Assembly (NCBI GenBank): GCA_001898385.1
Contig: MKTT01000102.1
Span: 80,570-144,569, forward strand
Direction of reading: 5' to 3'
Source of the DNA: Planctomycetales bacterium 71-10
GTDB lineage: Bacteria > Planctomycetota > Planctomycetia > Isosphaerales > Isosphaeraceae
Length of the DNA: 64,000 nt
In this document: positions 1 through 64,000 of the stretch, one piece after another
How the letters are laid out: each line of letters starts with the position of its first letter
How positions within the stretch are numbered: position 1 is the stretch's first letter
The notes under the pieces: generated by a model
Seen by the model: only the letters and a program-made list of their open reading frames with translations
Databases searched by the model: none
What the model was told of the DNA's origin: nothing
Program-made: the position numbers and the translations under genes

Positions 1-353
1 GTCGTGGCGTGGGCCGCCTACCGCCGCTGCACGGAGCGCCGGCCGACGCCTTTAGGGCGGGCCCGCCTTGCTCCGTCGGCCCGGCCGACGGGGACGGCCA
101 TCGTCCTGGCGAGCCGCCCCGCGCCCGCGAGACGGTTCCCGGCGACTCGCCCCCGGCGGTCCGCCCCCCCCGCCGTCGCGACGCCCCTGGTCCTCCCGGC
201 GCGGTTCGTCGAGGTCTCCACGACGCTCCGCACGCCGGCCCTCCCCGCCTGGGGCGTCGGCGCCACGAGCATCGCCATCGGACGTCGCGCCGGCACCCGG
301 CGGATCCCGGCCTGACCGGCTCAAGCCCTTCCCACCCGAAGAAGGATCGAATT
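1..353. other. Left edge, no assignable gene
   Basis: One plus-strand frame is open from base 1 to a TGA at 313-315 and has GC-rich third positions, so it could be the last 104 codons of a gene that begins outside the window. Its Arg/Pro/Ala-rich translation matches no family I recognise, and other frames on both strands are also open, as expected at this GC content. I do not call a gene. The final bases hold the ribosome site (GAAGGA) of the gene starting at 354. Confidence 0.3.
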
Positions 354-1085
354 ATGACCGCGAGCTTGAGTTCGAGGACGCTGATCCGCCTGGCCTTCGC
401 CTCGCTGCTGCTTCCGGCCGCGCCGGCGTCCGCGGCCCCGATGAAGTACGAGTTCAGCGGGACGATCACGAAGGCGGACGCCTCGACGGGGCTCCTGGGG
501 ACGCGATTCCACGGATCGTTCACCTTCGACGACGCCAAGCTTCCTTCGGAAACCCATGTCTACGACCGGGGGGACAACCTCTTCTATCGGTTCGGGACGC
601 TGGACGCCCCGGTCGCGCGTGTCGACGGCACCGGCCTGGAAGTGCACTTCGCCGACGGGACCTCGGTGCAGACCGACGGCCTGGCCCTGAGTTCACAGTC
701 GATCATGCGCCCGGCGAACCAGGACGCCCCGGCCGTCTGGACCCGGATCTGGGGCGGGGACGTCGGTGCGGCGGACGGGACGGGGCCGGACCACGCCGCG
801 GGGCTCTACTTCTACGGCCAGGACCGGATCGTCTCCCCGGGCCAGCCAATCCCGCTGGACATCACGATCGACGACTTCTCCGACGCCAAGCTCGAACTGC
901 TGGGCCGTTACATCAAGCACCCGCCCGAGTGGTACGAGATCCCGATCAACATGGACTCGCCGCCGCAGCTGGCCCTGGGGACGATCGACTCGTTCTCGAT
1001 CGCGCCCGTCCCCGAGCCGGCGTGGACGGTCGCGGCCCTCCTGGGCGCGGCGGCCTGGGCCGTCCGGCTCCGTCGGATCGGTTGA
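354..1085 (+). CDS. PEP-CTERM sorting domain protein (copy 1)
   Basis: Exported protein of 243 residues. An N-terminal signal peptide (residues 1 to about 24, ending ASAAP) precedes a beta-rich body with no recognised catalytic motif. The C-terminus is a PEP-CTERM signal: VPEP, a hydrophobic Ala/Leu stretch, then a basic tail RLRRIG. In this class the tail is recognised by an exosortase (established knowledge); no exosortase gene lies in the window. GAAGGA lies upstream of the ATG, and the signal peptide begins there although the frame stays open further upstream. The next gene, 35 nt downstream, has almost the same tail and a similar N-terminal layout, so the two look like tandem duplicates. 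The role of the body is unknown. Confidence 0.85.
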   Translation: MTASLSSRTLIRLAFASLLLPAAPASAAPMKYEFSGTITKADASTGLLGTRFHGSFTFDDAKLPSETHVYDRGDNLFYRFGTLDAPVARVDGTGLEVHFADGTSVQTDGLALSSQSIMRPANQDAPAVWTRIWGGDVGAADGTGPDHAAGLYFYGQDRIVSPGQPIPLDITIDDFSDAKLELLGRYIKHPPEWYEIPINMDSPPQLALGTIDSFSIAPVPEPAWTVAALLGAAAWAVRLRRIG

Positions 1086-1120
1086 GCCCCTCCGCAATGT
1101 GATGGCATGGAGGCCATGCA

Positions 1121-1840
1121 ATGTCCCGTCGCCCGAAGCTCTCTCCCCTGGTCCGCATCGCCCTCGCCGCCCTGCCGGCGTTGCTCGCGACGGCCGCGGA
1201 AGGTTCGCTCGTCCGCTACGATTTCCGCGGCCATATCGAGACGATGACCGCTTCCGGGCCGGGCACGTCAAGCCCGGAGTTCACCGGGACGCTGATCTAC
1301 GACGACGCGATCGCCCTGGGGGCGTCGCATCGGAACCTTTGGGGCTACGACGAGCGATCGTACGTCTCGGGCGCCTACCGGCCTTCGGATCCGGCCCCCG
1401 ACGGGACGAGTTTGCAACTGTGGATCGACGGCAAGGCCGTGGCCCCGGAGTCCACCGGGCTGTCGGGCGGCCTGTTCTCGGCGACGGGCGACGACGGCGT
1501 GACGCGGTCGGAACTGGTCTTCTATAGCCATGCCCGGGATGAGCAGGGGTATCTCACCCATGGCTCGCTCTCGATCAGCTTCAAGGTCGACCCCTCGATG
1601 CTGGCCTCCGGCCGCTTCCCCGACGGGTTGACGGTGGCCGACCTCCCGGACGTGAGCGTCGGCATCAACAGCGTGATGAACGGGAGGTTCTACGGCGAGC
1701 TGGCCGGAGGGTTCGGCTACAGCGGGCCGGTCGACTCCTTCGCGATCTCGCCGGTCCCCGAGCCCGCGTGGACCGTCGCCGCGCTGCTGGGCGCGGCGGC
1801 CTGGGCCTCGCGGCGAAGGTTCGCCCGTCACGGCCGCTGA
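1121..1840 (+). CDS. PEP-CTERM sorting domain protein (copy 2)
   Basis: Exported protein of 239 residues and a paralogue of its upstream neighbour. The signal peptide ends around ATAAEG (residues 24-29). The body opens with a YDFRGHIETM stretch that parallels YEFSGTITKA in copy 1. The tail VPEPAWTVAALLGAAAWA followed by SRRRFARHGR is a PEP-CTERM signal, nearly identical to copy 1 up to the basic end. GGAGG at 1109-1113 supports the ATG. The pair is probably co-transcribed. The duplication is seen in sequence, while surface anchoring or processing by an exosortase is inferred from the tail. No enzymatic motif is visible. Confidence 0.85.
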   Translation: MSRRPKLSPLVRIALAALPALLATAAEGSLVRYDFRGHIETMTASGPGTSSPEFTGTLIYDDAIALGASHRNLWGYDERSYVSGAYRPSDPAPDGTSLQLWIDGKAVAPESTGLSGGLFSATGDDGVTRSELVFYSHARDEQGYLTHGSLSISFKVDPSMLASGRFPDGLTVADLPDVSVGINSVMNGRFYGELAGGFGYSGPVDSFAISPVPEPAWTVAALLGAAAWASRRRFARHGR

Positions 1841-1907
1841 TCTCGGGCCTATGGAATGGGCCCGGCGACGGGCGCATTTCGATGCCGAGATCAGGAGCCC
1901 GAGAGCC

Positions 1908-3242
1908 ATGCGCGGAATCCAGGCCGCCCGATTCGTGACGGTCGCATCTTTGTTCATCGCCCCGGCCGGCGGCCTCGCGGCGCAAGAGGCCGCCACGGTC
2001 GAGGCCGCCGCGAAGGTCGTCGACCTGTCGACGTTCCCCCTCATGCCCGGCGGCGTCGCCAACGGCCCCCGCCGCCTCGCCGGACTGAACTACGCCGCCC
2101 CGGGCGACGCCCGCGGCGCGTTCGCCTTTCAGAAAGCGGCGTTGGAGGAGGCCGGCTGGTCCGAACTCCCCGGCGGCTACCAGAGCGACGAGACGTGCAG
2201 CGGCGTCTTCGGCAAGGGCGGCTTCAAGGTCTCGGTCGCGACGACCCCGGCGGGGGGCAAGGTCGACGTCTCGATCCTGAACCTCGGCGACGTCGACCCG
2301 AGCAAGCTCCCCGTCCCGCCCGACGCCAAGCCCCTATACGCGTTCCCGACGGCCGCGGCCTTCCTCGCGCAGGAGGCCCCCGCGGAGACCGTCGACGCCC
2401 TGCAAGCCCTCCTGACGGCGCGGGGCTGGGAGCCCTACGGCGAGGCCGGGGACGTCCGGTTCTTCAAGAAGAACGCCGTCCGGCTCACGGCCCGGTCGAC
2501 GGCCGCCCCCGCCCAGGGGGGCGCGACCATGATCCAGCTCTCGTCCGAGCTGATGTCGGCGGACCTCCCCGCGCCCGCGAAGACGCTCTCCACCGCCTAC
2601 GCCGACGCCACCAAGGCGCTCGCGCTCGACGTCGACATGACGGCCGACGACCTGGCGGCCTTCTATCGCGAGACGCTCGGCAAGGCCGGGTGGAAGCCCA
2701 CCACCGAGGGGCCGGTGAAGGACGGTCCGCGGTCGTTCCTCATCTTCCGCAACGACGCCAAAGACCTGGCCTACCTGGAGATGCGGGACGTCGGCGATCG
2801 GCTGCGGGCCACGCTGACGCACCGCACGGCCGCCGAGGACGCCGAGATCGCCCGGCGGGCCGAGGCCGCCGTATCGAAGCGCAAGGCCGACTCGAAGCGC
2901 CAGGCCGACATGGCCGCCGCCGATCGCATCACGTTCACCGTGACCGTGCCGGAGGACGCCCGCGACGTGAAGTACGAAGCGGGCGGCGTCGAATTCAAGC
3001 TCCCCGCCGGCCGGGGGACGGCCGCGGCCGGATCGATCCGAGACGAGTTGCAGGAGGCCGGCTGGAAGGGAGACGGCGCGAAGCCGACGCCCCTCGGCGG
3101 GGCCTTCGTCCTCACGAAGAAGGCCGGCGTCGTCGCGACCATCGTCTACGCGGACGCCGGCTTCGGGGACGCGGCGGTGGCGATCACCGCGGTCGGGGCC
3201 GAGGTGGAACGGCCCGCGGGCCCGCCGCCGTCGGGGCGCTGA
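1908..3242 (+). CDS. Secreted protein with repeated helix-GW modules
   Basis: A 444-residue exported protein that I cannot assign to a named family. The start is the ATG at 1908, which opens a clear signal peptide (MRGIQAARFVTVASLFIAP, cleavage near GGLAAQ). The frame is open further upstream, but that stretch looks non-coding. The body has at least four modules in which an amphipathic helix ends in (A/R)GW: ALEEAGW, LLTARGW, TLGKAGW and ELQEAGW. Each is followed by a strand-rich segment. This resembles repeated small alpha/beta domains. A charged helix, rich in Lys, Arg and Glu, lies around residues 320-345. It follows the PEP-CTERM pair at 67 nt and converges on the kinase gene. Export is well supported; function is unknown. 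Confidence 0.75.
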   Translation: MRGIQAARFVTVASLFIAPAGGLAAQEAATVEAAAKVVDLSTFPLMPGGVANGPRRLAGLNYAAPGDARGAFAFQKAALEEAGWSELPGGYQSDETCSGVFGKGGFKVSVATTPAGGKVDVSILNLGDVDPSKLPVPPDAKPLYAFPTAAAFLAQEAPAETVDALQALLTARGWEPYGEAGDVRFFKKNAVRLTARSTAAPAQGGATMIQLSSELMSADLPAPAKTLSTAYADATKALALDVDMTADDLAAFYRETLGKAGWKPTTEGPVKDGPRSFLIFRNDAKDLAYLEMRDVGDRLRATLTHRTAAEDAEIARRAEAAVSKRKADSKRQADMAAADRITFTVTVPEDARDVKYEAGGVEFKLPAGRGTAAAGSIRDELQEAGWKGDGAKPTPLGGAFVLTKKAGVVATIVYADAGFGDAAVAITAVGAEVERPAGPPPSGR

Positions 3243-3260
3243 GCGGGCCCGCCTCCGGGC

Positions 3261-4115
3261 TCAGTCCTCCTCGTCGGCCCCCTTCAGCTCGACCTCCTCC
3301 AGGCCCATCTCCTTGATGACGGCGGAGAGGGTCTCGCGGATCTCGAACATCCCGGCGGGCCGCTTCTCGGGGTTGAGGTCGAGGCAGGCGAGGACCAGGT
3401 TGTTGAGCTTGGAGAGGACGCGAGGGTTGATCTTGTTGACGGCCGCCAGCTTCCGCTCGGCGCCGGGCCGGGGGATGTCGGGCTGGGCGAATCGGCCCGT
3501 GAACATGCGGTACATCGTCGCGCCGAGGTTGTAGACGTCGGTGCGCTCGTTGACGACCTTCTCGGACGCCTGCTCGGGGGCGATGTACTGCGGGGTCCCC
3601 TGGACGCGGTTCTTGTCGACGCCGCGGACCCAGGCGGTGCCGAAGTCGATCAGCTTCACCTGGCCGGCCTTGGTGAGCATGATGTTCGACGGCTTCAGGT
3701 CGCCGTGGTAGACCCCCCGGCGGTGCATGTGGGCCATGGCCGAGGCGACCTGGGAGAACATCAGGACGAGCTGGCTCAGCTCCGGCGCCTCGATCTCGTC
3801 CAGGGTCTTGCCGTCGACGTACTCCAGCAGGAGGTCGGCGCCGACGACCCGGAACCACGACTTCTTGATCTTGATGTCGTAGACCTTGGCGATGGCCGGG
3901 TGGTTGAGCTTCTGGGCGGCCTCGTACTCCGTCCTGGCCTGGTCGATGTAGATCTCGTCCTCGGGCTCCTGCTTGCGGACGGTCTTCAGGGCGTACCGCT
4001 TGCCGCCGTTCTTGTCGGCGATCTGGAGGATCGTGCTCCCCGCCCCGCTCCCCAGGGTGTTGACCACCCGGTACTTCATCGACGACAGGGTGGGCGTGGT
4101 CGACGCGCTTGCCAT
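3261..4115 (-). CDS. Ser/Thr protein kinase-like protein with HGD catalytic loop
   Basis: A 284-residue stand-alone kinase domain with no membrane segment. Visible motifs are the glycine loop GSGAGS (22-27), ALK with the ATP-anchoring lysine (K44), the catalytic loop HGDLKPSN (137-144), DFG (157-159) and APE (179-181). The arginine of the usual HRD is glycine, so this is a non-RD kinase. The catalytic Asp and Asn are present, so activity is possible. A purine-rich ribosome site (GAGGCAGAG) precedes the ATG at 4115; a second ATG 36 nt inside would also retain the domain. The last residues are acidic. The neighbouring FKBP gene is 67 nt upstream on the same strand and may share its transcript. 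The substrate is unknown. Confidence 0.85.
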   Translation of the reverse strand: MASASTTPTLSSMKYRVVNTLGSGAGSTILQIADKNGGKRYALKTVRKQEPEDEIYIDQARTEYEAAQKLNHPAIAKVYDIKIKKSWFRVVGADLLLEYVDGKTLDEIEAPELSQLVLMFSQVASAMAHMHRRGVYHGDLKPSNIMLTKAGQVKLIDFGTAWVRGVDKNRVQGTPQYIAPEQASEKVVNERTDVYNLGATMYRMFTGRFAQPDIPRPGAERKLAAVNKINPRVLSKLNNLVLACLDLNPEKRPAGMFEIRETLSAVIKEMGLEEVELKGADEED

Positions 4116-4182
4116 TCTCTGCCTCGTGGTGATGATGCCGACTCGGTCGCTCGAGGGACGGCGGGGGCCGGCCCTCCCCGGG

Positions 4183-4758
4183 TCACTTCACGCCCATCAG
4201 CTCGACTTCGAACGTGAGCGTGGAATCGGGGGGGATGTCGCCGTGCTGCTGGGATCCGTAGCCCATCGCGGGGGGGATGACGAGCTTGCGGACCTCGCCG
4301 ACCTTCATGCCCGGGATGCCGAACTCCCACCCCTTGATGAGGCCGCCGCTCCCCAGGGTGAACTCCGAGGGGCTCCCCCTCTTCCGGCTGGAGTCGAACA
4401 CGGTGCCGTCGGCGAGCGTGCCGACGTAGTGGACCACCGCCACCCGGCCGGATTTCACCTCCTCGCCCGTCCCCTCCTTGAGGGTCTCGTACCGGATCTC
4501 GCCCGGCAGCGGCTTGGACTCGCCCAGCGGCGTCGGCGGCGCGGGGGGGAACGGCTCCTTCGGCTGGCCCGAGGACGACTTCGTCCCCGTCCGGGCCGAC
4601 TCGCCGACGGCCTGGGGGGCGTCCTTCTCGTCCACCTTGCGGATGGGCGTCGCGCCCGGGGGCATGACCTGGACGATCTGGAGATCGTTCGGGTCCCCGC
4701 AACCCCAGACCGCGGCCAGCGACAGCATCCCGCAGACGCCCAGCAACCCTCGCCTCAT
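4183..4758 (-). CDS. FKBP-type peptidyl-prolyl isomerase, probable lipoprotein
   Basis: A 191-residue protein expected to catalyse cis-trans isomerisation of prolyl bonds outside the cytoplasmic membrane. The N-terminus is a lipoprotein signal with a slightly unusual lipobox (VWGC, Cys20). A Pro/Ser-rich linker follows, then an FKBP domain at about residues 84-191. It shows the family landmarks VVHYVGTLADGTVFDSS, GLIKGWEFGIPGMKVGE and IPPAMGYG, ending with a FEVELMGV strand. The length fits a single-domain FKBP plus linker. It lies upstream of the HGD kinase in the same direction. Lipid attachment is inferred from the signal only. Confidence 0.9.
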   Translation of the reverse strand: MRRGLLGVCGMLSLAAVWGCGDPNDLQIVQVMPPGATPIRKVDEKDAPQAVGESARTGTKSSSGQPKEPFPPAPPTPLGESKPLPGEIRYETLKEGTGEEVKSGRVAVVHYVGTLADGTVFDSSRKRGSPSEFTLGSGGLIKGWEFGIPGMKVGEVRKLVIPPAMGYGSQQHGDIPPDSTLTFEVELMGVK

Positions 4759-4893
4759 CGGATCGTTCTCCCACGGACCGGACTTCTGACGGAATAATCG
4801 GGAAGGATGGCGCGAAAAGATCGGCGGCGGGCGGCCGGATCCCGGCCGTCGCCCAGACGATTATGCCACGGCCGCAAAGGCTTCGGCCAGACC

Positions 4894-5631
4894 TCAACCG
4901 CCCGCCGCGCGAGGTTCCTCCGACGGCCCGGCCCCGATCGGGTCGGCGTCGAACAGCCGGACCAGGCTCACCGCGATCCGCCCCCCGAAGCACGCCGCCA
5001 CGTCCGCCCCCTCGCGGCGAGGTCGCCGCTGATAGTCGCCCCGATACAGCGCCCGGCCGCCGTCGACCTCGAAGTGCAGCTCCAGCGGCGAGGGGTCGAG
5101 CGGGCAGAAGGCGACCTCGGGGTCGGGGGCGTCGGCCGGGGGGTGGGGCAGGTTGACGTTCCAGAACGTCCCCGGCGTCCAGGGCCGGGCCGTCAGGTCG
5201 GCGAGCACCGGCGCGGCCCATCGCGCCGCGCGGGCCCAGTCGATCGGCCGGCCGCGGGCGATGTAGTGCGAGATCGCGACCCCCGGCACGCCGTGGATGA
5301 CCGCCTCACGCACCGCGGCGACGGTCCCCGAGTGGAAGACGTCCACCCCCAGGTTCCCCCCCGCGTTGATCCCGGAGAGGACCCAGGCCGCCCCCGGCGT
5401 CAGGTGGTGCAGCGCCAGGCGGACGCAGTCGGCCGGCGTGCCGGAGACGGCGAGGATCCCCCCGGGGCGCTCGGAGGCGAGCAGGGGCTCGTGGGTCGTC
5501 ACCCGATGCCCGCAGCCCGATTCGGCCGCCAGGGGCGCCACCACGCGGGCCGGGCCCAGCCCCGCGACGGCCTCCCGCAGCGCGGCCAGGCCGGGGGCGT
5601 CGTATCCATCGTCGTTCGTCAGCACCAGCAT
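4894..5631 (-). CDS. surE: 5'-nucleotidase SurE
   Basis: A 245-residue SurE phosphatase that hydrolyses nucleoside 5'-monophosphates in the cytoplasm, a metal-dependent survival enzyme. The family signature is complete: the protein opens MLVLTNDDGY with metal-binding residues N6-D8, then SGTPADCVRLAL and SGINAGGNLGVDVFHSGTVAAVREA. Length is normal for the family. The ATG at 5631 directly opens the conserved first strand. It is divergent from the HExxH gene at 5788, with a short shared promoter region between them, and lies 135 nt upstream of the FKBP gene. Confidence 0.95.
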   Translation of the reverse strand: MLVLTNDDGYDAPGLAALREAVAGLGPARVVAPLAAESGCGHRVTTHEPLLASERPGGILAVSGTPADCVRLALHHLTPGAAWVLSGINAGGNLGVDVFHSGTVAAVREAVIHGVPGVAISHYIARGRPIDWARAARWAAPVLADLTARPWTPGTFWNVNLPHPPADAPDPEVAFCPLDPSPLELHFEVDGGRALYRGDYQRRPRREGADVAACFGGRIAVSLVRLFDADPIGAGPSEEPRAAGG

Positions 5632-5721
5632 CGGCGAAGGCCTCCCGGATCCCAGGATGGCCGGACGGCCGAGGCCGTGTCAAACCGGGCTCGATATCCG
5701 TTTATCGCGCCGCGGGCGGCG

Positions 5722-5730
5722 TGATACAGT
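5722..5730 (+). promoter_or_regulatory. Extended -10 promoter candidate
   Basis: TGATACAGT: a TG dinucleotide one base before the hexamer TACAGT. It lies about 58 nt before the ATG at 5788, with only a poor -35 (TTATCG, 5702-5707). Similar TGATA(C/G) sequences occur before the genes at 37043 and 56831. Confidence 0.4.
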
Positions 5731-5787
5731 ATCCCCGGCCCCCCTCCCGTCCCGACGCCGCGACGTCGAGGGCCGCCGGGACCCGAC

Positions 5788-6354
5788 ATGGACATCCAAG
5801 GGGGCGCGGAGCCCTCGCCCGGCATCGAACGTTCGCCCGAGAACCCCGGCGGAACTCGCATGGACCCGAACCCACCCCGCACCCAGGCCCCTTGCGCGCG
5901 AGCGGGGGCCGACGCCGCGTCGACGACGACGCCGGGCGTCGAGATCCGCAAGCCGGCGCAGCTCCCCAGCCGCTTCGACGTCCCCGCCACCGCCATCGCC
6001 CCGCTGTTCCGAGCCCGGCTCGTCCGGATCATCCGATGCCGGGTCGACTTCGACCTGGACGTCAACGCCCGGCCCACCGCCCGGGTGCTCGGGGGCTACT
6101 ACCGCACGCGGCGGCTGGTCCGCATCTACTCGCACGACCGCGACCAGGGCCGCCGGCCGCTGGAGGAGCTGTTCGACACCTTCCTCCACGAGGTCGCCCA
6201 CCACCTGGAGTACACCGAGCCCGACACGTTCTCGGCGCGGGCCTGCGGGCGCGTCCCCGGGCGGATGCACAGCATGCTCTTCTGGCGGATCCTCGGCGAG
6301 CTGAAGTACCGCTGGATCTGCATCCAGGATCGGCCCGCCGACGCCGAGGCGTGA
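5788..6354 (+). CDS. SprT-like HExxH putative metallopeptidase
   Basis: A 188-residue protein with a zinc-protease-type motif HEVAHHLEY (His134, Glu135, His138). The core runs from about residue 50: VEIRKPAQLPSRFDVPA, a strand with a GGYYRTRRLVRIY hairpin, a helix carrying the HExxH, then a C-terminal helix HSMLFWRILGELKYRW. This arrangement resembles SprT-like or putative metallopeptidase folds. I see no other metal-site cysteines. The N-terminal 45 residues are Pro/Ala-rich and probably disordered. A second ATG at 5860 would remove 24 residues. I prefer 5788 because the -10 candidate lies 58 nt upstream. Substrate unknown. It converges on the DUF1080 gene across an inverted repeat. Confidence 0.75.
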   Translation: MDIQGGAEPSPGIERSPENPGGTRMDPNPPRTQAPCARAGADAASTTTPGVEIRKPAQLPSRFDVPATAIAPLFRARLVRIIRCRVDFDLDVNARPTARVLGGYYRTRRLVRIYSHDRDQGRRPLEELFDTFLHEVAHHLEYTEPDTFSARACGRVPGRMHSMLFWRILGELKYRWICIQDRPADAEA

Positions 6355-6378
6355 CGACGGGCCGTGGGATTCGCCCCG

Positions 6379-6447
6379 GTAGGCTGGGTCGAGACCCAGC
6401 CCTTGCCGGCCGCCGCCTCATTCGGGCTGGGTCTCGACCCAGCCTAC
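6379..6447. repeat. Perfect 23-bp inverted repeat, REP-like
   Basis: Left arm 6379-6401 and right arm 6425-6447 are exact reverse complements across a 23-nt spacer. Each arm contains its own 20-base near-palindrome (GGCTGGGTC-GA-GACCCAGCC), so the element can form either two small hairpins or one long one. It sits between two convergent genes (stops at 6354 and 6513), where it could act as a bidirectional terminator or be a REP-type repeat. No poly-T run follows. Confidence 0.8.
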
Positions 6448-6512
6448 GGGAAGCGTCCGCTGCATGACTCGCGACGATCGGCCACGAAGGCCGACGGCGG
6501 GCCGCTCGGGGG

Positions 6513-7133
6513 TCAGTGCAATTCCTGGATGACGACGTCCTTGAAGCGGACCTCCATCGCCGGCCCGGTGTGGACCTGGAACGCGACGATCCCCTCGTCG
6601 GGGAACTTCTCGTCGGTGCGGTCGATGACCTTCGTGCCGTTGATCTCGATCGTCAGCCGCTTCCCCTTGAAGGTGATGACGAAGTCGTTCCAGTCCCCCT
6701 TCTTGACGATCTTCTCGGCCTCCGCCGGCGGGTACTGTTCGAGGATCCCCCGGCCGCCTTCCTCGTAGAGGAGGCCCCAGTAGCCCTCGGCGGCGTCGGC
6801 CTGCGGGCCGGTGACGACGCCGTCCCCCTTCGCCTCGCTCCGGACCTGGATGCCGGAGTTGTGGTTGCGGAGCTTCACCTTGGCCTTGAGGGTGAAGTCC
6901 TTGTACTTCTTCTCGGAGGCCAGGAACTGGTTCTTTTTGAGGTCCCCCTTCGTGCGGCCGACGATCTCGCCGTTTTCGACCGTGAACAGGGACTTGTCCG
7001 GCGGCGTCACCCAGCCCGAGAGGTCCTTGCCGTTGAAGAGGGCGACGGGCTCGTGGCCGAGGGCGGCCGGGGCCTGGGTGGCGAGGGCCGTCGCGAGCAC
7101 GGCCGCGAGGCGGATCGTCGTCGGGATGCGCAT
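6513..7133 (-). CDS. DUF1080 (3-keto-disaccharide hydrolase-like) secreted protein
   Basis: A 206-residue exported protein. A signal peptide (residues 1-26, ending near ALGHE) precedes one DUF1080 domain: VALFNGKDLSGWV at the start, then ENGEIVGRTKG, HNSGIQVRSEAKGDG, GDWNDFVITFKGKRLTIEINGT and the final strand EVRFKDVVIQEL. This concanavalin-like beta-sandwich is very common in planctomycetes and is linked to carbohydrate turnover; the substrate cannot be read here. The chosen ATG has AGGGAG 7 nt upstream. An ATG 21 nt further up would put the ribosome site inside the gene. It is divergent from hpnC across a 186-nt gap. Confidence 0.9.
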   Translation of the reverse strand: MRIPTTIRLAAVLATALATQAPAALGHEPVALFNGKDLSGWVTPPDKSLFTVENGEIVGRTKGDLKKNQFLASEKKYKDFTLKAKVKLRNHNSGIQVRSEAKGDGVVTGPQADAAEGYWGLLYEEGGRGILEQYPPAEAEKIVKKGDWNDFVITFKGKRLTIEINGTKVIDRTDEKFPDEGIVAFQVHTGPAMEVRFKDVVIQELH

Positions 7134-7262
7134 GGTCTTCTCCCTGGAATGCATGATCGCGGCCGATCTGGCGACGGCCGGCGAGGTCGCGCCGATTGTC
7201 ACGGCCCCGCCCGGCGCGGTCAATGGACCGCCGCCCGGCTGGCGGGATCCGGCGGGGGCCTG

Positions 7263-7268
7263 TAGAAT
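7263..7268 (+). promoter_or_regulatory. -10-like hexamer upstream of hpnC
   Basis: TAGAAT lies 57 nt before the hpnC ATG. It matches the -10 consensus at 5 of 6 positions, but no convincing -35 lies 16-18 nt upstream. Its position matches other -10-like hexamers in this window. Confidence 0.35.
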
Positions 7269-7319
7269 CGAACCCCCCGGCCGTTTCGAAGCGGCCCCGG
7301 CAGTCGGAGCGATTACGGC

Positions 7320-8276
7320 ATGACCTTCCAGGCGGACCTCCGGCGATTCGGCCCACCGGCCTGCGAGGCCCCCTCGCGCGAGGAATCCCTCGCCTACTGC
7401 GCCCGGCTGACGGCCTCGCACTACGAGAACTTCAGCGTGGTGACGTGGCTGACCCCCCGCGAGCATCGGCCCGCCTTCCAATCGATCTACGCCTTCTGCC
7501 GCTGGTCCGACGACCTGGGCGACGAGGTCGGCGACCCCGCCCGCTCGCGCGAACTCCTCGCCTGGTGGCGCGGCGAGCTGGACGCCCTGTTCGACGGCCG
7601 CGCCCGACACCCCGTCATGGTCGCCCTCCGCCAGACCGTCGAGAAGTACGGCATCCCGCCGAAGCCCTTCCACGACCTGATCGACGCCTTCGTCCAGGAT
7701 CAGGACGTGACGGAATACGAGACCTACGACCAGCTCCTCGACTACTGCACCCGCTCCGCCGACCCCGTCGGCCGGCTGGTGCTGCACGTCGCCGGGGCGT
7801 CCGACGAGGCCAACGCCCGGCTGTCCGACAGGACCTGCACGGCGCTCCAGCTCGCCAACTTCTGGCAGGACGTCGCCCGCGACCTGGACATCGGCCGGAT
7901 CTACCTCCCCCGCGAGGACCGCGACCGCTTCGGCGTGCGCGAGGCCGACCTGCGGGCGAAGCGGTTCACGCCCGAGTTCGCCGCCCTGCTCCGCTTCCAG
8001 GTCGACCGTGCCCGCGAGCTGTTCGCCGCCGGCCGGCCGATCGTCGGCCGGATCCCGCCGGCCTTCGCGGTGGACGTCGACCTCTTCTCGCGCGGGGGGC
8101 TGGCCATCCTGGACAAGATCGAGGCGTGCGGATACGACGTCCTGACCGCGCGGCCGTCGCTGGGCAAGGCGACGAAGGCCCGGCTGCTGGCCCGGGCGCT
8201 GCTCGGGCTGGCGAAGGCCCGATGGTCCTCCGGCCATGAAGCCCCCCGCCCCGAGCCCGCGGAGGCCCGGCCGTGA
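7320..8276 (+). CDS. hpnC: Squalene synthase HpnC (trans-isoprenyl diphosphate synthase family)
   Basis: First enzyme-type gene of the hpnCDE route. HpnC converts presqualene diphosphate to hydroxysqualene in the established three-enzyme pathway. The 318-residue protein has both Asp-rich metal motifs: RWSDDLGDE near residues 61-69, and QDVARDLDIGRIYLP near 183-197. The segment YAFCRWSDD is typical of squalene/phytoene synthases. The opening, with HYENFSVVTWLTPREHRPAFQSIYAFCR, is HpnC-like rather than HpnD-like. The stop overlaps the hpnD start (GTGA), indicating translational coupling. GGAG at 7305-7308 supports the start. Confidence 0.93.
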   Translation: MTFQADLRRFGPPACEAPSREESLAYCARLTASHYENFSVVTWLTPREHRPAFQSIYAFCRWSDDLGDEVGDPARSRELLAWWRGELDALFDGRARHPVMVALRQTVEKYGIPPKPFHDLIDAFVQDQDVTEYETYDQLLDYCTRSADPVGRLVLHVAGASDEANARLSDRTCTALQLANFWQDVARDLDIGRIYLPREDRDRFGVREADLRAKRFTPEFAALLRFQVDRARELFAAGRPIVGRIPPAFAVDVDLFSRGGLAILDKIEACGYDVLTARPSLGKATKARLLARALLGLAKARWSSGHEAPRPEPAEARP

Positions 8277-9184
8277 CGCCCTCGCTCGCGGAGAGCTATC
8301 GGTTCTGCGGCGAGGTCTCCCGCCGCGAGGCCCGCAACTTCTACCACGCGTTCCGCCTCCTGCCGGCGGACCGCCGCCGGTCGATGTGCGCCCTGTACGC
8401 CTTCATGCGGCATTCCGACGACCTCGCCGACGACGACGCGCCGGGCGTCGACCGTGCGAAGGCCCTGGCCGACTGGCGGGCCGACCTCGACGCTTCACTG
8501 GCCGGCCTCGCGTCGTCCTGGCCCGGCCTCCCCGCCCTGGCGGATACGGTCCGGAAGGCGTCGATCCCCCCCGCCCTGCTCCGCGAGGTCATCGACGGCG
8601 TGGAGATGGACCTGGCGCCTCGCCGCTTCGCCGACTTCGACGAGCTGGCCGGCTACTGCCGCCGGGTGGCGTCGGCCGTCGGCCTCTGCTGCATTCATAT
8701 CTGGGGCTACGAATCCGACGGCGGCCGGGCCGAGCGCCTGGCCGACCGCTGCGGCCTGGCCCTCCAGATCACCAACATCCTCCGCGACGTGGCCGAGGAC
8801 CGTCGCAACGGCCGCGTCTACTTCCCCCAGGACGACCTCGACCGATACGGGGTCTCCGACGCCGACCTCGCCGCGGCCCATACCGGCCCGGCCCTGCGGC
8901 GGCTGCTGGAGGACTACGCCGGCCGGGCCTATCGCTACTACGACGAGGCGGCCGGGCTGACCCCCCTGGTCGCGCCGGTCGGCCGCCCGGTGCTGCTGAC
9001 GATCCAGGGGATCTACCGGGCCCTGCTCGACGAGATCGTCCGCCGCGACTACGACGTCCTGGCCGGGCGGGCGTCCGTGCCGAAGTGGCGCAAGCTGGCC
9101 GTCGCCCTGCGGTCGATCCCCTCGCGATGGTCCGGGCCGGGCGTCAAGCCGGCCGGCTCGCGCGAGCGCGACCTGGTGTCTTGA
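8273..9184 (+). CDS. hpnD: Presqualene diphosphate synthase HpnD
   Basis: HpnD condenses two farnesyl diphosphates to presqualene diphosphate, the step before HpnC. The 303-residue protein starts with a GTG that overlaps the hpnC stop by 4 nt. Diagnostic features are the early SRREARNFYHAFRLLP segment, the first Asp motif RHSDDLADDD (about 47-55) and the second motif LRDVAEDRRNGRVYFPQDD (about 170-188). It is a paralogue of HpnC with the HpnD-type N-terminus. hpnE follows after 10 nt, so all three genes form one transcription unit. No squalene-hopene cyclase gene is present in the window, so the fate of the squalene (hopanoids or other triterpenoids) is set elsewhere. Confidence 0.94.
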   Translation: MTPSLAESYRFCGEVSRREARNFYHAFRLLPADRRRSMCALYAFMRHSDDLADDDAPGVDRAKALADWRADLDASLAGLASSWPGLPALADTVRKASIPPALLREVIDGVEMDLAPRRFADFDELAGYCRRVASAVGLCCIHIWGYESDGGRAERLADRCGLALQITNILRDVAEDRRNGRVYFPQDDLDRYGVSDADLAAAHTGPALRRLLEDYAGRAYRYYDEAAGLTPLVAPVGRPVLLTIQGIYRALLDEIVRRDYDVLAGRASVPKWRKLAVALRSIPSRWSGPGVKPAGSRERDLVS

Positions 9185-9194
9185 GGCGGCCCCG

Positions 9195-10685
9195 ATGACG
9201 AACCACCCCACGCCCCCCCCGCCGCACGTCGTCGTGGTCGGCGGCGGCCTCGCCGGCCTGGCGACGGCCGCGACACTCGTCGACCGCGGCCTGCGGATCA
9301 CCTTGCTGGAGAGCCGTCCCCGGCTCGGCGGCCGGGCTGCGTCGTTCACCGACCCCGCCACGGGCGAGCTGGTCGACAACTGCCAGCACGTCAGCATGGC
9401 CTGCTGCACGAACCTCGCCGATTTCTGCCGCCGCGTGGGGATCGAGGGCCTCTTCCGCCGCGAGCCGGCCGTGACGTTCCTCGGGCCCGACGGCCGCACG
9501 TCGACCCTCAAGGCCGGCCTCGGCCCGGCCCCGTTCCACCTCGGCACCAGCTTCCTCCGGGCGAACTACCTGGGCTGGCGCGACAAGCTCCGCGTCGCCT
9601 ACGGCCTGGCCCGGCTGGCCCTCGACATGGCGGGGGGCGAGCCCGGCGAGACCTTCGCCGACTGGCTCTGGCGGCACGGCCAGGACGTGCGGACGATCCA
9701 ACTGTTCTGGTCGACGGTCCTGGTCTCCGCCCTGAACGAGCGGCTGGACCGGCTGGACGTCGGCATGGCCCGCCAGGTGTTCGTCGACGGCTTCCTCATG
9801 AACCGCGACGGGTTCCAGATGGAGGTCCCCGCCGCGCCCCTGGGCGATCTGTACGGCCGGCGGCTGGAGGCGTGGCTCCGCGACCGCGGCGTCGACGTCC
9901 GGCTGACGACCGGCGTCCGCTCGATCGACGCCGACGAGGACGGCGACGTCCGCGGCGTCACGCTCCGCAGCGGCGAGGCCCTCGACGCCGACTTCGTCGT
10001 GGCCGCCGTCCCGTTCGACCGCGTGCGCAACCTCCTGGCCCCCGCCCTCCGCGAGCGGACGCCGGACCTCGACGGGCTCGATCGGATGGAGTCCTCCCCG
10101 ATCACCGGCGTCCACCTCTGGTTCGATCGCCCCGTCTGCCCGCTCGACCACGCGGTCGCCCCGGGTCGGTTCCTGCACTGGGTCTTCAACCACACCCGGC
10201 TCCAGGGCCGGGAGCCGCAGGGGGGCGGCGAGTACCTCCAGGTCGTCATCAGCGCCTCGTACGACCTCCTATGGATGAACAAGGAGATGATCCGCGACGC
10301 CGTGCTGGCCGACCTGGCCGCGATGTGGCCCGCGGCGAAGGAGGCGGAGCTGGTGCGCTGGTGGGTCGTCACCGAGCACGGCGCGACGTTCGCGGCGCGG
10401 CCCGGCGTGGACGCGATCCGGCCGCCGCAGCGCACGCCCGTCGACGGCCTGTTCCTGGCCGGCGACTGGACCGACACCGGCTGGCCCGCCACGATGGAGG
10501 GGGCGGTCCGCAGCGGCTACCTGGCCTCGCAGGGGATTCTCGAAGACCTCGACCGCCCCTCCCGCCTGATCCGCCCCGATCTCGCCCCCGGCCGTCTCGC
10601 CGGCCGGCTGCTGAAGCGACGGCCCGAGCGGATCCCGTTCAATCCCGACTTCGAAGAGACGGCCGCGGGTTTCGGACGGGATTGA
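9195..10685 (+). CDS. hpnE: Hydroxysqualene dehydroxylase HpnE (FAD-dependent)
   Basis: HpnE reduces hydroxysqualene to squalene, completing the hpnCDE pathway. The 496-residue flavoprotein has an N-terminal Rossmann dinucleotide fold with VVVVGGGLAGLATA (about residues 12-25), followed by ESRPRLGGRAASF, the usual continuation in the amine-oxidase/phytoene-desaturase class. Near the C-terminus, DGLFLAGDWTDTGWPATMEGAVRS is the second FAD-binding motif. Length is slightly above the usual 420-450 because of an Arg/Pro-rich extension of about 45 residues. It ends 10 nt before the stop of a convergent gene. Confidence 0.93.
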   Translation: MTNHPTPPPPHVVVVGGGLAGLATAATLVDRGLRITLLESRPRLGGRAASFTDPATGELVDNCQHVSMACCTNLADFCRRVGIEGLFRREPAVTFLGPDGRTSTLKAGLGPAPFHLGTSFLRANYLGWRDKLRVAYGLARLALDMAGGEPGETFADWLWRHGQDVRTIQLFWSTVLVSALNERLDRLDVGMARQVFVDGFLMNRDGFQMEVPAAPLGDLYGRRLEAWLRDRGVDVRLTTGVRSIDADEDGDVRGVTLRSGEALDADFVVAAVPFDRVRNLLAPALRERTPDLDGLDRMESSPITGVHLWFDRPVCPLDHAVAPGRFLHWVFNHTRLQGREPQGGGEYLQVVISASYDLLWMNKEMIRDAVLADLAAMWPAAKEAELVRWWVVTEHGATFAARPGVDAIRPPQRTPVDGLFLAGDWTDTGWPATMEGAVRSGYLASQGILEDLDRPSRLIRPDLAPGRLAGRLLKRRPERIPFNPDFEETAAGFGRD

Positions 10686-10695
10686 TCCGGCCGGC

Positions 10696-13600
10696 TCAGG
10701 TGCGAGTCGGCTCGGCCGGCGCGGGCTGCGGGACGGGGGCCTGGGGCCGCGGCTTCTCGCCCGGGAAAACCGCGCGGAGCCACGACGCGGCGACGGCGCG
10801 GCTCCAGGGGTCCATCTCCACGGTCCCGACGCAGAATTCCAGTCGTTTCCGAGCGTCCTCGGCCCGGCCGCGGTTGAGCAGGAAGCGGCCGACGAGGAAC
10901 TCGCAGAACGACCGGGGGAACGGCGGCATCGGCGCGATGAGGGCGTCGATCGCCCCGAGGTCGATGGGCTTCGCTCCGTCGCCTAGCGAGTCGAAGAGCA
11001 TGCCGGCGATCTGGACCGTGACGGGGCCTCGGTCCTTCATCTCGGCGATGCGCGTCGCCATCGCCGTGCGCTTCTCCGCGTCGCCGACCTGGTCGTACAG
11101 CAGGGCGATGTAGACGGCCGTGGTCAGCCGGTCGGTCGTTTCGGCCTCGGGCTCCAGCAGCCGGATGGCCTGCTCAGGCCGGCCCTCCGACCAGTCGATG
11201 AAGGCCGCCGCGGCCGGTTCGAGCGAGCCGGGCCGCATCGCCATCGCCGCGGCGGTGCGACGCGCCTCGTCGACGTCCCCGAGCCCGGTCCGCATGACGA
11301 AGAGGTACCACTGGGCCCAGGTGTGGGGATAGCGATCGACCATGCGGCGCCGCCACAGGCCGGCCGAATCCAGGTCGCCCAGCCGCTCGTCGACGTCGGC
11401 GGCGCAATCCATCGCCCAGCTGGCCCAGGTGCTCGCGGCGGCGTCGGCGTGCGGCTTCGCCTCCTCGGGCTGGCCCTTGGCGAGGTAGTGCTTCGCCAGC
11501 TTGACGCGCACGCCGGCGTGGTCGAGGCCGGCGTCCTCGGTGTTTTCCAGGTAGGCTTCCAGCGTCTCCAGCCAACCAGCCTCGTCGCCCGCCTTCTCCT
11601 GGCATTCGGCCAGCTTCTCGTAGCCCCAGCGGTCCGGCGACATGATGATGTAGCGCGTCAGCAGCGGCCGGGCCTCGTCGTGACGTCCCATCTGGAGCAG
11701 CTTCTTCACGAGGGCGTACACGAAGCCCGCGGAGTCGCCGAATCGCTCCTTCCACGCGGCCAGCCGCGGCTGCACGGCCCCCCATTGCAGCTCCAACAGG
11801 ACCCCGGGGGCGTAGGAGTCGTTCGGGCAGGTCTCCATCATGCGGGCGGCGACGCCCGGCTTCGCCTGGTCCGAGGAGGACCCCAGCACCAGGCTGAGGT
11901 CGCGGGCGGACGCCGTGCTGTGCGCGACCGCCAGGTTCCAGTCGTCCCTGGCGTCGGCCTGGTGGGGCCCCGGCGTCTGCTGGATGTAGCCGATGAAATC
12001 GCCCTCGCTGGGCTCGAGGTCCGACTTGTCGAACGACTTCGCGAACTCCTCGTAGTCGTCGAACTCCTCGGCCCGGCGGGTCAGGGCCCCGAGGTACGGG
12101 CGATAAGGATGGCCCTCGATGGTCGGCCTGGCGGCGGCCCAGAATTCGTCGATGGGGACGCCCCACTTGTCCCGCATGAACAGGAGCCGGCGCCGCGCCT
12201 GCGTGAACCGGGTCTCGCGAGCCAGGTGGGCGAGCACGCCCCACGAGGGCTCGCCGCCGCCCGCCGCGGAGAGGGCGCGGTCCAGGTCCGCGTCGTCCGC
12301 GTCGGCCTCCAGGGCCCGGCGGATCCCGGCCGGCAGGTCCTTCGCCGAGGCGAGCTTGGCGCGCAGGAACTCGCGGAAGCTCTGCGGCCCGAGCACCGTC
12401 GCCTTGTGCAGGTCGCCGAGGCCGCCGTTCGCGCTGATGACGTCGAAGGCCCGCGGGCAGTCGGGGTCGAGCCGGATCACGTCTTGGGCCGCATGGATGA
12501 GCTGACGCGACCCGCCCGGGAACTCCAGCGCGGTCATCCGCAGGAGGGCCGCGAGCCGGTCGTGGGGCGGCTTGATCGCGGACAGCTTCGGCAGTTGATA
12601 GTGGACGTAGGCGCCGATCACCTCCACCCACGGCGGGGGCGGCTCGGCGCCGCCGGCGCGGGCCGCCGCCTCCAGGTCGCGGATCGCGGCGTCGTGGACG
12701 CCGGCGAGGGCCTCGGCGAACGCGCGGACGCGCAGGCCCCGCGGCGAGCCCCGATCCTTCGCGATGAGCCGCTCGGCGTAGAGGAGCGAGCGGGCCTCGA
12801 ACGCCCGGTGCGCCGCGCTCCAGTGGTGGATGGACAGGGCGCCGAGCTGCGCGTAGCCCCGCGCGAGGGCCTCCAGCCGGGCCGGGGATTCGCCGTCGGC
12901 CCGGACGGCCGCGTGCAGGTCGCGGAGGGCCCGGACGTGCTCGACCAGGCCCAGCGAATTCAGCCCCGCCTCGACGCCTTCCGGCGAGGGGGCGTCGGGG
13001 CGGTAGGCGTTCGGCTTCCCTCGCACGCCCAGGGCGTCGAGCGCCGCCGGGATCTCGGTGCGCGACAGCTCCTCCAGTCGGCCGACCAACTCCAGGCCTA
13101 CGCCCTGGCCGCCGCGCGGGGCGAGGTCGGCCGAGAGGATCGGCGCGGCCTCCGGGTCGACCCGCCCGCCCGAGGCGGGCCGGATGAGCAGCCGGGCGCG
13201 GAAGCCCACGCGGATCAGCGAGCCGACCTCCGCCGCGGGCGCCTCCCCCGCGGCGGGCGGGGCGTCGTCGAGCAGCTGGTCGCGGGTGGCGGCGCCGCGT
13301 TCGTCGCGGGCGGCGATCAGGACCGCCTGGCGGATCAACTCGCGGAGCAGCAGGTCCGGATCCGTGCCGAGGATCTGGCGGAACTCGCGGGCGCCGACGG
13401 CGCGGGCCAGCTCGACGGTGGTCGAGCCGTCGTCCCCCTTCGCGATCCTCAGCAGGCTCTTGGCGTCGGCCGGGTCGGGCCCGTCGGGCGTCGACGGCGC
13501 GGGGGGCGGGGCCTGCGATAGCCCCTGCGGGAGGGGGGCCGCGGCCGGGGTCGCCGGGAACCAGGGCCGCGGGGGGATGTTCGTGTAGATCGCGGCCCCC

Positions 13601-13722
13601 GCCACGGCGATCGCGGCCAGGGCGACCAGGGCCGTCGCGCGGCCGGTGCCACCGGGCCGGGCTCGCGGCGGGGCCGCCTCGTCCGTCGACGCCCGCGCGG
13701 TCCCTTCGTCCGGAGACTCCAT
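10696..13722 (-). CDS. Membrane-anchored TPR-type helical repeat protein
   Basis: A 1008-residue protein. A short Pro/Ala-rich cytoplasmic N-terminus precedes one membrane helix (about residues 29-46, ALVALAAIAVAGAAIY). The rest is predicted outside the membrane and mostly helical. TPR-like helix pairs are most evident in the second half: GFVYALVKKLLQMGRHDEARPLL, ECQEKAGDEAGWLETLEAYL, VKLAKHYLAKGQPEEAKPHA and FLVGRFLLNRGRAEDARKRL. A GTG directly precedes the ATG at 13722; the ribosome site GGGAGGG fits the ATG. Such proteins are generally assembly scaffolds. No partner can be read from context, since its neighbours are hpnE (convergent) and thiE (upstream). Likely has its own promoter. Confidence 0.75.
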   Translation of the reverse strand: MESPDEGTARASTDEAAPPRARPGGTGRATALVALAAIAVAGAAIYTNIPPRPWFPATPAAAPLPQGLSQAPPPAPSTPDGPDPADAKSLLRIAKGDDGSTTVELARAVGAREFRQILGTDPDLLLRELIRQAVLIAARDERGAATRDQLLDDAPPAAGEAPAAEVGSLIRVGFRARLLIRPASGGRVDPEAAPILSADLAPRGGQGVGLELVGRLEELSRTEIPAALDALGVRGKPNAYRPDAPSPEGVEAGLNSLGLVEHVRALRDLHAAVRADGESPARLEALARGYAQLGALSIHHWSAAHRAFEARSLLYAERLIAKDRGSPRGLRVRAFAEALAGVHDAAIRDLEAAARAGGAEPPPPWVEVIGAYVHYQLPKLSAIKPPHDRLAALLRMTALEFPGGSRQLIHAAQDVIRLDPDCPRAFDVISANGGLGDLHKATVLGPQSFREFLRAKLASAKDLPAGIRRALEADADDADLDRALSAAGGGEPSWGVLAHLARETRFTQARRRLLFMRDKWGVPIDEFWAAARPTIEGHPYRPYLGALTRRAEEFDDYEEFAKSFDKSDLEPSEGDFIGYIQQTPGPHQADARDDWNLAVAHSTASARDLSLVLGSSSDQAKPGVAARMMETCPNDSYAPGVLLELQWGAVQPRLAAWKERFGDSAGFVYALVKKLLQMGRHDEARPLLTRYIIMSPDRWGYEKLAECQEKAGDEAGWLETLEAYLENTEDAGLDHAGVRVKLAKHYLAKGQPEEAKPHADAAASTWASWAMDCAADVDERLGDLDSAGLWRRRMVDRYPHTWAQWYLFVMRTGLGDVDEARRTAAAMAMRPGSLEPAAAAFIDWSEGRPEQAIRLLEPEAETTDRLTTAVYIALLYDQVGDAEKRTAMATRIAEMKDRGPVTVQIAGMLFDSLGDGAKPIDLGAIDALIAPMPPFPRSFCEFLVGRFLLNRGRAEDARKRLEFCVGTVEMDPWSRAVAASWLRAVFPGEKPRPQAPVPQPAPAEPTRT

Positions 13723-13787
13723 CACGCCCTCCCGTGGGTCGAATCCACGCCTGTGGCCGGGGCGAAAGCGTCCCGCGCCGCGAGGCG

Positions 13788-13793
13788 ATCTTA
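13788..13793 (-). promoter_or_regulatory. -10-like hexamer for the TPR gene
   Basis: On the minus strand TAAGAT lies 66 nt before the ATG at 13722, within the 97-nt gap after thiE. It matches -10 at 4 of 6 positions, with no clear -35. Confidence 0.3.
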
Positions 13794-13819
13794 AGGGGGC
13801 GGGGGCGTCGGAGCAATCA

Positions 13820-15376
13820 TCAAACCGGGGAGGCGTCCAGCGCCGCGCGGAGGGCGGCGGCGGCGGCGCGGGGGCGGTCGGCCTTGACGACGGCGGCGCT
13901 CACGGCGATCCGCGTCGCGCCGGCCTCCAGCACGCGGTCGACGTTCGCCTCGTCGATCCCGCCGATGGCGAACCACGGGAGCTTCGTCGACTCGGCGACG
14001 GCCCGGACGTAGGCCAGGCCGGCCAGCTCGGGCTCGGCGAAGTCCTTGGTGGCGCTCGGGAAGACGGGGCCGACCCCCAGGTACCCCGCGCCGGAGACGA
14101 CGGCCGCGTCGAATTGCCCCCGCTCGTGGGTCGACAGCCCGATCACGAGGTTCGGGCCGACGATCCGGCGGGCGTCGCGGACGGTCACGTCGCCCTGGCC
14201 CAGGTGGACGCCGTCGGCACCGGACAAGCGGGCGAGGTCGGGTCGGTCGTTCATGATGAAGCGCGCGCCCGCCTGGGCGGTGAGGATGCGGACCTCGCGG
14301 GCCCGGGTGAGCCACTCGCGGTCGGGGAGGCCCTTCTCGCGGAGCTGGATGACGTCCGCCCCGCCGGCCAGCGCCTCGCCCACGATCCACGTCACGTCCC
14401 CGAGCGTGGGGAGGCCGCCGACGAGGACCATCAGCCGGCGGTCGTCCAGCGTCCGATAGGCCTGGACGGCCGTCATCATCAGCTTCTCGAGCGTGTAGAC
14501 GTCGTAGCGCAGGACCTCGAACCGGCCGGCGATCCACACGTCGACCAGCTTCCCGTACTCCTCCAGCGAGCGCAGGGCCTCGCCCGTGCGCTTGAAGTTG
14601 GCCGCGAGGACGGCGCGGGGGTTCTCGCGGACCTGCTCGGATGGGGTCATGATGTGCGTGCCGACGTCGCCGCGGACGTCGCGGGCGGCGATCAGCAGGT
14701 CGGGGTCGAAGCCGCGGAGGGCGGCGGCCAGGCGGTGGCGGACCTCCTTCAGGCGTCGGGTCAGGCCGGGGTCGTCCAGGGCGAACCGGGCGTAGTCCTC
14801 GGCCACGCGCAGGCCCTCGCGGGCGCGGTTGGCGGAGGCGTCGAGCATGCGGGCGAGGTCGACGGAGCGCACCGCGTCGGACAGGTCCAGCGGCGGGCCC
14901 TCCAGCGGCGGCAGGGGCTCGGCCTCCTCCTCGCGGGTGAGGAGGTCGCGGAGGCCGTCGAGGTCGAGCCCGGCGTCGCGCAGGGGGCCGAGGTCGTCGG
15001 CCGCCTCGACGAGCAGCCCGGCGAGCAGGTGCTCGGTGCCGACGTCGGCCTTGCGGCCGTCGACCCGGGCGCGGGCCGTCGCCTCGCCGAGCACGGCGCG
15101 GATCGACCGGGAGCGCGGGGCGGCCGGGGCGGCGTCGCCGGCCAGGGCGTAGGGGGCGTCCTCGGCCGCGTCGAGCGGGAGGAGGCCCAGGGCCTCGCGG
15201 ACGCCGCCCGGCTCCAGGCCGAACTCGGCGACCAGCTCGGCCGCCCGGGATTCGGGCTCGTCGACCAGGGCGGCGATCAGGTCGGCCGGCTCGACGGCGT
15301 GGGCCCCCCGGGCCTGCGCCCGCGCGGCGGCCCGGTCCATGGCGCGCCGGGCGCCCGGCGTCAGCGTCTCTTCCAT
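13820..15376 (-). CDS. thiE: Clp_N - ThiD2 - thiamine-phosphate synthase fusion
   Basis: A 518-residue triple fusion for thiamine synthesis. Residues 1-145 contain two Clp_N-like helical repeats: TPGARRAMDRAAARAQARG...VEPADLIAALVDE, then RSIRAVLGEATARARVDG...VGTEHLLAGLL. Residues about 165-305 match ThiD2: ARMLDASANRAREGLRVAED, RGDVGTHI, then ANFKRTGEALRSLEEYGKL. ThiD2 is known as a monofunctional HMP-phosphate kinase. Residues about 310-515 are ThiE, which joins HMP-PP and thiazole phosphate: ADVIQLREKGL, FIMNDRPDLARLSGADGVHL, GPVFPSATKD and FAIGGI. ThiD2-ThiE fusions are known. The Clp_N front piece, normally an adaptor-binding domain of ClpC/ClpA, is unexpected. The ATG at 15376 opens the first Clp_N repeat. 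Confidence 0.92.
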   Translation of the reverse strand: MEETLTPGARRAMDRAAARAQARGAHAVEPADLIAALVDEPESRAAELVAEFGLEPGGVREALGLLPLDAAEDAPYALAGDAAPAAPRSRSIRAVLGEATARARVDGRKADVGTEHLLAGLLVEAADDLGPLRDAGLDLDGLRDLLTREEEAEPLPPLEGPPLDLSDAVRSVDLARMLDASANRAREGLRVAEDYARFALDDPGLTRRLKEVRHRLAAALRGFDPDLLIAARDVRGDVGTHIMTPSEQVRENPRAVLAANFKRTGEALRSLEEYGKLVDVWIAGRFEVLRYDVYTLEKLMMTAVQAYRTLDDRRLMVLVGGLPTLGDVTWIVGEALAGGADVIQLREKGLPDREWLTRAREVRILTAQAGARFIMNDRPDLARLSGADGVHLGQGDVTVRDARRIVGPNLVIGLSTHERGQFDAAVVSGAGYLGVGPVFPSATKDFAEPELAGLAYVRAVAESTKLPWFAIGGIDEANVDRVLEAGATRIAVSAAVVKADRPRAAAAALRAALDASPV

Positions 15377-15561
15377 CGCGTCCTCGCCCCCCGCCGCGGG
15401 CGCAAACCGCCGCCGGCCGAAAGGTTAAACTCTTGATCGACGGCCCTTGCAAAACCCATCCAGCGGCCCCAAGATGAACTGCCGTCGGCCTCGCCGACGG
15501 GCTCCGCCGCGGCCCCCGCCGGATTCCCCCCGATCGCCATCCCCAGCAGAGGACCCCCACC

Positions 15562-16149
15562 GTGCCCGGACGAATCCTCCTCGCGCTCCCGCTCCTCCCC
15601 GCCCTCGGCCTCCTGGCGTGCCTCGCGGCCCCGGCCTCCGGCGCCGACGAGAAGAAGCCGTCGGTCCTCGACTTCAAGGTGAAGGACATCGACGGCGCCG
15701 AGGTCGCGCTCTCCAAGTACCAGGGGAAGGTGCTGCTGATCGTCAACACGGCCAGCCAGTGCGGCCTCACCCCGCAGTACGAGGGCCTGGAGGCCCTCTA
15801 CGAGAAGTATAAAGGAGAGGGCCTGGAAGTGCTCGCCTTCCCCGCCAACGAGTTCGGCAAGCAGGAGCCGGGGACCGACGAGCAGATCAAGGAATTCTGC
15901 ACCAGCAAGTACCATGTGACCTTCCCGGTCTTCTCCAAGATCGTCGTCAAGGGCCAGGGGATCCACCCGCTGTACTCGTACCTGACGAGCGAGTCGACCA
16001 ACCCCGGCCACTCCGGCGAGATCGGCTGGAATTTCGCCAAGTTCCTCGTCGACCGCAAGGGCGAGGTGATCGCCCGCTTCGACCCCAAGGTCACCCCGGA
16101 GTCCGACGAGGTCGTGAAGGCCGTCGAGAAGGCCCTGGCCGAGAAGTGA
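15562..16149 (+). CDS. Exported glutathione peroxidase-family protein
   Basis: A 195-residue thiol peroxidase that likely reduces peroxides in the periplasm. A GTG start with AGAGGA upstream opens a signal peptide (about 1-27, ending PASGAD). The domain shows NTASQCGLT with the peroxidatic Cys (about residue 60), and FPANEFGKQEPGT in place of the usual FPCNQFGxQEPGT, so the resolving Cys of that motif is Ala. GWNFAKFLVDRKG carries the conserved Trp-Asn. A second Cys (EEFC-type, about residue 113) is present. The reductant is unknown; thioredoxin-like partners are usual for bacterial homologues. It is divergent from thiE across 185 nt. Confidence 0.9.
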   Translation: MPGRILLALPLLPALGLLACLAAPASGADEKKPSVLDFKVKDIDGAEVALSKYQGKVLLIVNTASQCGLTPQYEGLEALYEKYKGEGLEVLAFPANEFGKQEPGTDEQIKEFCTSKYHVTFPVFSKIVVKGQGIHPLYSYLTSESTNPGHSGEIGWNFAKFLVDRKGEVIARFDPKVTPESDEVVKAVEKALAEK

Positions 16150-16223
16150 CCCGGCCGGCCCGCGCGGCCGTCGCGTGAAACCTCCGGCCCGCCCCGAGGG
16201 TAGTCCGTCCGGAGGGTGAGGCG

Positions 16224-16961
16224 ATGGCCGTCGCGGGAGAGTTCCAGACCGCCGAGTCGATCGGGCCCGCGGGCGAGGCGCGGGGCGCGCCGGCCCTCGG
16301 GCTCTGGCTCGCGCTCTGGATGCTCCTGTCGGCCGCGATGTGGGCGACGGGGGCGCGATCGGCCTCCCTGGCGACGGCCGTCGAGGGGGGCGCGGCGCGG
16401 ATCGAGCGCGACGGCGTCGCCGCGCCCAGCGACGAGGCCGTGCGCAAGGCGGTGGCCCTCCAGCGGGCCGCCCTCCCCTTCTGGACGACCGTCCAACTGC
16501 TGGGGGACTTCGTCTTCGAGCCGGCCGCGATGACCCTGCGGGCGCTGGCGACGGCCGTCGGCTTCACCGCCTGCGCGGCCCTGGCCGGCCGGGGCCTGCG
16601 GTTCGACCGCGCCTGGGCCGACGCCGCACGGCTCCAGGGTTGGTGGGTCGCCGGCCTGGCCATGCGGCTGGGGCTGGTCGCGTGGCTGGGACGGCCCGAG
16701 GAGGGCGTGGACACGTCGGCCGCCCTGCTCCTCGGCCCCGGCGCGCACCCCGCGCCGGCGTGGCTGGCGCTGCGGGCGATCGACGCCTTCGCGATCGCGG
16801 GATGGCTGGCGATCGCCGCGGCGGGCCGGCGTCGGGGCGACGCGAACGCGGCCGTCGCCCTGGGGCTGTGCGGCTCCCTGGCGGCGGTCGAGGCGTCGGC
16901 GCGGGTCGCGATCGGTTGGTTCGCGGGGTCGGCCATGCGGCTCGCCCTGACGGCTTCGTGA
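16224..16961 (+). CDS. Yip1-like multi-pass membrane protein of efflux operon
   Basis: A 245-residue membrane protein with about five hydrophobic segments: residues 25-45, a loop of about 45 residues, then near 100-125, 145-160, 180-198 and 205-235. The N-terminal 20 residues are cytoplasmic and acidic. The pattern resembles Yip1/YIPF-type proteins, but I see no diagnostic motif. It starts the operon: the stop overlaps the AGGAGG site of the adaptor gene 10 nt downstream. In the Bacillus subtilis ykn operon a Yip1 protein (YknW) precedes the adaptor, ATPase and permease in this order. That parallel is the main reason for the suggestion. Confidence 0.65.
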   Translation: MAVAGEFQTAESIGPAGEARGAPALGLWLALWMLLSAAMWATGARSASLATAVEGGAARIERDGVAAPSDEAVRKAVALQRAALPFWTTVQLLGDFVFEPAAMTLRALATAVGFTACAALAGRGLRFDRAWADAARLQGWWVAGLAMRLGLVAWLGRPEEGVDTSAALLLGPGAHPAPAWLALRAIDAFAIAGWLAIAAAGRRRGDANAAVALGLCGSLAAVEASARVAIGWFAGSAMRLALTAS

Positions 16962-16971
16962 GGAGGCGGCG

Positions 16972-18291
16972 ATGGGGCGCGCGCTGGCGACGATCGCGGT
17001 GGTCGGCATCCTGGCGGCGGGGCTCGCGGCGGTCAACGTCGCGCGCGAGCCGGGGGCCGTCAAGCTCGACTGGACTCTCGTCCCGCGGCCGTCGCGGCGG
17101 GTCCTGGCCGAGCCCCCGTCGCGGGCGACGATCGTGCGGACCGTCGCGGCGTCGGGCAAGGTGGAGTCGGTCGAGGAGGCGGAGATCGCCAGCCAGATCA
17201 TCGGCAGGGTCGTCGCGGTGAACTTCCAGGAGGGCGACCCCGTCAAGAAGGGGGACGTCCTCGTCCAGATCGACCCGACCGACGCCCAGGCCAGGCTCGA
17301 TTCGACGCTCGCCCGGATCACCCGCCTGGACGCCGCGATCCAGCAGGCGGACTCCGACCTGGCCAAGGCCCGCCGCGACGCCGACCTCGCCAGCAAGCTC
17401 GCCGGCCGGGGCTTCACCACGCCCACCGAGCTGGCCGACTCGTTCACCGCCCTGGCCAAGGCCGAGGCCGCGCTGGTCATGAGCCGCAACGAGCTGACCG
17501 AGACCGAGGCCATGCGCCGCGCCGGCGAGGAGGACGTGCGGCGGACGACCATCCGGTCGCCGATGGACGGCGTGGTCTCGGACCTGAACGTGGACGTCGG
17601 CGAGATCGTCATCGCCGGGACCACGAACCTCCCCGGGTCGGTCCTGATGAAGGTCTGCGACCTGGGCCGGATGCGGGTGCGGGCCGACGTCGACGAGGCC
17701 GACGTGCCGCTCGTCCGGGCCGGCCAGCCGGTGCGGGTCTTCCTCCAGTCCGACCAGCTCCGGCCGATCGCCGGCAAGGTCGACCGGGTCTCGCCGCAGG
17801 GGAAGGCGAAGAAGGACGACGTCGTCGGCTTCGAGACGCTCGTCGACCTGGACGTCGCGCCGGCGACGGGCTCGCGGTCCGACGGACCGACGCTCCGCCC
17901 CGGCATGAGCGTGACCGTGGAGGTCGAGGTGGAACGAGGCGAGGACGCGGACTCGGTCCCCGCCCAGGCCGTGGTCCATCGCCGTCGCAAGGAGCTGCCC
18001 GACACGCCCTCGATCCGCGAGTGGGCCGATCGCTCCGCCGGCCGTCCCGGCGAGAAGGCCCGCGACGCCGAGCTGCGCTACCTGAAGGTCGTCTTCGTCG
18101 TCGAAGGCGGCGTCGCGCGGGCCCGGCCGATCGCCGCCGGCCTGAGCGACGAGAGCCGGGTGGAGGTCCTGGAGGGCCTGCGCGAGGGCGACCGCGTCGT
18201 CGTCGGCCCCTTCCACGCGCTCGACGAGATGAAGGACGGCGACGCCGTGCTGCCGGTCGCCTCGGCCGCCGAACTGGGCGAGGAGGGCTGA
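16972..18291 (+). CDS. MacA/YknX-like periplasmic adaptor (HlyD family)
   Basis: A 439-residue membrane-fusion protein linking an inner-membrane ABC transporter to the periplasm. An N-terminal membrane helix (about 5-22) is followed by the first lipoyl half: VRTVAASGKVESVEEAEIAS, GRVVAVNFQEGDPVKKGDVL. A coiled-coil hairpin follows (about 100-185, rich in Ala, Asp and Lys). The second lipoyl half, RTTIRSPMDGVVSDLNVDVGE, and beta-barrel domains (MRVRADVDEADVPLVRAGQPV) come next. The C-terminal membrane-proximal domain ends with VEVLEGLREGDRVVVGP. AGGAGG lies just before the ATG. The ATPase gene follows after 6 nt. Substrate unknown. Confidence 0.92.
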   Translation: MGRALATIAVVGILAAGLAAVNVAREPGAVKLDWTLVPRPSRRVLAEPPSRATIVRTVAASGKVESVEEAEIASQIIGRVVAVNFQEGDPVKKGDVLVQIDPTDAQARLDSTLARITRLDAAIQQADSDLAKARRDADLASKLAGRGFTTPTELADSFTALAKAEAALVMSRNELTETEAMRRAGEEDVRRTTIRSPMDGVVSDLNVDVGEIVIAGTTNLPGSVLMKVCDLGRMRVRADVDEADVPLVRAGQPVRVFLQSDQLRPIAGKVDRVSPQGKAKKDDVVGFETLVDLDVAPATGSRSDGPTLRPGMSVTVEVEVERGEDADSVPAQAVVHRRRKELPDTPSIREWADRSAGRPGEKARDAELRYLKVVFVVEGGVARARPIAAGLSDESRVEVLEGLREGDRVVVGPFHALDEMKDGDAVLPVASAAELGEEG

Positions 18292-18297
18292 CCCGCC

Positions 18298-18999
18298 GTG
18301 GCCGAGGCCGTCGCCGACGTGATCCGGCTGGAAGGGGTCGCCAAGCGCTACCGCGTGGGCGAGGAGACCGTCCACGCGCTGCGGGGCGTGGACCTGGCCA
18401 TCGGCCCGAACGAGCTGGTCGCGGTCATGGGCCCGTCGGGCTCGGGCAAGTCCACGCTGATGAACATCCTCGGATGCCTGGACGTCCCCACGGGGGGGAC
18501 CTACCGCCTGGACGGCCGCGACGTGGCGACGCTCTCGCAGGCCGATCTGGCGCGGGTGCGGGGGCGTCGGATCGGCTTCGTCTTCCAGACGTTCGAGCTG
18601 CTGCCGCGGCAGACGGCCCTGCGGAACGTGGAGATGCCGATGATCTACTCCGGCGCGTCGGCCTCGCAGCGCCGGCGGCGGGCGGCCGAGGCGCTCGACC
18701 GCGTCGGCCTCTCCGACCGGATGGGCCACCGGCCGAGCCAGATGTCGGGCGGCCAGCGCCAGCGCGTGGCGATCGCACGGGCCATCGTCCAGGGCCCCGC
18801 CCTGCTCCTCGCCGACGAGCCGACGGGGAACCTCGACACGAGGACCGGCGAGGAGATCCTCGACCTCTTCGCCGACCTCCACCGCGAGGGCCAGACCATC
18901 GTCGTCGTCACCCACGAGCCCGACGTCGCCGCCCGCTGCCGCCGCATCGTCCGCATCCGCGACGGCCTGGTGGAGTCCGACGAGTGCCGCGACCCCTGA
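18298..18999 (+). CDS. ABC transporter ATPase, MacB/LolD/YknY type
   Basis: A 233-residue nucleotide-binding subunit. It starts at a GTG 6 nt after the adaptor stop. Walker A is GPSGSGKST (about 45-53), the signature MSGGQRQRVAIARA (about 147-160), and Walker B LLLADEPTGNLD (about 169-180) with switch His in VVTHEPD. The NILGCLDVPTGG segment and the TGNLD after Walker B are typical of the MacB/LolD class of mechanotransmission transporters rather than importers. Its permease is not next in line: three Uma2 genes occupy 1.8 kb before the permease gene at 20799. Confidence 0.95.
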   Translation: MAEAVADVIRLEGVAKRYRVGEETVHALRGVDLAIGPNELVAVMGPSGSGKSTLMNILGCLDVPTGGTYRLDGRDVATLSQADLARVRGRRIGFVFQTFELLPRQTALRNVEMPMIYSGASASQRRRRAAEALDRVGLSDRMGHRPSQMSGGQRQRVAIARAIVQGPALLLADEPTGNLDTRTGEEILDLFADLHREGQTIVVVTHEPDVAARCRRIVRIRDGLVESDECRDP

Positions 19000-19072
19000 C
19001 CGCGCTGGACGGTCTCCGGCCCGGACGGGACAATGGAAGCCTCGAGATCACGGGGCGATGGAGGGTTCACCG

Positions 19073-19633
19073 ATGGCGACCGTCGAGCACGAGGCCGCTC
19101 TCCTCACGGCCGAGGAGTTCGCGAAGCGACCGGATTCGGGGACGGCCGAGGAACTGGTGCGAGGGCGCGTCGTCATGTCTCCGCCGCCGAATCGACTTCA
19201 CGGGTACGTATGCGGCCGTGTCGTCTACTTCCTGTCGAGATATCTGGAGGACCACCCGATCGGCCGCGCGTTCGGCAACGACGCGGCGATCGTGACGCGC
19301 CGGGGGCCGGACACGGTGCGCGGGGCGGACGCGGCTTATTACAGCTTCGACCGCCTGCCGGCCGACGCCGACCTCGTCCCCTACGGCCCGGAAGTGCCGG
19401 AACTCGTCTTCGAGGTCCTGTCGCCGAGCGACCGCTGGAGCCGTGCGGTGGCGAAGGCGGGCGAGTACCTGGACGCCGGCGTCCTGGCGGTGGTGGTCCT
19501 CGACCCCGACGGGCGGACGGCGCACGTCTTCGAGGCCGACCGCCCGCCGGTCGCGCTCGGCCCGGACGACGTGCTGCGGCTGGAGCGGATCCTGCCCGGG
19601 TTCGAGGTGGTCGTCGGCAAGCTGTTCGGATGA
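19073..19633 (+). CDS. Uma2 family nuclease-fold protein (copy 1)
   Basis: A 186-residue Uma2 (DUF820) protein with a predicted restriction-endonuclease-like fold, found in large paralogue families in cyanobacteria and planctomycetes; function not established. The putative active-site pattern is D in RGADAAYYS, E in FEVLSPSDRW and K in AVAKAGEYLDAGV. The ATG at 19073 has GGAGG 7 nt upstream; an earlier in-frame ATG at 19058 would engulf that site. All three tandem copies start MATVE and have exactly 186 codons. It starts 73 nt after the ABC ATPase gene. Its 3' end is nearly identical in DNA to the end of copy 2. Confidence 0.88.
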   Translation: MATVEHEAALLTAEEFAKRPDSGTAEELVRGRVVMSPPPNRLHGYVCGRVVYFLSRYLEDHPIGRAFGNDAAIVTRRGPDTVRGADAAYYSFDRLPADADLVPYGPEVPELVFEVLSPSDRWSRAVAKAGEYLDAGVLAVVVLDPDGRTAHVFEADRPPVALGPDDVLRLERILPGFEVVVGKLFG

Positions 19634-19650
19634 AAACGGGAGGGGGCGCG

Positions 19651-20211
19651 ATGGCGACCGTCGAGCAGACGCGGGTTTTGATGACGGCCGAGGAGTTCGC
19701 GATGCGGCCCGACTCGGGGGCGGCCGAGGAACTGGTGCGAGGATTCGTCGTCATGTCGCCTCCCCCGGGGATCAGGCACGGGTTCGTATGCGTCAGGTTC
19801 GCCAAATTGCTGGCGACGTATGTGGACGACAACGAACTGGGCTGCGTCATCGGCAACGACGCCGGGGTGATCACCGAGCGTAAGCCGGACTCGGTCCGGG
19901 CCCCCGACGTCTCCTTCTACAGTTTCTCCAGGCTCCCCAAAGGCGATCTCCCCACCGGCTACAACGCGATGCCTCCCGACCTGGCGTGCGAGGTCCTCTC
20001 GCCCGGCGATCGGCGTAAGGACGTCATGGAGAAGGTGGACGAGTACCTGAAAGCCGGCGTCCTGGCCGTGGTGGTCCTGGATCCGGACAGGCGCACGGCA
20101 CACGTCTTCGAGGCCGACCGCCCGCCGGTCGCGCTCGGCCCGGACGACGTGCTGCGGCTGGAGCGGATCCTGCCGGGGTTCGAGGTGGTCGTCGGCAAGC
20201 TGTTCGGATGA
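19651..20211 (+). CDS. Uma2 family nuclease-fold protein (copy 2)
   Basis: A 186-residue paralogue of its neighbours. Candidate catalytic positions are D in RAPDVSFYS, E in CEVLSPGDR and K in VMEKVDEYLKAGV. A strong ribosome site GGGAGGGG precedes the ATG by 5 nt. The reading frame stays open far upstream through copy 1, but that part is out of frame with the real copy 1 gene. The middle third (residues about 40-120) differs clearly from copy 1, whereas the tail FEADRPPVALGPDDVLRLER and the following residues match, suggesting gene conversion or a recent exchange at the ends. Role within the transporter operon unknown. Confidence 0.88.
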   Translation: MATVEQTRVLMTAEEFAMRPDSGAAEELVRGFVVMSPPPGIRHGFVCVRFAKLLATYVDDNELGCVIGNDAGVITERKPDSVRAPDVSFYSFSRLPKGDLPTGYNAMPPDLACEVLSPGDRRKDVMEKVDEYLKAGVLAVVVLDPDRRTAHVFEADRPPVALGPDDVLRLERILPGFEVVVGKLFG

Positions 20212-20227
20212 AAACGGAGGAACCGCG

Positions 20228-20788
20228 ATGGCGACCGTCGAGCACGAGACCTCGCTTCTCACGGCCGAGGAATTCGCGATGCGGCCGGATTCGGGTATGG
20301 TCGAGGAATTGGTGCGAGGGCGCGTCGTCATGTCGCCGATGCCTGGCGCGAGGCATGGGAAGGTCTGCGCGACGTTCGCGCGGCTGCTCGGGAACTTCGT
20401 GGCCGATCGAGACCTCGGGCATGTCATGGGCAACGATTCGGGCGTCGTCGTCGCGCGCGGGCCCGACACCATCCGCGGGGCCGACGTCTCGTTCTACAGC
20501 TACGCCCGGCTCCCCAAGGGCGACCCGCCCGCCGGCTACGCGCCCAGTCCCCCCGAACTGGTCTGCGAGGTCCTCTCCCCCAGCGACCGCTGGACCGAGA
20601 CCCTTCAGAAGGCTTCCGAGTACCTCAAGGCCGGCGTACTCGCGGTCCTGATCGTCGACCCGAAAGATCGCACGGCGCACGTCTTCGAGGCCGACCGCCC
20701 GCCGGTGGCCCTGGGGCCGGACGACGTGCTGCGGCTGGAGCGGATCCTGCCCGGGTTCGAGGTGGTCGTCGGCAAGCTGTTCGGGTGA
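20228..20788 (+). CDS. Uma2 family nuclease-fold protein (copy 3)
   Basis: Third 186-residue Uma2 paralogue. Candidate active-site residues are D in RGADVSFYS, E in CEVLSPSDRW and K in TLQKASEYLKAGV. It is closer to copy 1 at the N-terminus (MATVEHE) and closer to copy 2 in the middle (YSxxRLPKGD). That mosaic fits duplication with exchange between copies. GGAGG precedes the ATG. The permease gene begins 10 nt after its stop, so it is almost certainly on the transporter transcript. I see no signal peptide or membrane segment, so the protein should be cytoplasmic. Confidence 0.88.
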   Translation: MATVEHETSLLTAEEFAMRPDSGMVEELVRGRVVMSPMPGARHGKVCATFARLLGNFVADRDLGHVMGNDSGVVVARGPDTIRGADVSFYSYARLPKGDPPAGYAPSPPELVCEVLSPSDRWTETLQKASEYLKAGVLAVLIVDPKDRTAHVFEADRPPVALGPDDVLRLERILPGFEVVVGKLFG

Positions 20789-20798
20789 GGGGGCGTCC

Positions 20799-22016
20799 AT
20801 GCGGGTGGCGGTCGCGAACGTCGGGAATGCGTGCGAGCAGCTTTGGGCGCATCGGCTGAGGTCGGCGCTGACGGTGCTGGGGATCGTGATCGCCGTGACG
20901 TCGACGCTGACGGTGGTGGGCGTGGTGCAGGGGTTCACGCGGTACGTCGCCGACTTCCTCCAGGGGCTCGGGACGAACGCCATGTGGATCTGGCCCGAGC
21001 GGCCCGCGGGCGAGGCCGGGCGGCGGCTGGGGCGGATCGCCATGGACGAGCGCGACGTCGCCGCGATCGGCGAGAACTGCCCCGCCCTGCGGCGGATCTC
21101 GCCGCTGGTGAGGGGGGAACGCGCCCTGGTGCAGTCGGGCCGCGACGAGACCCGCGCGACGCTCGAAGGGGTCTCGTCCGACTACCTGGCGATCCGCAAC
21201 CTGGGCGTCGCGGCGGGCCGGCCGTTCTCGGTCGTCGATGTCGAGGAGGGGCGGGCCGTCTGCCTCCTCGGCCGCGACGTCGTCCGCAAGCTCGACCTCG
21301 CCGACGACGTCGTCGGCCGCGCCGTGCTGGTGGCCGGGCGGCGGTTCCGCGTGGCCGGCCTGCTGGCCGAGAAGGGGTCGTTCCTCGGCAACAGCCAGGA
21401 CGACCTGGTGCTGATCCCCTACACCACCGCACTGAAGATGTACCCCGCCCAGCGGCGTCGGCTGGCGGTCTCGGCGCAGGCGGGGTCGGAGGCGTCCGTG
21501 CCCGAGGCCCGCGCGCAGATCGTCAACCTGCTGCGCCGCCGGCACCGGCTGGACGCCTACCAGCCGAACGACTTCAACATCCTGACGCAGGACGAGATCC
21601 TGGACGCCTTCAACAGCATGAGCCTGGTCGCGACCGTCGTCCTGGCCGGGATCGTGGGCGTGTCGCTGCTGGTCGGCGGGATCGGCGTCATGAACGTGAT
21701 GCTCGTGAGCGTCACCGAGCGCACCCGCGAGATCGGCCTGCGCAAGGCCGTCGGGGCGCGTCGGCGCGACATCCTGCTCCAGTTCCTCGTCGAGGCCGTC
21801 GCCCTCAGCCTGGCCGGCGGCATGGCCGGCGTGGCCCTGGGCTACGGCCTCTGCGCCCTGGCGAGCCTCCACCCCCGGATGGTCGACGTCGTCGTCCCCG
21901 CCTGGGCCGTGGCCCTGGGCTTCGGCGTCTCGACGATGACCGGCGTGGTCTTCGGCCTCGCGCCGGCGGTCAAGGCGTCGCTGCTGAACCCCATCGACGC
22001 CCTGCGGCACGAGTGA
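20799..22016 (+). CDS. ABC transporter permease, MacB/YknZ-FtsX type
   Basis: A 405-residue permease with the four-helix MacB/FtsX layout. One membrane helix near the N-terminus (about 20-42, LTVLGIVIAVTSTLTVVGVV) precedes a large periplasmic MacB_PCD domain (about 45-270). The C-terminal FtsX domain has three helices (about 280-305, 335-358, 370-392). The cytoplasmic loop NVMLVSVTERTREIGLRKAVGARRRDI is the classic ATPase-contact (coupling) motif. The C-terminal KASLLNPIDALRHE is typical. It is the partner of the ATPase at 18298 although three Uma2 genes separate them. Substrate unknown; homologues move peptides, macrolides or lipoproteins. Confidence 0.95.
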   Translation: MRVAVANVGNACEQLWAHRLRSALTVLGIVIAVTSTLTVVGVVQGFTRYVADFLQGLGTNAMWIWPERPAGEAGRRLGRIAMDERDVAAIGENCPALRRISPLVRGERALVQSGRDETRATLEGVSSDYLAIRNLGVAAGRPFSVVDVEEGRAVCLLGRDVVRKLDLADDVVGRAVLVAGRRFRVAGLLAEKGSFLGNSQDDLVLIPYTTALKMYPAQRRRLAVSAQAGSEASVPEARAQIVNLLRRRHRLDAYQPNDFNILTQDEILDAFNSMSLVATVVLAGIVGVSLLVGGIGVMNVMLVSVTERTREIGLRKAVGARRRDILLQFLVEAVALSLAGGMAGVALGYGLCALASLHPRMVDVVVPAWAVALGFGVSTMTGVVFGLAPAVKASLLNPIDALRHE

Positions 22017-22031
22017 CGGGCGGCGGGCCGG

Positions 22032-23024
22032 TCAATCGGGCTTCCGCCGGACCTGCGAGCGCAGGCCCTTCAGGTCGCCCTGCTCCTCGACCGCCCGCAC
22101 GACGCGGAAGCCGACGAAGTCGGCGTCCCACACCCACCAGATGCTGCCGTCGGGGTCCATCTCATTCCAGGAGGGATCCGATGCCCGTCGCGCGGCGCTT
22201 CGGCAGCGGGCCGCGGGGTCGGCCCACGAGCCTCCCCGGGCGACGTGCGGATACGGCGAGGCGTCCGGCGGCACGATCGGGCCGACGGCCGGCCTGTCCG
22301 CGGGGAGCCTGGAATAGGCGTCGGCGTCGTAACGATCCAGGCACCACTCGGCCGCGTTGCCGAGGATGTCGTATAGCCCCCAGGGGTTCGCCGCCTTGCG
22401 GCCGACTGGGTGGGGCGTCTCGGCGTTCCCGTCGAGCCACGCGAAGCGGCCGAGGTCCTTCGGGTCGTCGCCGAAGAAGTAGGCGGAATCGGCCCCGGCG
22501 CGGCAGGCGTATTCCCATTCGGCCTCCGTCGGCAGTCGGTAGAGCTTGCCGGTCTTTTGGGAGAGCCAGTAGCAGTATTCCATCGCCGCGTGGTGGCTTA
22601 TGCCGATGGCCGGGAAGCCCTGCCGCCCGTAGCCGCGGGTCTCGTCGGGATAGGGAGGCGTGGGCCGGGTGACGGCGTCCGCGTCCCTCGCGAGCGTCTC
22701 GGCGTTCGACCGGTTGTTGGGGACGGGGCCCGACTTGCGGAACGCATCGTATTCGTCCCAGGCGACCTCGGCCCTGCCCATCCAGAACGGTCGGATCGCG
22801 ACGCGACGCCGCGGGCCCTCGTCGTCGCCGCGGGCCGCCTCGCCTTCGGGGCTGCCGATCGCGAACATCCCGCCCGGGATCGCGACCATGTCGAACCGGA
22901 CCGTCGAGCCGGGGATGGACTCGGTGTAGTCCGCGTGCGAGACCTTCGGCGGCTCGTCGGCCCGGACGATCGCCGTCGAGAGGAAGGCCAGGCCGGGGAT
23001 GATCGTCCAGCGTCGTCGCGTCAT
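22032..23024 (-). CDS. FGE/sulfatase-modifying-factor-like exported protein
   Basis: A 330-residue protein with a signal peptide (about 1-22) and a formylglycine-generating-enzyme-like fold. Motifs: IPGGMFAIGSPEGE, RPFWMGRAEVAWDEYDAF, HHAAMEYCYWLSQKTG, YRLPTEAEWEYACRAG, NPWGLYDILGNAAEWCLDRY, ARGGSWADPAARCRSAAR and VGFRVVR. True aerobic FGEs use a Cys pair shortly after RGGSW. Here that region has one Cys (ARCRS) and not the CxxxYC arrangement, so it is probably not a sulfatase activator but one of the many ligand-binding or hydroxylase-like relatives. It follows the cyclase-fold protein gene at 37 nt and is probably the last gene of that operon. Confidence 0.88.
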   Translation of the reverse strand: MTRRRWTIIPGLAFLSTAIVRADEPPKVSHADYTESIPGSTVRFDMVAIPGGMFAIGSPEGEAARGDDEGPRRRVAIRPFWMGRAEVAWDEYDAFRKSGPVPNNRSNAETLARDADAVTRPTPPYPDETRGYGRQGFPAIGISHHAAMEYCYWLSQKTGKLYRLPTEAEWEYACRAGADSAYFFGDDPKDLGRFAWLDGNAETPHPVGRKAANPWGLYDILGNAAEWCLDRYDADAYSRLPADRPAVGPIVPPDASPYPHVARGGSWADPAARCRSAARRASDPSWNEMDPDGSIWWVWDADFVGFRVVRAVEEQGDLKGLRSQVRRKPD

Positions 23025-23061
23025 CGGTTTGGTCCTCGGGGAGCGGCGCGGCCCGGTCGCC

Positions 23062-25116
23062 CTAGCGCCGCCTCGGCTCGGCGGGGGCTTCCAGGGGAGG
23101 CGCGGGGTCGGGGAGTTCGTCGTCGTCCTCGGCCAGGTGCTCGGGGAGGCTGGGACGGTCGTAGAGGCGGAGGTAGCGGTAGTAGACCTCCAGCGTCAGG
23201 GCGGCGAAGGTGGTGCAGTAGATCCGGCCGCCGCGCGAGCCGTAGACGCTGTCGTCGGGGTCCCAGCTCCCCGTCATGTGGCCGGAGGTGCGCTGGAGCG
23301 AGACCAGGCGGTCGCGCAGGCGGCCGTTCCACTCGGCCCAGGGACGGCCGCCGTGCTGGTACATGGCGAGGGTCGCGTAGTACCAGTAGTAGACGTTCGT
23401 CGAACCCTTGTCGGACTCGTGGTCGAGCAGGTACGCGGCGGCCTCCGCGCTGGCGGGGCCGGGGCCGCCGAGGCCGAGGAACTGGCGGCAGGCCCAGGCC
23501 TCGGCGGTCATGGTGGGCGTGACCTTGTCGGCGGGCTGGTACTTGGCCAGGCCCCTGGAATCGCCGTCGGAGACGCGGTCGAGCCAGGTCGCGGCCCCGC
23601 GCTCCAGCGACGCCTGGTCGGGGATCGGCAGGCCGGACTCGCGGGCGGACTTCAGGGCCATGACGACCCAGCCGAGGATGCTGGTGTCGCCGACGGTCGC
23701 GCCGGGGGCGTAGCGCCAGGATTGGCCGTCGCGGGCCCGCGAGCGCGCCAGGAAGCCCACGGCGCGCTCGGCGGGGCCGCGGAGCCGCTCGTCCAGCGAC
23801 AGCGCGTAGCCCTCGCAGAGGGCGAGCGTCGCGATCGCGTGGCAGTACATGCCGACGGTCTTGCTGACGCCGCGGAGGTCGCCGTCGGGCTTCTGCTGGC
23901 GGATCAGGAAGGTGAGGCCGCGGGCGATGACCTTGGCGTACCTCCCCTCCTTGTGCGTGTGGCCGGCGCCCAGGTAGGTCAGCAGGGCGAGCGCGGTCAG
24001 GCCGGTGTCGGCCTCCCAGTAGGCGCACTCGCCGAAGCAGACCTGGCCCTCGGGGCAGTGGACGGTGTAGTCGTCGTCCCCCTCGACGACCTCGCCGTCG
24101 GCGTAGCGGGCGGTGCCGCCGTCCCAGCGGCCGTCGGCGTCCTGGTGCCGGGCCAGCCAGTCGAGCGCCCGCTCCACGGCCAGCTCGCTCGCCCGGCTGG
24201 CGCCCGAGCGCTCGGCGCGGGCGGAGCGGTCGGCGTCGAGCCGCGATCGGTAGATCTTCGGGACCTCCGTGATCGGCCCGCGGGGCGTCGACGACAGGTC
24301 CGCCAGCGCCGGCGCGGCGGGCTCAACCGGGGCCGGCCGGGGCGGGGCGAGGGCCAGCGCCGGCGGCTCGGGCCTCGGCGCGGCCGGCTCGACGCGCGGC
24401 GACGCTTCGGGACGCGGGCGGGGCCGGCCCGATCGCAGGCGGGCGTCGCCGAGCGGGACGTTCCGCTGCGGGGCCTCGACCTCCGGGGCGGGCGCGGGGG
24501 CCTCGGGAGCCTCCAGCGTGGCGTCGCCGGCCGCGGCGATCGCCTCGGGAGGCGCGGCGAGCGGCTCGGGGGCCGGGTCGACCGGCGTCGGCGCGGGCTC
24601 GGGGGGCGGCGGCTCCGGGAGTTCCGGCGCGACGGCCGTCGCGGCGACCAGGGCCGGGGCCTCCAGTTTCGGGGGCTCCGGCATGACGGGGATGGCCGAA
24701 GGATCGGCCTCGGGCCGGGGCGCGTCGAGCCGACGGGCGGCCAGCGCGACCGGCTGGTCGAGGCGGTCGATCGGCGCGGGGCCGGCGCGGCGGGCGTCGC
24801 CTCCCGGGGCGAACGGCCGCGGGTCGGCGTCGCCCGGGGCGGATTCGGCGACGGGCGAGACCCGGACGTGCCGCTCGGCCTCCTCCTCCCGTTGCGGGTG
24901 CAGGGCCCGCAGCACGGAGGGGACGCTCCCGCCCCCGAGCAGGAGCACCGCGTGCGCCGCGATGGAGAGGGCCAGGCACTTGCGGATCGCGTTCCGCGAG
25001 CCCCAGCTCACCCAGACCAGGATCGCCGTCGCCATGAGGGCCAGGGCCCCGAGCGCCCACGCGCCGAGGTCGGCCTTCAGCAGCATCAGGAACGATTCCA
25101 GGTCCAGTCCGGTCAT
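23062..25116 (-). CDS. TonB-like-anchored terpenoid-cyclase-fold protein (copy A)
   Basis: A 684-residue membrane protein. Two N-terminal hydrophobic helices lie at about 17-37 and 48-62. The second contains S51-I-A-A-H55, matching the SxxxH motif of the TonB transmembrane helix. A Pro/Ala-rich linker of about 230 residues, like the TonB spacer, follows. The C-terminal domain (about 300-660) is an alpha/alpha barrel of the prenyltransferase/squalene-cyclase fold: ALDWLARHQDADGRWDGG, FLIRQQKPDGDLRG, GDTSILGWVVMALKSA. The cyclase DxDD acid is absent, so enzymatic cyclisation is unlikely. A Cys cluster CPEGQVCFGEC occurs. A strong GGAGGAGG site selects the ATG at 25116. The ExbB/TolQ gene is 49 nt upstream. 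Confidence 0.88.
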   Translation of the reverse strand: MTGLDLESFLMLLKADLGAWALGALALMATAILVWVSWGSRNAIRKCLALSIAAHAVLLLGGGSVPSVLRALHPQREEEAERHVRVSPVAESAPGDADPRPFAPGGDARRAGPAPIDRLDQPVALAARRLDAPRPEADPSAIPVMPEPPKLEAPALVAATAVAPELPEPPPPEPAPTPVDPAPEPLAAPPEAIAAAGDATLEAPEAPAPAPEVEAPQRNVPLGDARLRSGRPRPRPEASPRVEPAAPRPEPPALALAPPRPAPVEPAAPALADLSSTPRGPITEVPKIYRSRLDADRSARAERSGASRASELAVERALDWLARHQDADGRWDGGTARYADGEVVEGDDDYTVHCPEGQVCFGECAYWEADTGLTALALLTYLGAGHTHKEGRYAKVIARGLTFLIRQQKPDGDLRGVSKTVGMYCHAIATLALCEGYALSLDERLRGPAERAVGFLARSRARDGQSWRYAPGATVGDTSILGWVVMALKSARESGLPIPDQASLERGAATWLDRVSDGDSRGLAKYQPADKVTPTMTAEAWACRQFLGLGGPGPASAEAAAYLLDHESDKGSTNVYYWYYATLAMYQHGGRPWAEWNGRLRDRLVSLQRTSGHMTGSWDPDDSVYGSRGGRIYCTTFAALTLEVYYRYLRLYDRPSLPEHLAEDDDELPDPAPPLEAPAEPRRR

Positions 25117-25165
25117 CGGCCTCCGCCTCCTCCCGTGCCAGCATAGCCGAACGCGGGCCCGGGGG

Positions 25166-26056
25166 TCACGCCCCGACGGAGGGCTCGTCGCGGCGCCCAC
25201 GCGCGGCCGACCCTCGGACGGGGACGACGACGGCCGGCTTGCGCTCCGCCGCGCCCGGCTCGCCGATCCGGATGTGCGGCGCCGGCGCGTGGGCCGCGAG
25301 CGTGGGCGTCGCGACGGCCGTGGTCATCGCGACGGCGTCGATCGTCTCGGCCCCCAGGCGGTCGAGCGCCGCCCCCAGCCGCTCCACTCGGGTCGCGAGG
25401 AAGTCGTTGAGGACCATCGCGACGACCCCCAACCCCACGCCGAAGACCAGCGGCCCGAGCGCGTCGGCCAGCGATGCGGACGAGATCGGCTCGCCCCCGG
25501 CCTGCCGCAGCAGGCGCTGGGCGATCAGCAGCGAGCCGAACAGGCCGATCAGCGGGGCGAGCGTCGCGATCCGCCTCAGCGTCCCGACGTTCCGCCGCAA
25601 TTGCTCCGATTCCCAGCGGTGCGCCAGGTCGACGGCCCGTTCCAGCTCGGCCGCCGGCCGCCCCCAGCGGCGCACCGCGGCCAGGGCGACGCGCGCGGCG
25701 GGGCTGGGGTGCATCTCGCAGTAGTCCAGCGCCTGGCCGCCGTCGAGCTTGCCGGCGTGGAGCCGGTCCACGAACCGGGCGAGGAAGTCGTTCGGCACCA
25801 CGGCCCGGCGTCGCAGCCGCGCCAGGCGCTCCAGCGTCACGCACGCCCCCAGCGCCGCGCACGCCGCGAGCCCGCCCCAGGCCATGCGCTCGCCGGCCGG
25901 CGTCCGCTCGTACCAGACCAGTACCTCGCCCGCGACCCTCGCGGCCCGGCGCTGGACCTCCACCGAGAGGTCGCCCCGCGGCCCCTCCGCGGCGGCCGCG
26001 CCGACCGGCAGCGAGGCCGCGAGCAGGATGAAGGCGACGCGTGAAGTCACGGCCAT
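25166..26056 (-). CDS. MotA/TolQ/ExbB proton channel family protein
   Basis: A 296-residue inner-membrane channel protein, the motor class that uses proton flow to drive TonB, TolA or flagella. An N-terminal signal-like segment (about 7-23) is followed by three membrane helices at about 59-77, 165-185 and 200-220. The family motif is clear: LRRIATLAPLIGLFGSLLIA, then SLADALGPLVFGVGLGVVAMVLNDFL. The large loop between helices 1 and 2 is cytoplasmic, as in TolQ. No ExbD/TolR gene is adjacent; instead the next gene encodes a protein with a TonB-like helix. AAGGAG precedes the ATG at 26056. An open frame continues upstream through the repeat and antisense to the TPR gene, and is not coding. Confidence 0.9.
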   Translation of the reverse strand: MAVTSRVAFILLAASLPVGAAAAEGPRGDLSVEVQRRAARVAGEVLVWYERTPAGERMAWGGLAACAALGACVTLERLARLRRRAVVPNDFLARFVDRLHAGKLDGGQALDYCEMHPSPAARVALAAVRRWGRPAAELERAVDLAHRWESEQLRRNVGTLRRIATLAPLIGLFGSLLIAQRLLRQAGGEPISSASLADALGPLVFGVGLGVVAMVLNDFLATRVERLGAALDRLGAETIDAVAMTTAVATPTLAAHAPAPHIRIGEPGAAERKPAVVVPVRGSAARGRRDEPSVGA

Positions 26057-26106
26057 GAACGGGCTCCTTCCCGGTGTGACGAGGGATCGCGGCGTTTCCA
26101 TGTCGT

Positions 26107-26523
26107 CCCCTCTACCGCCGGGAGAGGGGAGCCGCGCAGCGGCGGGTGAGAGTCGTCGGGGTGCCGAGGGCACGTCGGGCGCGCGAAGGCGGAGCAAGCC
26201 GACGACGACGGCCTTCCCCCCTCGCGGGGGAAGGTGGCCCGCAGGGCCGGATGAGGGGGACGACGAGCGAGTCGACCGTCGGGCTCCCGAGCCGGTCGGG
26301 CGGGCCGTCGAAGCCCGACGGTGCCCTTGCTTCGCGTCCCCCTCATCTGACCCCTGCGGGGTCTGTCTTCCCCCGCGAGGGGGGAAGACAATCGCCCGGC
26401 CCGCTTCGCCGCGTTCTCGGCGAAGCACTTCAAAGGGAGAAGGGCTCGATGGCCGCGGCTTCCTCGAAATCCGGCGACCCTCACCCGGCCCTTCGGGCCG
26501 CCCTCGCCCGGCGGGAGAGGGGG
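26107..26523. repeat. Dispersed nested inverted repeat, copy R1
   Basis: A 417-bp element filling most of the 494-nt gap between the TPR and ExbB-like genes. Outer modules 26107-26129 and 26477-26523 are C-rich/G-rich (CCCCTCT...GAGAGGGG). Inner arms 26211-26259 and 26338-26389 each hold two small hairpins (CTTCCCCC...GGGGGAAG plus a variable C/G stem), and are inverted relative to each other. The core between them is homologous, in reverse orientation, to the cores of the copies at 45.2 and 46.9 kb. It lies inside a likely operon. Confidence 0.9.
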
Positions 26524-26550
26524 CGTGATGTTTGACCCCGCCGACCCCGC

Positions 26551-29500
26551 TCATGGCTTCGCCCCGCGCTCGGCCAGCACCTTCTCGCGGCGCTCGCGGG
26601 CCTCGGCTGCGTGGGGGTCGTCGGCGAAGTTGGCGAGGATGTTCTGATACGTCTCCGCGGCCTCGGCCCGGCGGCCGAGGCGCTCGTAGACCTTGCCGGC
26701 TTCCAGCAGGGCGGCGGCGCGGCGTCGGGGGGCTTCGGGGTAGAGGACGTCGACCTGGAGGAACTCGCGGAGGGCCTGGAGGAACTGCTCCTCGTGGAAG
26801 TACGCCTCGCCGCGCATGAGCTGGGCCTGGGCGGCCAGGTCGCCGGTCTTGCGCGAGTCGATCACCGCCTGGAACGCCGCGCGGGCCTCCTCGGGGCGGC
26901 CCAGGCCCAGCAGGGCCCGGCCGCGGGCGAACTCGACCGGGTCGCGGGCCGGCGGGTCGGCGATCGTCGGCTTCAGGGCGTCGGCCTCGTCGAGCGCCGC
27001 CTGCCAGCGCCTCAGGCCCAGGAGGCACTGGAGCCGCCGCTCCTTCGCCAGCCGGATCAGGTCGGGCGGGTCGTCGGGCGAGGCCGGGGCGGCGATCAAC
27101 TCGGCCAGCATCGTCTCGGCTGGCTCGAACTGGTCCTGGCGCAGGGCGGCCTCGGCGCGGAGGAACCGGGCCTCGCGGATCCGGGGGCTCGCGGGGGCCT
27201 CGGCGATCAGGCGGTCGAGCGTCGTCGCGGCGGCGGGCCAGTCGCCCAACTCGACCCGCGTCCGGCCCAGGCGGTACAGCACGTCGGGGGCCAGACGCTC
27301 GGGGAGCTTCGGGGCGTCCGGGCCGCCGTCGACCATCGGGGCGAGCAGCCTGACGACCTCGGCGAAGTCCTTGCGCTCGTTGGCGGACTCGGCCAGGTTG
27401 AAGCGGGCGTCGGCGGCGTGAGGACTGGTCGGGATCTCGTCCAGCAGTTGCGCGAAGACCTTGTCGGCCTCGGCGACCTCGCCGGCGTCGATCAGGTCCC
27501 AGCCGCGATCGGCGAGGAGGGCGTCGACGGGCTGGTCGATCGCCTTCAGCCGCGCTCGGGCCTCGTCGCCGTCGAGCAGCCGGCCGAGCACGTCGGCGGC
27601 CTCTTTCGGCCGGTCCTTGGCCAGCAGGCGGGCGCGGGCGAGCGCGGCGAAAACGGCGGCGTCCTGCTTCGGGGCGCGGGTTTCGACCTGCTCGTAGGCG
27701 GCCAGCGCCGCGGCGACGTCGCCGGCCGCCTCGACGACGCGGGCGCGCTCGTAGGCCAGCGCGGCGGCCTTCGATTCGTCGGTCGCGCGGGCGAGGAGGG
27801 CGTCGAACGCCTTCGACGCCCCGGCGGCGTCGCCTCGCTTCGCCAGGGCCCGCGCCAGGCCGAGTTCCGCGCGCTCCTTCAGGTCGGCGGGGACCTGGGG
27901 GGCGGTCGACTCGGCGAGCGGGCGGAACTGCTCGACGGCCTTCGACCAGTCGCCGGCCTCGGCGAACGCCTCGGCGAGCCGCAGGCGGACGGGCGGGAGC
28001 GCGGGGCTGTCGGGGGACCTCGTCTCCAGCCGGCCGACCGCCTCGGCGGCCTCGTCGGGCTCGTTCAGGGCGACCTTCGCGGCGGCGAGGTTGGCCAGCG
28101 CGTGGTCGGCGAGCGGGCCGTCGGGGGCGGCCCTGAGCGAGCGGTCGAACTCGGCGGCGGCCTCGGCGAAGCGGCCGGCGTCGAGGTGCGACCGGCCCAG
28201 CATGAAGGCGGCGTCGGCGGCCGTCTTGCCGTTCGCCGAGCCGGCCAGCGACGCGAGCATCGAGTCGGCCCGCTCGGGCTTGCCGGCGGCGCGGTACGCG
28301 TCGGCCAGCTCGTAGCGGGCGGCCTCGACCACCTCGGGCGCGGCGTCGGGGGGCTTCGAACCGTCGCCGAGGAGCGGCTCCAGCGCGGCGATCGCGGCGT
28401 CGTGACGGCCGGCGGCGGCCTCGGACTTCCCCCAGACCAGCCGGGCGACGAGGGTCAGCTTGCTCCCCGGATGGAGTTCGACCAGCTTCCGGGCGGCGCC
28501 GGAGGCCGCGTCGTGGTCGCCGAGCTTCTGGGCGATCCGGGCCGCCTCCAGCAGCGCGTCGTCCGCCCAGGGATCGGATGGGAAATCGGCCGCGACCTTG
28601 AGGAACCGCGCGCGGGCGTCGGCGTCGCGGCCCAGGATGCGCAGGGCCTCGGCGGATCGATAGGCCAGCGCGGGGGCCAGCGGCGACTTGCCGGCGCGGG
28701 CGAGGGCCGCGTCGAGCGTCCGGAGGGCGTCCTCGGGCCGCTTCCGGCGCAGGTCGACGCTCGCGGCGTCCAGGCTCGCCTCGACGGACGCGGGCTCGGC
28801 CGGGTCGGCGGCCAGCGGGGCGAGGGCTTCGGCGGCCTCGTCGAGCCGGTCCAGCCGCATCAGCGCCTGGCCGCGGCGGAGGCGGGCCTCCGCCTGGATC
28901 GGGCCCGGGCCGACCTTCCCCAGCGCCTGCTCCGCGGCTTCGAACCGGCCCGCGGCCAGCTCGATCTTGCCGACCTGGAGCCGCGCCTTGTCCAGCCATT
29001 CCGGGGGGCCGCGGCGGATCAACTCGTCGAGGACTTCCAGGGCCTTCGGCCCGTCGCCGGTCGCGGCGAGGGACCGGGCCAGGCCGTAGCGGGCGCGATC
29101 GGCCAGGCGGGCGTCCGGGAAGCGGCCCAGCGATTCCTCATACGCCGTGCGCGCGCCCGCGGGGTCGTCCAGGGCCAGGCGGACGTCGCCCAGGTAGGTC
29201 CAGGCGGTCTCCAGGTTGGCGTGGTCGGCGGGCCCGGACGTGAACCGCTCCAGGGCCTCGCGGGCGGCGGGGAGGTCGCCCAGCATGTACGACAGCTCGC
29301 CCAGCCGATACCAGGCCGTGCGCGACCGGGGATGGTCGGGGGCCTTCGCTAGGAAGTCGCGGAACGCCTCGCGCGACTCTTTATAGAGGCCCTGGAGCAG
29401 CCGCGCGCTCGCCAGGCCGAAGCGTGCGTCGTCGCCGTGAGGCGGGCGCGGGTCGGTCTCCAGGAAGCGGGCGTACTCGTCGGCCGCCAGGTCGTACTTC

Positions 29501-29685
29501 CGCTGGCGGAACAGGCCGTGCGCGAATCGCAGGGCGTCGGGCATCCGAGGCGGCTCGGCCCCCTCCTGCCCCATCGCGATCCCCGTCGCGGCGAGCGCGA
29601 GCACCAGCGCGACCGTCGCGAGGCCGGATCGCGGCGGCCGGCGGATCGTCGTGCCCGGGTTCCTATTCGTCACGAGGGAGATCAA
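26551..29685 (-). CDS. Exported giant TPR repeat protein
   Basis: A protein of about 1044 residues made almost wholly of TPR repeats after a signal peptide or anchor (GLATVALVLALAATGIAMGQ). Examples of repeats: FAHGLFRQRKYDLAADEYARF, LGELSYMLGDLPAAREALERF, KVYERLGRRAEAAETYQNIL. The first repeats resemble CpoB/YbgF, the TPR protein of the Tol-Pal system, though this one is several times longer. I place the start at a TTG (29685) with GGGAGGGG 2-5 nt before it. A GTG at 29673 is a close alternative and leaves the signal peptide intact. The ExbB/TolQ gene lies downstream across a 494-nt repeat. The combination TPR, TolQ-like and TonB-like proteins suggests an envelope-spanning energised complex (inference). 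Confidence 0.85.
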   Translation of the reverse strand: MISLVTNRNPGTTIRRPPRSGLATVALVLALAATGIAMGQEGAEPPRMPDALRFAHGLFRQRKYDLAADEYARFLETDPRPPHGDDARFGLASARLLQGLYKESREAFRDFLAKAPDHPRSRTAWYRLGELSYMLGDLPAAREALERFTSGPADHANLETAWTYLGDVRLALDDPAGARTAYEESLGRFPDARLADRARYGLARSLAATGDGPKALEVLDELIRRGPPEWLDKARLQVGKIELAAGRFEAAEQALGKVGPGPIQAEARLRRGQALMRLDRLDEAAEALAPLAADPAEPASVEASLDAASVDLRRKRPEDALRTLDAALARAGKSPLAPALAYRSAEALRILGRDADARARFLKVAADFPSDPWADDALLEAARIAQKLGDHDAASGAARKLVELHPGSKLTLVARLVWGKSEAAAGRHDAAIAALEPLLGDGSKPPDAAPEVVEAARYELADAYRAAGKPERADSMLASLAGSANGKTAADAAFMLGRSHLDAGRFAEAAAEFDRSLRAAPDGPLADHALANLAAAKVALNEPDEAAEAVGRLETRSPDSPALPPVRLRLAEAFAEAGDWSKAVEQFRPLAESTAPQVPADLKERAELGLARALAKRGDAAGASKAFDALLARATDESKAAALAYERARVVEAAGDVAAALAAYEQVETRAPKQDAAVFAALARARLLAKDRPKEAADVLGRLLDGDEARARLKAIDQPVDALLADRGWDLIDAGEVAEADKVFAQLLDEIPTSPHAADARFNLAESANERKDFAEVVRLLAPMVDGGPDAPKLPERLAPDVLYRLGRTRVELGDWPAAATTLDRLIAEAPASPRIREARFLRAEAALRQDQFEPAETMLAELIAAPASPDDPPDLIRLAKERRLQCLLGLRRWQAALDEADALKPTIADPPARDPVEFARGRALLGLGRPEEARAAFQAVIDSRKTGDLAAQAQLMRGEAYFHEEQFLQALREFLQVDVLYPEAPRRRAAALLEAGKVYERLGRRAEAAETYQNILANFADDPHAAEARERREKVLAERGAKP

Positions 29686-30287
29686 TCGCCCCTCCCACCC
29701 CGCCCGTGGTGCGCCCAACGGTCGGGCCCATCCTTGCGTACCAGCCTAGGAGACGGCAAAGTCGTCCCGGCCGCGAAGGGCGACCGGGCTTCTCCGGAAG
29801 CCCCACGTCGCAGAGCCCGCGGGACAGGTCCTATTGTCCCCCCGACGCTCGCCCGGCTCAACCCTCCTGGATCGTCCCGGGCGACCACCACGGCGATTTC
29901 GCCCGGCCGCACTGGACTGAGATCGGCATGCTAGACTTTCGGCAACAGGTTCGTCGCGGGCTCTCCAAGGCGGGAGGGCGAGCGGCGGCCGGTTCCGCAG
30001 AAATTTTCGAGACCCGGACCGTCGGTGAGGCTGGTGCAGGCTTTGCGATCGGCATAAACGGCGCAGTGTCCCGAGGTGGTCTGGATTCTCGATTTTCTTG
30101 TGAAGTGGATTCTGGACATGGCGGCAGGGTCCATATATTCTACTGAGAATTCGCAAAACTCCCAGAGCACGCAATTGGTCGGCCGATGCGTCCTTCGATA
30201 CGCGGCGGTCGGTGCCTGCTCGACCGGTCTCACCGCCGGGAGCTAGTTGAAATCGAACCTGATCCGGTATCCGTGGAGATTGCAACA
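29686..30287. other. Intergenic region, lower GC, no gene
   Basis: About 600 nt between divergent genes, with visibly lower GC than the surroundings from about 29930. No reading frame here has a ribosome site and coding-like composition. On the plus strand, TGGACA (30113-30118) followed after 17 nt by TATTCT (30136-30141), with an overlapping TATATT at 30134-30139, is a weak candidate promoter for the gene at 30288, implying a leader of about 140 nt. On the minus strand a TAGGCT hexamer near 29745-29750 could serve the TPR gene. Confidence 0.4.
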
Positions 30288-31055
30288 ATGCTTCGCACTC
30301 GGTTGTTCAGCGCGGCGGCGGTCGCCTTGGCGGCCTCGTCGGCCTATGCCCAGGCCCCGTCCAAGCAGGCGCCGATCCCGGTCGCCCCCGCGAAGGTCGC
30401 TCCGGTGGCCCAGGCCCCGGTCGCCCCCGCGAAGGTCGCTCCGGTGGCCCAGGCCCCGGTCGCCCCCGCGAAGGTCGCTCCGGTCGCCCAGGCCCCGACG
30501 AAGGTCGCTCCGGTGGCCCAGGCTCCGGTGGCCCCGACGAAGGTCGCTCCGGTGGCCCAGGCCCCGGCCGCCCCGGCGAAGGTCGCGCCGGTCCCGCAGG
30601 CCCCGACGAAGGTCGCTCCGGTGGCCCAGGCCCCGGCCGCCCCGACGAAGGTCGCGCCGGTCCCGCAGGCCCCGACGAAGGTCGCTCCGGTGGCCCAGGC
30701 CCCGGCCGCCCCGACGAAGGTCGCGCCGGTCCCGCAGGCCCCCGCCAAGGCCACGCCGGTCGCCGTCCCGCAGGCCCCCGCCAAGGTGGCTCCGGCCGCC
30801 CAGGGCGCCCCCGTCGCCCCTCTGAAGGTCGCCCCGGCCGCTCAGGATGGAGCCGTCGCCGCTCCGGCCGCCCCCGCCGCGGCCGTCCCGGCCCCGCCGG
30901 CCCCGGCCGCCGAAGAGCCCCCGCCGGCCCCGGCCGCTCCCGCGGTCCCGGGCACGCCGGAGATCCCGGCCGCCCCTGCGGTCCCGGCCGTCCCCGAGAT
31001 CCCGGCCGTCCCCGCCGTCCCGGGCGTCCCCGCCCCGGCCGCTCCGCAGGCCTGA
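30288..31055 (+). CDS. Secreted low-complexity Ala/Pro/Val repeat protein
   Basis: A 255-residue exported protein of extremely low complexity. A clear signal peptide ([21 protein letters not shown], then QAPSK) precedes repeats of 13 ([13 protein letters not shown]) and 10 ([10 protein letters not shown]) residues over about residues 32-155. The tail is Pro/Ala-rich with [13 protein letters not shown] units. Lysines are the only regular charges in the repeats, giving a basic extended rod; the tail holds a few Glu. Such sequences resemble extended spacers like the TonB linker or cell-wall-spanning stalks. It has no catalytic motif. The ATG at 30288 has a GGAG nearby, and a strong terminator follows the stop. 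It lies between the two TonB-like-anchored gene sets. Function unknown. Confidence 0.75.
30381..30750 (+). repeat. In-gene tandem repeats, 39-bp and 30-bp units
   Basis: Units of 39 and 30 bp encode [13 protein letters not shown] and [10 protein letters not shown]. In the second half they alternate to make a 69-bp higher-order period repeated with almost no changes. Such near-identical DNA copies point to recent slippage or unequal exchange, and length polymorphism between strains is likely. Confidence 0.85.
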
Positions 31056-31080
31056 TCGCTCGGCCGCGATGAAGTCATCG

Positions 31081-31112
31081 AGTCCCCGGCCCTTCCGGCC
31101 GGGGACTTTTTT
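31081..31112 (+). terminator. Rho-independent terminator
   Basis: A perfect 11-bp stem (AGTCCCCGGCC / GGCCGGGGACT), a 5-nt loop CTTCC and a run of six T (31107-31112). It is 26 nt after the stop of the Ala/Pro repeat gene and is the clearest intrinsic terminator in the window. Confidence 0.92.
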
Positions 31113-31227
31113 GCGCGCTCGATGCGGGAGCGGGTCGGCGATTCTCAGGAGGGGGCCGGAGAGGATGTCGCCTGATTCCAGATGAGGGGCCGCTTCGGCC
31201 GGCTGGTCGGCGGAAGGGCCGGGCTCC

Positions 31228-31233
31228 TACAAT
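31228..31233 (+). promoter_or_regulatory. -10-like hexamer upstream of the cyclase-fold gene copy B
   Basis: TACAAT, 5 of 6 matches to -10, lies 57 nt before the ATG at 31285 and after the terminator, so the gene probably has its own promoter. No strong -35 is visible. Confidence 0.4.
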
Positions 31234-31284
31234 GGATGGCGACGCTGGGCCGCGTCCTCCCCCTCGAACCTTCCGAGCCCGGTC

Positions 31285-32886
31285 ATGAAGCTGCGCGAAT
31301 TGCCGCAGGGGTTGCTCGATCGCATCGCCCGCGTCTCGGTGGCGTGGGAGGGCCGCGACATCGACCGGCGCACCCTGCGCTCGGTCCCTTCCTGGGGCGT
31401 GAGCCTCCTGCTCCACGCGCTGGCGTTGCTGATCCTGGCGTTCCTGATCCGGATCGGGGGGCGGGGCGAGCCGGACCGGGCCTTCACGGCCGAACTGCCG
31501 CCGCCGGGCGAAATCGCCGACGTCACGTCGTTGGCCGAGGCCGACCGCTCCGGGGATCCGTTCACGGACGTCGACGACCCGAACCCGCCGTCGCTGAGCC
31601 TCGGGCCCGCCGATCCCGAGATGAAGTTCGCGAACCAGCCCGAGGTCCCCAACCTGGTCGCCTTCGCCCCCGAGCCGGCCGGCCCCGCGCCGCGCCGCGA
31701 CGTCACCCCCTCGATGATGGGCGCCGCCCCGCTGATGGGCCTGGCGGCGAACGTCCAGGCACCGTTCTCGGGCCGCACGGGGATCGGCCGCGCCGACCTC
31801 GTCCGCCGCGAGGGGGGGACCGTCCATTCCGAGAAGGCGGTGGAGGACGGCCTGGAGTGGATCGTCCGCCATCAGAAGGCCGACGGCTCGTGGGTGCTGG
31901 ACGTCCGCGACGTCTGCCAAAGCTGCCCGGCGCAGGCGACGATCGTCTCGCAGACCGGCGCGACGGGGCTCGCCCTGCTGCCGCTGCTGGGGGCGGGCTA
32001 CATCCACACGGTCAAGAGCCGGCACCAGGCGGCCGTGCGGCGGGGGATCGAGTGGCTGGTCGAGAACCAGCAGCCGAACGGCGACCTCCACGTCGGCGGG
32101 ACCGGCACCAGCTACCTCTACAGCCACGCCATCGCCGCGATGGTCCTCTGCGAAGCCTACGGCGTCTCGCGCGACCCCGCGCTCCGCCAGCCCGCCGCGC
32201 GCGCCGTGGCGTTCATCGTCGAGGCCCAGGATCCGGCGGGGGGCGGTTGGAGGTATCGGCCCGGCCAGGCGGGCGACACCTCGGTCTTCGGCTGGAACAT
32301 CTTCGCCCTCCGCAGCGCGAACCTCGCCGGGCTCTCCATCCCCAAGCAGACCCTCCGCGGCTGCACCGACTACCTGAACTCGGCGGCGACCGACGGCAAG
32401 AAGGTCCTGTACGCCTACCAGCCCAACCACGCCGTCTCGCCGGTCATGACGGCCGAGGCCCTCGTCGGCCGCCAGATCATGGGATGGCCCCGCGAGCATC
32501 CGTCGCTCATCAAGGGGGCCGGCCGCGTCGCCGCGCACCTGGAGCGGTCCGAGGACCGGAACATCTACTACTGGTATTACGCCACCCAGCTCCTGCACAA
32601 CATGCGGAACAAGGACTGGGAGCGCTGGAACCCCCACGTCCGCGAGGCGCTGATCCGCGCCCAGGTCCACGACGACGGCTGCCCCGACGGCAGTTGGGAT
32701 CCCGCCTTCCCCAGCCAGGATCGCTGGGGCATGTCCGGCGGCCGGCTCTTCCAGACGTCGCTCTCGATCCTGACCCTGGAAGTCTACTACCGCTACCTCC
32801 CCCTCTACCGCACCGCCGACGAGGAGGGCCTCGACGGGCCCCCGCCGCCGCGCGGCGCGGAGCCGAAGCCGGAGAAGAAGGCGTAG
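31285..32886 (+). CDS. TonB-like-anchored terpenoid-cyclase-fold protein (copy B)
   Basis: A 533-residue paralogue of the protein encoded at 23062-25116. About 35 cytoplasmic residues precede one membrane helix (about 36-56) that contains S40-L-L-L-H44, again the TonB SxxxH pattern. A Pro/Asp-rich linker follows. The cyclase-fold barrel covers about residues 180-515: GLEWIVRHQKADGSW, WLVENQQPNGDLHVGG, GDTSVFGWNIFALRSA, IYYWYYATQLLHNM. The pair CQSC matches the Cys cluster of copy A. No DxDD is present. The linker is much shorter than in copy A. It is transcribed alone, with no ExbB gene beside it. Confidence 0.87.
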   Translation: MKLRELPQGLLDRIARVSVAWEGRDIDRRTLRSVPSWGVSLLLHALALLILAFLIRIGGRGEPDRAFTAELPPPGEIADVTSLAEADRSGDPFTDVDDPNPPSLSLGPADPEMKFANQPEVPNLVAFAPEPAGPAPRRDVTPSMMGAAPLMGLAANVQAPFSGRTGIGRADLVRREGGTVHSEKAVEDGLEWIVRHQKADGSWVLDVRDVCQSCPAQATIVSQTGATGLALLPLLGAGYIHTVKSRHQAAVRRGIEWLVENQQPNGDLHVGGTGTSYLYSHAIAAMVLCEAYGVSRDPALRQPAARAVAFIVEAQDPAGGGWRYRPGQAGDTSVFGWNIFALRSANLAGLSIPKQTLRGCTDYLNSAATDGKKVLYAYQPNHAVSPVMTAEALVGRQIMGWPREHPSLIKGAGRVAAHLERSEDRNIYYWYYATQLLHNMRNKDWERWNPHVREALIRAQVHDDGCPDGSWDPAFPSQDRWGMSGGRLFQTSLSILTLEVYYRYLPLYRTADEEGLDGPPPPRGAEPKPEKKA

Positions 32887-32910
32887 GCCCGAGGTCGAGC
32901 GGGGGGCCGC

Positions 32911-33315
32911 TCAGCCGTCGTCGGGCCGCCAGCCTTCCTCCAGCAGGGCTTCCCGCCTCCCGACGGCTTCGGGGGCGTTCATGGCGAGCACGTCCACCGT
33001 CGTCCGGCCGATGGCCGTTCGGCCGAGGATCGTCGCGGCCGACCAGGCGAAATGGTCATGCCATCGATCCCGTCGGGGATGGAACAAGGGGGCCAACGAG
33101 TCGGTCATGGGATCGAAGCCCGCGACGTTCGGGCCTTTGTGGGCGTTGCAATGCGGGCAGGAGAGCGCCAGGTTATCGGGCTCGGTCGTCCCGCCGTGCT
33201 GGCGAGCCCTGATATGGTCGACCGGGAAGGTGAACTCGGCCGCCCACTGCGGCAGGCGGCAGTATTCGCAGCAGTTCGCCGCCCGCGCCCGGACCTGATC
33301 CCACAGCGAGTCCAT
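32911..33315 (-). CDS. HNH endonuclease
   Basis: A 134-residue HNH nuclease-type protein. The metal-finger and active site are complete: CCEYCRLPQ, then FPVDHIRARQHGGTTEPDNLALSCPHCNAHKG. The two CxxC pairs bind a structural zinc and the D-H plus N-H residues form the beta-beta-alpha active site. The C-terminal half (DRWHDHFAW, GRTTVDVLAMN) is conserved in a family widespread in cyanobacteria and planctomycetes, not linked to a known restriction system. It begins 6 nt after the stop of a 100-residue gene with a GAGG ribosome site, so the two are translated from one message. DNA target unknown. Confidence 0.92.
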   Translation of the reverse strand: MDSLWDQVRARAANCCEYCRLPQWAAEFTFPVDHIRARQHGGTTEPDNLALSCPHCNAHKGPNVAGFDPMTDSLAPLFHPRRDRWHDHFAWSAATILGRTAIGRTTVDVLAMNAPEAVGRREALLEEGWRPDDG

Positions 33316-33321
33316 CGCGCC

Positions 33322-33624
33322 TCACTCGGGAGGAAAGCCCCCACGCTTGAGCGAGAGTCGGGCCTTCGACTTGAGCATGGAGAGGAAGGCGTCGGCCCGA
33401 AGATACTCGTCGAGTTCCTCGCGCTCCTCGTTCGTGAGCTTGCCGTCCTGGTTCCGGGCCAGGAGTTGGGCTACACGGTCGCGATCGGCCGGCGGGAAGG
33501 AGAGCTTGAGGAAACCCCTCGCCGCGTCGGGGTCGAGGGAGCCCTCCTCCGGGTTGATGATCCGGCCGAGGATGGCCGCGGCATGCTTGTTCGACGAGGG
33601 GAGGGGCTTCAGGTCGGTCGCCAT
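33322..33624 (-). CDS. Small partner protein of the HNH endonuclease
   Basis: A 100-residue cytoplasmic protein of no family I can name with certainty. It has a helical character, with a middle part that is acidic and Leu-rich: DRDRVAQLLARNQDGKLTNEEREELDEYLRADAFLSML, followed by the basic end KSKARLSLKRG. AGGAGG precedes the ATG at 33624. Its coding sequence is only 6 nt before the nuclease gene, the spacing usual for toxin-antitoxin or nuclease-regulator pairs. A regulator or antitoxin role is inference from position and size alone. Confidence 0.8.
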   Translation of the reverse strand: MATDLKPLPSSNKHAAAILGRIINPEEGSLDPDAARGFLKLSFPPADRDRVAQLLARNQDGKLTNEEREELDEYLRADAFLSMLKSKARLSLKRGGFPPE

Positions 33625-33659
33625 GAGATCCTCCTGATCGGGGCCCGGCGGCCCCTCGC

Positions 33660-34520
33660 TCATTTCGCGTTCACGTTGAACTGGCGGAGGGGGACCTGCT
33701 TGTAGACGACGAGTTGAGCGAGGCGGAGGCCGCGGAGGCGGGCCTCGATGGGCATGAGGAAGGCGTAGTCCCCCTTGCGGACGTAGCGCGAGTCGCCGCG
33801 GGTGATCTGGGTGACGGTCATCCCGCCGGCGTCCTCGGGCAGGATGGTCGCCACGATGTTGCCGGGGACGATCAGCCGCATCGGCTGCGGGAGGACCAGG
33901 GCCCCGACGACGTGCAGCCGCGCGGGGTTGCCGTTGATCCCCGGCGGGACCGGATACGCCCAGCCGTACAGGAGGTTCTGCCCGGCGTAGTCCCAGGCGT
34001 TCATGTAACGGTTGAAGCCCGGGTCGAGCGTCGTCACCGCCATGTTGTTCGGCAAGACCTCGGCGTACGTCGGCGCGACGAGGGTGCGGTCGGCCCCTTC
34101 GAAGTAGTCGACGTGGCCGGTCCGGATGATGTTCGAGCCGGGGCTGAAGCCGATCGCCTCCACCAGCGCCTCGGCCGAGATCAGGTCGGCGCGGCCGGGC
34201 CAGCGGATCAGGAACTCCTGGATGTCCTCGGTGGCGATCGGGAACTGCTGGCCGACGTGGTTCTGGAGCACGATCCAGCGGTCGGTGGCGTTGATGACCT
34301 CGCCCCAGGCCCCCTCCGGTGGCGCGGGCGGGAGCCCCGGGGCCGCCTGTTGGGGCCGGCCGGCGATGGCGTCGTCGATCGCCCGTTGCAGCGGGTCGTC
34401 GGCGAAGTCCTGGGCCGAAGCCCGCCCGGCGACGAGCGTCAGGCAAGCCGCCGCCAGGCCGAGCCATGCGAGGATCGAGGCCCGGAATCGTCCGCCGTGG
34501 AGCCGTTTCGTCCCGTTCAT
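33660..34520 (-). CDS. Secreted protein of unknown function
   Basis: A 286-residue exported protein. The signal peptide comprises about residues 1-36 (ASILAWLGLAAACLTLVAGRASAQ). A Pro-rich stretch follows, then a globular domain rich in strands: GEVINATDRWIVLQNHVGQQFPIA, LIRWPGRADLISAEALVEAIG, NPARLHVVGALVLPQPMRLIVPGNIVATILPEDAGGMTVTQI, ending with KQVPLRQFNVNAK. I recognise no catalytic site. The ATG at 34520 has GGGAGGG upstream. It lies 35 nt upstream of the HNH partner gene on the same strand, so it may be in the same transcript, although an exported product has no obvious link to a nuclease. Confidence 0.75.
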   Translation of the reverse strand: MNGTKRLHGGRFRASILAWLGLAAACLTLVAGRASAQDFADDPLQRAIDDAIAGRPQQAAPGLPPAPPEGAWGEVINATDRWIVLQNHVGQQFPIATEDIQEFLIRWPGRADLISAEALVEAIGFSPGSNIIRTGHVDYFEGADRTLVAPTYAEVLPNNMAVTTLDPGFNRYMNAWDYAGQNLLYGWAYPVPPGINGNPARLHVVGALVLPQPMRLIVPGNIVATILPEDAGGMTVTQITRGDSRYVRKGDYAFLMPIEARLRGLRLAQLVVYKQVPLRQFNVNAK

Positions 34521-34811
34521 GGTCCCAACCCTCCCTCGTTCCACCCCGGCCCGTCCGGCCCGGCGCGCATGGCCCTGATGATCCCAACGATAGCCGGCCG
34601 TGGAGGCTCCATCAACGCGCGATGGGCGGTTTTTCGGCTTGCATCCGGAATCCTCGGGGGCCGATGCCGAACATCCCCCGACGTCGGGCGTATTCCCGCG
34701 TAGAATGATGGGATAGGGCCGGCGGCGGGTTGTTGGATTTGACTTCCACACCCTCCGTGCCCTCCTTATAAAGAACAGCCGTCGGGTCCCTTGCCATGTT
34801 CGGCCGTGCTG

Positions 34812-35108
34812 ATGGGGACGAGGGACGTGAATTGGGGCGTCAAAACCATGCCCATCTTCTGCTTGGCGGTCGTCGATACGATCTGCATCGCGGCCTCGTA
34901 CCGGAGCCTCCGCTCCTCTCCGCCCAGGGATGCCAAGGCTTTCGCCGCCGGCTTTTATGGGCTGTCCGTGTTCTGGGCCCAGGCCGTCCTGGACTTCAAA
35001 GGAAGCGGCCTGATCCTGCAACTCGCGGTCATCACGGCCATGTTCACCCTCTGCTATCTCAACCGCCTGGGGAAGCTATCGAAGGCCGCGGTCGTCGCCT
35101 CGAGGTGA
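34812..35108 (+). CDS. Small membrane protein, hypothetical
   Basis: A possible 98-residue protein with three hydrophobic segments (MPIFCLAVVDTICIAA, FYGLSVFWAQAVLDF, ILQLAVITAMFTLCYL) and a basic C-terminus. The start is uncertain: ATG at 34812, or ATG at 34848 which opens directly on the first helix. A TATAAA hexamer at 34767-34772 lies 45 nt before 34812. The hydrophobic pattern is hard to explain as chance, but there is no homologue I can name and no strong ribosome site, so I rate it as moderate. Confidence 0.45.
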   Translation: MGTRDVNWGVKTMPIFCLAVVDTICIAASYRSLRSSPPRDAKAFAAGFYGLSVFWAQAVLDFKGSGLILQLAVITAMFTLCYLNRLGKLSKAAVVASR

Positions 35109-35217
35109 CGGCGATCCGCGAAAAGCCCGGTTTTGTCACGGCCTCCGAGCTAAACTGGAGGCATCCACGGTCGCGGCCAGGCCGCCGCGACATCCCCTTG
35201 AGGCCACGGTCGCCGCG

Positions 35218-36960
35218 ATGAAATCCAACCCCCCGCGAGCCGAGGACGAACGGACCGGAACTTGGTCGGAGCCCGCCAAGGCCGCGCCCCGCGACCTCAC
35301 GGGCTTGCAACTGGGGGACTTCCGCGTCGACCGGCTCATCGGCCGCGGCGGCATGGGCGAGGTCTACCTCGCCGAGCAGATCAGCCTCCGGCGGCCCGTG
35401 GCCCTCAAGGTCCTGCTGCCGGAGTGGGTGTCGCGTCCGGCTTATTTGAGCCGGTTCTCGGTGGAGGCGACGGCCGTCGCCAAGCTCAACCACCCCAACA
35501 TCGTGCAGGTGTACGCGCTGGGGGAGGCCGACGGCGTCCACTACATCGCGATGGAGTACGTCGAGGGGGCGAACCTCCGCGAGTACCTGATCCGCAAGGG
35601 GTCGCTCGACATCCCGCTGGCCCTGTCGATCATGCGGCAGTCGGGCTCGGCGATCGGGGCGGCGGGCGAGGTCGGGCTGATCCACCGCGACATCAAGCCC
35701 GAGAACCTCCTCCTGACCCGCAAGGGCCGGATCAAGGTGGCCGACTTCGGCCTCTGCCGCGACACGGAGGCCGACCGCGTCCACGTCACCCAGCAGGGGA
35801 CGACGATGGGCACCCCCCTGTACATGAGCCCGGAGCAGGCCCAGGGGCACGCGCTGGACCACCGCAGCGACCTGTACTCGCTGGGGGTGACGTACTACCA
35901 CATGATCGTCGGCGAGCCCCCGTTCCGGGCGGACTCGGCGCTGGCGCTGGCGCTGAAGCACGTCCGCGAGCAGCCGGTCGCGATGCGCGTGCGCCGGCCC
36001 GACGTGCCGGCCGATCTGGACCGGCTGGTGCTGAAGCTGATGGCGAAGAAGGCGGCCGACCGCTACCAGTCGGCGGCCGAGATGCTGGCCGACCTGGCGA
36101 AGATCCGGACGCAGATGTCGACGATCGCCGGCGCGACGGCCCTCGACCTGGCCTCGCTGCCGACGACGGCCGGGGCCGCGGAGGCCGCCGACGAGGCGCG
36201 GTCGCTCTCCGGGATGGAGCCGGCGACGTCGCGGCGCGGGGTCGACCTGGCCCCCCTGCTCCGCGCCCTGCGGGGGGGCGGGGCGTCGTGGTTCCGTCCG
36301 CGGCTGCTGGCCGGCCTGGCGGTCGCGGCGGCGGCCGTCGGCGCCCTGGCGGGCTGGCGCGCCCGCACGGCCGAGCGCGCCGCGGAGCGCGGCCGGGGCG
36401 CGGCGGCGGCGCCCGCCCTGGGGATCGGGCCGCGCTGGGAGTCGGCCCCGCGGCGGGAGTCGGCCGAGGCCCAGTATCGCTACGCCTGGCTCGCGGCCCC
36501 GCCCGACCGCCTGGCCGCCGCCTGGCTGGCCGTGCCCGGCTACTTCCCGGAGTCGTACGAGTGGGCGTCGGCGGCCTACCTCCAACTCGGCCGGGCGCTC
36601 TACCGCGACCGCGACCTCGGCCGGGTCGTCGCGCTGGCGCGGGACGTCCGGGCCTGGCGGGCGCGGCAGACCCGCGACGCCCAGCTCGCCGACGTCCTGG
36701 ACGCGGCCGAGGCCCTGCTCCGCCGCGACGTCGACGGGGTCATCGGCCGGCTGCGGCGGATCCTGGAGTCCAAGGACCGGCCGCTGTCCGACCCGGGCCT
36801 GATCGACTTCGGCGTCGAGATCGTCGCCGACGCCCTGCGGGCGATCGACCAGCCGGGGGCGACCGGGGCGGCGGCCCAGCGCCCGGACCTGGCGGTCCTG
36901 CGGGGCCGGCTGCTGCTGCTGCGCAATCGCGTCCTCACGACGGACCTCGCCGTCCGATGA
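35218..36960 (+). CDS. PknB-like Ser/Thr protein kinase with transmembrane anchor
   Basis: A 580-residue kinase. The kinase domain at about 35-300 is complete: glycine loop GRGGMG (42-47), K64 in VALK, HRDIKPEN (156-163), DFG (176-178), SPE (204-206). A membrane helix lies at about 362-380 (LLAGLAVAAAAVGALAGW). The C-terminal part (about 400-580) is helical, Ala/Arg-rich and probably periplasmic. Standard bacterial Hanks-type organisation, though the ectodomain carries no PASTA repeats. The next gene, 82 nt downstream, encodes an FHA-GAF-phosphatase protein, a natural partner for phosphothreonine recognition and signal reversal. A TAAACT hexamer lies 67 nt upstream. Confidence 0.93.
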   Translation: MKSNPPRAEDERTGTWSEPAKAAPRDLTGLQLGDFRVDRLIGRGGMGEVYLAEQISLRRPVALKVLLPEWVSRPAYLSRFSVEATAVAKLNHPNIVQVYALGEADGVHYIAMEYVEGANLREYLIRKGSLDIPLALSIMRQSGSAIGAAGEVGLIHRDIKPENLLLTRKGRIKVADFGLCRDTEADRVHVTQQGTTMGTPLYMSPEQAQGHALDHRSDLYSLGVTYYHMIVGEPPFRADSALALALKHVREQPVAMRVRRPDVPADLDRLVLKLMAKKAADRYQSAAEMLADLAKIRTQMSTIAGATALDLASLPTTAGAAEAADEARSLSGMEPATSRRGVDLAPLLRALRGGGASWFRPRLLAGLAVAAAAVGALAGWRARTAERAAERGRGAAAAPALGIGPRWESAPRRESAEAQYRYAWLAAPPDRLAAAWLAVPGYFPESYEWASAAYLQLGRALYRDRDLGRVVALARDVRAWRARQTRDAQLADVLDAAEALLRRDVDGVIGRLRRILESKDRPLSDPGLIDFGVEIVADALRAIDQPGATGAAAQRPDLAVLRGRLLLLRNRVLTTDLAVR

Positions 36961-36976
36961 CGGCGGGCCGCGGTCG

Positions 36977-36985
36977 TGATACGCT
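36977..36985 (+). promoter_or_regulatory. Extended -10 promoter candidate
   Basis: TGATACGCT: TG one base before TACGCT, about 58 nt ahead of the ATG at 37043. No good -35. It resembles the sequences at 5722 and 56780. Confidence 0.3.
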
Positions 36986-37042
36986 CTCTGGTGGGTCGGG
37001 GGGCCGCGTCGAGGTGACGGGACCGGGAGGCGGAGGACGGGG

Positions 37043-38782
37043 ATGGCATTCCTGAAGCGAGCCAACGGCGAATCGGCCGGGCAGATCATCGAGCTGACGC
37101 AGGAACGGACGGTGATCGGCCGCTCGCCCGACCAGTGCCAGGTCGTGCTGGGCCTCAACGGCGTCAGCCGCCGTCACGCCGAGGTCTACCGCCAGGGGGA
37201 CGGCTACTTCGTCGCCGACCTCAAGTCGCGCAACATGACCAAGGTCAACGACGTCAAGCTGATCCCCGGGGCCGACCGTCGGCTCGCCGGCGGCGACCGC
37301 ATCAGCATCTGCGACGTCGAGTTCATCTTCCACGCCGTCGAGCCGGCCGAGGAGCCCCGCGACCGCGAGGTCCTCATCATCAACGAGGGCGAGGCGTTCG
37401 ACGTCCCCCCCCTGCACACCTTAGACGCCTCGCGCTCCACCGCGATCGCCAGCATGGTCAAGCCGGAGGTCAAGCTCCGGGCCATCCTGGAGATCACCCG
37501 CGACCTCTCCACCGAGCTGAAGATCGACAAGGTCGCCCCGCGCGTCCTGGAGTCGCTAGCCCAGCTGTTCCCGCAGGCCGAGCGCTCGTTCCTCGTCCTG
37601 GTCGACCCGGCGACGAAGCGGCTGGTCCGCAAGGCCACCAAGGTCCGCCAGGGCCGCGGCCGGATCAGCTTCAACACCACCGTCCCGGCCGACGAGGCCC
37701 CGATGCAGATGAGCCGGTCGCTCGTCAACCACGTCCTCGGCCAGAAGAAGGCCGTCCTCAGCCAGGACGCCGGCGCCGACAAGGACCTCCCCACCAGCGC
37801 CTCGATCGCCGACCTGAAGATCCGGTCGGTGATGTGCGTCCCCATGGTGACGCCCAACGGCGAGGCGGTGGGGATCATCCAGCTCGACACCAGCGACCGC
37901 AAGCAGTTCCACCAGGAGGACCTGGACGTCCTGGCCGCCGTGGCCGGCCAGGCGGCGATCTCGATCCAGAACGCCCAGCTCCACGAGTCGATGCTGGAGC
38001 GCGAGCGGGTCGACCGCGACCTGAAGCTGGCCGAGCAGGTGCAGAAGCGGTTCCTCCCCCAGGAGGTCCCGACGATCGCCGGCTACGAGTTCTTCGCCCA
38101 CTACGAGCCGGCTTACGAGGTGGGGGGCGACTACTACGATTTCGTGCCGCTGACCCACGACCGCCTGGCCATCGCCCTGGGCGACGTCTCCGGCAAGGGG
38201 GTGGCCGCCGCCCTGATGATGGCCAAGTTCTCCGGCGACACCCGCTACTGCATCCTCACCGAGAACGCGCCCGGGGCCGCCGCCGCCGAGCTGAACGCGA
38301 TGCTCATCTCGGCCGGCATCGAGGAGAAGTTCATCACCCTGAGCCTCAGCGTCCTGGACGCGAAGACCGGGACCCTCTCGTTCGCCTCGGCCGGCCACCT
38401 GCCGATCCTGGTCCGCCGCGCCGACGGCCGCGTGGAGGAGCTGGGGGAGGAGATCGCCGGCTTCCCGCTGGGGATCCTGCCCGGCGTGGAGTACAAGCAG
38501 TCGCAGGTGACGCTGGGCCCGGGCGACGTGGCGGTGATCTACTCCGACGGCGTCACCGACGCCCGCAGCGTCAAGGACGAGCTGTACGACTGCCGCGACG
38601 ACCGCCGCCTGCTCCGCCGCCTGGCCGAGACCGCCGGCGGCCCCGAGGTGGTCGGCAAGGCGATCCTCCAGGACATCCGCGAACACGCGCTCGGCCACGT
38701 CCAGGCCGACGACATCACCCTCATCTGCTTCGGCCCGGTCGCCCCGGCCGCGACCCAGCCCCAAGGCCCCGCCTCGCCATGA
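37043..38782 (+). CDS. FHA - GAF - SpoIIE/PP2C phosphatase signalling protein
   Basis: A 579-residue cytoplasmic signal protein. FHA domain at about 1-100: RTVIGRSPDQCQVVL, GVSRRHAEVY and a loop with KSRNMTKVND. GAF domain at about 150-320: LFPQAERSFLVLVD, IRSVMCVPMVTPNGEAVGIIQLD. A coiled-coil (LKLAEQVQKRFLPQEVP) precedes the SpoIIE/PP2C domain (about 345-565), with metal-site residues GGDYYDF, GDVSGKG, SFASAGHLP, YSDGVTDARS and ADDITLI. This set fits an RsbU-type phosphatase switched by phosphothreonine binding. It is 82 nt downstream of a Ser/Thr kinase gene and overlaps the next gene by 4 nt. No anti-sigma factor gene is adjacent. Confidence 0.94.
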   Translation: MAFLKRANGESAGQIIELTQERTVIGRSPDQCQVVLGLNGVSRRHAEVYRQGDGYFVADLKSRNMTKVNDVKLIPGADRRLAGGDRISICDVEFIFHAVEPAEEPRDREVLIINEGEAFDVPPLHTLDASRSTAIASMVKPEVKLRAILEITRDLSTELKIDKVAPRVLESLAQLFPQAERSFLVLVDPATKRLVRKATKVRQGRGRISFNTTVPADEAPMQMSRSLVNHVLGQKKAVLSQDAGADKDLPTSASIADLKIRSVMCVPMVTPNGEAVGIIQLDTSDRKQFHQEDLDVLAAVAGQAAISIQNAQLHESMLERERVDRDLKLAEQVQKRFLPQEVPTIAGYEFFAHYEPAYEVGGDYYDFVPLTHDRLAIALGDVSGKGVAAALMMAKFSGDTRYCILTENAPGAAAAELNAMLISAGIEEKFITLSLSVLDAKTGTLSFASAGHLPILVRRADGRVEELGEEIAGFPLGILPGVEYKQSQVTLGPGDVAVIYSDGVTDARSVKDELYDCRDDRRLLRRLAETAGGPEVVGKAILQDIREHALGHVQADDITLICFGPVAPAATQPQGPASP

Positions 38783-40380
38783 GCACGTCGGTCAAGCTGA
38801 ACAACCTCCGCCTGGAGCTGGACGACCCCGAGGAATCGCTCCCCGCTCGGGCCGCCGGCCGCCTCGGCCTGGGCGCCGACGCCGTCCTGCGCTGGCGGAT
38901 CCTCCGCAAGTCGCTCGACGCCCGACGGGCCGACGACCTCCACTTCAACTACGCGATGGAGCTGGAGGTCCCCGCCGAGGCCGCCGCCCGCGCCCTCTCG
39001 GCCGGCGGGCCCGACGTCCGGCCCTACCGCGACGAGGGCTTCCCCTGGCCCGACCCGGGGACGGGCCCCCTGGGACGCCGGCCGGTCGTGATCGGCGCCG
39101 GCCCGGCCGGGCTGATAGCCGGCTACATGCTCGCCCTGCACGGCTACCGCCCCCTCGTCCTGGAGCGCGGCCGGGCCGTCAAGGACCGCGTGGCCGACGT
39201 CCGCAAGTTCGACGCCGGCGGCCCGGTCGACGCCGAGAGCAACTACCTCTTCGGCGAGGGGGGCGCCGGCACCTTCAGCGACGGCAAGCTCACCTCGCGC
39301 GGCGGCGGCCCCGACGTCCGCAAGGTCCTGGAGATCCTGGCCGACTGCCACGGCAAGCCCTCCATCGTCTACGAGCACCGCCCCCACCTGGGCTCCAACC
39401 GCCTCCCCCTGGTCGTCCGCACCCTCCGCAAGAAGATGGAGGCCCTCGGCGGCGAGGTCCGCTTCTCCTGCCGCGTGGAAGACCTCGACGTCGCCGACGG
39501 CCGGCTCCGCGGCCTGGGGACCAGCTCCGGCTACATCCCCGCCGACGTCGCCGTCCTCGCCGTCGGCCACAGCGCCCGCGACACCTACGACATGCTCCTG
39601 CGCCGCGGCGTCCCGCTCCTGGCCAAGCCCTTCCAGTTCGGCGTCCGCATCGAGCAGCCCCAGGAGCAGATCGACAAGGCCCAATACGGCGCGAACCAGG
39701 GCCACCCCGCGCTGGGCGCCGCCGACTACGGCCTCACGGTGCGCGCCGGGGCCTGCGACCTGTTCACGTTCTGCATGTGCGCCGGCGGCTACGTCATGCC
39801 CAGCGTCTCCGAGCCCGGCTACTGGTGCTCCAACGGCATGAGCGAGAGCCGGCACGACTCCCCCTTCGCCAACAGCGGCCTGGTCGTCACCATCGACCCG
39901 GCCGAGACCAGCTCGCATCCCCTCGCCGGCGTCCACTTCCAGCAGCGCTACGAGCGCGCGGCGTACGTCGCCGGCGGCCGATCCTACGCCGCGCCGATCC
40001 AGTGGGCGCGCGACTTCCTCGCCGGTCGGGCCAGCCGGGGCAAGCTCCCCTCCAGCTACACCCGGGGCCTCGTCAAGCCGATGGACCTGGGCCCCCTGCT
40101 CCCGGAGCAGGTCGCGCACGCGCTCTTGAAAGGCCTGCCGCTCATGGACCGCCGGATGGACCGCCGGTTCCTCCGCGACGCCACCCTCACCGGCCCCGAG
40201 GCCCGCGGCAGCTCCCCCGTGCGCATCCCCCGCGACGACGCCACCCGCCAGAGCCCGGCCGTCGCCGGCCTGTACCCCTGCGGCGAGGGGGCGGGCTACG
40301 CGGGCGGCATCATCAGCGCCGCCGTCGACGGCCTCCGCACGGCCCGGGCCCTCGTCGCCGCCTTCGCCCCGCCCGCCTGA
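38779..40380 (+). CDS. COG2509-type FAD-dependent oxidoreductase
   Basis: A 533-residue flavoprotein, start overlapping the phosphatase stop (ATGA). An N-terminal domain (1-95, KLNNLRLELDDPEES and RRADDLHFNYAMELEV) is characteristic of the YgfK/COG2509 class rather than simple thioredoxin reductases. The Rossmann motif PVVIGAGPAGLIAGYMLALHG (about 97-117), GEGGAGTFSDGKLTSRG, and the C-terminal motif GLYPCGEGAGYAGGIISAAVDG complete the flavin-binding site. The substrate of this family is not established. Being translationally coupled to the phosphatase suggests shared regulation, not necessarily shared function. Confidence 0.9.
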   Translation: MSTSVKLNNLRLELDDPEESLPARAAGRLGLGADAVLRWRILRKSLDARRADDLHFNYAMELEVPAEAAARALSAGGPDVRPYRDEGFPWPDPGTGPLGRRPVVIGAGPAGLIAGYMLALHGYRPLVLERGRAVKDRVADVRKFDAGGPVDAESNYLFGEGGAGTFSDGKLTSRGGGPDVRKVLEILADCHGKPSIVYEHRPHLGSNRLPLVVRTLRKKMEALGGEVRFSCRVEDLDVADGRLRGLGTSSGYIPADVAVLAVGHSARDTYDMLLRRGVPLLAKPFQFGVRIEQPQEQIDKAQYGANQGHPALGAADYGLTVRAGACDLFTFCMCAGGYVMPSVSEPGYWCSNGMSESRHDSPFANSGLVVTIDPAETSSHPLAGVHFQQRYERAAYVAGGRSYAAPIQWARDFLAGRASRGKLPSSYTRGLVKPMDLGPLLPEQVAHALLKGLPLMDRRMDRRFLRDATLTGPEARGSSPVRIPRDDATRQSPAVAGLYPCGEGAGYAGGIISAAVDGLRTARALVAAFAPPA

Positions 40381-40416
40381 TCCCGCCGGGTTTTCGAGAA
40401 AGCGCGAAGGTTTTTC

Positions 40417-40445
40417 TTGGCACCCCTGCGATCCGATCTTAACAT
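40417..40445 (+). promoter_or_regulatory. Sigma70-type promoter candidate
   Basis: TTGGCA (40417-40422), a 17-nt spacer and TAACAT (40440-40445), 46 nt before the ATG at 40491. It sits in a short A/T-richer stretch. Confidence 0.45.
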
Positions 40446-40490
40446 GACGTCTCCGCGCGAAGATTCACCGTAAGGGACGTCGTCTCGTCT

Positions 40491-41159
40491 ATGATCATCG
40501 AGTGCCCGCAGTGCGGCTTCTCGGGCCGCGTCCCCGACCACGCGACGCGGATCCCGCATCAGGCGCGGTGCCCGAAGTGCCGCTATCGCTTCGACATCGG
40601 CGATCCCGACGTCCAGCACCCCGAGCCCGTCGACGCGATCCTGGCCGACCTCCGCCACGACCAGGCCCGCCCCCGGCTGGACCCCAGCGACTCGTCCTAC
40701 GAGCTGGACCCGATCGTCGTCGGCCCGGACGACCCCTGGGAAGGCCCCTGGTCGGACGGGCCCGACGAGCCCCGGGCGGGGGCGGCCGACGCCTTCCTCA
40801 CGACCCTGCGGCCCGGGGGACGACCGCCGGTGTGGGCCGTCCGCGCGCTCCGGCCCTCGACGCTCCGGATCCGGATCTTCCAGGCGTGGGCGATCCTCTT
40901 CCTGGCCGGCGCCGCCGCCATCGGCGTCCGGACGGCCTTGGCCGCCTCCCGGTTCGACGACGACCGCTTCTTCTCTGCGGAACTGCTCCGGCCCGTGGCC
41001 GCCGTCGTCCTGCTGGTCTGCGCCGCGGCCCTCCTCTGCCTCTCCGTCGACGTCAGCCGCCGCCTCGCCCGCCTCACCTACGATCCGAACCCGCCCCTTC
41101 TTCCGCCCCCGCCCTCGCGCCCCGCCGAAGCGGACCGCGCCGGCCGCCGCGACGGCTGA
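40491..41159 (+). CDS. Zinc-ribbon membrane protein
   Basis: A 222-residue protein. The N-terminal zinc ribbon has two CxxC pairs (ECPQCGFSGRVP and ARCPKCRYRFDI), of the MJ0042 type found on many bacterial membrane proteins. An acidic and Pro-rich linker of about 80 residues follows, then two membrane helices (about 128-148 and 165-188), ending in a Pro/Arg tail. There is no catalytic motif. It stands alone between the flavoprotein gene and the BlaI operator region. The zinc ribbon supports a real gene; the function is unknown. Confidence 0.8.
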   Translation: MIIECPQCGFSGRVPDHATRIPHQARCPKCRYRFDIGDPDVQHPEPVDAILADLRHDQARPRLDPSDSSYELDPIVVGPDDPWEGPWSDGPDEPRAGAADAFLTTLRPGGRPPVWAVRALRPSTLRIRIFQAWAILFLAGAAAIGVRTALAASRFDDDRFFSAELLRPVAAVVLLVCAAALLCLSVDVSRRLARLTYDPNPPLLPPPPSRPAEADRAGRRDG

Positions 41160-41185
41160 ATCCGGCCCCGCCCCCGAGATCCTCC

Positions 41186-41238
41186 TTGACGTCCGCCCTT
41201 GCGTGGCAATACAGTGCCACATGGTAATCGATTGCCAT
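41186..41238 (+). promoter_or_regulatory. BlaI-type promoter with two tandem operator dyads
   Basis: TTGACG (41186-41191), an 18-nt spacer and TACAGT (41210-41215) form a promoter. The -10 lies inside an 18-bp dyad with arms GTGGCA/TGCCAC (41203-41220). A second 18-bp dyad, ATGGTAATC/GATTGCCAT with one mismatch, follows immediately (41221-41238). The two share the half site TGGCA/TGGTA. This would let the repressor encoded at 41263 shut its own operon. Confidence 0.75.
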
Positions 41239-41262
41239 GTTCCGGCGTGAGGAGGACTCGTC

Positions 41263-41655
41263 ATGGCGAAGGGCGACCCGAGGGAGCCGCTGGGGGCGCG
41301 AGAGCGGCAGATCATGGACGTCGTGTACCGGCTGGGCGAGGCGTCGGTGGCCGACGTCCTGGCCGGCCTGGCGGACCCGCCGTCGTACTCGGCGGTGCGG
41401 ACGATGGTCCGCTCGCTGGAGGCCAAGGGGCTGCTGAGGCATCGCCGGGAGGGGGTCAAGTACGTCTACCGGCCCGCGCACTCGCGCGACGCGGCGAAGG
41501 TCGGGGCGCTGGAGCACCTGATGCGGACGTTCTTCGCCGGCTCGGCCGCCGCGGCCGTGGAGGCGATCCTGGACCCCTCGGTCGCGAAGCTGTCCGACGA
41601 GGAGTTGGCGCGGCTGGAGGCCCTGATCAGGGACGCCCGGAAGAAGGAGAAGTGA
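41263..41655 (+). CDS. BlaI/MecI family transcriptional repressor
   Basis: A 130-residue winged-helix repressor of the BlaI/MecI class, which dimerises on operator dyads and is inactivated by proteolysis when a BlaR1-type sensor fires. Motifs: LGARERQIMDVVYRLGEASVADV, SYSAVRTMVRSLEAKGLLRHRREG, YVYRPAHS. The C-terminal dimerisation half ends KLSDEELARLEALIRDARKK. GGAGGA precedes the ATG. The stop is 1 nt before the sensor gene start, a tight operon. Two perfect or near-perfect 18-bp dyads immediately upstream are the likely binding sites. Confidence 0.95.
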   Translation: MAKGDPREPLGARERQIMDVVYRLGEASVADVLAGLADPPSYSAVRTMVRSLEAKGLLRHRREGVKYVYRPAHSRDAAKVGALEHLMRTFFAGSAAAAVEAILDPSVAKLSDEELARLEALIRDARKKEK

Positions 41656-41656
41656 C

Positions 41657-44600
41657 ATGACGCGCACGCTGCTGCTCGACGCCGCCGCCCGCTCGACGGT
41701 CCTCCTCCTGCTCGCCGCCCTGGCCGCCGGCCTGCCGCGGCGGGCCCCGGCCGCGTACCGCCATCGCGTCTGGGCGGCGGCCCTGCTCGGCCTCCTCGTC
41801 CTGCCGGCCGCCTCGGCGCTCGCCCCGGGCTGGCCCCTCGCCGTCCTGCCGGCCCCCGCCCCGACGCCGGCCGCCCCGCCCGTCGGCCGCGGGGGCGTGG
41901 CCGCGGGCCCGACGCTCGCCGAGCCCGCACCGCAACCCTTCCCGGTCGCGGCCCCGCCGGCCTTCGCCCCCGCGCCGAGGCCGGTCGCGGCGGCCGTCGA
42001 GCCGTATCGGCCCGACCCCTGGCTGTCGGCGTGGGCGGTGGGCGCGGCCCTCGCGACCCTGCCGACGGCCGTCGGCCTTGCGGCCAACGCCCGCCGCCGC
42101 CGCGCGTCGCGGCCCCTGGGCGGGGCGTGGACGGTCGCCCTCGACGAGCTTCGCCGCGCGCTGGGCGTGCGCCGGCCGGTCGACCTGCGGGTCGGCGGGG
42201 GGCCGGCGATCCCGTCGACCTGGGGCGTCGTCCGCCCGGTCGTCCTGCTGCCGGCCGAGGCCGAGACCTGGCCCGAGGCCACGCGCCGGGTCGTCCTGTC
42301 CCATGAGCTGGCGCACATCCGTCGGGGCGACGCGCTCGTCCACCTGCTGTCGCGGCTGGCCGTCGCCCTCTTCTGGTTCCACCCCCTGGCCTGGCACGCG
42401 CTCCGTCGCATGCGGGCCGAGTGCGAGCACGCCTGCGACGACCTGGTGGTCGCCTCCGGCGAGCGCCCGGCCGCCTACGCCGAACAGCTCGTGGCCCTCG
42501 CCCGCCGCCTGCGCACGCCGCGCCTCGGGGCGGCCGTCGGCATGGCCCGCCGGGGCGCGCTGGAGGAGCGAGTGGGTGCCCTGTTCGACGACGCCCGCAG
42601 CCACGCCCCGCTGGGCCGCCGGACGGGCACCGTCCTGCTGGCGGCGGGCCTGGCCCTGGCGTCCCTGCTCGCGACGGCCCGGCCCGCCCCGAGGGCCGCG
42701 GCCGAGCCCGGGTCGTCGACGCCGATCGCCGCGCCCGGCCCGGAACAACCCGCGCCGCGGCCGACGCCGACGAAGCCCCCCGACGGCCCTCCCAGGCCGC
42801 TGACCGGCCGGGCCGTCGTCGACGCCGACGGCACTCCCGCCGCGGGCGCGGACGTGGTCCTCTGGTGGCCGCCGCGCCGCGACGAGGGGGACGGCCGCAT
42901 GAGCGGGTCGATCCTCAAGACGACGAAGGCCGGCCCCGACGGCTCCTTCGCGTTCGACGCCGCGCCGGGCCGCTACCGCGTCTGGGCGACGCTCGACGGC
43001 CTGGCGACGCCGCGCGACACGGTCCACTGCGTCGCGGTGGTCGTGCCGGAGGGCGACGAGGCGCCGAAGCCCGTCGAGCTGCGGCTGAAGCCCGCCGTCG
43101 CGGTGACGGCCGTCGTCAAGTCCCGCGCCGACGGCCGACCGATCCCAGGCGCAGCGATTGAGATGGGGTGGGGCGTCTTCCCCGAGGAGTTCAAAACCGA
43201 CGAGCGGGGCGTCGCCAGGATCTTCCCCCTCACCGCCGACCGCTGGCACCTTCGGGCCCGCGCCGAGGGCTTCGCCGCGGAGCCCCGATGGCTGAACCTG
43301 GGGAACGGCCGCGACGCCGAGGCCGAGTTCCTCCTGGGCCCTGGCGGCGACCTGCGCGGCGTCGTCCGCGACCCCTCGGGGCGGCCCGTCGGCGGCGTCG
43401 GCATGAGCGTCCGGCTCCCGAACATCCCGGAGCAATACGACTGGGTCGTGACCGACCCCGACGGCCGCTATGTCGCCAGGAGCGTCCCCCGCGCCGCCGA
43501 CCTGACGATCATGATCTCGAAGGACGGCTACGCGCGGAAGGACGTCACGGCCCGGATCGAGGGCGCGGAGCGGGCCCTCGACCTGACGATCGAGCCCCGG
43601 CCGTTCGGCGGCGCGGTCGCGGGCGTCGTCCTCGACCCGCAAGGCCGGCCCGTCGCCGGCGCCCGGGTGACGAACATGGGGACGTCGACCGACGAGGTGC
43701 GCGAGGCCCGCACCGGGCCGGACGGGACGTTCCTGATGGAGAACCTCTACCGAGGGACCTTCAATCGCACCCAGGTCGTGGTCCGCGCCGGGGGCTTGCA
43801 GGCCAGGCGGTTCGACGTCGAGCCCGGCCCCGCCGATCGGCCCGGCCGGGCCGTGATCGAGCTGGCGGCCGGCCATCGGATCCGCGGCCGGGTGGTGGAT
43901 GAGGAGGGCCGGCCCCTGGGGAACGTCCGCGTCGCCTACGACGACGGCAACCAGCCTTTCGGCGAGGGGGGCTCGGGCTCGACGGACGCGGAGGGGCTTT
44001 TCGCGTTCGACGAACTCCCCGCGCCATGTCCGTTCGACTTCTCCCGGGCCGGCTACTCGGAGGTCCGGCGTCGCGACCTGCCGCTCGACGGCCCCGACGT
44101 CGTCGAGGTCCGCATGGCGCCGGCGGGCGTGATCCTGGGCCGGGCGGTCGACGGCGCCGGCCGGCCGGTGGGGTCGTTCCGCGTGCGGCTCGGCTTCTCG
44201 CCGCAGCGGCGGCCCGACGAGCCGACCGCCGGCCTGACGTACGACCTGTTCGAGCCCGGCCAGGAGTTCCACGCCGCCGACGGCCGGTTCCGCCTGGCCG
44301 ACCTCCCCGTCGGGACGCCGCTCCAGGTCACGGTGTCGGCCCCGGGCCACGAGGACGCGACGCTGGAGCGCGTGGTCGTCGCCCGGCCCGCGGAGGCGCG
44401 CGAGGGCGAGTACAGGCTCGCGGCGATCGACCCGGCCTCGGTCCGGACTTACGCCGGCCGGCTCGTCCGCGCCGACGGCAAGCCGGCCGCCGGCGCCGAG
44501 CTGCGGCTGGTCGCGAATCGGCCCGTCGAGGCCGCCGCCCGCCCCGGCCGCGGCGGCGGCTTCCGCCCTCTCTTCAACTGGGACGTCCACGGGTTCGGCC

Positions 44601-45088
44601 GGATGAACCTGGATCCGTCGATCGTGCGGTACGAGGAGGCCGTCGCCGACGCCGACGGCCGGTTCGCCTTCCCGTCGATCCCCCGCGGGGTCCAGGTCTC
44701 GTTGTACTGGCGAGGTGCGGGCATCCCGCCCGGATCGTCCGAGCGGCTGGACCGGCTGGACCACGCGGCGGCCGGTACGCTCGACGTGAGGCTCGATCCC
44801 CCCGCGCGGGTCGTCGTCGCGGTGGACCGAACGAAGCGGCCGAGGTTCGACGGGGTCCAGGTCCGTCCCCGACGCCCCGAAGGCCCCACGCGGACGGCCG
44901 CGCCCGGCCCCGACGGCCGGTCGATTTTCGAGATCGACGACCTGGCGGCGGGCGAGCACGACGTCAACTTGATGGACCTGCCCAGGCCCCTCCCGGGTAG
45001 CCCCCCGGGGGCGTTCACGCAGGGGACGCTCGATTCCCGTCGCATCGACCTGAAGCCCGGGGAGACGCGGCGGATCGAGATCCCGTGA
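41657..45088 (+). CDS. BlaR1/MecR1-like M56 metallopeptidase with CarboxypepD-regulatory repeats
   Basis: A 1143-residue membrane sensor-protease. Membrane helices at about 10-25, 35-55 and 115-135 precede the M56 site HELAHIRRGD (His216, Glu217, His220), then FWFHPLAWHALRRMRAECEHACDD. A further helix lies at about 325-345 (TVLLAAGLALASLLATA). Unlike BlaR1, which ends in a penicillin-binding domain, residues about 375-1143 hold many carboxypeptidase-regulatory-like/Ig-like beta modules: GRAVVDADGTPAAGADV, GVVLDPQGRPVAGARV, GRVVDEEGRPLGNVRV, GRAVDGAGRPVGSFRV, GRLVRADGKPAAGAEL. These probably extend outside the cell as a ligand-sensing arm. No beta-lactamase gene is near. Confidence 0.9.
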   Translation: MTRTLLLDAAARSTVLLLLAALAAGLPRRAPAAYRHRVWAAALLGLLVLPAASALAPGWPLAVLPAPAPTPAAPPVGRGGVAAGPTLAEPAPQPFPVAAPPAFAPAPRPVAAAVEPYRPDPWLSAWAVGAALATLPTAVGLAANARRRRASRPLGGAWTVALDELRRALGVRRPVDLRVGGGPAIPSTWGVVRPVVLLPAEAETWPEATRRVVLSHELAHIRRGDALVHLLSRLAVALFWFHPLAWHALRRMRAECEHACDDLVVASGERPAAYAEQLVALARRLRTPRLGAAVGMARRGALEERVGALFDDARSHAPLGRRTGTVLLAAGLALASLLATARPAPRAAAEPGSSTPIAAPGPEQPAPRPTPTKPPDGPPRPLTGRAVVDADGTPAAGADVVLWWPPRRDEGDGRMSGSILKTTKAGPDGSFAFDAAPGRYRVWATLDGLATPRDTVHCVAVVVPEGDEAPKPVELRLKPAVAVTAVVKSRADGRPIPGAAIEMGWGVFPEEFKTDERGVARIFPLTADRWHLRARAEGFAAEPRWLNLGNGRDAEAEFLLGPGGDLRGVVRDPSGRPVGGVGMSVRLPNIPEQYDWVVTDPDGRYVARSVPRAADLTIMISKDGYARKDVTARIEGAERALDLTIEPRPFGGAVAGVVLDPQGRPVAGARVTNMGTSTDEVREARTGPDGTFLMENLYRGTFNRTQVVVRAGGLQARRFDVEPGPADRPGRAVIELAAGHRIRGRVVDEEGRPLGNVRVAYDDGNQPFGEGGSGSTDAEGLFAFDELPAPCPFDFSRAGYSEVRRRDLPLDGPDVVEVRMAPAGVILGRAVDGAGRPVGSFRVRLGFSPQRRPDEPTAGLTYDLFEPGQEFHAADGRFRLADLPVGTPLQVTVSAPGHEDATLERVVVARPAEAREGEYRLAAIDPASVRTYAGRLVRADGKPAAGAELRLVANRPVEAAARPGRGGGFRPLFNWDVHGFGRMNLDPSIVRYEEAVADADGRFAFPSIPRGVQVSLYWRGAGIPPGSSERLDRLDHAAAGTLDVRLDPPARVVVAVDRTKRPRFDGVQVRPRRPEGPTRTAAPGPDGRSIFEIDDLAAGEHDVNLMDLPRPLPGSPPGAFTQGTLDSRRIDLKPGETRRIEIP

Positions 45089-45170
45089 CCCCCCTCCTCG
45101 CGCCGGGGCTGGCAGGGTGCCTTGGGATTCCGGCCGACGGCCTTGGATCTTGAGAGCTTCGACGCGGGAC

Positions 45171-45343
45171 GTCTTCCCCCCTCGCGGGGGAAGACAGACC
45201 CCGAAGGGGTCAGATGAGGGGGACGCGATGCACGCGAGCCGTCGGAATTCGCGATCCGGCCCGCCCTTACGCCGACGGCCTCCGCGCTCGTCTTCCCCCT
45301 CATCCGGCCCTCCGGGCCACCTTCCCCCGCGAGGGGGGAAGGC
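45171..45343. repeat. Dispersed inverted repeat, copy R2 (core only)
   Basis: Inner arms 45171-45222 and 45295-45343 flank a 72-nt core. Each arm has CTTCCCCCC...GGGGGAAG followed by a second stem: GACCCC/GGGGTC in the left arm, GGCCC/GGGCC in the right. The outer modules of copies R1 and R3 are absent. It lies in the 405-nt gap between the M56 and DUF362 genes; a TAGGAT hexamer at 45441-45446 may be the promoter of the latter. Confidence 0.88.
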
Positions 45344-45493
45344 CGTCATGATGACCTCCCTGCATCCGTCGCGATCCACCGAAATCCCAAGGCGCGTACC
45401 GGGCCCGGCATCCCGGTTGCTTCGGCCGATCGGGCGCGTTTAGGATCGACGGGGACGTCGCCTTGCCTGCCCGACTCGAACGCCGGAGGACGC

Positions 45494-46654
45494 ATGATGA
45501 AGCCGACTTGCCGCCGCCGGAGATTCTTGCAGGCCGCCGGGGCCTCGATGCTGGCCCCGATGGTCGCCCCGTCGCTCCGGGCCGGGTTCGCCCCCGCGCC
45601 GCCGTCGTCGCCGGTGGGGATCGCCCGGTGTCGGGAATACGACCCGGGCGCGATCCTCGCCGAGTTGGAAGGGCTGATGGACAAACTCGGCGGGCTCCGG
45701 CCGCTCGTCGAGGGGAAGACGGTGGCCGTGAAGGTCAACCTGGTGGGCGACGTTCGCCAGGGCGTCCACGGCAAGCCCGCGAACCGGACGTACCAGGTCC
45801 ACCCGGCCGTCGTGCTGGCCGTCGCCCGGCTGCTCGACAAATCCGGGGCGCGCCGCATCCGGTTCCTGGAGTCGACCCACCAGCACGAGGCGTTCGAGCC
45901 CTACCTCACGGCCGCCGGCTGGGACCTCAACGCCCTGACCGCCACCAAGACGCCGGTGGAGTTCGAGGACACCCGCAACCTCGGCAAGCGCCGGAGCTAT
46001 CAGGAGGTCAAGGTCCCCGGCGGCGGCTCGCTGTTCCCGGCGTACCACATCAGCCGCGCGTACCACGACTGCGACGTCTACGTCTCGCTGGGCAAGCTGA
46101 AGAACCACTTCACGGCGGGCGTCACGCTGGGGATGAAGAACAACTTCGGCGTCACCCCGATCGCCCTGTACGGCCAGCGCGAGCACAAGGAAGACAGCAC
46201 CAGCAGCCGGGCCATGTTCCACTCCGGCGAGGAGGGCCCGGCCGAGGGCGTGCCGCAGGAGCTGTCGAAGACCACCCCGCGGCGGCCGTCGTACCGCGTC
46301 CCGCGTCACATCCTGGACGCCGTCGGAATCCGGCCGATCGACCTGGTCATCCTCGACGGCATCGAGTCGACCTCGGGCGGCGAGGGCCCCTGGGTGCCGA
46401 CGAAGCCCCAGGAGCCGGGCGTCCTGATCGCCGGCCGCAACGCCGTCTGCACGGACTCGATCGCCACGGCGGTCATGGGCTACGACCCCATGTCCCCCCG
46501 CGCCACCGGCCCGTTCCCCGGCGACAACCACCTGGCCATGGCCGCCGAACTCGGCCTGGGGACCAACGACCCGCGCCGGATCGAGGTCGTCGGCCTCCCC
46601 CTCGCCGAGGCCCGCCACCCCTACAACTGGACCCCGCCCAACCGCGACATCTGA
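45494..46654 (+). CDS. Tat-exported DUF362 domain protein
   Basis: A 386-residue protein with a twin-arginine signal (RRRRFLQAAG followed by a hydrophobic stretch, to about residue 30), so it is folded, perhaps with a cofactor, before export. The DUF362 domain shows AVKVNLVGDV, LLDKSGARRIRFLEST, YVSLGKLKNHFTAGVTLGMKNNFGV, DLVILDGIE, and NAVCTDSIATAVMGYDP. These proteins often occur with Fe-S or sulfatase-like pathways, but I see no ferredoxin Cys cluster here. Two ATG codons in tandem (45494, 45497) follow a GGAGG site. It stands alone between repeat copies R2 and R3. Confidence 0.92.
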   Translation: MMKPTCRRRRFLQAAGASMLAPMVAPSLRAGFAPAPPSSPVGIARCREYDPGAILAELEGLMDKLGGLRPLVEGKTVAVKVNLVGDVRQGVHGKPANRTYQVHPAVVLAVARLLDKSGARRIRFLESTHQHEAFEPYLTAAGWDLNALTATKTPVEFEDTRNLGKRRSYQEVKVPGGGSLFPAYHISRAYHDCDVYVSLGKLKNHFTAGVTLGMKNNFGVTPIALYGQREHKEDSTSSRAMFHSGEEGPAEGVPQELSKTTPRRPSYRVPRHILDAVGIRPIDLVILDGIESTSGGEGPWVPTKPQEPGVLIAGRNAVCTDSIATAVMGYDPMSPRATGPFPGDNHLAMAAELGLGTNDPRRIEVVGLPLAEARHPYNWTPPNRDI

Positions 46655-47431
46655 GCCGCCGGAGGGGGGCCGAAGAAGTTTCGGGCGATTCCTGAAATCT
46701 CCGGCCCCGACTCGCGGACTGTATCTGCCGAGGAGACCGACCGTTCCTTGGCAATCCGGAAGATCGAAGGCGAGGGCCGAGCCTCCACATCACTCAGCGA
46801 CCGAGGTCCCCTCTCCCGCCGGGAGTGGGCGGCCCGGAGGGCCGGGTGAGGGTCGCCGGACCTATTGAGATAGCTTGGCGATCGACGCCTTCTCCCTCAA
46901 GGGTGCTGCGTCGAAGACATGCCGATGCGTGTCGAAGACGGTCTTCCCCCCTCGCGGGGGAAGACAGACCCCGAAGGGGTCAGATGAGGGGGACGCGAAG
47001 CACGAGGCCCATCGGAGTTCGAAGGCCCGTCCGACCGGCTCTGGGATCCGACGGTCGTCTCGCGCGTCGTCCCCCTCATCCGGCCCTGCGGGCCACCTTC
47101 CCCCGCGAGGGGGGAAGGCCGTTCATCGCTCTCATCCCGAGTGTCTTCGACGCAGCGCCTCAAGGGGAGAAGGATGCTTGTCATGAGCCGGCTTTGACCT
47201 TGCTTCCGTCATGCCCTCCGCGCCCCGACGACCCTCACCCGCCGCTGCGCGGCTGCCCTCTCCCGGCGGGAGAGGGGACATTCAGGAGACGCTTTCCAGC
47301 GAGCGATACCCCGAAAATCGCATTCGAGTCTACACTCGAAATGGCCGTGTTTTGGCGCTCAAGTTATTTTCTATGATGGACTTGCGTCCGATGGCTTCGG
47401 TCGTCGCGACGACGAACGGACCGGAACGAAC
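46655..47431. other. 777-nt intergenic region between convergent genes
   Basis: Most of the region is repeat copy R3 (46808-47277). The last 150 nt are much less GC-rich. They contain a perfect 7-bp dyad TTCGAGT/ACTCGAA with a 4-nt loop (47323-47340), followed by an A/T-rich stretch. I see no coding frame with a ribosome site. Confidence 0.6.
46808..47277. repeat. Dispersed nested inverted repeat, copy R3 (fullest)
   Basis: A 470-bp quasi-palindrome with three nested pairs of inverted modules. Outer: 46808-46852 with 47232-47277. Middle: 46888-46918 with 47143-47173 (TTCTCCCT...GTCTTCGACGCAGC type). Inner: 46941-46992 with 47071-47120. The 78-nt core (46993-47070) is homologous to R1 (reversed) and R2. 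It lies between convergent genes. Confidence 0.92.
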
Positions 47432-49969
47432 TCAGCGCGGGCGGGGCGTGCGGACGGGGGCCTGGGCGGTGGTGGGATCCTCGGGCCAGGGGTGCTTGGG
47501 ATACCGGCCCCGGAGGTCCTTGCGGACCTGGTGATAGGTGGTCGCCCAGAAGCTCCGGAGGTCGGACGTCACCTGCACCGGCCGATGGTTCGGGCCGAGG
47601 AGTTCCAGCAGCAGCGGCACGCGGCCCCGCGCCAGCCGGGGGGCCTCGGGCCAGCCGAACAGCTCCTGGAGCTTGGCGGCGAGGACCGGCTGGCGGCCCG
47701 GCTCATAGTCCAGGCGGACGTTCCGGCCGCTCGGGATCGTGATCGAGGTCGGGGCGCAGGCGTCCAGCTCGCGGGACTGCTCGTAGGTGAGGAGGCTTTC
47801 CAGGTACGACACCTTCGACGCCCGCCGCACCTCGTCCATCCGGGCCTTGCCATGGCAGAGGACTTCCAGCGGGCCGGCGAGGGCGTCGTCGCCCAGCGCG
47901 GGCCAGGCCAGCTCGGGGACGGCCTCGCGGACGAACTCGTAGCGGGCGAGCCACGCCGCGGCGGCCGGGTCGTCGCGGAAGATCGCCCCGGCGCGGGGCC
48001 GCAGGGCTTCGAAGAGGGCGCGCGAGGTTTCGCGGCCGTCGGGGGCCTTCGCGGGGTCCTCGCGGATCAGGACGTCCTCGTACCAGAGCCGGTTCATCGC
48101 CGCGACCCGCTCCCGCGCGGCGTCGTACTCCACCCGCCGCTCGCGGCGGATCGACTGCGGGACCAACTCCTCCAGCCAGTCCAACTCCACGGCGCTGGCG
48201 ATGGAGACCTGCAACTCCAGCGTCCCCTGCCGGCGCTCCTCGCGGGGGTCGAGCGCCAGGAAGAATTCCCCGTCGCGGACCACCGACTCCCGCGCCAGCC
48301 GCACGCCCCGGCCGCCGACCATCACGCCGGTCTCCTCCGAACCGCGTCGCATCACGACCCGGTCGGGATAGGCCAGGATCAGGAGCTTCAGCAGGGCCTC
48401 CTCGCGGGCGTCCGCGTCCATGCGGGATGCCCCGCCCGCGTCGAGCCTGGATCCCAGGCGGACCAGGTCGTCGCGGATCTTCGCCGCCTGGCGGGCCGCG
48501 CCGGGGTCGATGCCGCGGTCCTTGAGCGAGGGCGCGAACCGCGCGGCCTCGGCCTCCGCCAGCATGTCGAGCCGATCCAGCATGTCCGACGCCCCCCGAC
48601 GGCCGCCGGGCCGGCGGCGCTCGGCGACGTCCTTCTCGGAGAGCAACGCCGCCAGCGCCGCGCCCTCGCGGAGCAGGCCCGCGTCGGCCGCCGCCAGCAG
48701 GAGCCGGGCGAGCCGGGGATGGACGGGGAGCGTCAGCATGCGTCCGCCCGTCGGCGTGATCCGCCGCGTCGTCGGGTCGAACGCCCCGAGCCGGGCCAGC
48801 ATCGCCTCGGCCGCCTCGATCCGGGCGGGCTCGGGGGCCTCGTACCAGGCGAAGTCGCGGGGCTCGGCGACGCCCCACGAGTGGAGCGTCAGGAGCGTGG
48901 CGCCCAGGTCGACGCGGCGGACCTCGGGCGTCTCGAACGGCTCCAGCAGCGCGTGCCGCTGCTCCGACCAGAGCCGGATGCAGCGCCCCGGGCCGGTCCG
49001 CCCGGCCCGCCCGGCGCGCTGGTCGGCCGACGCCTTGCTGATCGGCCTCAGGTCGAGCCGGTCCAGCCCGCGCGAGGCGTCGTGGCCGGCCACCCGCGCC
49101 AGGCCCGAGTCGATCACGGTCGTCACGCCGTCGATCGTCAGCGAGGTCTCGGCGATGTTGGTCGAAAGGATGATCTTGCGTCGATGCGAAGGCCGCAGCG
49201 CCGCGTCCTGCTCCTCGGGCGGCAGCGAGCCGTGCAGCGGCAGGACGACGGCGTCGCGGGCCGAGGCGATCGGCCCGAGCGCCGATCGGGCGCGGCGGAT
49301 CTCGGCCATGCCTGGGAGGAAGGCCAGGACGTGGCCGCGGTCGGCGGGGTCGGCCAGGGCGTCGGCGACGGCCCCGGCGATCGCCTCCGGGTCGGCCGGC
49401 CGGGCGGCGTCGCGGTAGGAGACGGCGACCGGGAACGTCCGCCCCGGGACCTGCACCACCGGCGCGTCCAGGAACGCGGCGACCGGCCCGGCGTCGAGCG
49501 TGGCCGACATCACCACGATCTTCAGGTCGGGCCGGACCTCGCGGCGGACCTCGCGCAGGAGCGCCAGGGCCAGGTCGGTGTGCAGGCTCCGCTCGTGGAA
49601 CTCGTCGAGGACCACGGCGCCGACCCCTTCGAGGAACGGGTCGGCCAGGAGGCGGCGGGCGAGGATCCCCTCGGTCATGACGACGAGGCGGGAGTCGGCC
49701 GAGGCGCGGCGGTCGAACCGGACGTGGTAGCCGACCTCGCGGCCGAGCGTCCAGCCCTGCTCCTCGGCGATGCGGGCGGCCGTCGACCGCGCCGCGACGC
49801 GACGGGGCTGGAGCACGAACACCGCCCCCCCCGCCCCGCGGCGGGCCATCGCCGGCGGGACGCGGGTCGTCTTGCCCGAGCCCGGCTCGGCGACCAGCAC
49901 GAGCGAGCCGCGGGCGTCGAGCGCGTCGAGGATCCGGGGCAGGCTGGGGTCGATGGGGAGCGGGGTCAT
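47432..49969 (-). CDS. hrpB: ATP-dependent helicase HrpB
   Basis: An 845-residue DExH-box RNA helicase of the HrpB family. Motif I GSGKTTR (about 29-35), motif II DEFH (about 121-124), motif III SAT (about 155), then LPLHGSLPPEEQD, STNIAETSLTIDGVTTVIDSG (IV-V) and QRAGRAGRTGPGRCIRL (VI). The C-terminal HrpB-specific region includes LSEKDVAERRRPG, and the end region with SYLESLLTYEQSRELD and LLELLGPNHRPVQVTSDL is diagnostic. Length matches the family (about 820-850). The cellular role is poorly defined. It is convergent with nothing coding nearby on the left, and 98 nt separate its start from the cyclophilin stop. Confidence 0.95.
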   Translation of the reverse strand: MTPLPIDPSLPRILDALDARGSLVLVAEPGSGKTTRVPPAMARRGAGGAVFVLQPRRVAARSTAARIAEEQGWTLGREVGYHVRFDRRASADSRLVVMTEGILARRLLADPFLEGVGAVVLDEFHERSLHTDLALALLREVRREVRPDLKIVVMSATLDAGPVAAFLDAPVVQVPGRTFPVAVSYRDAARPADPEAIAGAVADALADPADRGHVLAFLPGMAEIRRARSALGPIASARDAVVLPLHGSLPPEEQDAALRPSHRRKIILSTNIAETSLTIDGVTTVIDSGLARVAGHDASRGLDRLDLRPISKASADQRAGRAGRTGPGRCIRLWSEQRHALLEPFETPEVRRVDLGATLLTLHSWGVAEPRDFAWYEAPEPARIEAAEAMLARLGAFDPTTRRITPTGGRMLTLPVHPRLARLLLAAADAGLLREGAALAALLSEKDVAERRRPGGRRGASDMLDRLDMLAEAEAARFAPSLKDRGIDPGAARQAAKIRDDLVRLGSRLDAGGASRMDADAREEALLKLLILAYPDRVVMRRGSEETGVMVGGRGVRLARESVVRDGEFFLALDPREERRQGTLELQVSIASAVELDWLEELVPQSIRRERRVEYDAARERVAAMNRLWYEDVLIREDPAKAPDGRETSRALFEALRPRAGAIFRDDPAAAAWLARYEFVREAVPELAWPALGDDALAGPLEVLCHGKARMDEVRRASKVSYLESLLTYEQSRELDACAPTSITIPSGRNVRLDYEPGRQPVLAAKLQELFGWPEAPRLARGRVPLLLELLGPNHRPVQVTSDLRSFWATTYHQVRKDLRGRYPKHPWPEDPTTAQAPVRTPRPR

Positions 49970-50066
49970 GGCACCCGTCGGGCTCGCTCGGTCGGCCTTC
50001 GAAACGCGACGAAGCGGGGGGCGTCCCCGCTTCGCTTCGCACCGCGACGCGACGTCCAGCGTAGCG

Positions 50067-51548
50067 TCAGCTCTCGATCTTGAGAACCGGCGTCAGGCGG
50101 CCGTTGATGAACTTGTAGTAGGTGCCGGTCGGCTTGAGCGTCTGGCCGTTGCTGGCCCGGCCGCGAGCTTGCCCGGCGAAGGCGTACTGGGTGTTGGCGT
50201 TGGCCCGGAACCTGACCTGGCCGGCGCGGCCCGCCAGGCGGTTGAAGCCCTCGCCGGCGGTGAGGGTCGTCCGGCCGAACCAGCCGTGGGCCAGCGTGAA
50301 GCCCCCCCCGCCCTTCACCCGGTTCCTCCCGCCCAGGCCGCCGTCGATGGTGGCGGGGACCGTGACCGAGTCGTCCACCGAGATGTCGTCGTTGGCCTTG
50401 GAGCCCTGGATGATGATCTGGGACAGGGCCGACGGCACCGGCTGGATCGAGTCCAGCGTGCCGTTGACGAACACCTGGAGGTTCTGCGACGCCGGGATCG
50501 TCGGGGCGTCGGCCTGCTTCACCTCGATCGTGTTCGTGCCGCCGAAGAACTTGCCCAGGGCGATCGGCGTGGCGATCAGGACGTCGCCGATCAGCCGGAC
50601 GGCCCTGGTGTCCCCGGCCGTGTAGACCTTGAACTTCTGGACGGCCGTCGAGCCGTCCGACGGGTCGGTCGCGGTGACGGTGATCGTCGCCGACTCGCCC
50701 GCCCCGGCCGCCGTCGTGTCGATCAGCAGCGCCCCGTTGGGGTTCTGGCTGGAGATCGTGGACGAGGTGATCGTCACCGGGTTGACCGGGATCGATTTCT
50801 CGGTCCCCCCGGTGGCGGTGACCGTCGTGATCTGCGACATCTTCTCCAGCGTGTCGAACCCGTCGACCTGCTGGCCGAAGATGGTGTACTTCTGGTTGAT
50901 CGCCGGTTGCGGCCCGAACGTGATGAAGAATTGGGCGTCGCTGGTGTCGCCGGGGCCGGAGTTGGCCATCGCGAGCTGGCCGTAGCTGCTGAAGTCGACC
51001 GAGGGGTCCACCTCGATCCCGATCGGCGTCACGCCGCTGGACGAGGCCGTACTCGTGGCGCTGTTGGAGCCGCCCTGGGCGACGAAGCCTTCCACGATCC
51101 GCGGGAAGTAACGGCCGGTGTCGACGTAGTAGCCGTTGTTGCTGAAGTTGGTGATGCGGTCGACGGTCTGCGGGGCGACGTCCGGGAAGAACTGGAAGGT
51201 CAGCGGCTCATTGATGATGTTGGGGTCGTCGCCCCCGGACGAGAGGTGCTGGACGTTGATGGTCCAGAACTGGCCGTTGGCGACCGACACCTGGATGTTG
51301 GGGTTGTCGGACGTGGCGGTGAAGGTCTGGGAGGTCGCCCCGCTGGCGCTGCCGTCGAGGGTGAGCTGATACCCCTGACCGCTCGGGGCCGCGACGTCGG
51401 GGATGGGGGCGAGCGAGGCGGTCATCAGCCGACGGCCTTCGAGCGACTCGACGGCGGGGCGGCGCTTGATCCGCGTGGCGTGTGGGGCCGCACCGCTCGC
51501 TTGCGGGTTCGCAAGGAACGGACGTCTCCGAAGGATCCGGTGCCACAT
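50067..51548 (-). CDS. Extracellular cyclophilin-type peptidyl-prolyl isomerase
   Basis: A 493-residue protein. The N-terminus has no normal signal peptide but carries the planctomycete extracellular leader pattern (basic residues, then AVESLEGRRLM at about 32-42). A short Ig-like segment is followed by the cyclophilin domain (about 105-265): FFPDVAPQTVDRITNFSNNGYYVDTG, RIVEGFVAQGG, LAMANSGPGDTSDAQFFITFGP, YTIFGQQVDGFDTLEKM. Key catalytic-site residues such as the QFFI segment are kept. The C-terminal approximately 220 residues form beta-rich domains ending in TYYKFINGRLTPVLKIE. AGGAGG selects the ATG at 51548. Divergent from the kinase gene. Confidence 0.9.
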   Translation of the reverse strand: MWHRILRRRPFLANPQASGAAPHATRIKRRPAVESLEGRRLMTASLAPIPDVAAPSGQGYQLTLDGSASGATSQTFTATSDNPNIQVSVANGQFWTINVQHLSSGGDDPNIINEPLTFQFFPDVAPQTVDRITNFSNNGYYVDTGRYFPRIVEGFVAQGGSNSATSTASSSGVTPIGIEVDPSVDFSSYGQLAMANSGPGDTSDAQFFITFGPQPAINQKYTIFGQQVDGFDTLEKMSQITTVTATGGTEKSIPVNPVTITSSTISSQNPNGALLIDTTAAGAGESATITVTATDPSDGSTAVQKFKVYTAGDTRAVRLIGDVLIATPIALGKFFGGTNTIEVKQADAPTIPASQNLQVFVNGTLDSIQPVPSALSQIIIQGSKANDDISVDDSVTVPATIDGGLGGRNRVKGGGGFTLAHGWFGRTTLTAGEGFNRLAGRAGQVRFRANANTQYAFAGQARGRASNGQTLKPTGTYYKFINGRLTPVLKIES

Positions 51549-51764
51549 TGCGCTGCCTCCTGCCGCCCCTGTCCTGTCCATTCCCGCCGCGACCGGCGTC
51601 CGTGGGAGGTCGCCGATCCATCCGGTGGGTTGTATCGACCGTCGGGGATTTTGCCCTTGAGCCGGATTCGGGCCGTCCCCCTCCGCGATCGGTCGCACGC
51701 GGTCGGATCCCGTCGCAGGCCCTTGCCGCGACGAGACTTGCCTCCGCGGCCCCGGCTTGCGGCG

Positions 51765-51793
51765 TTGACACCCGTCGCGGCCGGACTTATAGT
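51765..51793 (+). promoter_or_regulatory. Near-consensus sigma70 promoter
   Basis: TTGACA (51765-51770, 6/6), a 17-nt spacer, and TATAGT (51788-51793, 5/6). It lies 118 nt before the TTG start of the kinase gene, leaving a leader of about 110 nt. The best sigma70-type match I found in the window. Confidence 0.75.
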
Positions 51794-51910
51794 TGCAGGG
51801 TCCCGCGGCCCAAGCATGCACCCGGCGGGATTCACGTCTTCGAGGGCCTCGGCCCGGCTTCGGTTCGTCTTCGGGATGCGCACGGACGTCTTGTTGGGGG
51901 ATGAGCCCCT

Positions 51911-54900
51911 TTGAGCGAGCACGAGTCCTCCCACGCCCCACCCGACCCCTCCGGCGGTCGCGCGCCCCAGGCGGGCTCGCGCGTGCAGGGGACGTCGCGC
52001 CCGTCGCGAGCCGGTGCGGGGCCTGGGGCCGAGCCCGACGCCCCGACGGCGGCCCGCGGCTCCAGCGTGGACTCCAAGCGGGCGGCGGCGGCCCGCCCGC
52101 CCGCGGCGTCGCTCCCCCGACCCGGGGACGTCCTGGGGACCTTCGTGCTGGAGGAGGCGATCGGCGCCGGCGGCATGGGGGCCGTGTTCCGCGCCCACGA
52201 CGCCACCCTCGACCGCGAGGTCGCGCTGAAGCTCCTCCCCCCCGATCAGGTCGAAGACCCCGAGGTCGTCCAGCGCTTCTACCAGGAGGGTCGGTCGGCG
52301 GCCCGGCTCGACCACGAGAACATCGCCCGGGTCTACAGCCTGGGCCAGGACGGGCCCTTCCACTACATCGTCTTCGAGTTCGTCGAGGGGGAGACGATCC
52401 GCCGCCGGGTCGACGAGCGGGGCCCGATGTCGGTCGCCGAGGCCGTCGACGTCACGCTCCAGATGGCCCAGGCGCTCGTCCACGCCTCGCTCCGCGGGGT
52501 CGTCCACCGCGACGTCAAGCCCTCGAACATCATCATCACCCCCGAGGGCCGGGCCAAGCTGGTCGACATGGGCCTGGCCCGGCGGTTCGAACGCCAGGGC
52601 GAGCGCGGCGGGCTGACCCAGACCGGCATGACCCTGGGGACGTTCGACTACATCAGCCCCGAGCAGGCCCGCGACCCGCGGGACGTCGACGTCCGCAGCG
52701 ACCTGTACTCGCTGGGCTGCACCCTGTTCCACATGCTGACCGGCCGGCCCCCCTTCCCCGGCGGGACGGTGCTCCAGAAGCTTTTGCAGCACCAAGAGGA
52801 GGCCCCGCCCGACGTCCGGGAGCTGAACCCCGACGTCCCGCCGGCCCTGGCGAAGGTGCTCGACAAGCTCATGGCGAAGGACCGCGACCGCCGCTGCCAG
52901 TCGCCGGAGCAGCTCCTGCGCGACCTGCTCGGCGTCGCCGGCCGGGCCGGGATCCCCCTGCCCCGGTTCGAGACCTCCGCGATCCCCGCCGAGCGGCCGG
53001 CGTGGGAACGCCCGGCGGCCTTCGCGACGCTGGCCGGCTTCCTGCTGCTGGCGGCCGGCCTCTTCTACTGGGGCCGGGAGCTGCTCGACCCCTCGGCCAC
53101 GACCCCGACGGTCGACTACCCGTCGCTGAGCGCCTCGCGGGCCGCGTCGAATCCCCGGCCCCCGGCCCCGTCGGCGAGCCCCGCGACGACGACCCCCGCG
53201 CCGCCGGCCGCCCCGCGGAAGATCGACGTCCGGCCGGGCGACGACCTGGCGTCGATCCTGGCGTCGGCCCCACACAAGTCCATCGTCACCCTGACGGAGG
53301 ACGGGCCTTATCTGCTGACCGGTCGCGCCCCGGCCCCCCGCGGGGAGGCCCGCGACGTCACGATCCGGGCCGAGGTGGGCAAGCGGCCCGTCCTCCGGTT
53401 CGTCGCCGACGCCGGCGGCGGCGACCGGCCGGCGACGGCCCTGCTGGCCTTCGCGCGCGGCCGGGTCGCGATCGAGGGCCTGACCTTCGAGGCCGAGGGT
53501 CGCGCCCTGGACGACCGGCTCGCCGCCATCGTCCTCGACGACGCCGAACTCCAGCTCGCTGGCTGCGTCTTCCGGCGAGGACCCGGGGCGGGGGCGGGGA
53601 TCCCGGCGGTCCTGGGCCGGGTCGCGTCGGCCGACGCGGCCGGGGACCGGCCGCCGGCGATCGTCGCCCGCCAGTGCCACTTCGACCCCGGCGCCGCGGC
53701 CGTCGAGTGCCGGGGGCCGGCGGACGTCAAGTTCTACGACTGCACCTTCGGCCCTGGCGGCCCGGCCGTGGTGCTGGACGATCCCGGAGGCCCGACCGGC
53801 CCGCGCGACGTCTCGGCCGTGCGGTCCAGTTTCATGGCCGGCCCCTCGCCGGTGTTCCTCGTGCGCGGCCCGCAGGCCGGCTTCCGGGTGGACGACTGCG
53901 TCCTGGCCCCGGGCGACGCCTCGGCGGCCGCCCGCGTCCTGGCCCTGGTCGACTCCCCTCGCGACCTCGCCTGGATGGGGCGGGGCAACCTCTACGGCCC
54001 GTTCGACGCCTTCCTCGAAGTCGCCGGCAAGCCGTCGTCCGAGGACGCCGTCCCCGACTTCGAGCGCTGGCGTTCGGGCCTGCGCGAGGACCGTTCCGTG
54101 CTGGCGACCTCGCCGGTGTGGGAGTCGTCCGACCCGGCCCGCGAGCTGGCCCGGGGGCCCGAGGCCCCCACGCTCGCCTTCCGGCTCGCCGCGGCCGACG
54201 ACCGGCCGTCCCCCGTAGGTGCCCGCAAGGGGCCGTTCGGCACCCAGATCGTCGAGCCCGCCGCGCCCCGCCCCGCGGCCGAGGCCCCCGCGACCGCCAT
54301 GGCCACGTCGACGGCGTCGGAGCCGGTGAAGTCGGCCTCCGCGGCCCCGGTCGCGAAGCCGGACGGGGTCCGGGAACCCTCGCCGGTCGTCGAGCCGGAC
54401 GAGCCCCCGGAGATCCCGACCATGCCCCCCATGGTCAACGCGGACCCGGACGAGGCCGAGCCGACCCCGCCCGCCCCCGTCGCCGTCGCGGGCCCCCCCG
54501 CCGAGGCGACCCGCGCCGCCGGCGAGGGCCGAGCCCCGGCCGAGGAGGACCTGGTCCGCAGCGCCGAGCAGCTCCAGAGCATGATCGCCCTGGCCGCCCA
54601 GCAGGGGGCCGGGGGGGGCGAGTTGCACGTCGCCGCCGGGGCCGAGCTGGAGCTGACGACCCTGACGCTCCCGTCGGGCTCGTGGACGATCGCCGCCCAG
54701 CCGGGCGAGCGCCGCCCTCGCCTGCGGTTCCACGCGTCCCCGTTCGGATCTTCCACGAGCTGGACGGCCCTGTTCCAGGTCCCGTCGGGCGAGCTGAAGC
54801 TCCAGGGGCTCGACCTCCAGGTGGAGGACGCCGATCACCAGTCGATGGGGAGGCTCGCCGCCGTGAGCGTCGCGGCGGGGGCCTCGCTGGAGCTGGCCGA

Positions 54901-55645
54901 CTGCACGATCAGCGTGGTAGGTCGCGCCCCATCACACGCCGCGATCGCCGTCCCGCCGCCGCGCGACCCGACCGGGCGCGGCGTCGTCAGGCCGGCCGTC
55001 GTCCGGATCCGGGACGGCTTCGTCCGCACGGTGGGGGACGGCATTTTCGTCGCCTCCGGCCAGCGGCTCGACGCCCGGCTGGACAACGTGGTCGTCGCGG
55101 CCGACGGCAGCCTGCTCCACGCCCAGGGGGGGAGCGGCCGATCCCCGGACGGGCCCTCGCTCGCCCTGAAGATGGAGCGCGTCCTCGCCCGCGCCCGGGG
55201 GGGGCTGGTCCACCTGGACGGCTCGGCCGACGAGGCGGGGCTGCCGATGGCCGAGGTCGCGGCCCGCGACTCCGTCTTCAGCACCGGCGACGCCGGCTCC
55301 CCCCTCTTCCGCGTCGACGGCCGGGGCCGATCCGACGCGCTCGCCGACCGCATCCGGTGGACGGGCGAGGACGTCGGCTACCACGACGTCACCACCTACC
55401 GCGCGGACGACGTTGGCCGCATCGGCGTCTCCCCCAGGCGCTACGCCCGCTCCGACTGGCTCATCAACTTCGTCGCCCGCGACGACGCCCCGGTCCTGGA
55501 CGTCGAGTTCGCCGACCGCAAGGCCCCGGCCCTCCCCGCCCGCGACCTCACGCCCCAGGCCCTCCGCCTCGCCCCCGGCGGCCCGTTCGCCCGCAAGGGG
55601 CCCGACTTCGCCGCCATCCCCCCCGCGCCGGCCGCGGGGTCGTGA
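51911..55645 (+). CDS. Ser/Thr protein kinase with beta-helix ectodomain
   Basis: A 1244-residue kinase. The kinase domain (about 75-345) has GAGGMG (about 83-88), VALKLL, HRDVKPSN (about 198-205), DMG instead of DFG (about 218-220), and SPE. A membrane helix at about 370-390 (FATLAGFLLLAAGLFYWG) follows. A Pro/Thr-rich stalk leads to an extracellular part of over 800 residues with right-handed parallel beta-helix character: IAIEGLTFEAEGRALDD-like rungs, QLAGCVFRRGPG, KFYDCTFGPGGPAVVLDD; and a second such region at about 900-1200 (LELADCTISVVG). The start is a TTG with GGGGGATG upstream; no in-frame ATG lies near. Sensing of a polysaccharide is plausible for the ectodomain (inference). Confidence 0.9.
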   Translation: MSEHESSHAPPDPSGGRAPQAGSRVQGTSRPSRAGAGPGAEPDAPTAARGSSVDSKRAAAARPPAASLPRPGDVLGTFVLEEAIGAGGMGAVFRAHDATLDREVALKLLPPDQVEDPEVVQRFYQEGRSAARLDHENIARVYSLGQDGPFHYIVFEFVEGETIRRRVDERGPMSVAEAVDVTLQMAQALVHASLRGVVHRDVKPSNIIITPEGRAKLVDMGLARRFERQGERGGLTQTGMTLGTFDYISPEQARDPRDVDVRSDLYSLGCTLFHMLTGRPPFPGGTVLQKLLQHQEEAPPDVRELNPDVPPALAKVLDKLMAKDRDRRCQSPEQLLRDLLGVAGRAGIPLPRFETSAIPAERPAWERPAAFATLAGFLLLAAGLFYWGRELLDPSATTPTVDYPSLSASRAASNPRPPAPSASPATTTPAPPAAPRKIDVRPGDDLASILASAPHKSIVTLTEDGPYLLTGRAPAPRGEARDVTIRAEVGKRPVLRFVADAGGGDRPATALLAFARGRVAIEGLTFEAEGRALDDRLAAIVLDDAELQLAGCVFRRGPGAGAGIPAVLGRVASADAAGDRPPAIVARQCHFDPGAAAVECRGPADVKFYDCTFGPGGPAVVLDDPGGPTGPRDVSAVRSSFMAGPSPVFLVRGPQAGFRVDDCVLAPGDASAAARVLALVDSPRDLAWMGRGNLYGPFDAFLEVAGKPSSEDAVPDFERWRSGLREDRSVLATSPVWESSDPARELARGPEAPTLAFRLAAADDRPSPVGARKGPFGTQIVEPAAPRPAAEAPATAMATSTASEPVKSASAAPVAKPDGVREPSPVVEPDEPPEIPTMPPMVNADPDEAEPTPPAPVAVAGPPAEATRAAGEGRAPAEEDLVRSAEQLQSMIALAAQQGAGGGELHVAAGAELELTTLTLPSGSWTIAAQPGERRPRLRFHASPFGSSTSWTALFQVPSGELKLQGLDLQVEDADHQSMGRLAAVSVAAGASLELADCTISVVGRAPSHAAIAVPPPRDPTGRGVVRPAVVRIRDGFVRTVGDGIFVASGQRLDARLDNVVVAADGSLLHAQGGSGRSPDGPSLALKMERVLARARGGLVHLDGSADEAGLPMAEVAARDSVFSTGDAGSPLFRVDGRGRSDALADRIRWTGEDVGYHDVTTYRADDVGRIGVSPRRYARSDWLINFVARDDAPVLDVEFADRKAPALPARDLTPQALRLAPGGPFARKGPDFAAIPPAPAAGS

Positions 55646-55649
55646 GCCG

Positions 55650-56738
55650 CTAGGGACGACCGGCCCCCGGTCGCATCCCGACCAGCCGTTCGACCTGCGC
55701 GCGGCGGAACGGAACGCCCGCGCCGGGGGGCGGCGGGGCCGGGACCAGCGCCCGCGCGATCGCCGTTCCCAGCTCGTCGAGTCCCGTCCCCGCCTCGGCC
55801 GAGACGACGACGAAGGGAACGCCTGCGAAGACTTTCGCCGGCTCCCACGCGGCGGGGAGGTCGGCCTTGCTGGCGACGATCAGCGTGCTCGCGGCCGGGG
55901 AGGCCGCGTCCCCCGGCTCCAGCGGGCGCGAGCGGTCCAGGACCAGCAGCGTCAGGTCGGCCCGCTCGCGCTCGCGCAGGGCCCGCTCGACGCCCGATCG
56001 CTCGACGGCGTCCTCGGCCTCGCGGACGCCGGCGGTGTCGACCAGCTCCACGGGCCAGCCGTCGAATGCGGTGCGCACGGTCACGGCGTCGCGGGTCGTG
56101 CCGGGCGTCGGGGCGACGATCGCCCTCGCGTAGCCGGCCAGCGCGTTGAGCAGCCGGCTCTTGCCCGCGTTCGGCCGCCCGGCGATCGCCACCCGCCAAC
56201 CGTCCACTAGCCGCACGCCGACCCGGCCGCGATCGATCAGCGCATCCAGCCGCGACGCCGCGTCCTCGCCCCCGCCCGCGATCGCCGTCACCTCCCGGTC
56301 GAGCGCCCCCTGCGCCTGCTCCAGCAGGATCTCCGCCGTCCGGAGCGTCGACGCCCGCGCCAGGTCGTCCCACGCCTCGGCCGCGGTCGGCGTGGGGACG
56401 GCCGATCGTAAGAACGCCGACGCCTCCACGAGCCTGACGCCTCGCCCGGCCAACGCCCGGACGACCAGGTCGATCGCGGCCGAGCCGCCGTGGCACTGGA
56501 CGTCCACGCCGCCGGGATCGCCGTCGAGGACCACCGCGACGACCTCGTCCCCCAGCCCCGCGCCCAGGCGGCCGAACCGGGGACGCATCGGCGCCGTATC
56601 CGCGAGCGACGCCCCGCGCATCGGGCGGAACGCGGCGTCGACCGCCTCCAGCGCCCCTGGTCCCCACGCGCGCACCACGGCCACCGCCCCGCGGCCGGGA
56701 GGTGTCAGCACGGCCATGAGCGGGGCGTCCGTCGGCAA
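55650..56738 (-). CDS. MnmE-like tRNA modification GTPase paralogue lacking C-terminal Cys motif
   Basis: A 362-residue GTPase of the MnmE/TrmE family. The N-terminal folate-binding-like domain starts MAVLTPPGRGAVAVVRAWG. The central helical domain has SAFLRSAVPTPT and AEILLEQAQGALDREV. The G domain shows G1 GRPNAGKS (about 185-192), G2 GTTRD, G3 DTAGVRE and G4 SKAD in place of NKxD. MnmE is normally about 450 residues and ends with CxGK, whose Cys is needed for tRNA wobble-uridine modification; this protein ends ...GMRPGAGRP without it. It starts with a TTG (56738, GGAG upstream); an ATG at 56717 would cut the first strand. Probably a divergent paralogue. Confidence 0.88.
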   Translation of the reverse strand: MPTDAPLMAVLTPPGRGAVAVVRAWGPGALEAVDAAFRPMRGASLADTAPMRPRFGRLGAGLGDEVVAVVLDGDPGGVDVQCHGGSAAIDLVVRALAGRGVRLVEASAFLRSAVPTPTAAEAWDDLARASTLRTAEILLEQAQGALDREVTAIAGGGEDAASRLDALIDRGRVGVRLVDGWRVAIAGRPNAGKSRLLNALAGYARAIVAPTPGTTRDAVTVRTAFDGWPVELVDTAGVREAEDAVERSGVERALRERERADLTLLVLDRSRPLEPGDAASPAASTLIVASKADLPAAWEPAKVFAGVPFVVVSAEAGTGLDELGTAIARALVPAPPPPGAGVPFRRAQVERLVGMRPGAGRP

Positions 56739-56779
56739 GTCTCGCGCTCCATACCCAGGTCGACGCCGCCATCCCGCCG

Positions 56780-56788
56780 TGATAGAGT
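56780..56788 (+). promoter_or_regulatory. Extended -10 promoter candidate
   Basis: TGATAGAGT, TG one base before TAGAGT, 43 nt before the ATG at 56831. It resembles the motifs at 5722 and 36977. Confidence 0.4.
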
Positions 56789-56830
56789 ACCGGGGCGATG
56801 GGGCTTCGAGGTCTGGAGCAAGGATCCCGC

Positions 56831-57316
56831 ATGGCCTACTGGTTGTTCAAGTCCGAGCCCGAATGTTACTCCTACGCCGACCTGGAGCGCGACGGCTCGA
56901 CGGGGTGGAACGGCGTGCGGAACTTCCAGGCGCGGAACTTCCTGCGCGACTCGGTCCGGGTCGGCGACGGCGTGCTGTATTACCACTCCAACGCCGCCCC
57001 CCCGGCCGTCGCCGGGATCGCCGAGGTCGTCGAGGCCGGGCATCCCGACCCGACCGCCTTCGACCCGGAGTCCGAAGAATACGACCCCAAGAGCAAGCCC
57101 GACGCCCCGACGTGGTTCCAGGTGACCATCAAGCCGGTGCGGCCCGTCGACCCACCCCTGAGCCTGGCCATGCTCCGCGAGGTCGCCTCGCTGGCGGGGA
57201 TGGAGCTGCTCCGCAAGGGGAGCCGGCTCTCCGTCCAGCCGGTGACGGACGCTGAGTGGAAGGCCGTCCTGGACCTGGCCGGCATCAAGCCCGCGAAGAA
57301 GTCGCGGAAAGGCTGA
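56831..57316 (+). CDS. EVE domain protein
   Basis: A 161-residue single EVE-domain protein. EVE proteins are PUA-like and read modified bases in DNA or RNA. Landmarks: MAYWLFKSEPECYSYADLE, GWNGVRNFQARNFLRDSVRVGDGVLYYHSNA, PPAVAGIAEVVE, and PTWFQVTIKPVRPV; a Trp-rich pocket is visible. The start at 56831 opens directly on the motif; upstream in-frame residues from 56798 look non-coding. It is followed 7 nt later by a VOC gene and is divergent from the MnmE-like gene, which is noteworthy since both protein types deal with modified nucleotides. Confidence 0.92.
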   Translation: MAYWLFKSEPECYSYADLERDGSTGWNGVRNFQARNFLRDSVRVGDGVLYYHSNAAPPAVAGIAEVVEAGHPDPTAFDPESEEYDPKSKPDAPTWFQVTIKPVRPVDPPLSLAMLREVASLAGMELLRKGSRLSVQPVTDAEWKAVLDLAGIKPAKKSRKG

Positions 57317-57323
57317 GCGACGC

Positions 57324-57707
57324 ATGGCGAGACTCGAACACTTCGCGATCTACGCGGCCGACCTGGAAGCCCTGAAGGACTTCTATGTGCATGTCATGGG
57401 GATGAAGGTCGCCCGCGTCGGCGGCGGCAATCCCCCCGGCGGCTACTTCCTCGCCGACGACCACGGCGGCGCCATCGAGATCATCGCCCGCCCCGCCGGC
57501 GAGGCGAACGCCGACCAGCGCTGGGTGTGCCACCTCGCCTTCTGGGTCGACGACGTCTTCGCGAAGAAGGCCGAGCTGGAGCGGCTGGGCCTCCGCTTCG
57601 AGGTCGACACCGCGGCCGACGACGCCGAAATCAAGACGTGCTTCTTCAACGATCCCGAAGGCAACCGCTGCCAGCTCGTCTGGCGGAGCAAGCCGCTGGT
57701 GGATTGA
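57324..57707 (+). CDS. VOC (glyoxalase/bleomycin-resistance) family protein
   Basis: A 127-residue protein with the vicinal-oxygen-chelate fold of two beta-alpha-beta-beta-beta units. Metal-ligand candidates are H6 in LEHFAIYAADLEALKDFY, E around residue 52 (AIEII), H70 in CHLAFWVDD, and Q around 117 (GNRCQLV). The usual Glu at the last position is Gln, so metal binding may differ. The size fits a single-chain dioxygenase- or glyoxalase-like enzyme; substrate unknown. The 7-nt spacing puts it in one operon with the EVE gene. Both stop codons at this convergent junction sit in a small TGAGGG/CCCTCA dyad. Confidence 0.85.
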   Translation: MARLEHFAIYAADLEALKDFYVHVMGMKVARVGGGNPPGGYFLADDHGGAIEIIARPAGEANADQRWVCHLAFWVDDVFAKKAELERLGLRFEVDTAADDAEIKTCFFNDPEGNRCQLVWRSKPLVD

Positions 57708-57717
57708 GGGCCGCCCC

Positions 57718-58953
57718 TCACCGCAGGTCCGCGTCGAACCCGATCCGCTGGCCGGGGACGAGGCGGTCGGACTCGATGGTTAGCTCGCCGCCGGCGGCCT
57801 CGATCGGGAACGTCCGCGATTCGCCGGGGAGCAGACCCTTCAGCGACACGGTCGAGCGCACGCCGCCGACGGCCGGGTGGGCGTCGTGGTAGATCGGGGC
57901 GACGCCCCGGTTCTCGATCGTCGCGACCGATCGCTCGGCCGAGCCGCGGAACTCGACGACGCGGAAGCGATAGCCGCACGCCAGGCCCGCCGCGCGGATC
58001 CGCTCGGGCTTCTGGTGTTTCGGCTGGGCGTCGCCGATCATGAACGTGATGTGGAACTTCGCGGCATGGTCCTCGAACGGGACGCCGTGCGGGCCCTTCG
58101 GCGCGAGGGCCTGCGCCTGGTCCTTCGGCTCGTAGAAGCTGAATTCGCCGCCGGTCGGGGCGACCTTCCAGCGGTCGCGGCCCAGGGCGATCCAGTTCGG
58201 CTCGTTCTCCCGGCTGTGCTTCGCGTGATTGAACGAGTCGTCGAACACGCCGAACGGCAGGGCGAGCAGCGCCTCATCGCCCGCGAACGGGGCGTGGTCG
58301 CCCGCGGCGTCGACCGAGATCATCCAGGGCGTTTGATGGAACGCGGCCGTCATGTCGCGGGCGAACTGACGCTGATAGTCGAGCGACGGGAACGTGCCGC
58401 CCAGCGTCATCGGGCCGTCGTAGATGTGGTATTCGGACCAGAGCCCGAAGCCGACCTCCAGGAACGCCAGTCGCGGGTCGCGGTCGTACCGCTCGGCGAA
58501 CCGCCGGAAGAACTCCGCGACGGCGCGCTGCAACTCGGGGTGCGACCAGTCGGAGAAGCCGGTCTTCTTCTTCTCCGAAAGCGCCGTCTGCCCCTTGTAG
58601 TCGGGCAGTTTCTGGATGTACGTCGGCACGCCCGAGGGCTTGCCGACGTAGGTGTCGTAGAACCGGAGGATCGCCTGATGCTTGCGGCCGGCGACCTCGT
58701 CCAGCAGCCTGTCGACCGGCCCCCAGTCGTATTCGTCTCTCCCCCGGATCACCTGGGAGTACGGGAAGTAGCTGTATTCGAGCTGGATCGGCGCGGTGCG
58801 GACGGCCTCGTTGGTCGTCCACAGGACGATGCCGGTCATCGGCTGGACCTCGCGGACTTCCGACTTCAGCGGGATCGGGCGGAGGTCGTCCGCCCGTCCC
58901 GTGGAAGCCAGGGCCCAGCAAGCCGCCAGCCCGAAAGACAGCCTGGAATTCAT
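57718..58953 (-). CDS. Exported DUF4832 / glycosidase-like barrel protein
   Basis: A 411-residue protein with a signal peptide (about 1-21, ASTGRADD). The middle part looks like a glycoside-hydrolase-type TIM barrel: PIQLEYSYFPYSQVI, AILRFYDTYVG, PELQRAVAEFFRRFAERYDRDPRLAFLEVGFGLWSEYHIY. The last third has the DUF4832-type beta-sandwich (ATIENRGVAPIYHDAHPA, SLKGLLPGESRTFPIEA). A conserved Glu in LEVGFGLWSE is a plausible acid. It starts 4 nt after the rtcB stop, so the two are co-transcribed, although an exported sugar-type enzyme and an RNA ligase have no obvious link. Substrate unknown. Confidence 0.82.
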   Translation of the reverse strand: MNSRLSFGLAACWALASTGRADDLRPIPLKSEVREVQPMTGIVLWTTNEAVRTAPIQLEYSYFPYSQVIRGRDEYDWGPVDRLLDEVAGRKHQAILRFYDTYVGKPSGVPTYIQKLPDYKGQTALSEKKKTGFSDWSHPELQRAVAEFFRRFAERYDRDPRLAFLEVGFGLWSEYHIYDGPMTLGGTFPSLDYQRQFARDMTAAFHQTPWMISVDAAGDHAPFAGDEALLALPFGVFDDSFNHAKHSRENEPNWIALGRDRWKVAPTGGEFSFYEPKDQAQALAPKGPHGVPFEDHAAKFHITFMIGDAQPKHQKPERIRAAGLACGYRFRVVEFRGSAERSVATIENRGVAPIYHDAHPAVGGVRSTVSLKGLLPGESRTFPIEAAGGELTIESDRLVPGQRIGFDADLR

Positions 58954-58957
58954 CCGA

Positions 58958-60424
58958 TCATCCCTTGATGACCCCGACCGGCCGGAGCCGGGCGACCTTC
59001 TTGGAGATGTCGGCCTTGTCCACGACGTCCACCACGAGGTCGACGTCCTTGTACGCGGCGGGCTGCTCCTCGGCCAGGCCCTTGTGGCCGCGGGCCTTGG
59101 CGATGATGCCGAGGGCGTCCAGCTCGCGGTCGATCCGTCGGCCCTCGGCGAGCTTGACGGCGGCGGTGCGGCTCATCATCCGCCCCGCGCCGTGGCAGCT
59201 CGACCCGAACGAGTGGATCATGCTGCCGGGCTGGCCGGCGAGGACCCAACTCGCCGTCCCCATGCTGCCGGGGATGATGACGGGCTGGCCGGTCTCGGCG
59301 TAGGCTTCGGGGATCTCGGGATGTCCGGGGGGGAAGGCCCGCGTCGCTCCCTTGCGGTGGACGCAGACCTCCTTCTCCACGCCGCCGCCGACGTCGTGCC
59401 GCTCGAACTTGGCGATGTTGTGCGCCACGTCGTACACCAGGTCCATCCCCAGCTCCTGCCACGGCTTGCCGAAGACCTTCGCGAAGACCTCGCGGGCCTG
59501 GTGGGTCAGCAGCTGGCGGTTGCACCACGCATAATTCGCCGCGGCCCGCATGGCCCCCAGGTACGCCTGGCCTTCGGGGCTCCGCACCGGGGCGCAGGCG
59601 AGCTGGCGGTCGGGGAGCGTGAAGCCGTACTTCTGGGGGGCGTCCTTGAACACCGTGAGGAAGTCCTCGCAGACCTGGTAGCCCAGCCCGCGCGAGCCCG
59701 AATGGATCAGGACGGTGATCTGGCCCTCGTGCAGGCCCATCACCTTCGCGGCGGGCTCGTCGAGGATGCGGTCGACGACCTGGACCTCCATGAAGTGGTT
59801 GCCCGAGCCGAGCGTCCCGCACTGGTCGGCCCCGCGCAGGATGGCGCGGTCGCTGACGCGGCCGGGGTCGGCGTTGTCGAGCCGGCCGCCGGCCTCGGCG
59901 AACTCGACGTCGCGATCGGTCCCCCACCCCTTGCCGACGACGTACGAGACCCCCTGCTCCATCAACTGCACGAGCTGCGGCTTGGTGAAGGCGAACGGCC
60001 CGCGCTGGCCGACGCCGGTGGGGACGTCGCGGAAGAGCTGCTCCACCAGCGGGCGGATCTTCCCCTTCACGTCGGCCCACTCCAGGTCGGTGCGCAGCAG
60101 TCGGACGCCGCAGTTGATGTCGTAGCCGACGCCGCCGGGCGAGATCACGCCCCCCTCCTCGGGGTCGGTCGCCGCCACGCCGCCGATGCAGAAGCCGTAG
60201 CCCCAGTGGATGTCGGGCATGGCCAGGCTGGCCTTCTGGATCCCCGGCAGCGTGGCGACGTTCGCCACCTGCTCCGGACCCTGGTCGGCCCGGATGTGCC
60301 CGATCAGCGCGTCGTCGGCGAAGATCACGCCGTCGACCCGCATATCCTCCCGATAGTCCTTCGGGATCCGGAACTGGAACGGCGAAATCGCCTCCAGCGG
60401 CCCCGCGAATCCGGCCTTCGCCAT
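58958..60424 (-). CDS. rtcB: RNA-splicing ligase RtcB
   Basis: A 488-residue GTP-dependent RNA ligase joining 2',3'-cyclic phosphate or 3'-phosphate ends to 5'-OH. Signature elements: GVGYDINCGVR (Mn-site Cys), GTLGSGNHF, IHSGSRGLGYQ, DLVYDVAHN, and SSCHGAGRMMSR with the guanylylated His. No archease gene is adjacent. The ATG at 60424 has GGGAGGGT upstream; longer in-frame starts up to 60475 add a non-conserved stretch. It leads an operon with the DUF4832 gene. A GACAAT hexamer lies about 40 nt upstream on the minus strand. Confidence 0.96.
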   Translation of the reverse strand: MAKAGFAGPLEAISPFQFRIPKDYREDMRVDGVIFADDALIGHIRADQGPEQVANVATLPGIQKASLAMPDIHWGYGFCIGGVAATDPEEGGVISPGGVGYDINCGVRLLRTDLEWADVKGKIRPLVEQLFRDVPTGVGQRGPFAFTKPQLVQLMEQGVSYVVGKGWGTDRDVEFAEAGGRLDNADPGRVSDRAILRGADQCGTLGSGNHFMEVQVVDRILDEPAAKVMGLHEGQITVLIHSGSRGLGYQVCEDFLTVFKDAPQKYGFTLPDRQLACAPVRSPEGQAYLGAMRAAANYAWCNRQLLTHQAREVFAKVFGKPWQELGMDLVYDVAHNIAKFERHDVGGGVEKEVCVHRKGATRAFPPGHPEIPEAYAETGQPVIIPGSMGTASWVLAGQPGSMIHSFGSSCHGAGRMMSRTAAVKLAEGRRIDRELDALGIIAKARGHKGLAEEQPAAYKDVDLVVDVVDKADISKKVARLRPVGVIKG

Positions 60425-60533
60425 CGTACCACCCTCCCGCCTCATGCTCGGATGAGACGCCATTGTCATTCGCATCGGTTCGACGGGTCAAGGACGCGGG
60501 GCGGGGCGTGCAGGTTCGGCGCCGGGCGCGGGC

Positions 60534-63041
60534 TCACCGGCCGAGCCGATCCGCCAGGACGTCGCCCGTCGCCGTGCCGAATCGCGCGACGTCCTCGGGC
60601 GTCCCCTCGGCGACGATCCGGCCGCCGGCCTCGCCCGCGCCGGGGCCGAGGTCGACGATCCAGTCGGCGGCCAGCATGACGTCGGGGCTGTGCTCCACGA
60701 CGATGACCGAGTGGCCGCGGTCGACGAGGTTCGACAGGGCGTCCAGCAGCCGGACCATGTCGGCCGGGTGGAGGCCGGCGGTCGGCTCGTCGAGGATGAA
60801 CAGGGTGTGGGTGATGTTGCCGACGCGGTTGAGCGCGGCCGTCGAGCCGCCCAGGAACGCCGCCAGCTTCAGGCGTTGGGCCTCGCCGCCGGAGAGGGTG
60901 CCGGCGGGCTGGCCGAGCCGCAGGTAGTCCAGGCCCAGGTCCAGCAGGGGACGCAGCCGCGACTGGATCCGCGGCCGGCTCCGGAAGAAGGCGAACGCCT
61001 CGCGCGCGGTCAGGTCCAGCACCTCCGCGATCGTCTTGCCGCGGTAGGTGACGTCCAGGATCTCCGGCCGGTAGCGCGTCCCCTTGCAGTCCGGGCAGCG
61101 CACGGTCACGGCGGGGAGGAATTGCATCTCGATGCGACGGATCCCCTCCCCCTTGCACGCCGAGCATCGGCCGCCGTCGACGTTGAAGCTGAACTTCGCC
61201 GCCCCGTAGTTGCGGAGCTTCGCCTCGTGCGTGGCGGCGAACGTGCGTCGGATCTCGTCGAACGCCTTCAGGTAGGTCGCGGGGTTCGCCCGGCCCGATC
61301 GGCCGATCGGCGACTGGTCCAGCCGCTCGACCTGGGCCAGGTCGCCGATCCCCTCCAGCGATTCGAACGGCAGCGTCGGGAGCGATTCGCCCGCGATCGC
61401 GTCCCGAAGCGCGGGATAGAGCGTCTGCTCCACGAGCGACGACTTGCCCGCGCCGCTGACGCCGGTGACGACGCACAGGACGCCGAGCGGGAACGTCGCG
61501 TCGATCCCCTTGAGGTTGCGTCCCGAGGCCCCGCGCACGGTCAAGAAGCCGCGCGACGGGGCGCGGCGGGACGCGGGCCGGCCGACCGTGCGGCGGCCGG
61601 CCAGGAAGTCGGCCGTGGCCGAGCCGGGGGCGTCGACGAGGCCCGCGGCAGGCCCTGCGTAGAGGACCGAGCCCCCTGCCTCGCCCGCGCCGGGGCCGAG
61701 GTCGACGGCGAAGTCGGCCGCGCGGATCACGTCGGCGTCGTGCTCCACGACGATCGGCGTGTTCCCCTCGTCGCGGAGCCGGACCAGGGCGTCGACCATC
61801 CGGCCGACGTCGCGCGGGTGGAGGCCGGTCGTCGGCTCGTCCAGGACGTAGAGCGTCCCCACCAGGCCCGTCCCCAGGGCGCGGACGAGGGTCGCCCGGC
61901 GCAGCTCGCCGGTGGAGAGGTCGCGGGCGGGGCGGTCGAGCGTCAGGTGGGCCAGGCCGATGCGGTCGAGCGCTGCGAGCCTCTCGGCAATCCGGGCCCG
62001 CTGCTTCGCCGCGTCGGCCGGCTCGTCGGGGACCGCCCAGGAGTCGAGCGTCTCGCGGGCGCGGTCGACCGTCAGGGCGGAGAACTCGGCGATGCTCCGG
62101 CCGCCGATCCGGACGGCCAGCGCCTCGGGCCGGAGCCGGGCGCCGCCGCACGCCTCGCAAGGCCGGCCGTCGGCGTCCGCGCCCAGGCCCTCGCAGCGCG
62201 GGCAGGCGCCGAGGGGGCTGGTCCAGCGGAACAGGTTGGGCTGGGGCTCGACGTGGTCGGCGCCGCATCGGCTGCATCGCCAGCCCCGGACGAAGGTCCG
62301 CACGCCGGCCTCGGAGACGATCCGGCAGCGGCCGAGGCCGCGCCCGAAGGCCGTCTCGATCGAGTCCAGCCGTCGCGGCGTGGCGTCGCGGCCCCGGACC
62401 AGGCGGTCGACGATCGCGTCGACCTGGGACGGGGCGTCGACGGGGAGCCCGGCCGCGTCGAGGGGCCCGGACGTCAGGTCGATGCGGCGGTCGCCGGCGC
62501 GGAGGCGCGTCAGCCCCTGTTCGAGCAGCGTCCGCCCCAGCGCGGCGAGGTCGGTCCCGGGGAGGAGGTCGATGGGGAAGGCGACCTCGTATCGCGTCCC
62601 CTCCGGCTGCGCGTCGATCGCGTCGGCGACGGTGAGCGGCGTGGCGGGGAGGACGCGCTCGCCGCAGGCGCGGCAGTGGACCTCGCCGCGGCGGGCGAAG
62701 AGGAGCGCGAGGTGGTCGTGGGCTTCGGAGATCGTGCCGACCGTCGCCCGGCCGGACGGCCGCGAGCCCGCGCCGGGGGCGACGGCCGGCGGCAGGCCCT
62801 CGATGCGGTCGACGTCGGGCTTCTCGGCCGGCTCCAGGAACTGCCGCGCGTAGGCCGAGAAGGTCTCGACGTACCGACGGCGGCCCTCGGCGTACAGGGT
62901 GTCCAGGGCCAGCGAACTCTTGCCCGCCCCGCCGACCCCGGTGACGACGACCAGCCGGCCCAGGGGCAGGTCCAGGTCGATCCCCTTCAGGTTGTGCGTC
63001 CGCGCGCCCCGGACCTTGATGCGGGCGTCGGGCTGGGGCAT
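60534..63041 (-). CDS. UvrA-like excision ABC ATPase (short paralogue)
   Basis: An 835-residue UvrA-type protein with two ABC ATPase halves. First half: Walker A GVGGAGKSS, signature LSTGE instead of LSGGE, Walker B LYVLDEPTTGLH. Zinc-module Cys pairs CRAC, CSRC, CPRC and CEAC are present. Second half: GVSGAGKSS, CSACKGEG and CPDCKGTRY, then TLSGGEAQRLKLAAFLGG and FILDEPTAGLH. Canonical UvrA is about 940 residues with the UvrB-binding region after the first Walker A; about 100 residues are missing here, as in the UvrA2/class II group, which is often linked to drug tolerance. The alternative is a reduced true UvrA. It is followed by rtcB after 109 nt. Confidence 0.92.
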   Translation of the reverse strand: MPQPDARIKVRGARTHNLKGIDLDLPLGRLVVVTGVGGAGKSSLALDTLYAEGRRRYVETFSAYARQFLEPAEKPDVDRIEGLPPAVAPGAGSRPSGRATVGTISEAHDHLALLFARRGEVHCRACGERVLPATPLTVADAIDAQPEGTRYEVAFPIDLLPGTDLAALGRTLLEQGLTRLRAGDRRIDLTSGPLDAAGLPVDAPSQVDAIVDRLVRGRDATPRRLDSIETAFGRGLGRCRIVSEAGVRTFVRGWRCSRCGADHVEPQPNLFRWTSPLGACPRCEGLGADADGRPCEACGGARLRPEALAVRIGGRSIAEFSALTVDRARETLDSWAVPDEPADAAKQRARIAERLAALDRIGLAHLTLDRPARDLSTGELRRATLVRALGTGLVGTLYVLDEPTTGLHPRDVGRMVDALVRLRDEGNTPIVVEHDADVIRAADFAVDLGPGAGEAGGSVLYAGPAAGLVDAPGSATADFLAGRRTVGRPASRRAPSRGFLTVRGASGRNLKGIDATFPLGVLCVVTGVSGAGKSSLVEQTLYPALRDAIAGESLPTLPFESLEGIGDLAQVERLDQSPIGRSGRANPATYLKAFDEIRRTFAATHEAKLRNYGAAKFSFNVDGGRCSACKGEGIRRIEMQFLPAVTVRCPDCKGTRYRPEILDVTYRGKTIAEVLDLTAREAFAFFRSRPRIQSRLRPLLDLGLDYLRLGQPAGTLSGGEAQRLKLAAFLGGSTAALNRVGNITHTLFILDEPTAGLHPADMVRLLDALSNLVDRGHSVIVVEHSPDVMLAADWIVDLGPGAGEAGGRIVAEGTPEDVARFGTATGDVLADRLGR

Positions 63042-63067
63042 CGGCGGGCCTCGGGGTGGAAATGGGA

Positions 63068-63096
63068 GCGGCGAGCCGGAAGGTCCGGCTCGCCGC
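63068..63096 (-). terminator. Hairpin after the right-edge gene
   Basis: A perfect 13-bp stem (GCGGCGAGCCGGA and its complement) with a 3-nt loop. It lies 36 nt after the stop at 63132 on the minus strand and before the UvrA-like gene. No T-run of note follows, so it may only weakly terminate. Confidence 0.55.
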
Positions 63097-63131
63097 GCGA
63101 TGGGTCGATCAGCCTGGCGGGCCGCCCGGGA

Positions 63132-64000
63132 TCAGGGGTTGGCCTTCGGCAGGCTGAAGCCGGTCTGGACGAAGCCGTCGTCGTCCATGACGCTGTAGCT
63201 GCCGCCGAGCGTCAGGTACTTGGCGAAGACCTCGAAGTCGGGCATCTTGGCCGGGTCGACGAGCTGCGGGATCTCGGGGACGGGCTGGCCGGGGCGGCTG
63301 GCGGCCATCCCCTGCTTGACGGCCTGCTCGAAGCGGCCGGACTTGAACATGTCATACGTCAGGCGGGCCTGCTCGTCGGGCCTGACGAAGGTCATGCCGC
63401 TGACCTTCTCCGGGAGCTCCTTGGCGACCGTCTGGTACTCGGGGCTCTCCGCGAGCGGGACGACGCCGGGGCGGAGCACCTGCTCCAGCAGGGTGGCGTC
63501 GGTCGTCAGGAAGAGGGCGTCCTTGGCGATCGTCAGGCTGATGGGGCCCTTGAGCTGGGGCTGCACGCCGTTCTGGGCGGGCATGTCGGGCAGCTCGAAG
63601 TCGTAGATCGTCGCGCCCTGGAACTCGCGCTTCTTGGGCGAGGCGTGGGCCAGCTCCATCAGGCGGTTCAGCGTCCCCTGGAAGGCCTTGGGGTCCTCCA
63701 GCGCGACCGAGACGACGACGCGCTGGCTGTCCTCCTTGATCGGCTTCTTGAAGTCGCTGACCATGGTGATGCGGTCGCCGATCGGGCCGAAGAGGTCCTT
63801 CTGGAACGAGAGCGGCTGGCCCCCCTCGGGGCCGACGAGCTGCTGCTCCAGAACGTTGAGCATGCCGGGCTGGAACTGGTTGACCAGGTCCTCGATGGCC
63901 TTGTAGGCGTTGTCCAGGTCCCAGGAGAAGGTCTGGTAGCTGGCGACGGCGGCCGGGACCCAGGGCTCGGGGCGGACGGCGACGGGCGGGAACGAGAAGA
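63132..64000 (-). CDS. Secreted protein, N-terminus outside window
   Basis: The C-terminal 289 residues of a gene that continues past the window edge: the frame is open to base 64000, reading FSFPPVAVRPEPWVPAAVAS. A Met around 63863 is internal. The visible region alternates strands and helices: DLFGPIGDRITMVSDFKK, VVVSVALEDPKAFQGTLNRL, GATIYDFELPDMP, ISLTIAKDALFLTTDATLLEQVL, and ends DDGFVQTGFSLPKANP. This resembles the large DUF3352-like families of planctomycete secreted proteins, but I cannot assign it firmly. No catalytic motif is seen. Confidence 0.8.
   Translation of the reverse strand, partial: FSFPPVAVRPEPWVPAAVASYQTFSWDLDNAYKAIEDLVNQFQPGMLNVLEQQLVGPEGGQPLSFQKDLFGPIGDRITMVSDFKKPIKEDSQRVVVSVALEDPKAFQGTLNRLMELAHASPKKREFQGATIYDFELPDMPAQNGVQPQLKGPISLTIAKDALFLTTDATLLEQVLRPGVVPLAESPEYQTVAKELPEKVSGMTFVRPDEQARLTYDMFKSGRFEQAVKQGMAASRPGQPVPEIPQLVDPAKMPDFEVFAKYLTLGGSYSVMDDDGFVQTGFSLPKANP

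Follow-up and report, generated by a model that had tools for sequence, protein, structure and literature searches.

Gene content of the locus

The window, i.e. the whole stretch of 64,000 nucleotides that was analysed, originates from an Isosphaeraceae genome related to Paludisphaera. A gene cluster is located at 22032-29685 and is read from the minus strand, with a second barrel gene lying beyond its start on the plus strand. The following genes and features were annotated, each given with the evidence on which the annotation is based:

26551-29685, minus strand: exported giant TPR protein that opens the cluster, approximately 1044 aa with an uncertain start codon; TPR families with E-values down to 1e-66, tol_pal_ybgF-type repeats with an E-value of 1.9e-76
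25166-26056, minus strand: divergent ExbB/TolQ paralogue (operon copy); PF01618 at 35.2 bits, residue counts, a tree with a long stem and dN/dS
23062-25116, minus strand: putative TonB-like transducer with a cyclase-fold barrel head, 684 aa; Pfam, conservation, AF2 and structural matches
24952-24966, minus strand: Ser51-x-x-x-His55, predicted motor-docking signature in the second transmembrane (TM) helix; 16 of 16 orthologues, Ser in 104 of 110
24847-24867, minus strand: putative D-box-like strand VRVSPVA (residues 84-90) just past the TM helix; position and alternation like the TonB D-box of PMC10907165
24271-24846, minus strand: Pro/Ala-rich linker; sequence, unconserved in the orthologue alignment
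23131-24270, minus strand: alpha/alpha barrel of the squalene-hopene cyclase fold (residues 283-662) with aromatic-rich conserved residues; AF2, Z-score of 26.2 to 2sqc_A
31285-32886, plus strand: second SxxxH-anchored cyclase-fold barrel with S40/H44 and only one TM helix, pointing away from the cluster in divergent orientation
22032-23024, minus strand: exported protein with an FGE-sulfatase domain (SUMF1/GldK-like), 37 nt downstream of the barrel gene; PF03781 with an E-value of 1.5e-43

The TPR protein has a signal-peptide-like start, and its orthologue is the operon's first gene across the phylum. The score of the ExbB/TolQ-family gene compares with a PF01618 cut-off of 22.9 bits, and this gene ends 49 nt ahead of the barrel gene. 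On re-inspection, the coordinates and features given in the original prediction (the helix, the linker, the spacing to ExbB and the preceding TPR gene) proved correct. The reported lack of an ExbD gene holds for the cluster at 22032-29685, where none is present, but not for the genome, where seven ExbD domains are encoded at other sites, all of them accompanied by intact ExbBs.

The FGE protein is also matched by the GldK model (E-value of 3e-26). Its gene is found in the same-genus loci L056, L058 and L059, and was not detected in L057, L060 or any locus outside the genus. Because only some same-genus loci carry this gene, the FGE protein is probably not a core component and was rejected as a member of the system. 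The second barrel gene adjoins the cluster within the genus only.

Several other elements were observed in this region. An intergenic palindromic element (window 26100-26530, with arms at 26244-26353 and 26206-26394) lies between the TPR and ExbB genes, and approximately 40 or more copies related to it occur at other sites of the genome. Positions 30186-31055, which are flanked by the genes for the TPR protein and the second barrel, encode an exported-looking protein that consists almost wholly of repeats, with units of 30/39 nt, and for which no Pfam match was obtained. Tandem genes for Uma2-family putative nucleases are present in about three similar copies (19058-19633, approximately 19630-20211, and 20228-20788), the first and last of which match PF05685. 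In the same-genus genome of L056, the barrel and ExbB genes lie around 6 kb apart (5803-11846), possibly as the result of an insertion.

Membrane anchor and Ser/His signature

The barrel protein starts with a TM hairpin, with helices at approximately residues 19-37 and 47-65. A membrane helix carrying S51 and H55 had been described earlier; the helix and both residues are indeed present, but there are two TM helices and the SxxxH signature sits in the second. The loop between them (GSRNAIRK) is positively charged and presumably cytoplasmic, and the second helix is therefore expected to have the in-to-out topology of TonB. Ahead of TM1, the Isosphaeraceae proteins carry an Asp that is nearly invariant (GLDLExFLxLLRxD). 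An ExbD-like role for this first helix was considered and rejected, as its topology would be reversed.

Next, the conservation of the signature was analysed. The alignment of 16 orthologues, whose identity to the window protein is 32-75%, has no invariant columns before residue 286 other than S51 and H55. The nearest named genome is that of Paludisphaera soli, whose barrel protein is 72% identical. More widely, a TM His was scored in 110 barrel proteins, of which 104 have Ser at position -4 from it, while the other helix positions vary. The SxxxH pattern is kept among orthologues and well beyond them and is not a chance occurrence. In a few members (L076, L128, L138 and L202), Ala replaces this Ser. 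The Leu at +7 and the Ser at +11 from the His, which complete the SHLS motif, are variable and not conserved in the barrel proteins scored. Within a sample of 20 loci across the phylum, every TM-anchored barrel paralogue has SxxxH, and the paralogues with only a signal-peptide-like N-terminus are without it.

A different N-terminal arrangement was observed in the Phycisphaerales-type loci L115, L122, L141, L158, L160, L168 and L171, where a PD40 propeller (tested in L115 and L122) lies between an extra N-terminal TM helix and the SxxxH hairpin. This Phycisphaerales-type transducer is a natural propeller-barrel fusion in the same operon.

Gene order across the phylum

Only the barrel, as a protein or as an alignment, was used to collect loci, and the motor genes played no part in the selection. 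Outside the Isosphaeraceae, 60 loci had 2 kb or more of upstream DNA, and the neighbourhood was counted at these. ExbD lies directly upstream of the barrel gene at 57 of these 60 loci, and ExbB is present as well at 39 of the 60. The ExbB neighbour pointed out in the original prediction is thus conserved, together with an ExbD. Based on the 57 loci, the missing local ExbD is a lineage trait of the Isosphaeraceae. The full order TPR-ExbB-ExbD-barrel was found in records of Pirellulales, Planctomycetaceae, Thermoguttaceae and Phycisphaerales, and in family f2 the set is split, with ExbD-barrel at L079, L080, L084 and L085 and TPR-ExbB at L201 and L205. The operon ExbBs outside the Isosphaeraceae keep T148, T181, S34 and P190 (44 of 44 for each); the roles of important residues of E. 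coli ExbB/TolQ are described in PMC12215075 and PMC12905483. The ExbDs of the barrel operons likewise keep the TM Asp. The ancestral operon is TPR-ExbB-ExbD-transducer.

Most barrel paralogues have no motor genes nearby, which would suit a reading of the SxxxH helix as a lineage-typical membrane anchor only, with the motor-gene neighbourhood being incidental. This reading was already disfavoured and we give it hardly any credence, since the Ser and His persist while the rest of the helix varies, and ExbD synteny extends over nearly all loci outside the Isosphaeraceae. The background frequency of SxxxH, measured on the ORFs of the collected loci, also argues against a mere anchor. Ser is found at -4 in 8 of the 32 TM histidines of other ORFs in the same DNA, and these eight cases outside barrels include four N-terminal pieces of the barrel proteins themselves and three transducer-type vWA proteins.

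D-box-like strand, linker and barrel head

As described in PMC10907165, TonB has a strand just past the helix, with alternating hydrophobic and polar residues, which is captured by the ExbD dimer. Comparable strands are present at this position in many relatives of the window protein, e.g. IRVTLVS (L124), VHVSLVE (L109) and VQVALVS (L115). The strict D-box pattern occurs in 34 of 104 relatives, compared with 5.9 for shuffled segments and 3.0 for stretches further along the linker. At L109 and 12 other loci, ExbD and the transducer start lie in one frame past a single stop. For modelling with AF2, ExbD was read through the stop into the start of the transducer, which is a modelling device and not a protein made by the cell. 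In the resulting model of ExbD with the transducer N-terminus, the D-box residues coincide exactly with a strand, but its pLDDT of only about 40 means that this is no proof. The long Pro/Ala linker is present as originally proposed, and its sequence is not conserved among the orthologues.

The product of 23062-25116 is matched by SQHop_cyclase_C (Pfam, E-value of 5e-6). The AF2 model of the barrel has a pLDDT of 90.6 and a pTM of 0.91, and its match to the squalene-hopene cyclase 2sqc_A covers 291 aligned residues with an rmsd of 3.2 Å. The single-domain cyclase 8paj follows with a Z-score of 25.7, and lower-ranked structural neighbours are sugar epimerases and other alpha/alpha barrels, including GH76. 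The barrel had been described as a squalene-cyclase fold without the catalytic DxDD. The fold is confirmed and no conserved DxDD was found, but a D-x-D-D string (DPDD) is present at residues 619-622 of the window barrel, near the C-terminus. As such a string occurs in only 8 of 73 relatives and at scattered positions, DPDD is not the conserved cyclase DxDD. Cyclase activity was set aside, the test for a conserved DxDD having come out negative. The barrel family is widespread, being present in 178 of the 199 Planctomycetota genomes, often with around ten copies.

Alternatively, the barrel might be an enzyme or binding protein (cargo or regulator) with its own lipid or glycan chemistry, which the S/H helix tethers to a motor but which is not mechanically pulled. 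Such a role would fit the strong conservation of the barrel with its many aromatic invariant residues, the enzymes among its fold neighbours (cyclases, sugar epimerases and GH76) and the existence of anchor-free barrel forms with a signal peptide. We regard it as unlikely, given that DxDD is not conserved, that the long unconserved linker and the putative D-box fit the architecture of a force transducer, and that a conserved linkage to ExbB/ExbD is not what one would expect of a simple enzyme.

Duplicated ExbB of the Isosphaeraceae

Within the Isosphaeraceae, ExbD is present at 0 of 27 loci and an ExbB-like gene lies within 2.5 kb at 19 of the 27. A stand-alone ExbB was found in 24 of the 28 Isosphaeraceae genomes searched, the other four genomes being 68-81% complete, and it is accompanied by ExbD everywhere except in one case cut by a contig end. 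In the window genome, the stand-alone ExbB-ExbD pair is located at C102:34838-36180, approximately 68 kb from the cluster, and four ExbBD sets are present in total. Orphan MotA/ExbB-family matches with no ExbD nearby were also seen in this genome (C32:3733-3918 and C132:45351-45689).

In the ExbB tree, the operon and stand-alone copies of the Isosphaeraceae are sisters (98/90), nested among the operon ExbBs, with stem lengths of 2.61 and 0.63 changes per column, respectively. For several other families, it is the barrel-operon ExbB that matches the stand-alone ExbB best. At the sequence level, the Isosphaeraceae operon ExbB is a product of duplication that has diverged fast. Within the genus, dN/dS amounts to 0.31-0.41 for the operon ExbB and 0.33-0.38 for the stand-alone copy. 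The operon gene is intact, and its ratio points to purifying selection. When the PDB was searched by sequence, the window ExbB retrieved nothing at an E-value of 0.01, whereas the stand-alone ExbB gave matches to TolQ/ExbB structures.

The two copies differ at residues of the motor. The TonB-contact Ser (S34 equivalent) and the pore Thr (T181 equivalent) are each present in 0 of the 20 operon copies versus 24 of the 24 stand-alone copies, and the T148 equivalent is present in 10 of 20 operon copies. The window ExbB itself has Ser and Leu at the pore Thr pair (T148 and T181 of E. coli ExbB), and because the pore Thr is absent, its designation as a channel is doubtful. All 20 operon copies have an Asp in TM3 at the position of E. 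coli N196, where Asp is not among the common residues of other groups. P190 is lost in both Isosphaeraceae ExbB copies.

The original prediction made the local ExbB the motor of a machine working without ExbD, and neither part could be upheld: the operon copy is fast-diverged and without the motor and contact residues, the ancestral operon has an ExbD, and the Isosphaeraceae keep an intact ExbB-ExbD pair elsewhere. One might still picture the operon ExbB as an ExbD-free motor ring, with a proton-binding Asp on its own TM3, driving the barrel-headed transducer. If true, this would be a minimal two-component machine run by the proton motive force (pmf), unlike any known 5:2 motor. The invariable TM3 Asp, the intact gene under purifying selection and the lack of ExbD in all 27 Isosphaeraceae operons are in its favour. 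Such a ring is nevertheless very unlikely, as the ring Thr (T181) and the helix-contact Ser are each lost in 20 of 20 copies, and the same genomes hold a complete sister ExbB-ExbD pair. Taken together, the phylogeny, the residue losses and the stand-alone pair suggest that the ExbB of the cluster is a modified copy with an accessory role, which is probably non-conducting. The working motor pair for the Isosphaeraceae barrel protein is probably supplied in trans, the phylogeny being what points to this.

Proposed mechanism and relevance

Based on these results, we consider it likely that the 23062-25116 product transmits force in the manner of TonB/TolA, with the pmf as its energy source and a barrel as its head, and that in the Isosphaeraceae it is driven by ExbB-ExbD in trans. 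The central element of this reading, a TonB-like arm with a cyclase-fold barrel as head, had been put forward in the original prediction and is well supported by the SxxxH conservation and the ExbB/ExbD neighbours. By analogy with homologous systems, the TM helix with its Ser-x3-His would dock against the outer surface of an ExbB5-ExbD2 proton motor, and the periplasmic domains of ExbD would grip the D-box strand after the helix. The long Pro/Ala linker would then carry the cyclase-fold barrel in place of the TonB C-terminal domain and transmit force. Proton flow through the motor might tug or release the barrel, which may bind a partner, be it a lipid, a glycan or a protein, in the outer compartment. 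The best candidate for this partner, or for an adaptor of the barrel, is the operon's TPR protein, because it is encoded first in the operon and stays with ExbB when the operon splits. In the Isosphaeraceae, including the window genome, the working ExbB-ExbD would be encoded elsewhere, with the operon ExbB as an accessory.

TonB has been reported missing from most planctomycetes (PMC3422733). Neither the TonB C-terminal domain (PF03544) nor the Plug domain of TonB-dependent receptors was detected in the Isosphaeraceae (0 of 26 genomes for each), with control genomes being positive. These genomes, although without TonB, still keep several ExbB-family genes, and barrels with the TonB docking signature, which occur phylum-wide and often several per genome, with one of them encoded in a conserved row with the motor, would offer those motors concrete clients. 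If the proposed mechanism is true, a new head fold, possibly with a cavity for a ligand, joins those of pmf-driven force transduction. The mechanism bears on the energisation of the unusual outer envelope of planctomycetes, and it is open to test by a few point mutations. The ExbB duplication of the Isosphaeraceae also provides a natural experiment on the residues needed for docking and proton flow.

Comparison with known systems

With TonB and TolA, the barrel protein shares an in-to-out TM helix with Ser-x3-His, a putative D-box-like strand, a Pro-rich linker and ExbB-ExbD partner genes. In cryo-EM structures, the equivalent Ser and His of TonB/TolA contact ExbB S34/W38 and TolQ (PMC12215075, PMC12905483). 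Unlike TonB/TolA, the barrel protein has no TonB_C domain and lacks the Leu and Ser of SHLS, and the Isosphaeraceae are without TonB-dependent receptors. The window ExbB belongs to the PF01618 fold family of ExbB/TolQ and differs by the T181 and S34 losses, the TM3 Asp and the lack of a local ExbD. The product of 26551-29685 resembles CpoB (YbgF) of the Tol-Pal system in being an exported TPR protein encoded with a motor, but it is much larger with many more repeats, and the similarity is at the repeat level only, with no evidence of orthology. The alpha/alpha barrel fold is common to the window protein and the class II terpene cyclases, including squalene-hopene cyclase, whereas the window protein has no conserved DxDD, has one barrel and is helix-anchored on a linker. 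Full-text searches, covering papers outside subscription, retrieved no paper that brings together planctomycetes, ExbB/ExbD and barrels of the squalene/cyclase type.

According to Williams-Jones et al. (2025, PMC12204202), vWA force transducers have an SHLS-type Ser/His TM helix, a disordered linker with a motor box and a non-TonB head, and in PVC bacteria their genes stand in a row with TPR, tolQ-like and tolR-like genes. Cyclase or squalene is not mentioned in that paper, and no vWA match was obtained by sequence in the 23062-25116 product. The window genome also has an ExbB-ExbD-ExbD-vWA set with SxxxH on C108 (L016, 8930-12670), beside a gene for a proton-pumping pyrophosphatase. The barrel family has the SxxxH helix, the linker and the TPR/tolQ/tolR-type row in common with the vWA transducers. 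It differs in the unrelated alpha/alpha cyclase-fold head, in the N-terminal TM hairpin and in having one ExbD in the row instead of a pair, with none in the Isosphaeraceae row. The barrel family hence parallels the vWA transducers, but with a new head fold.
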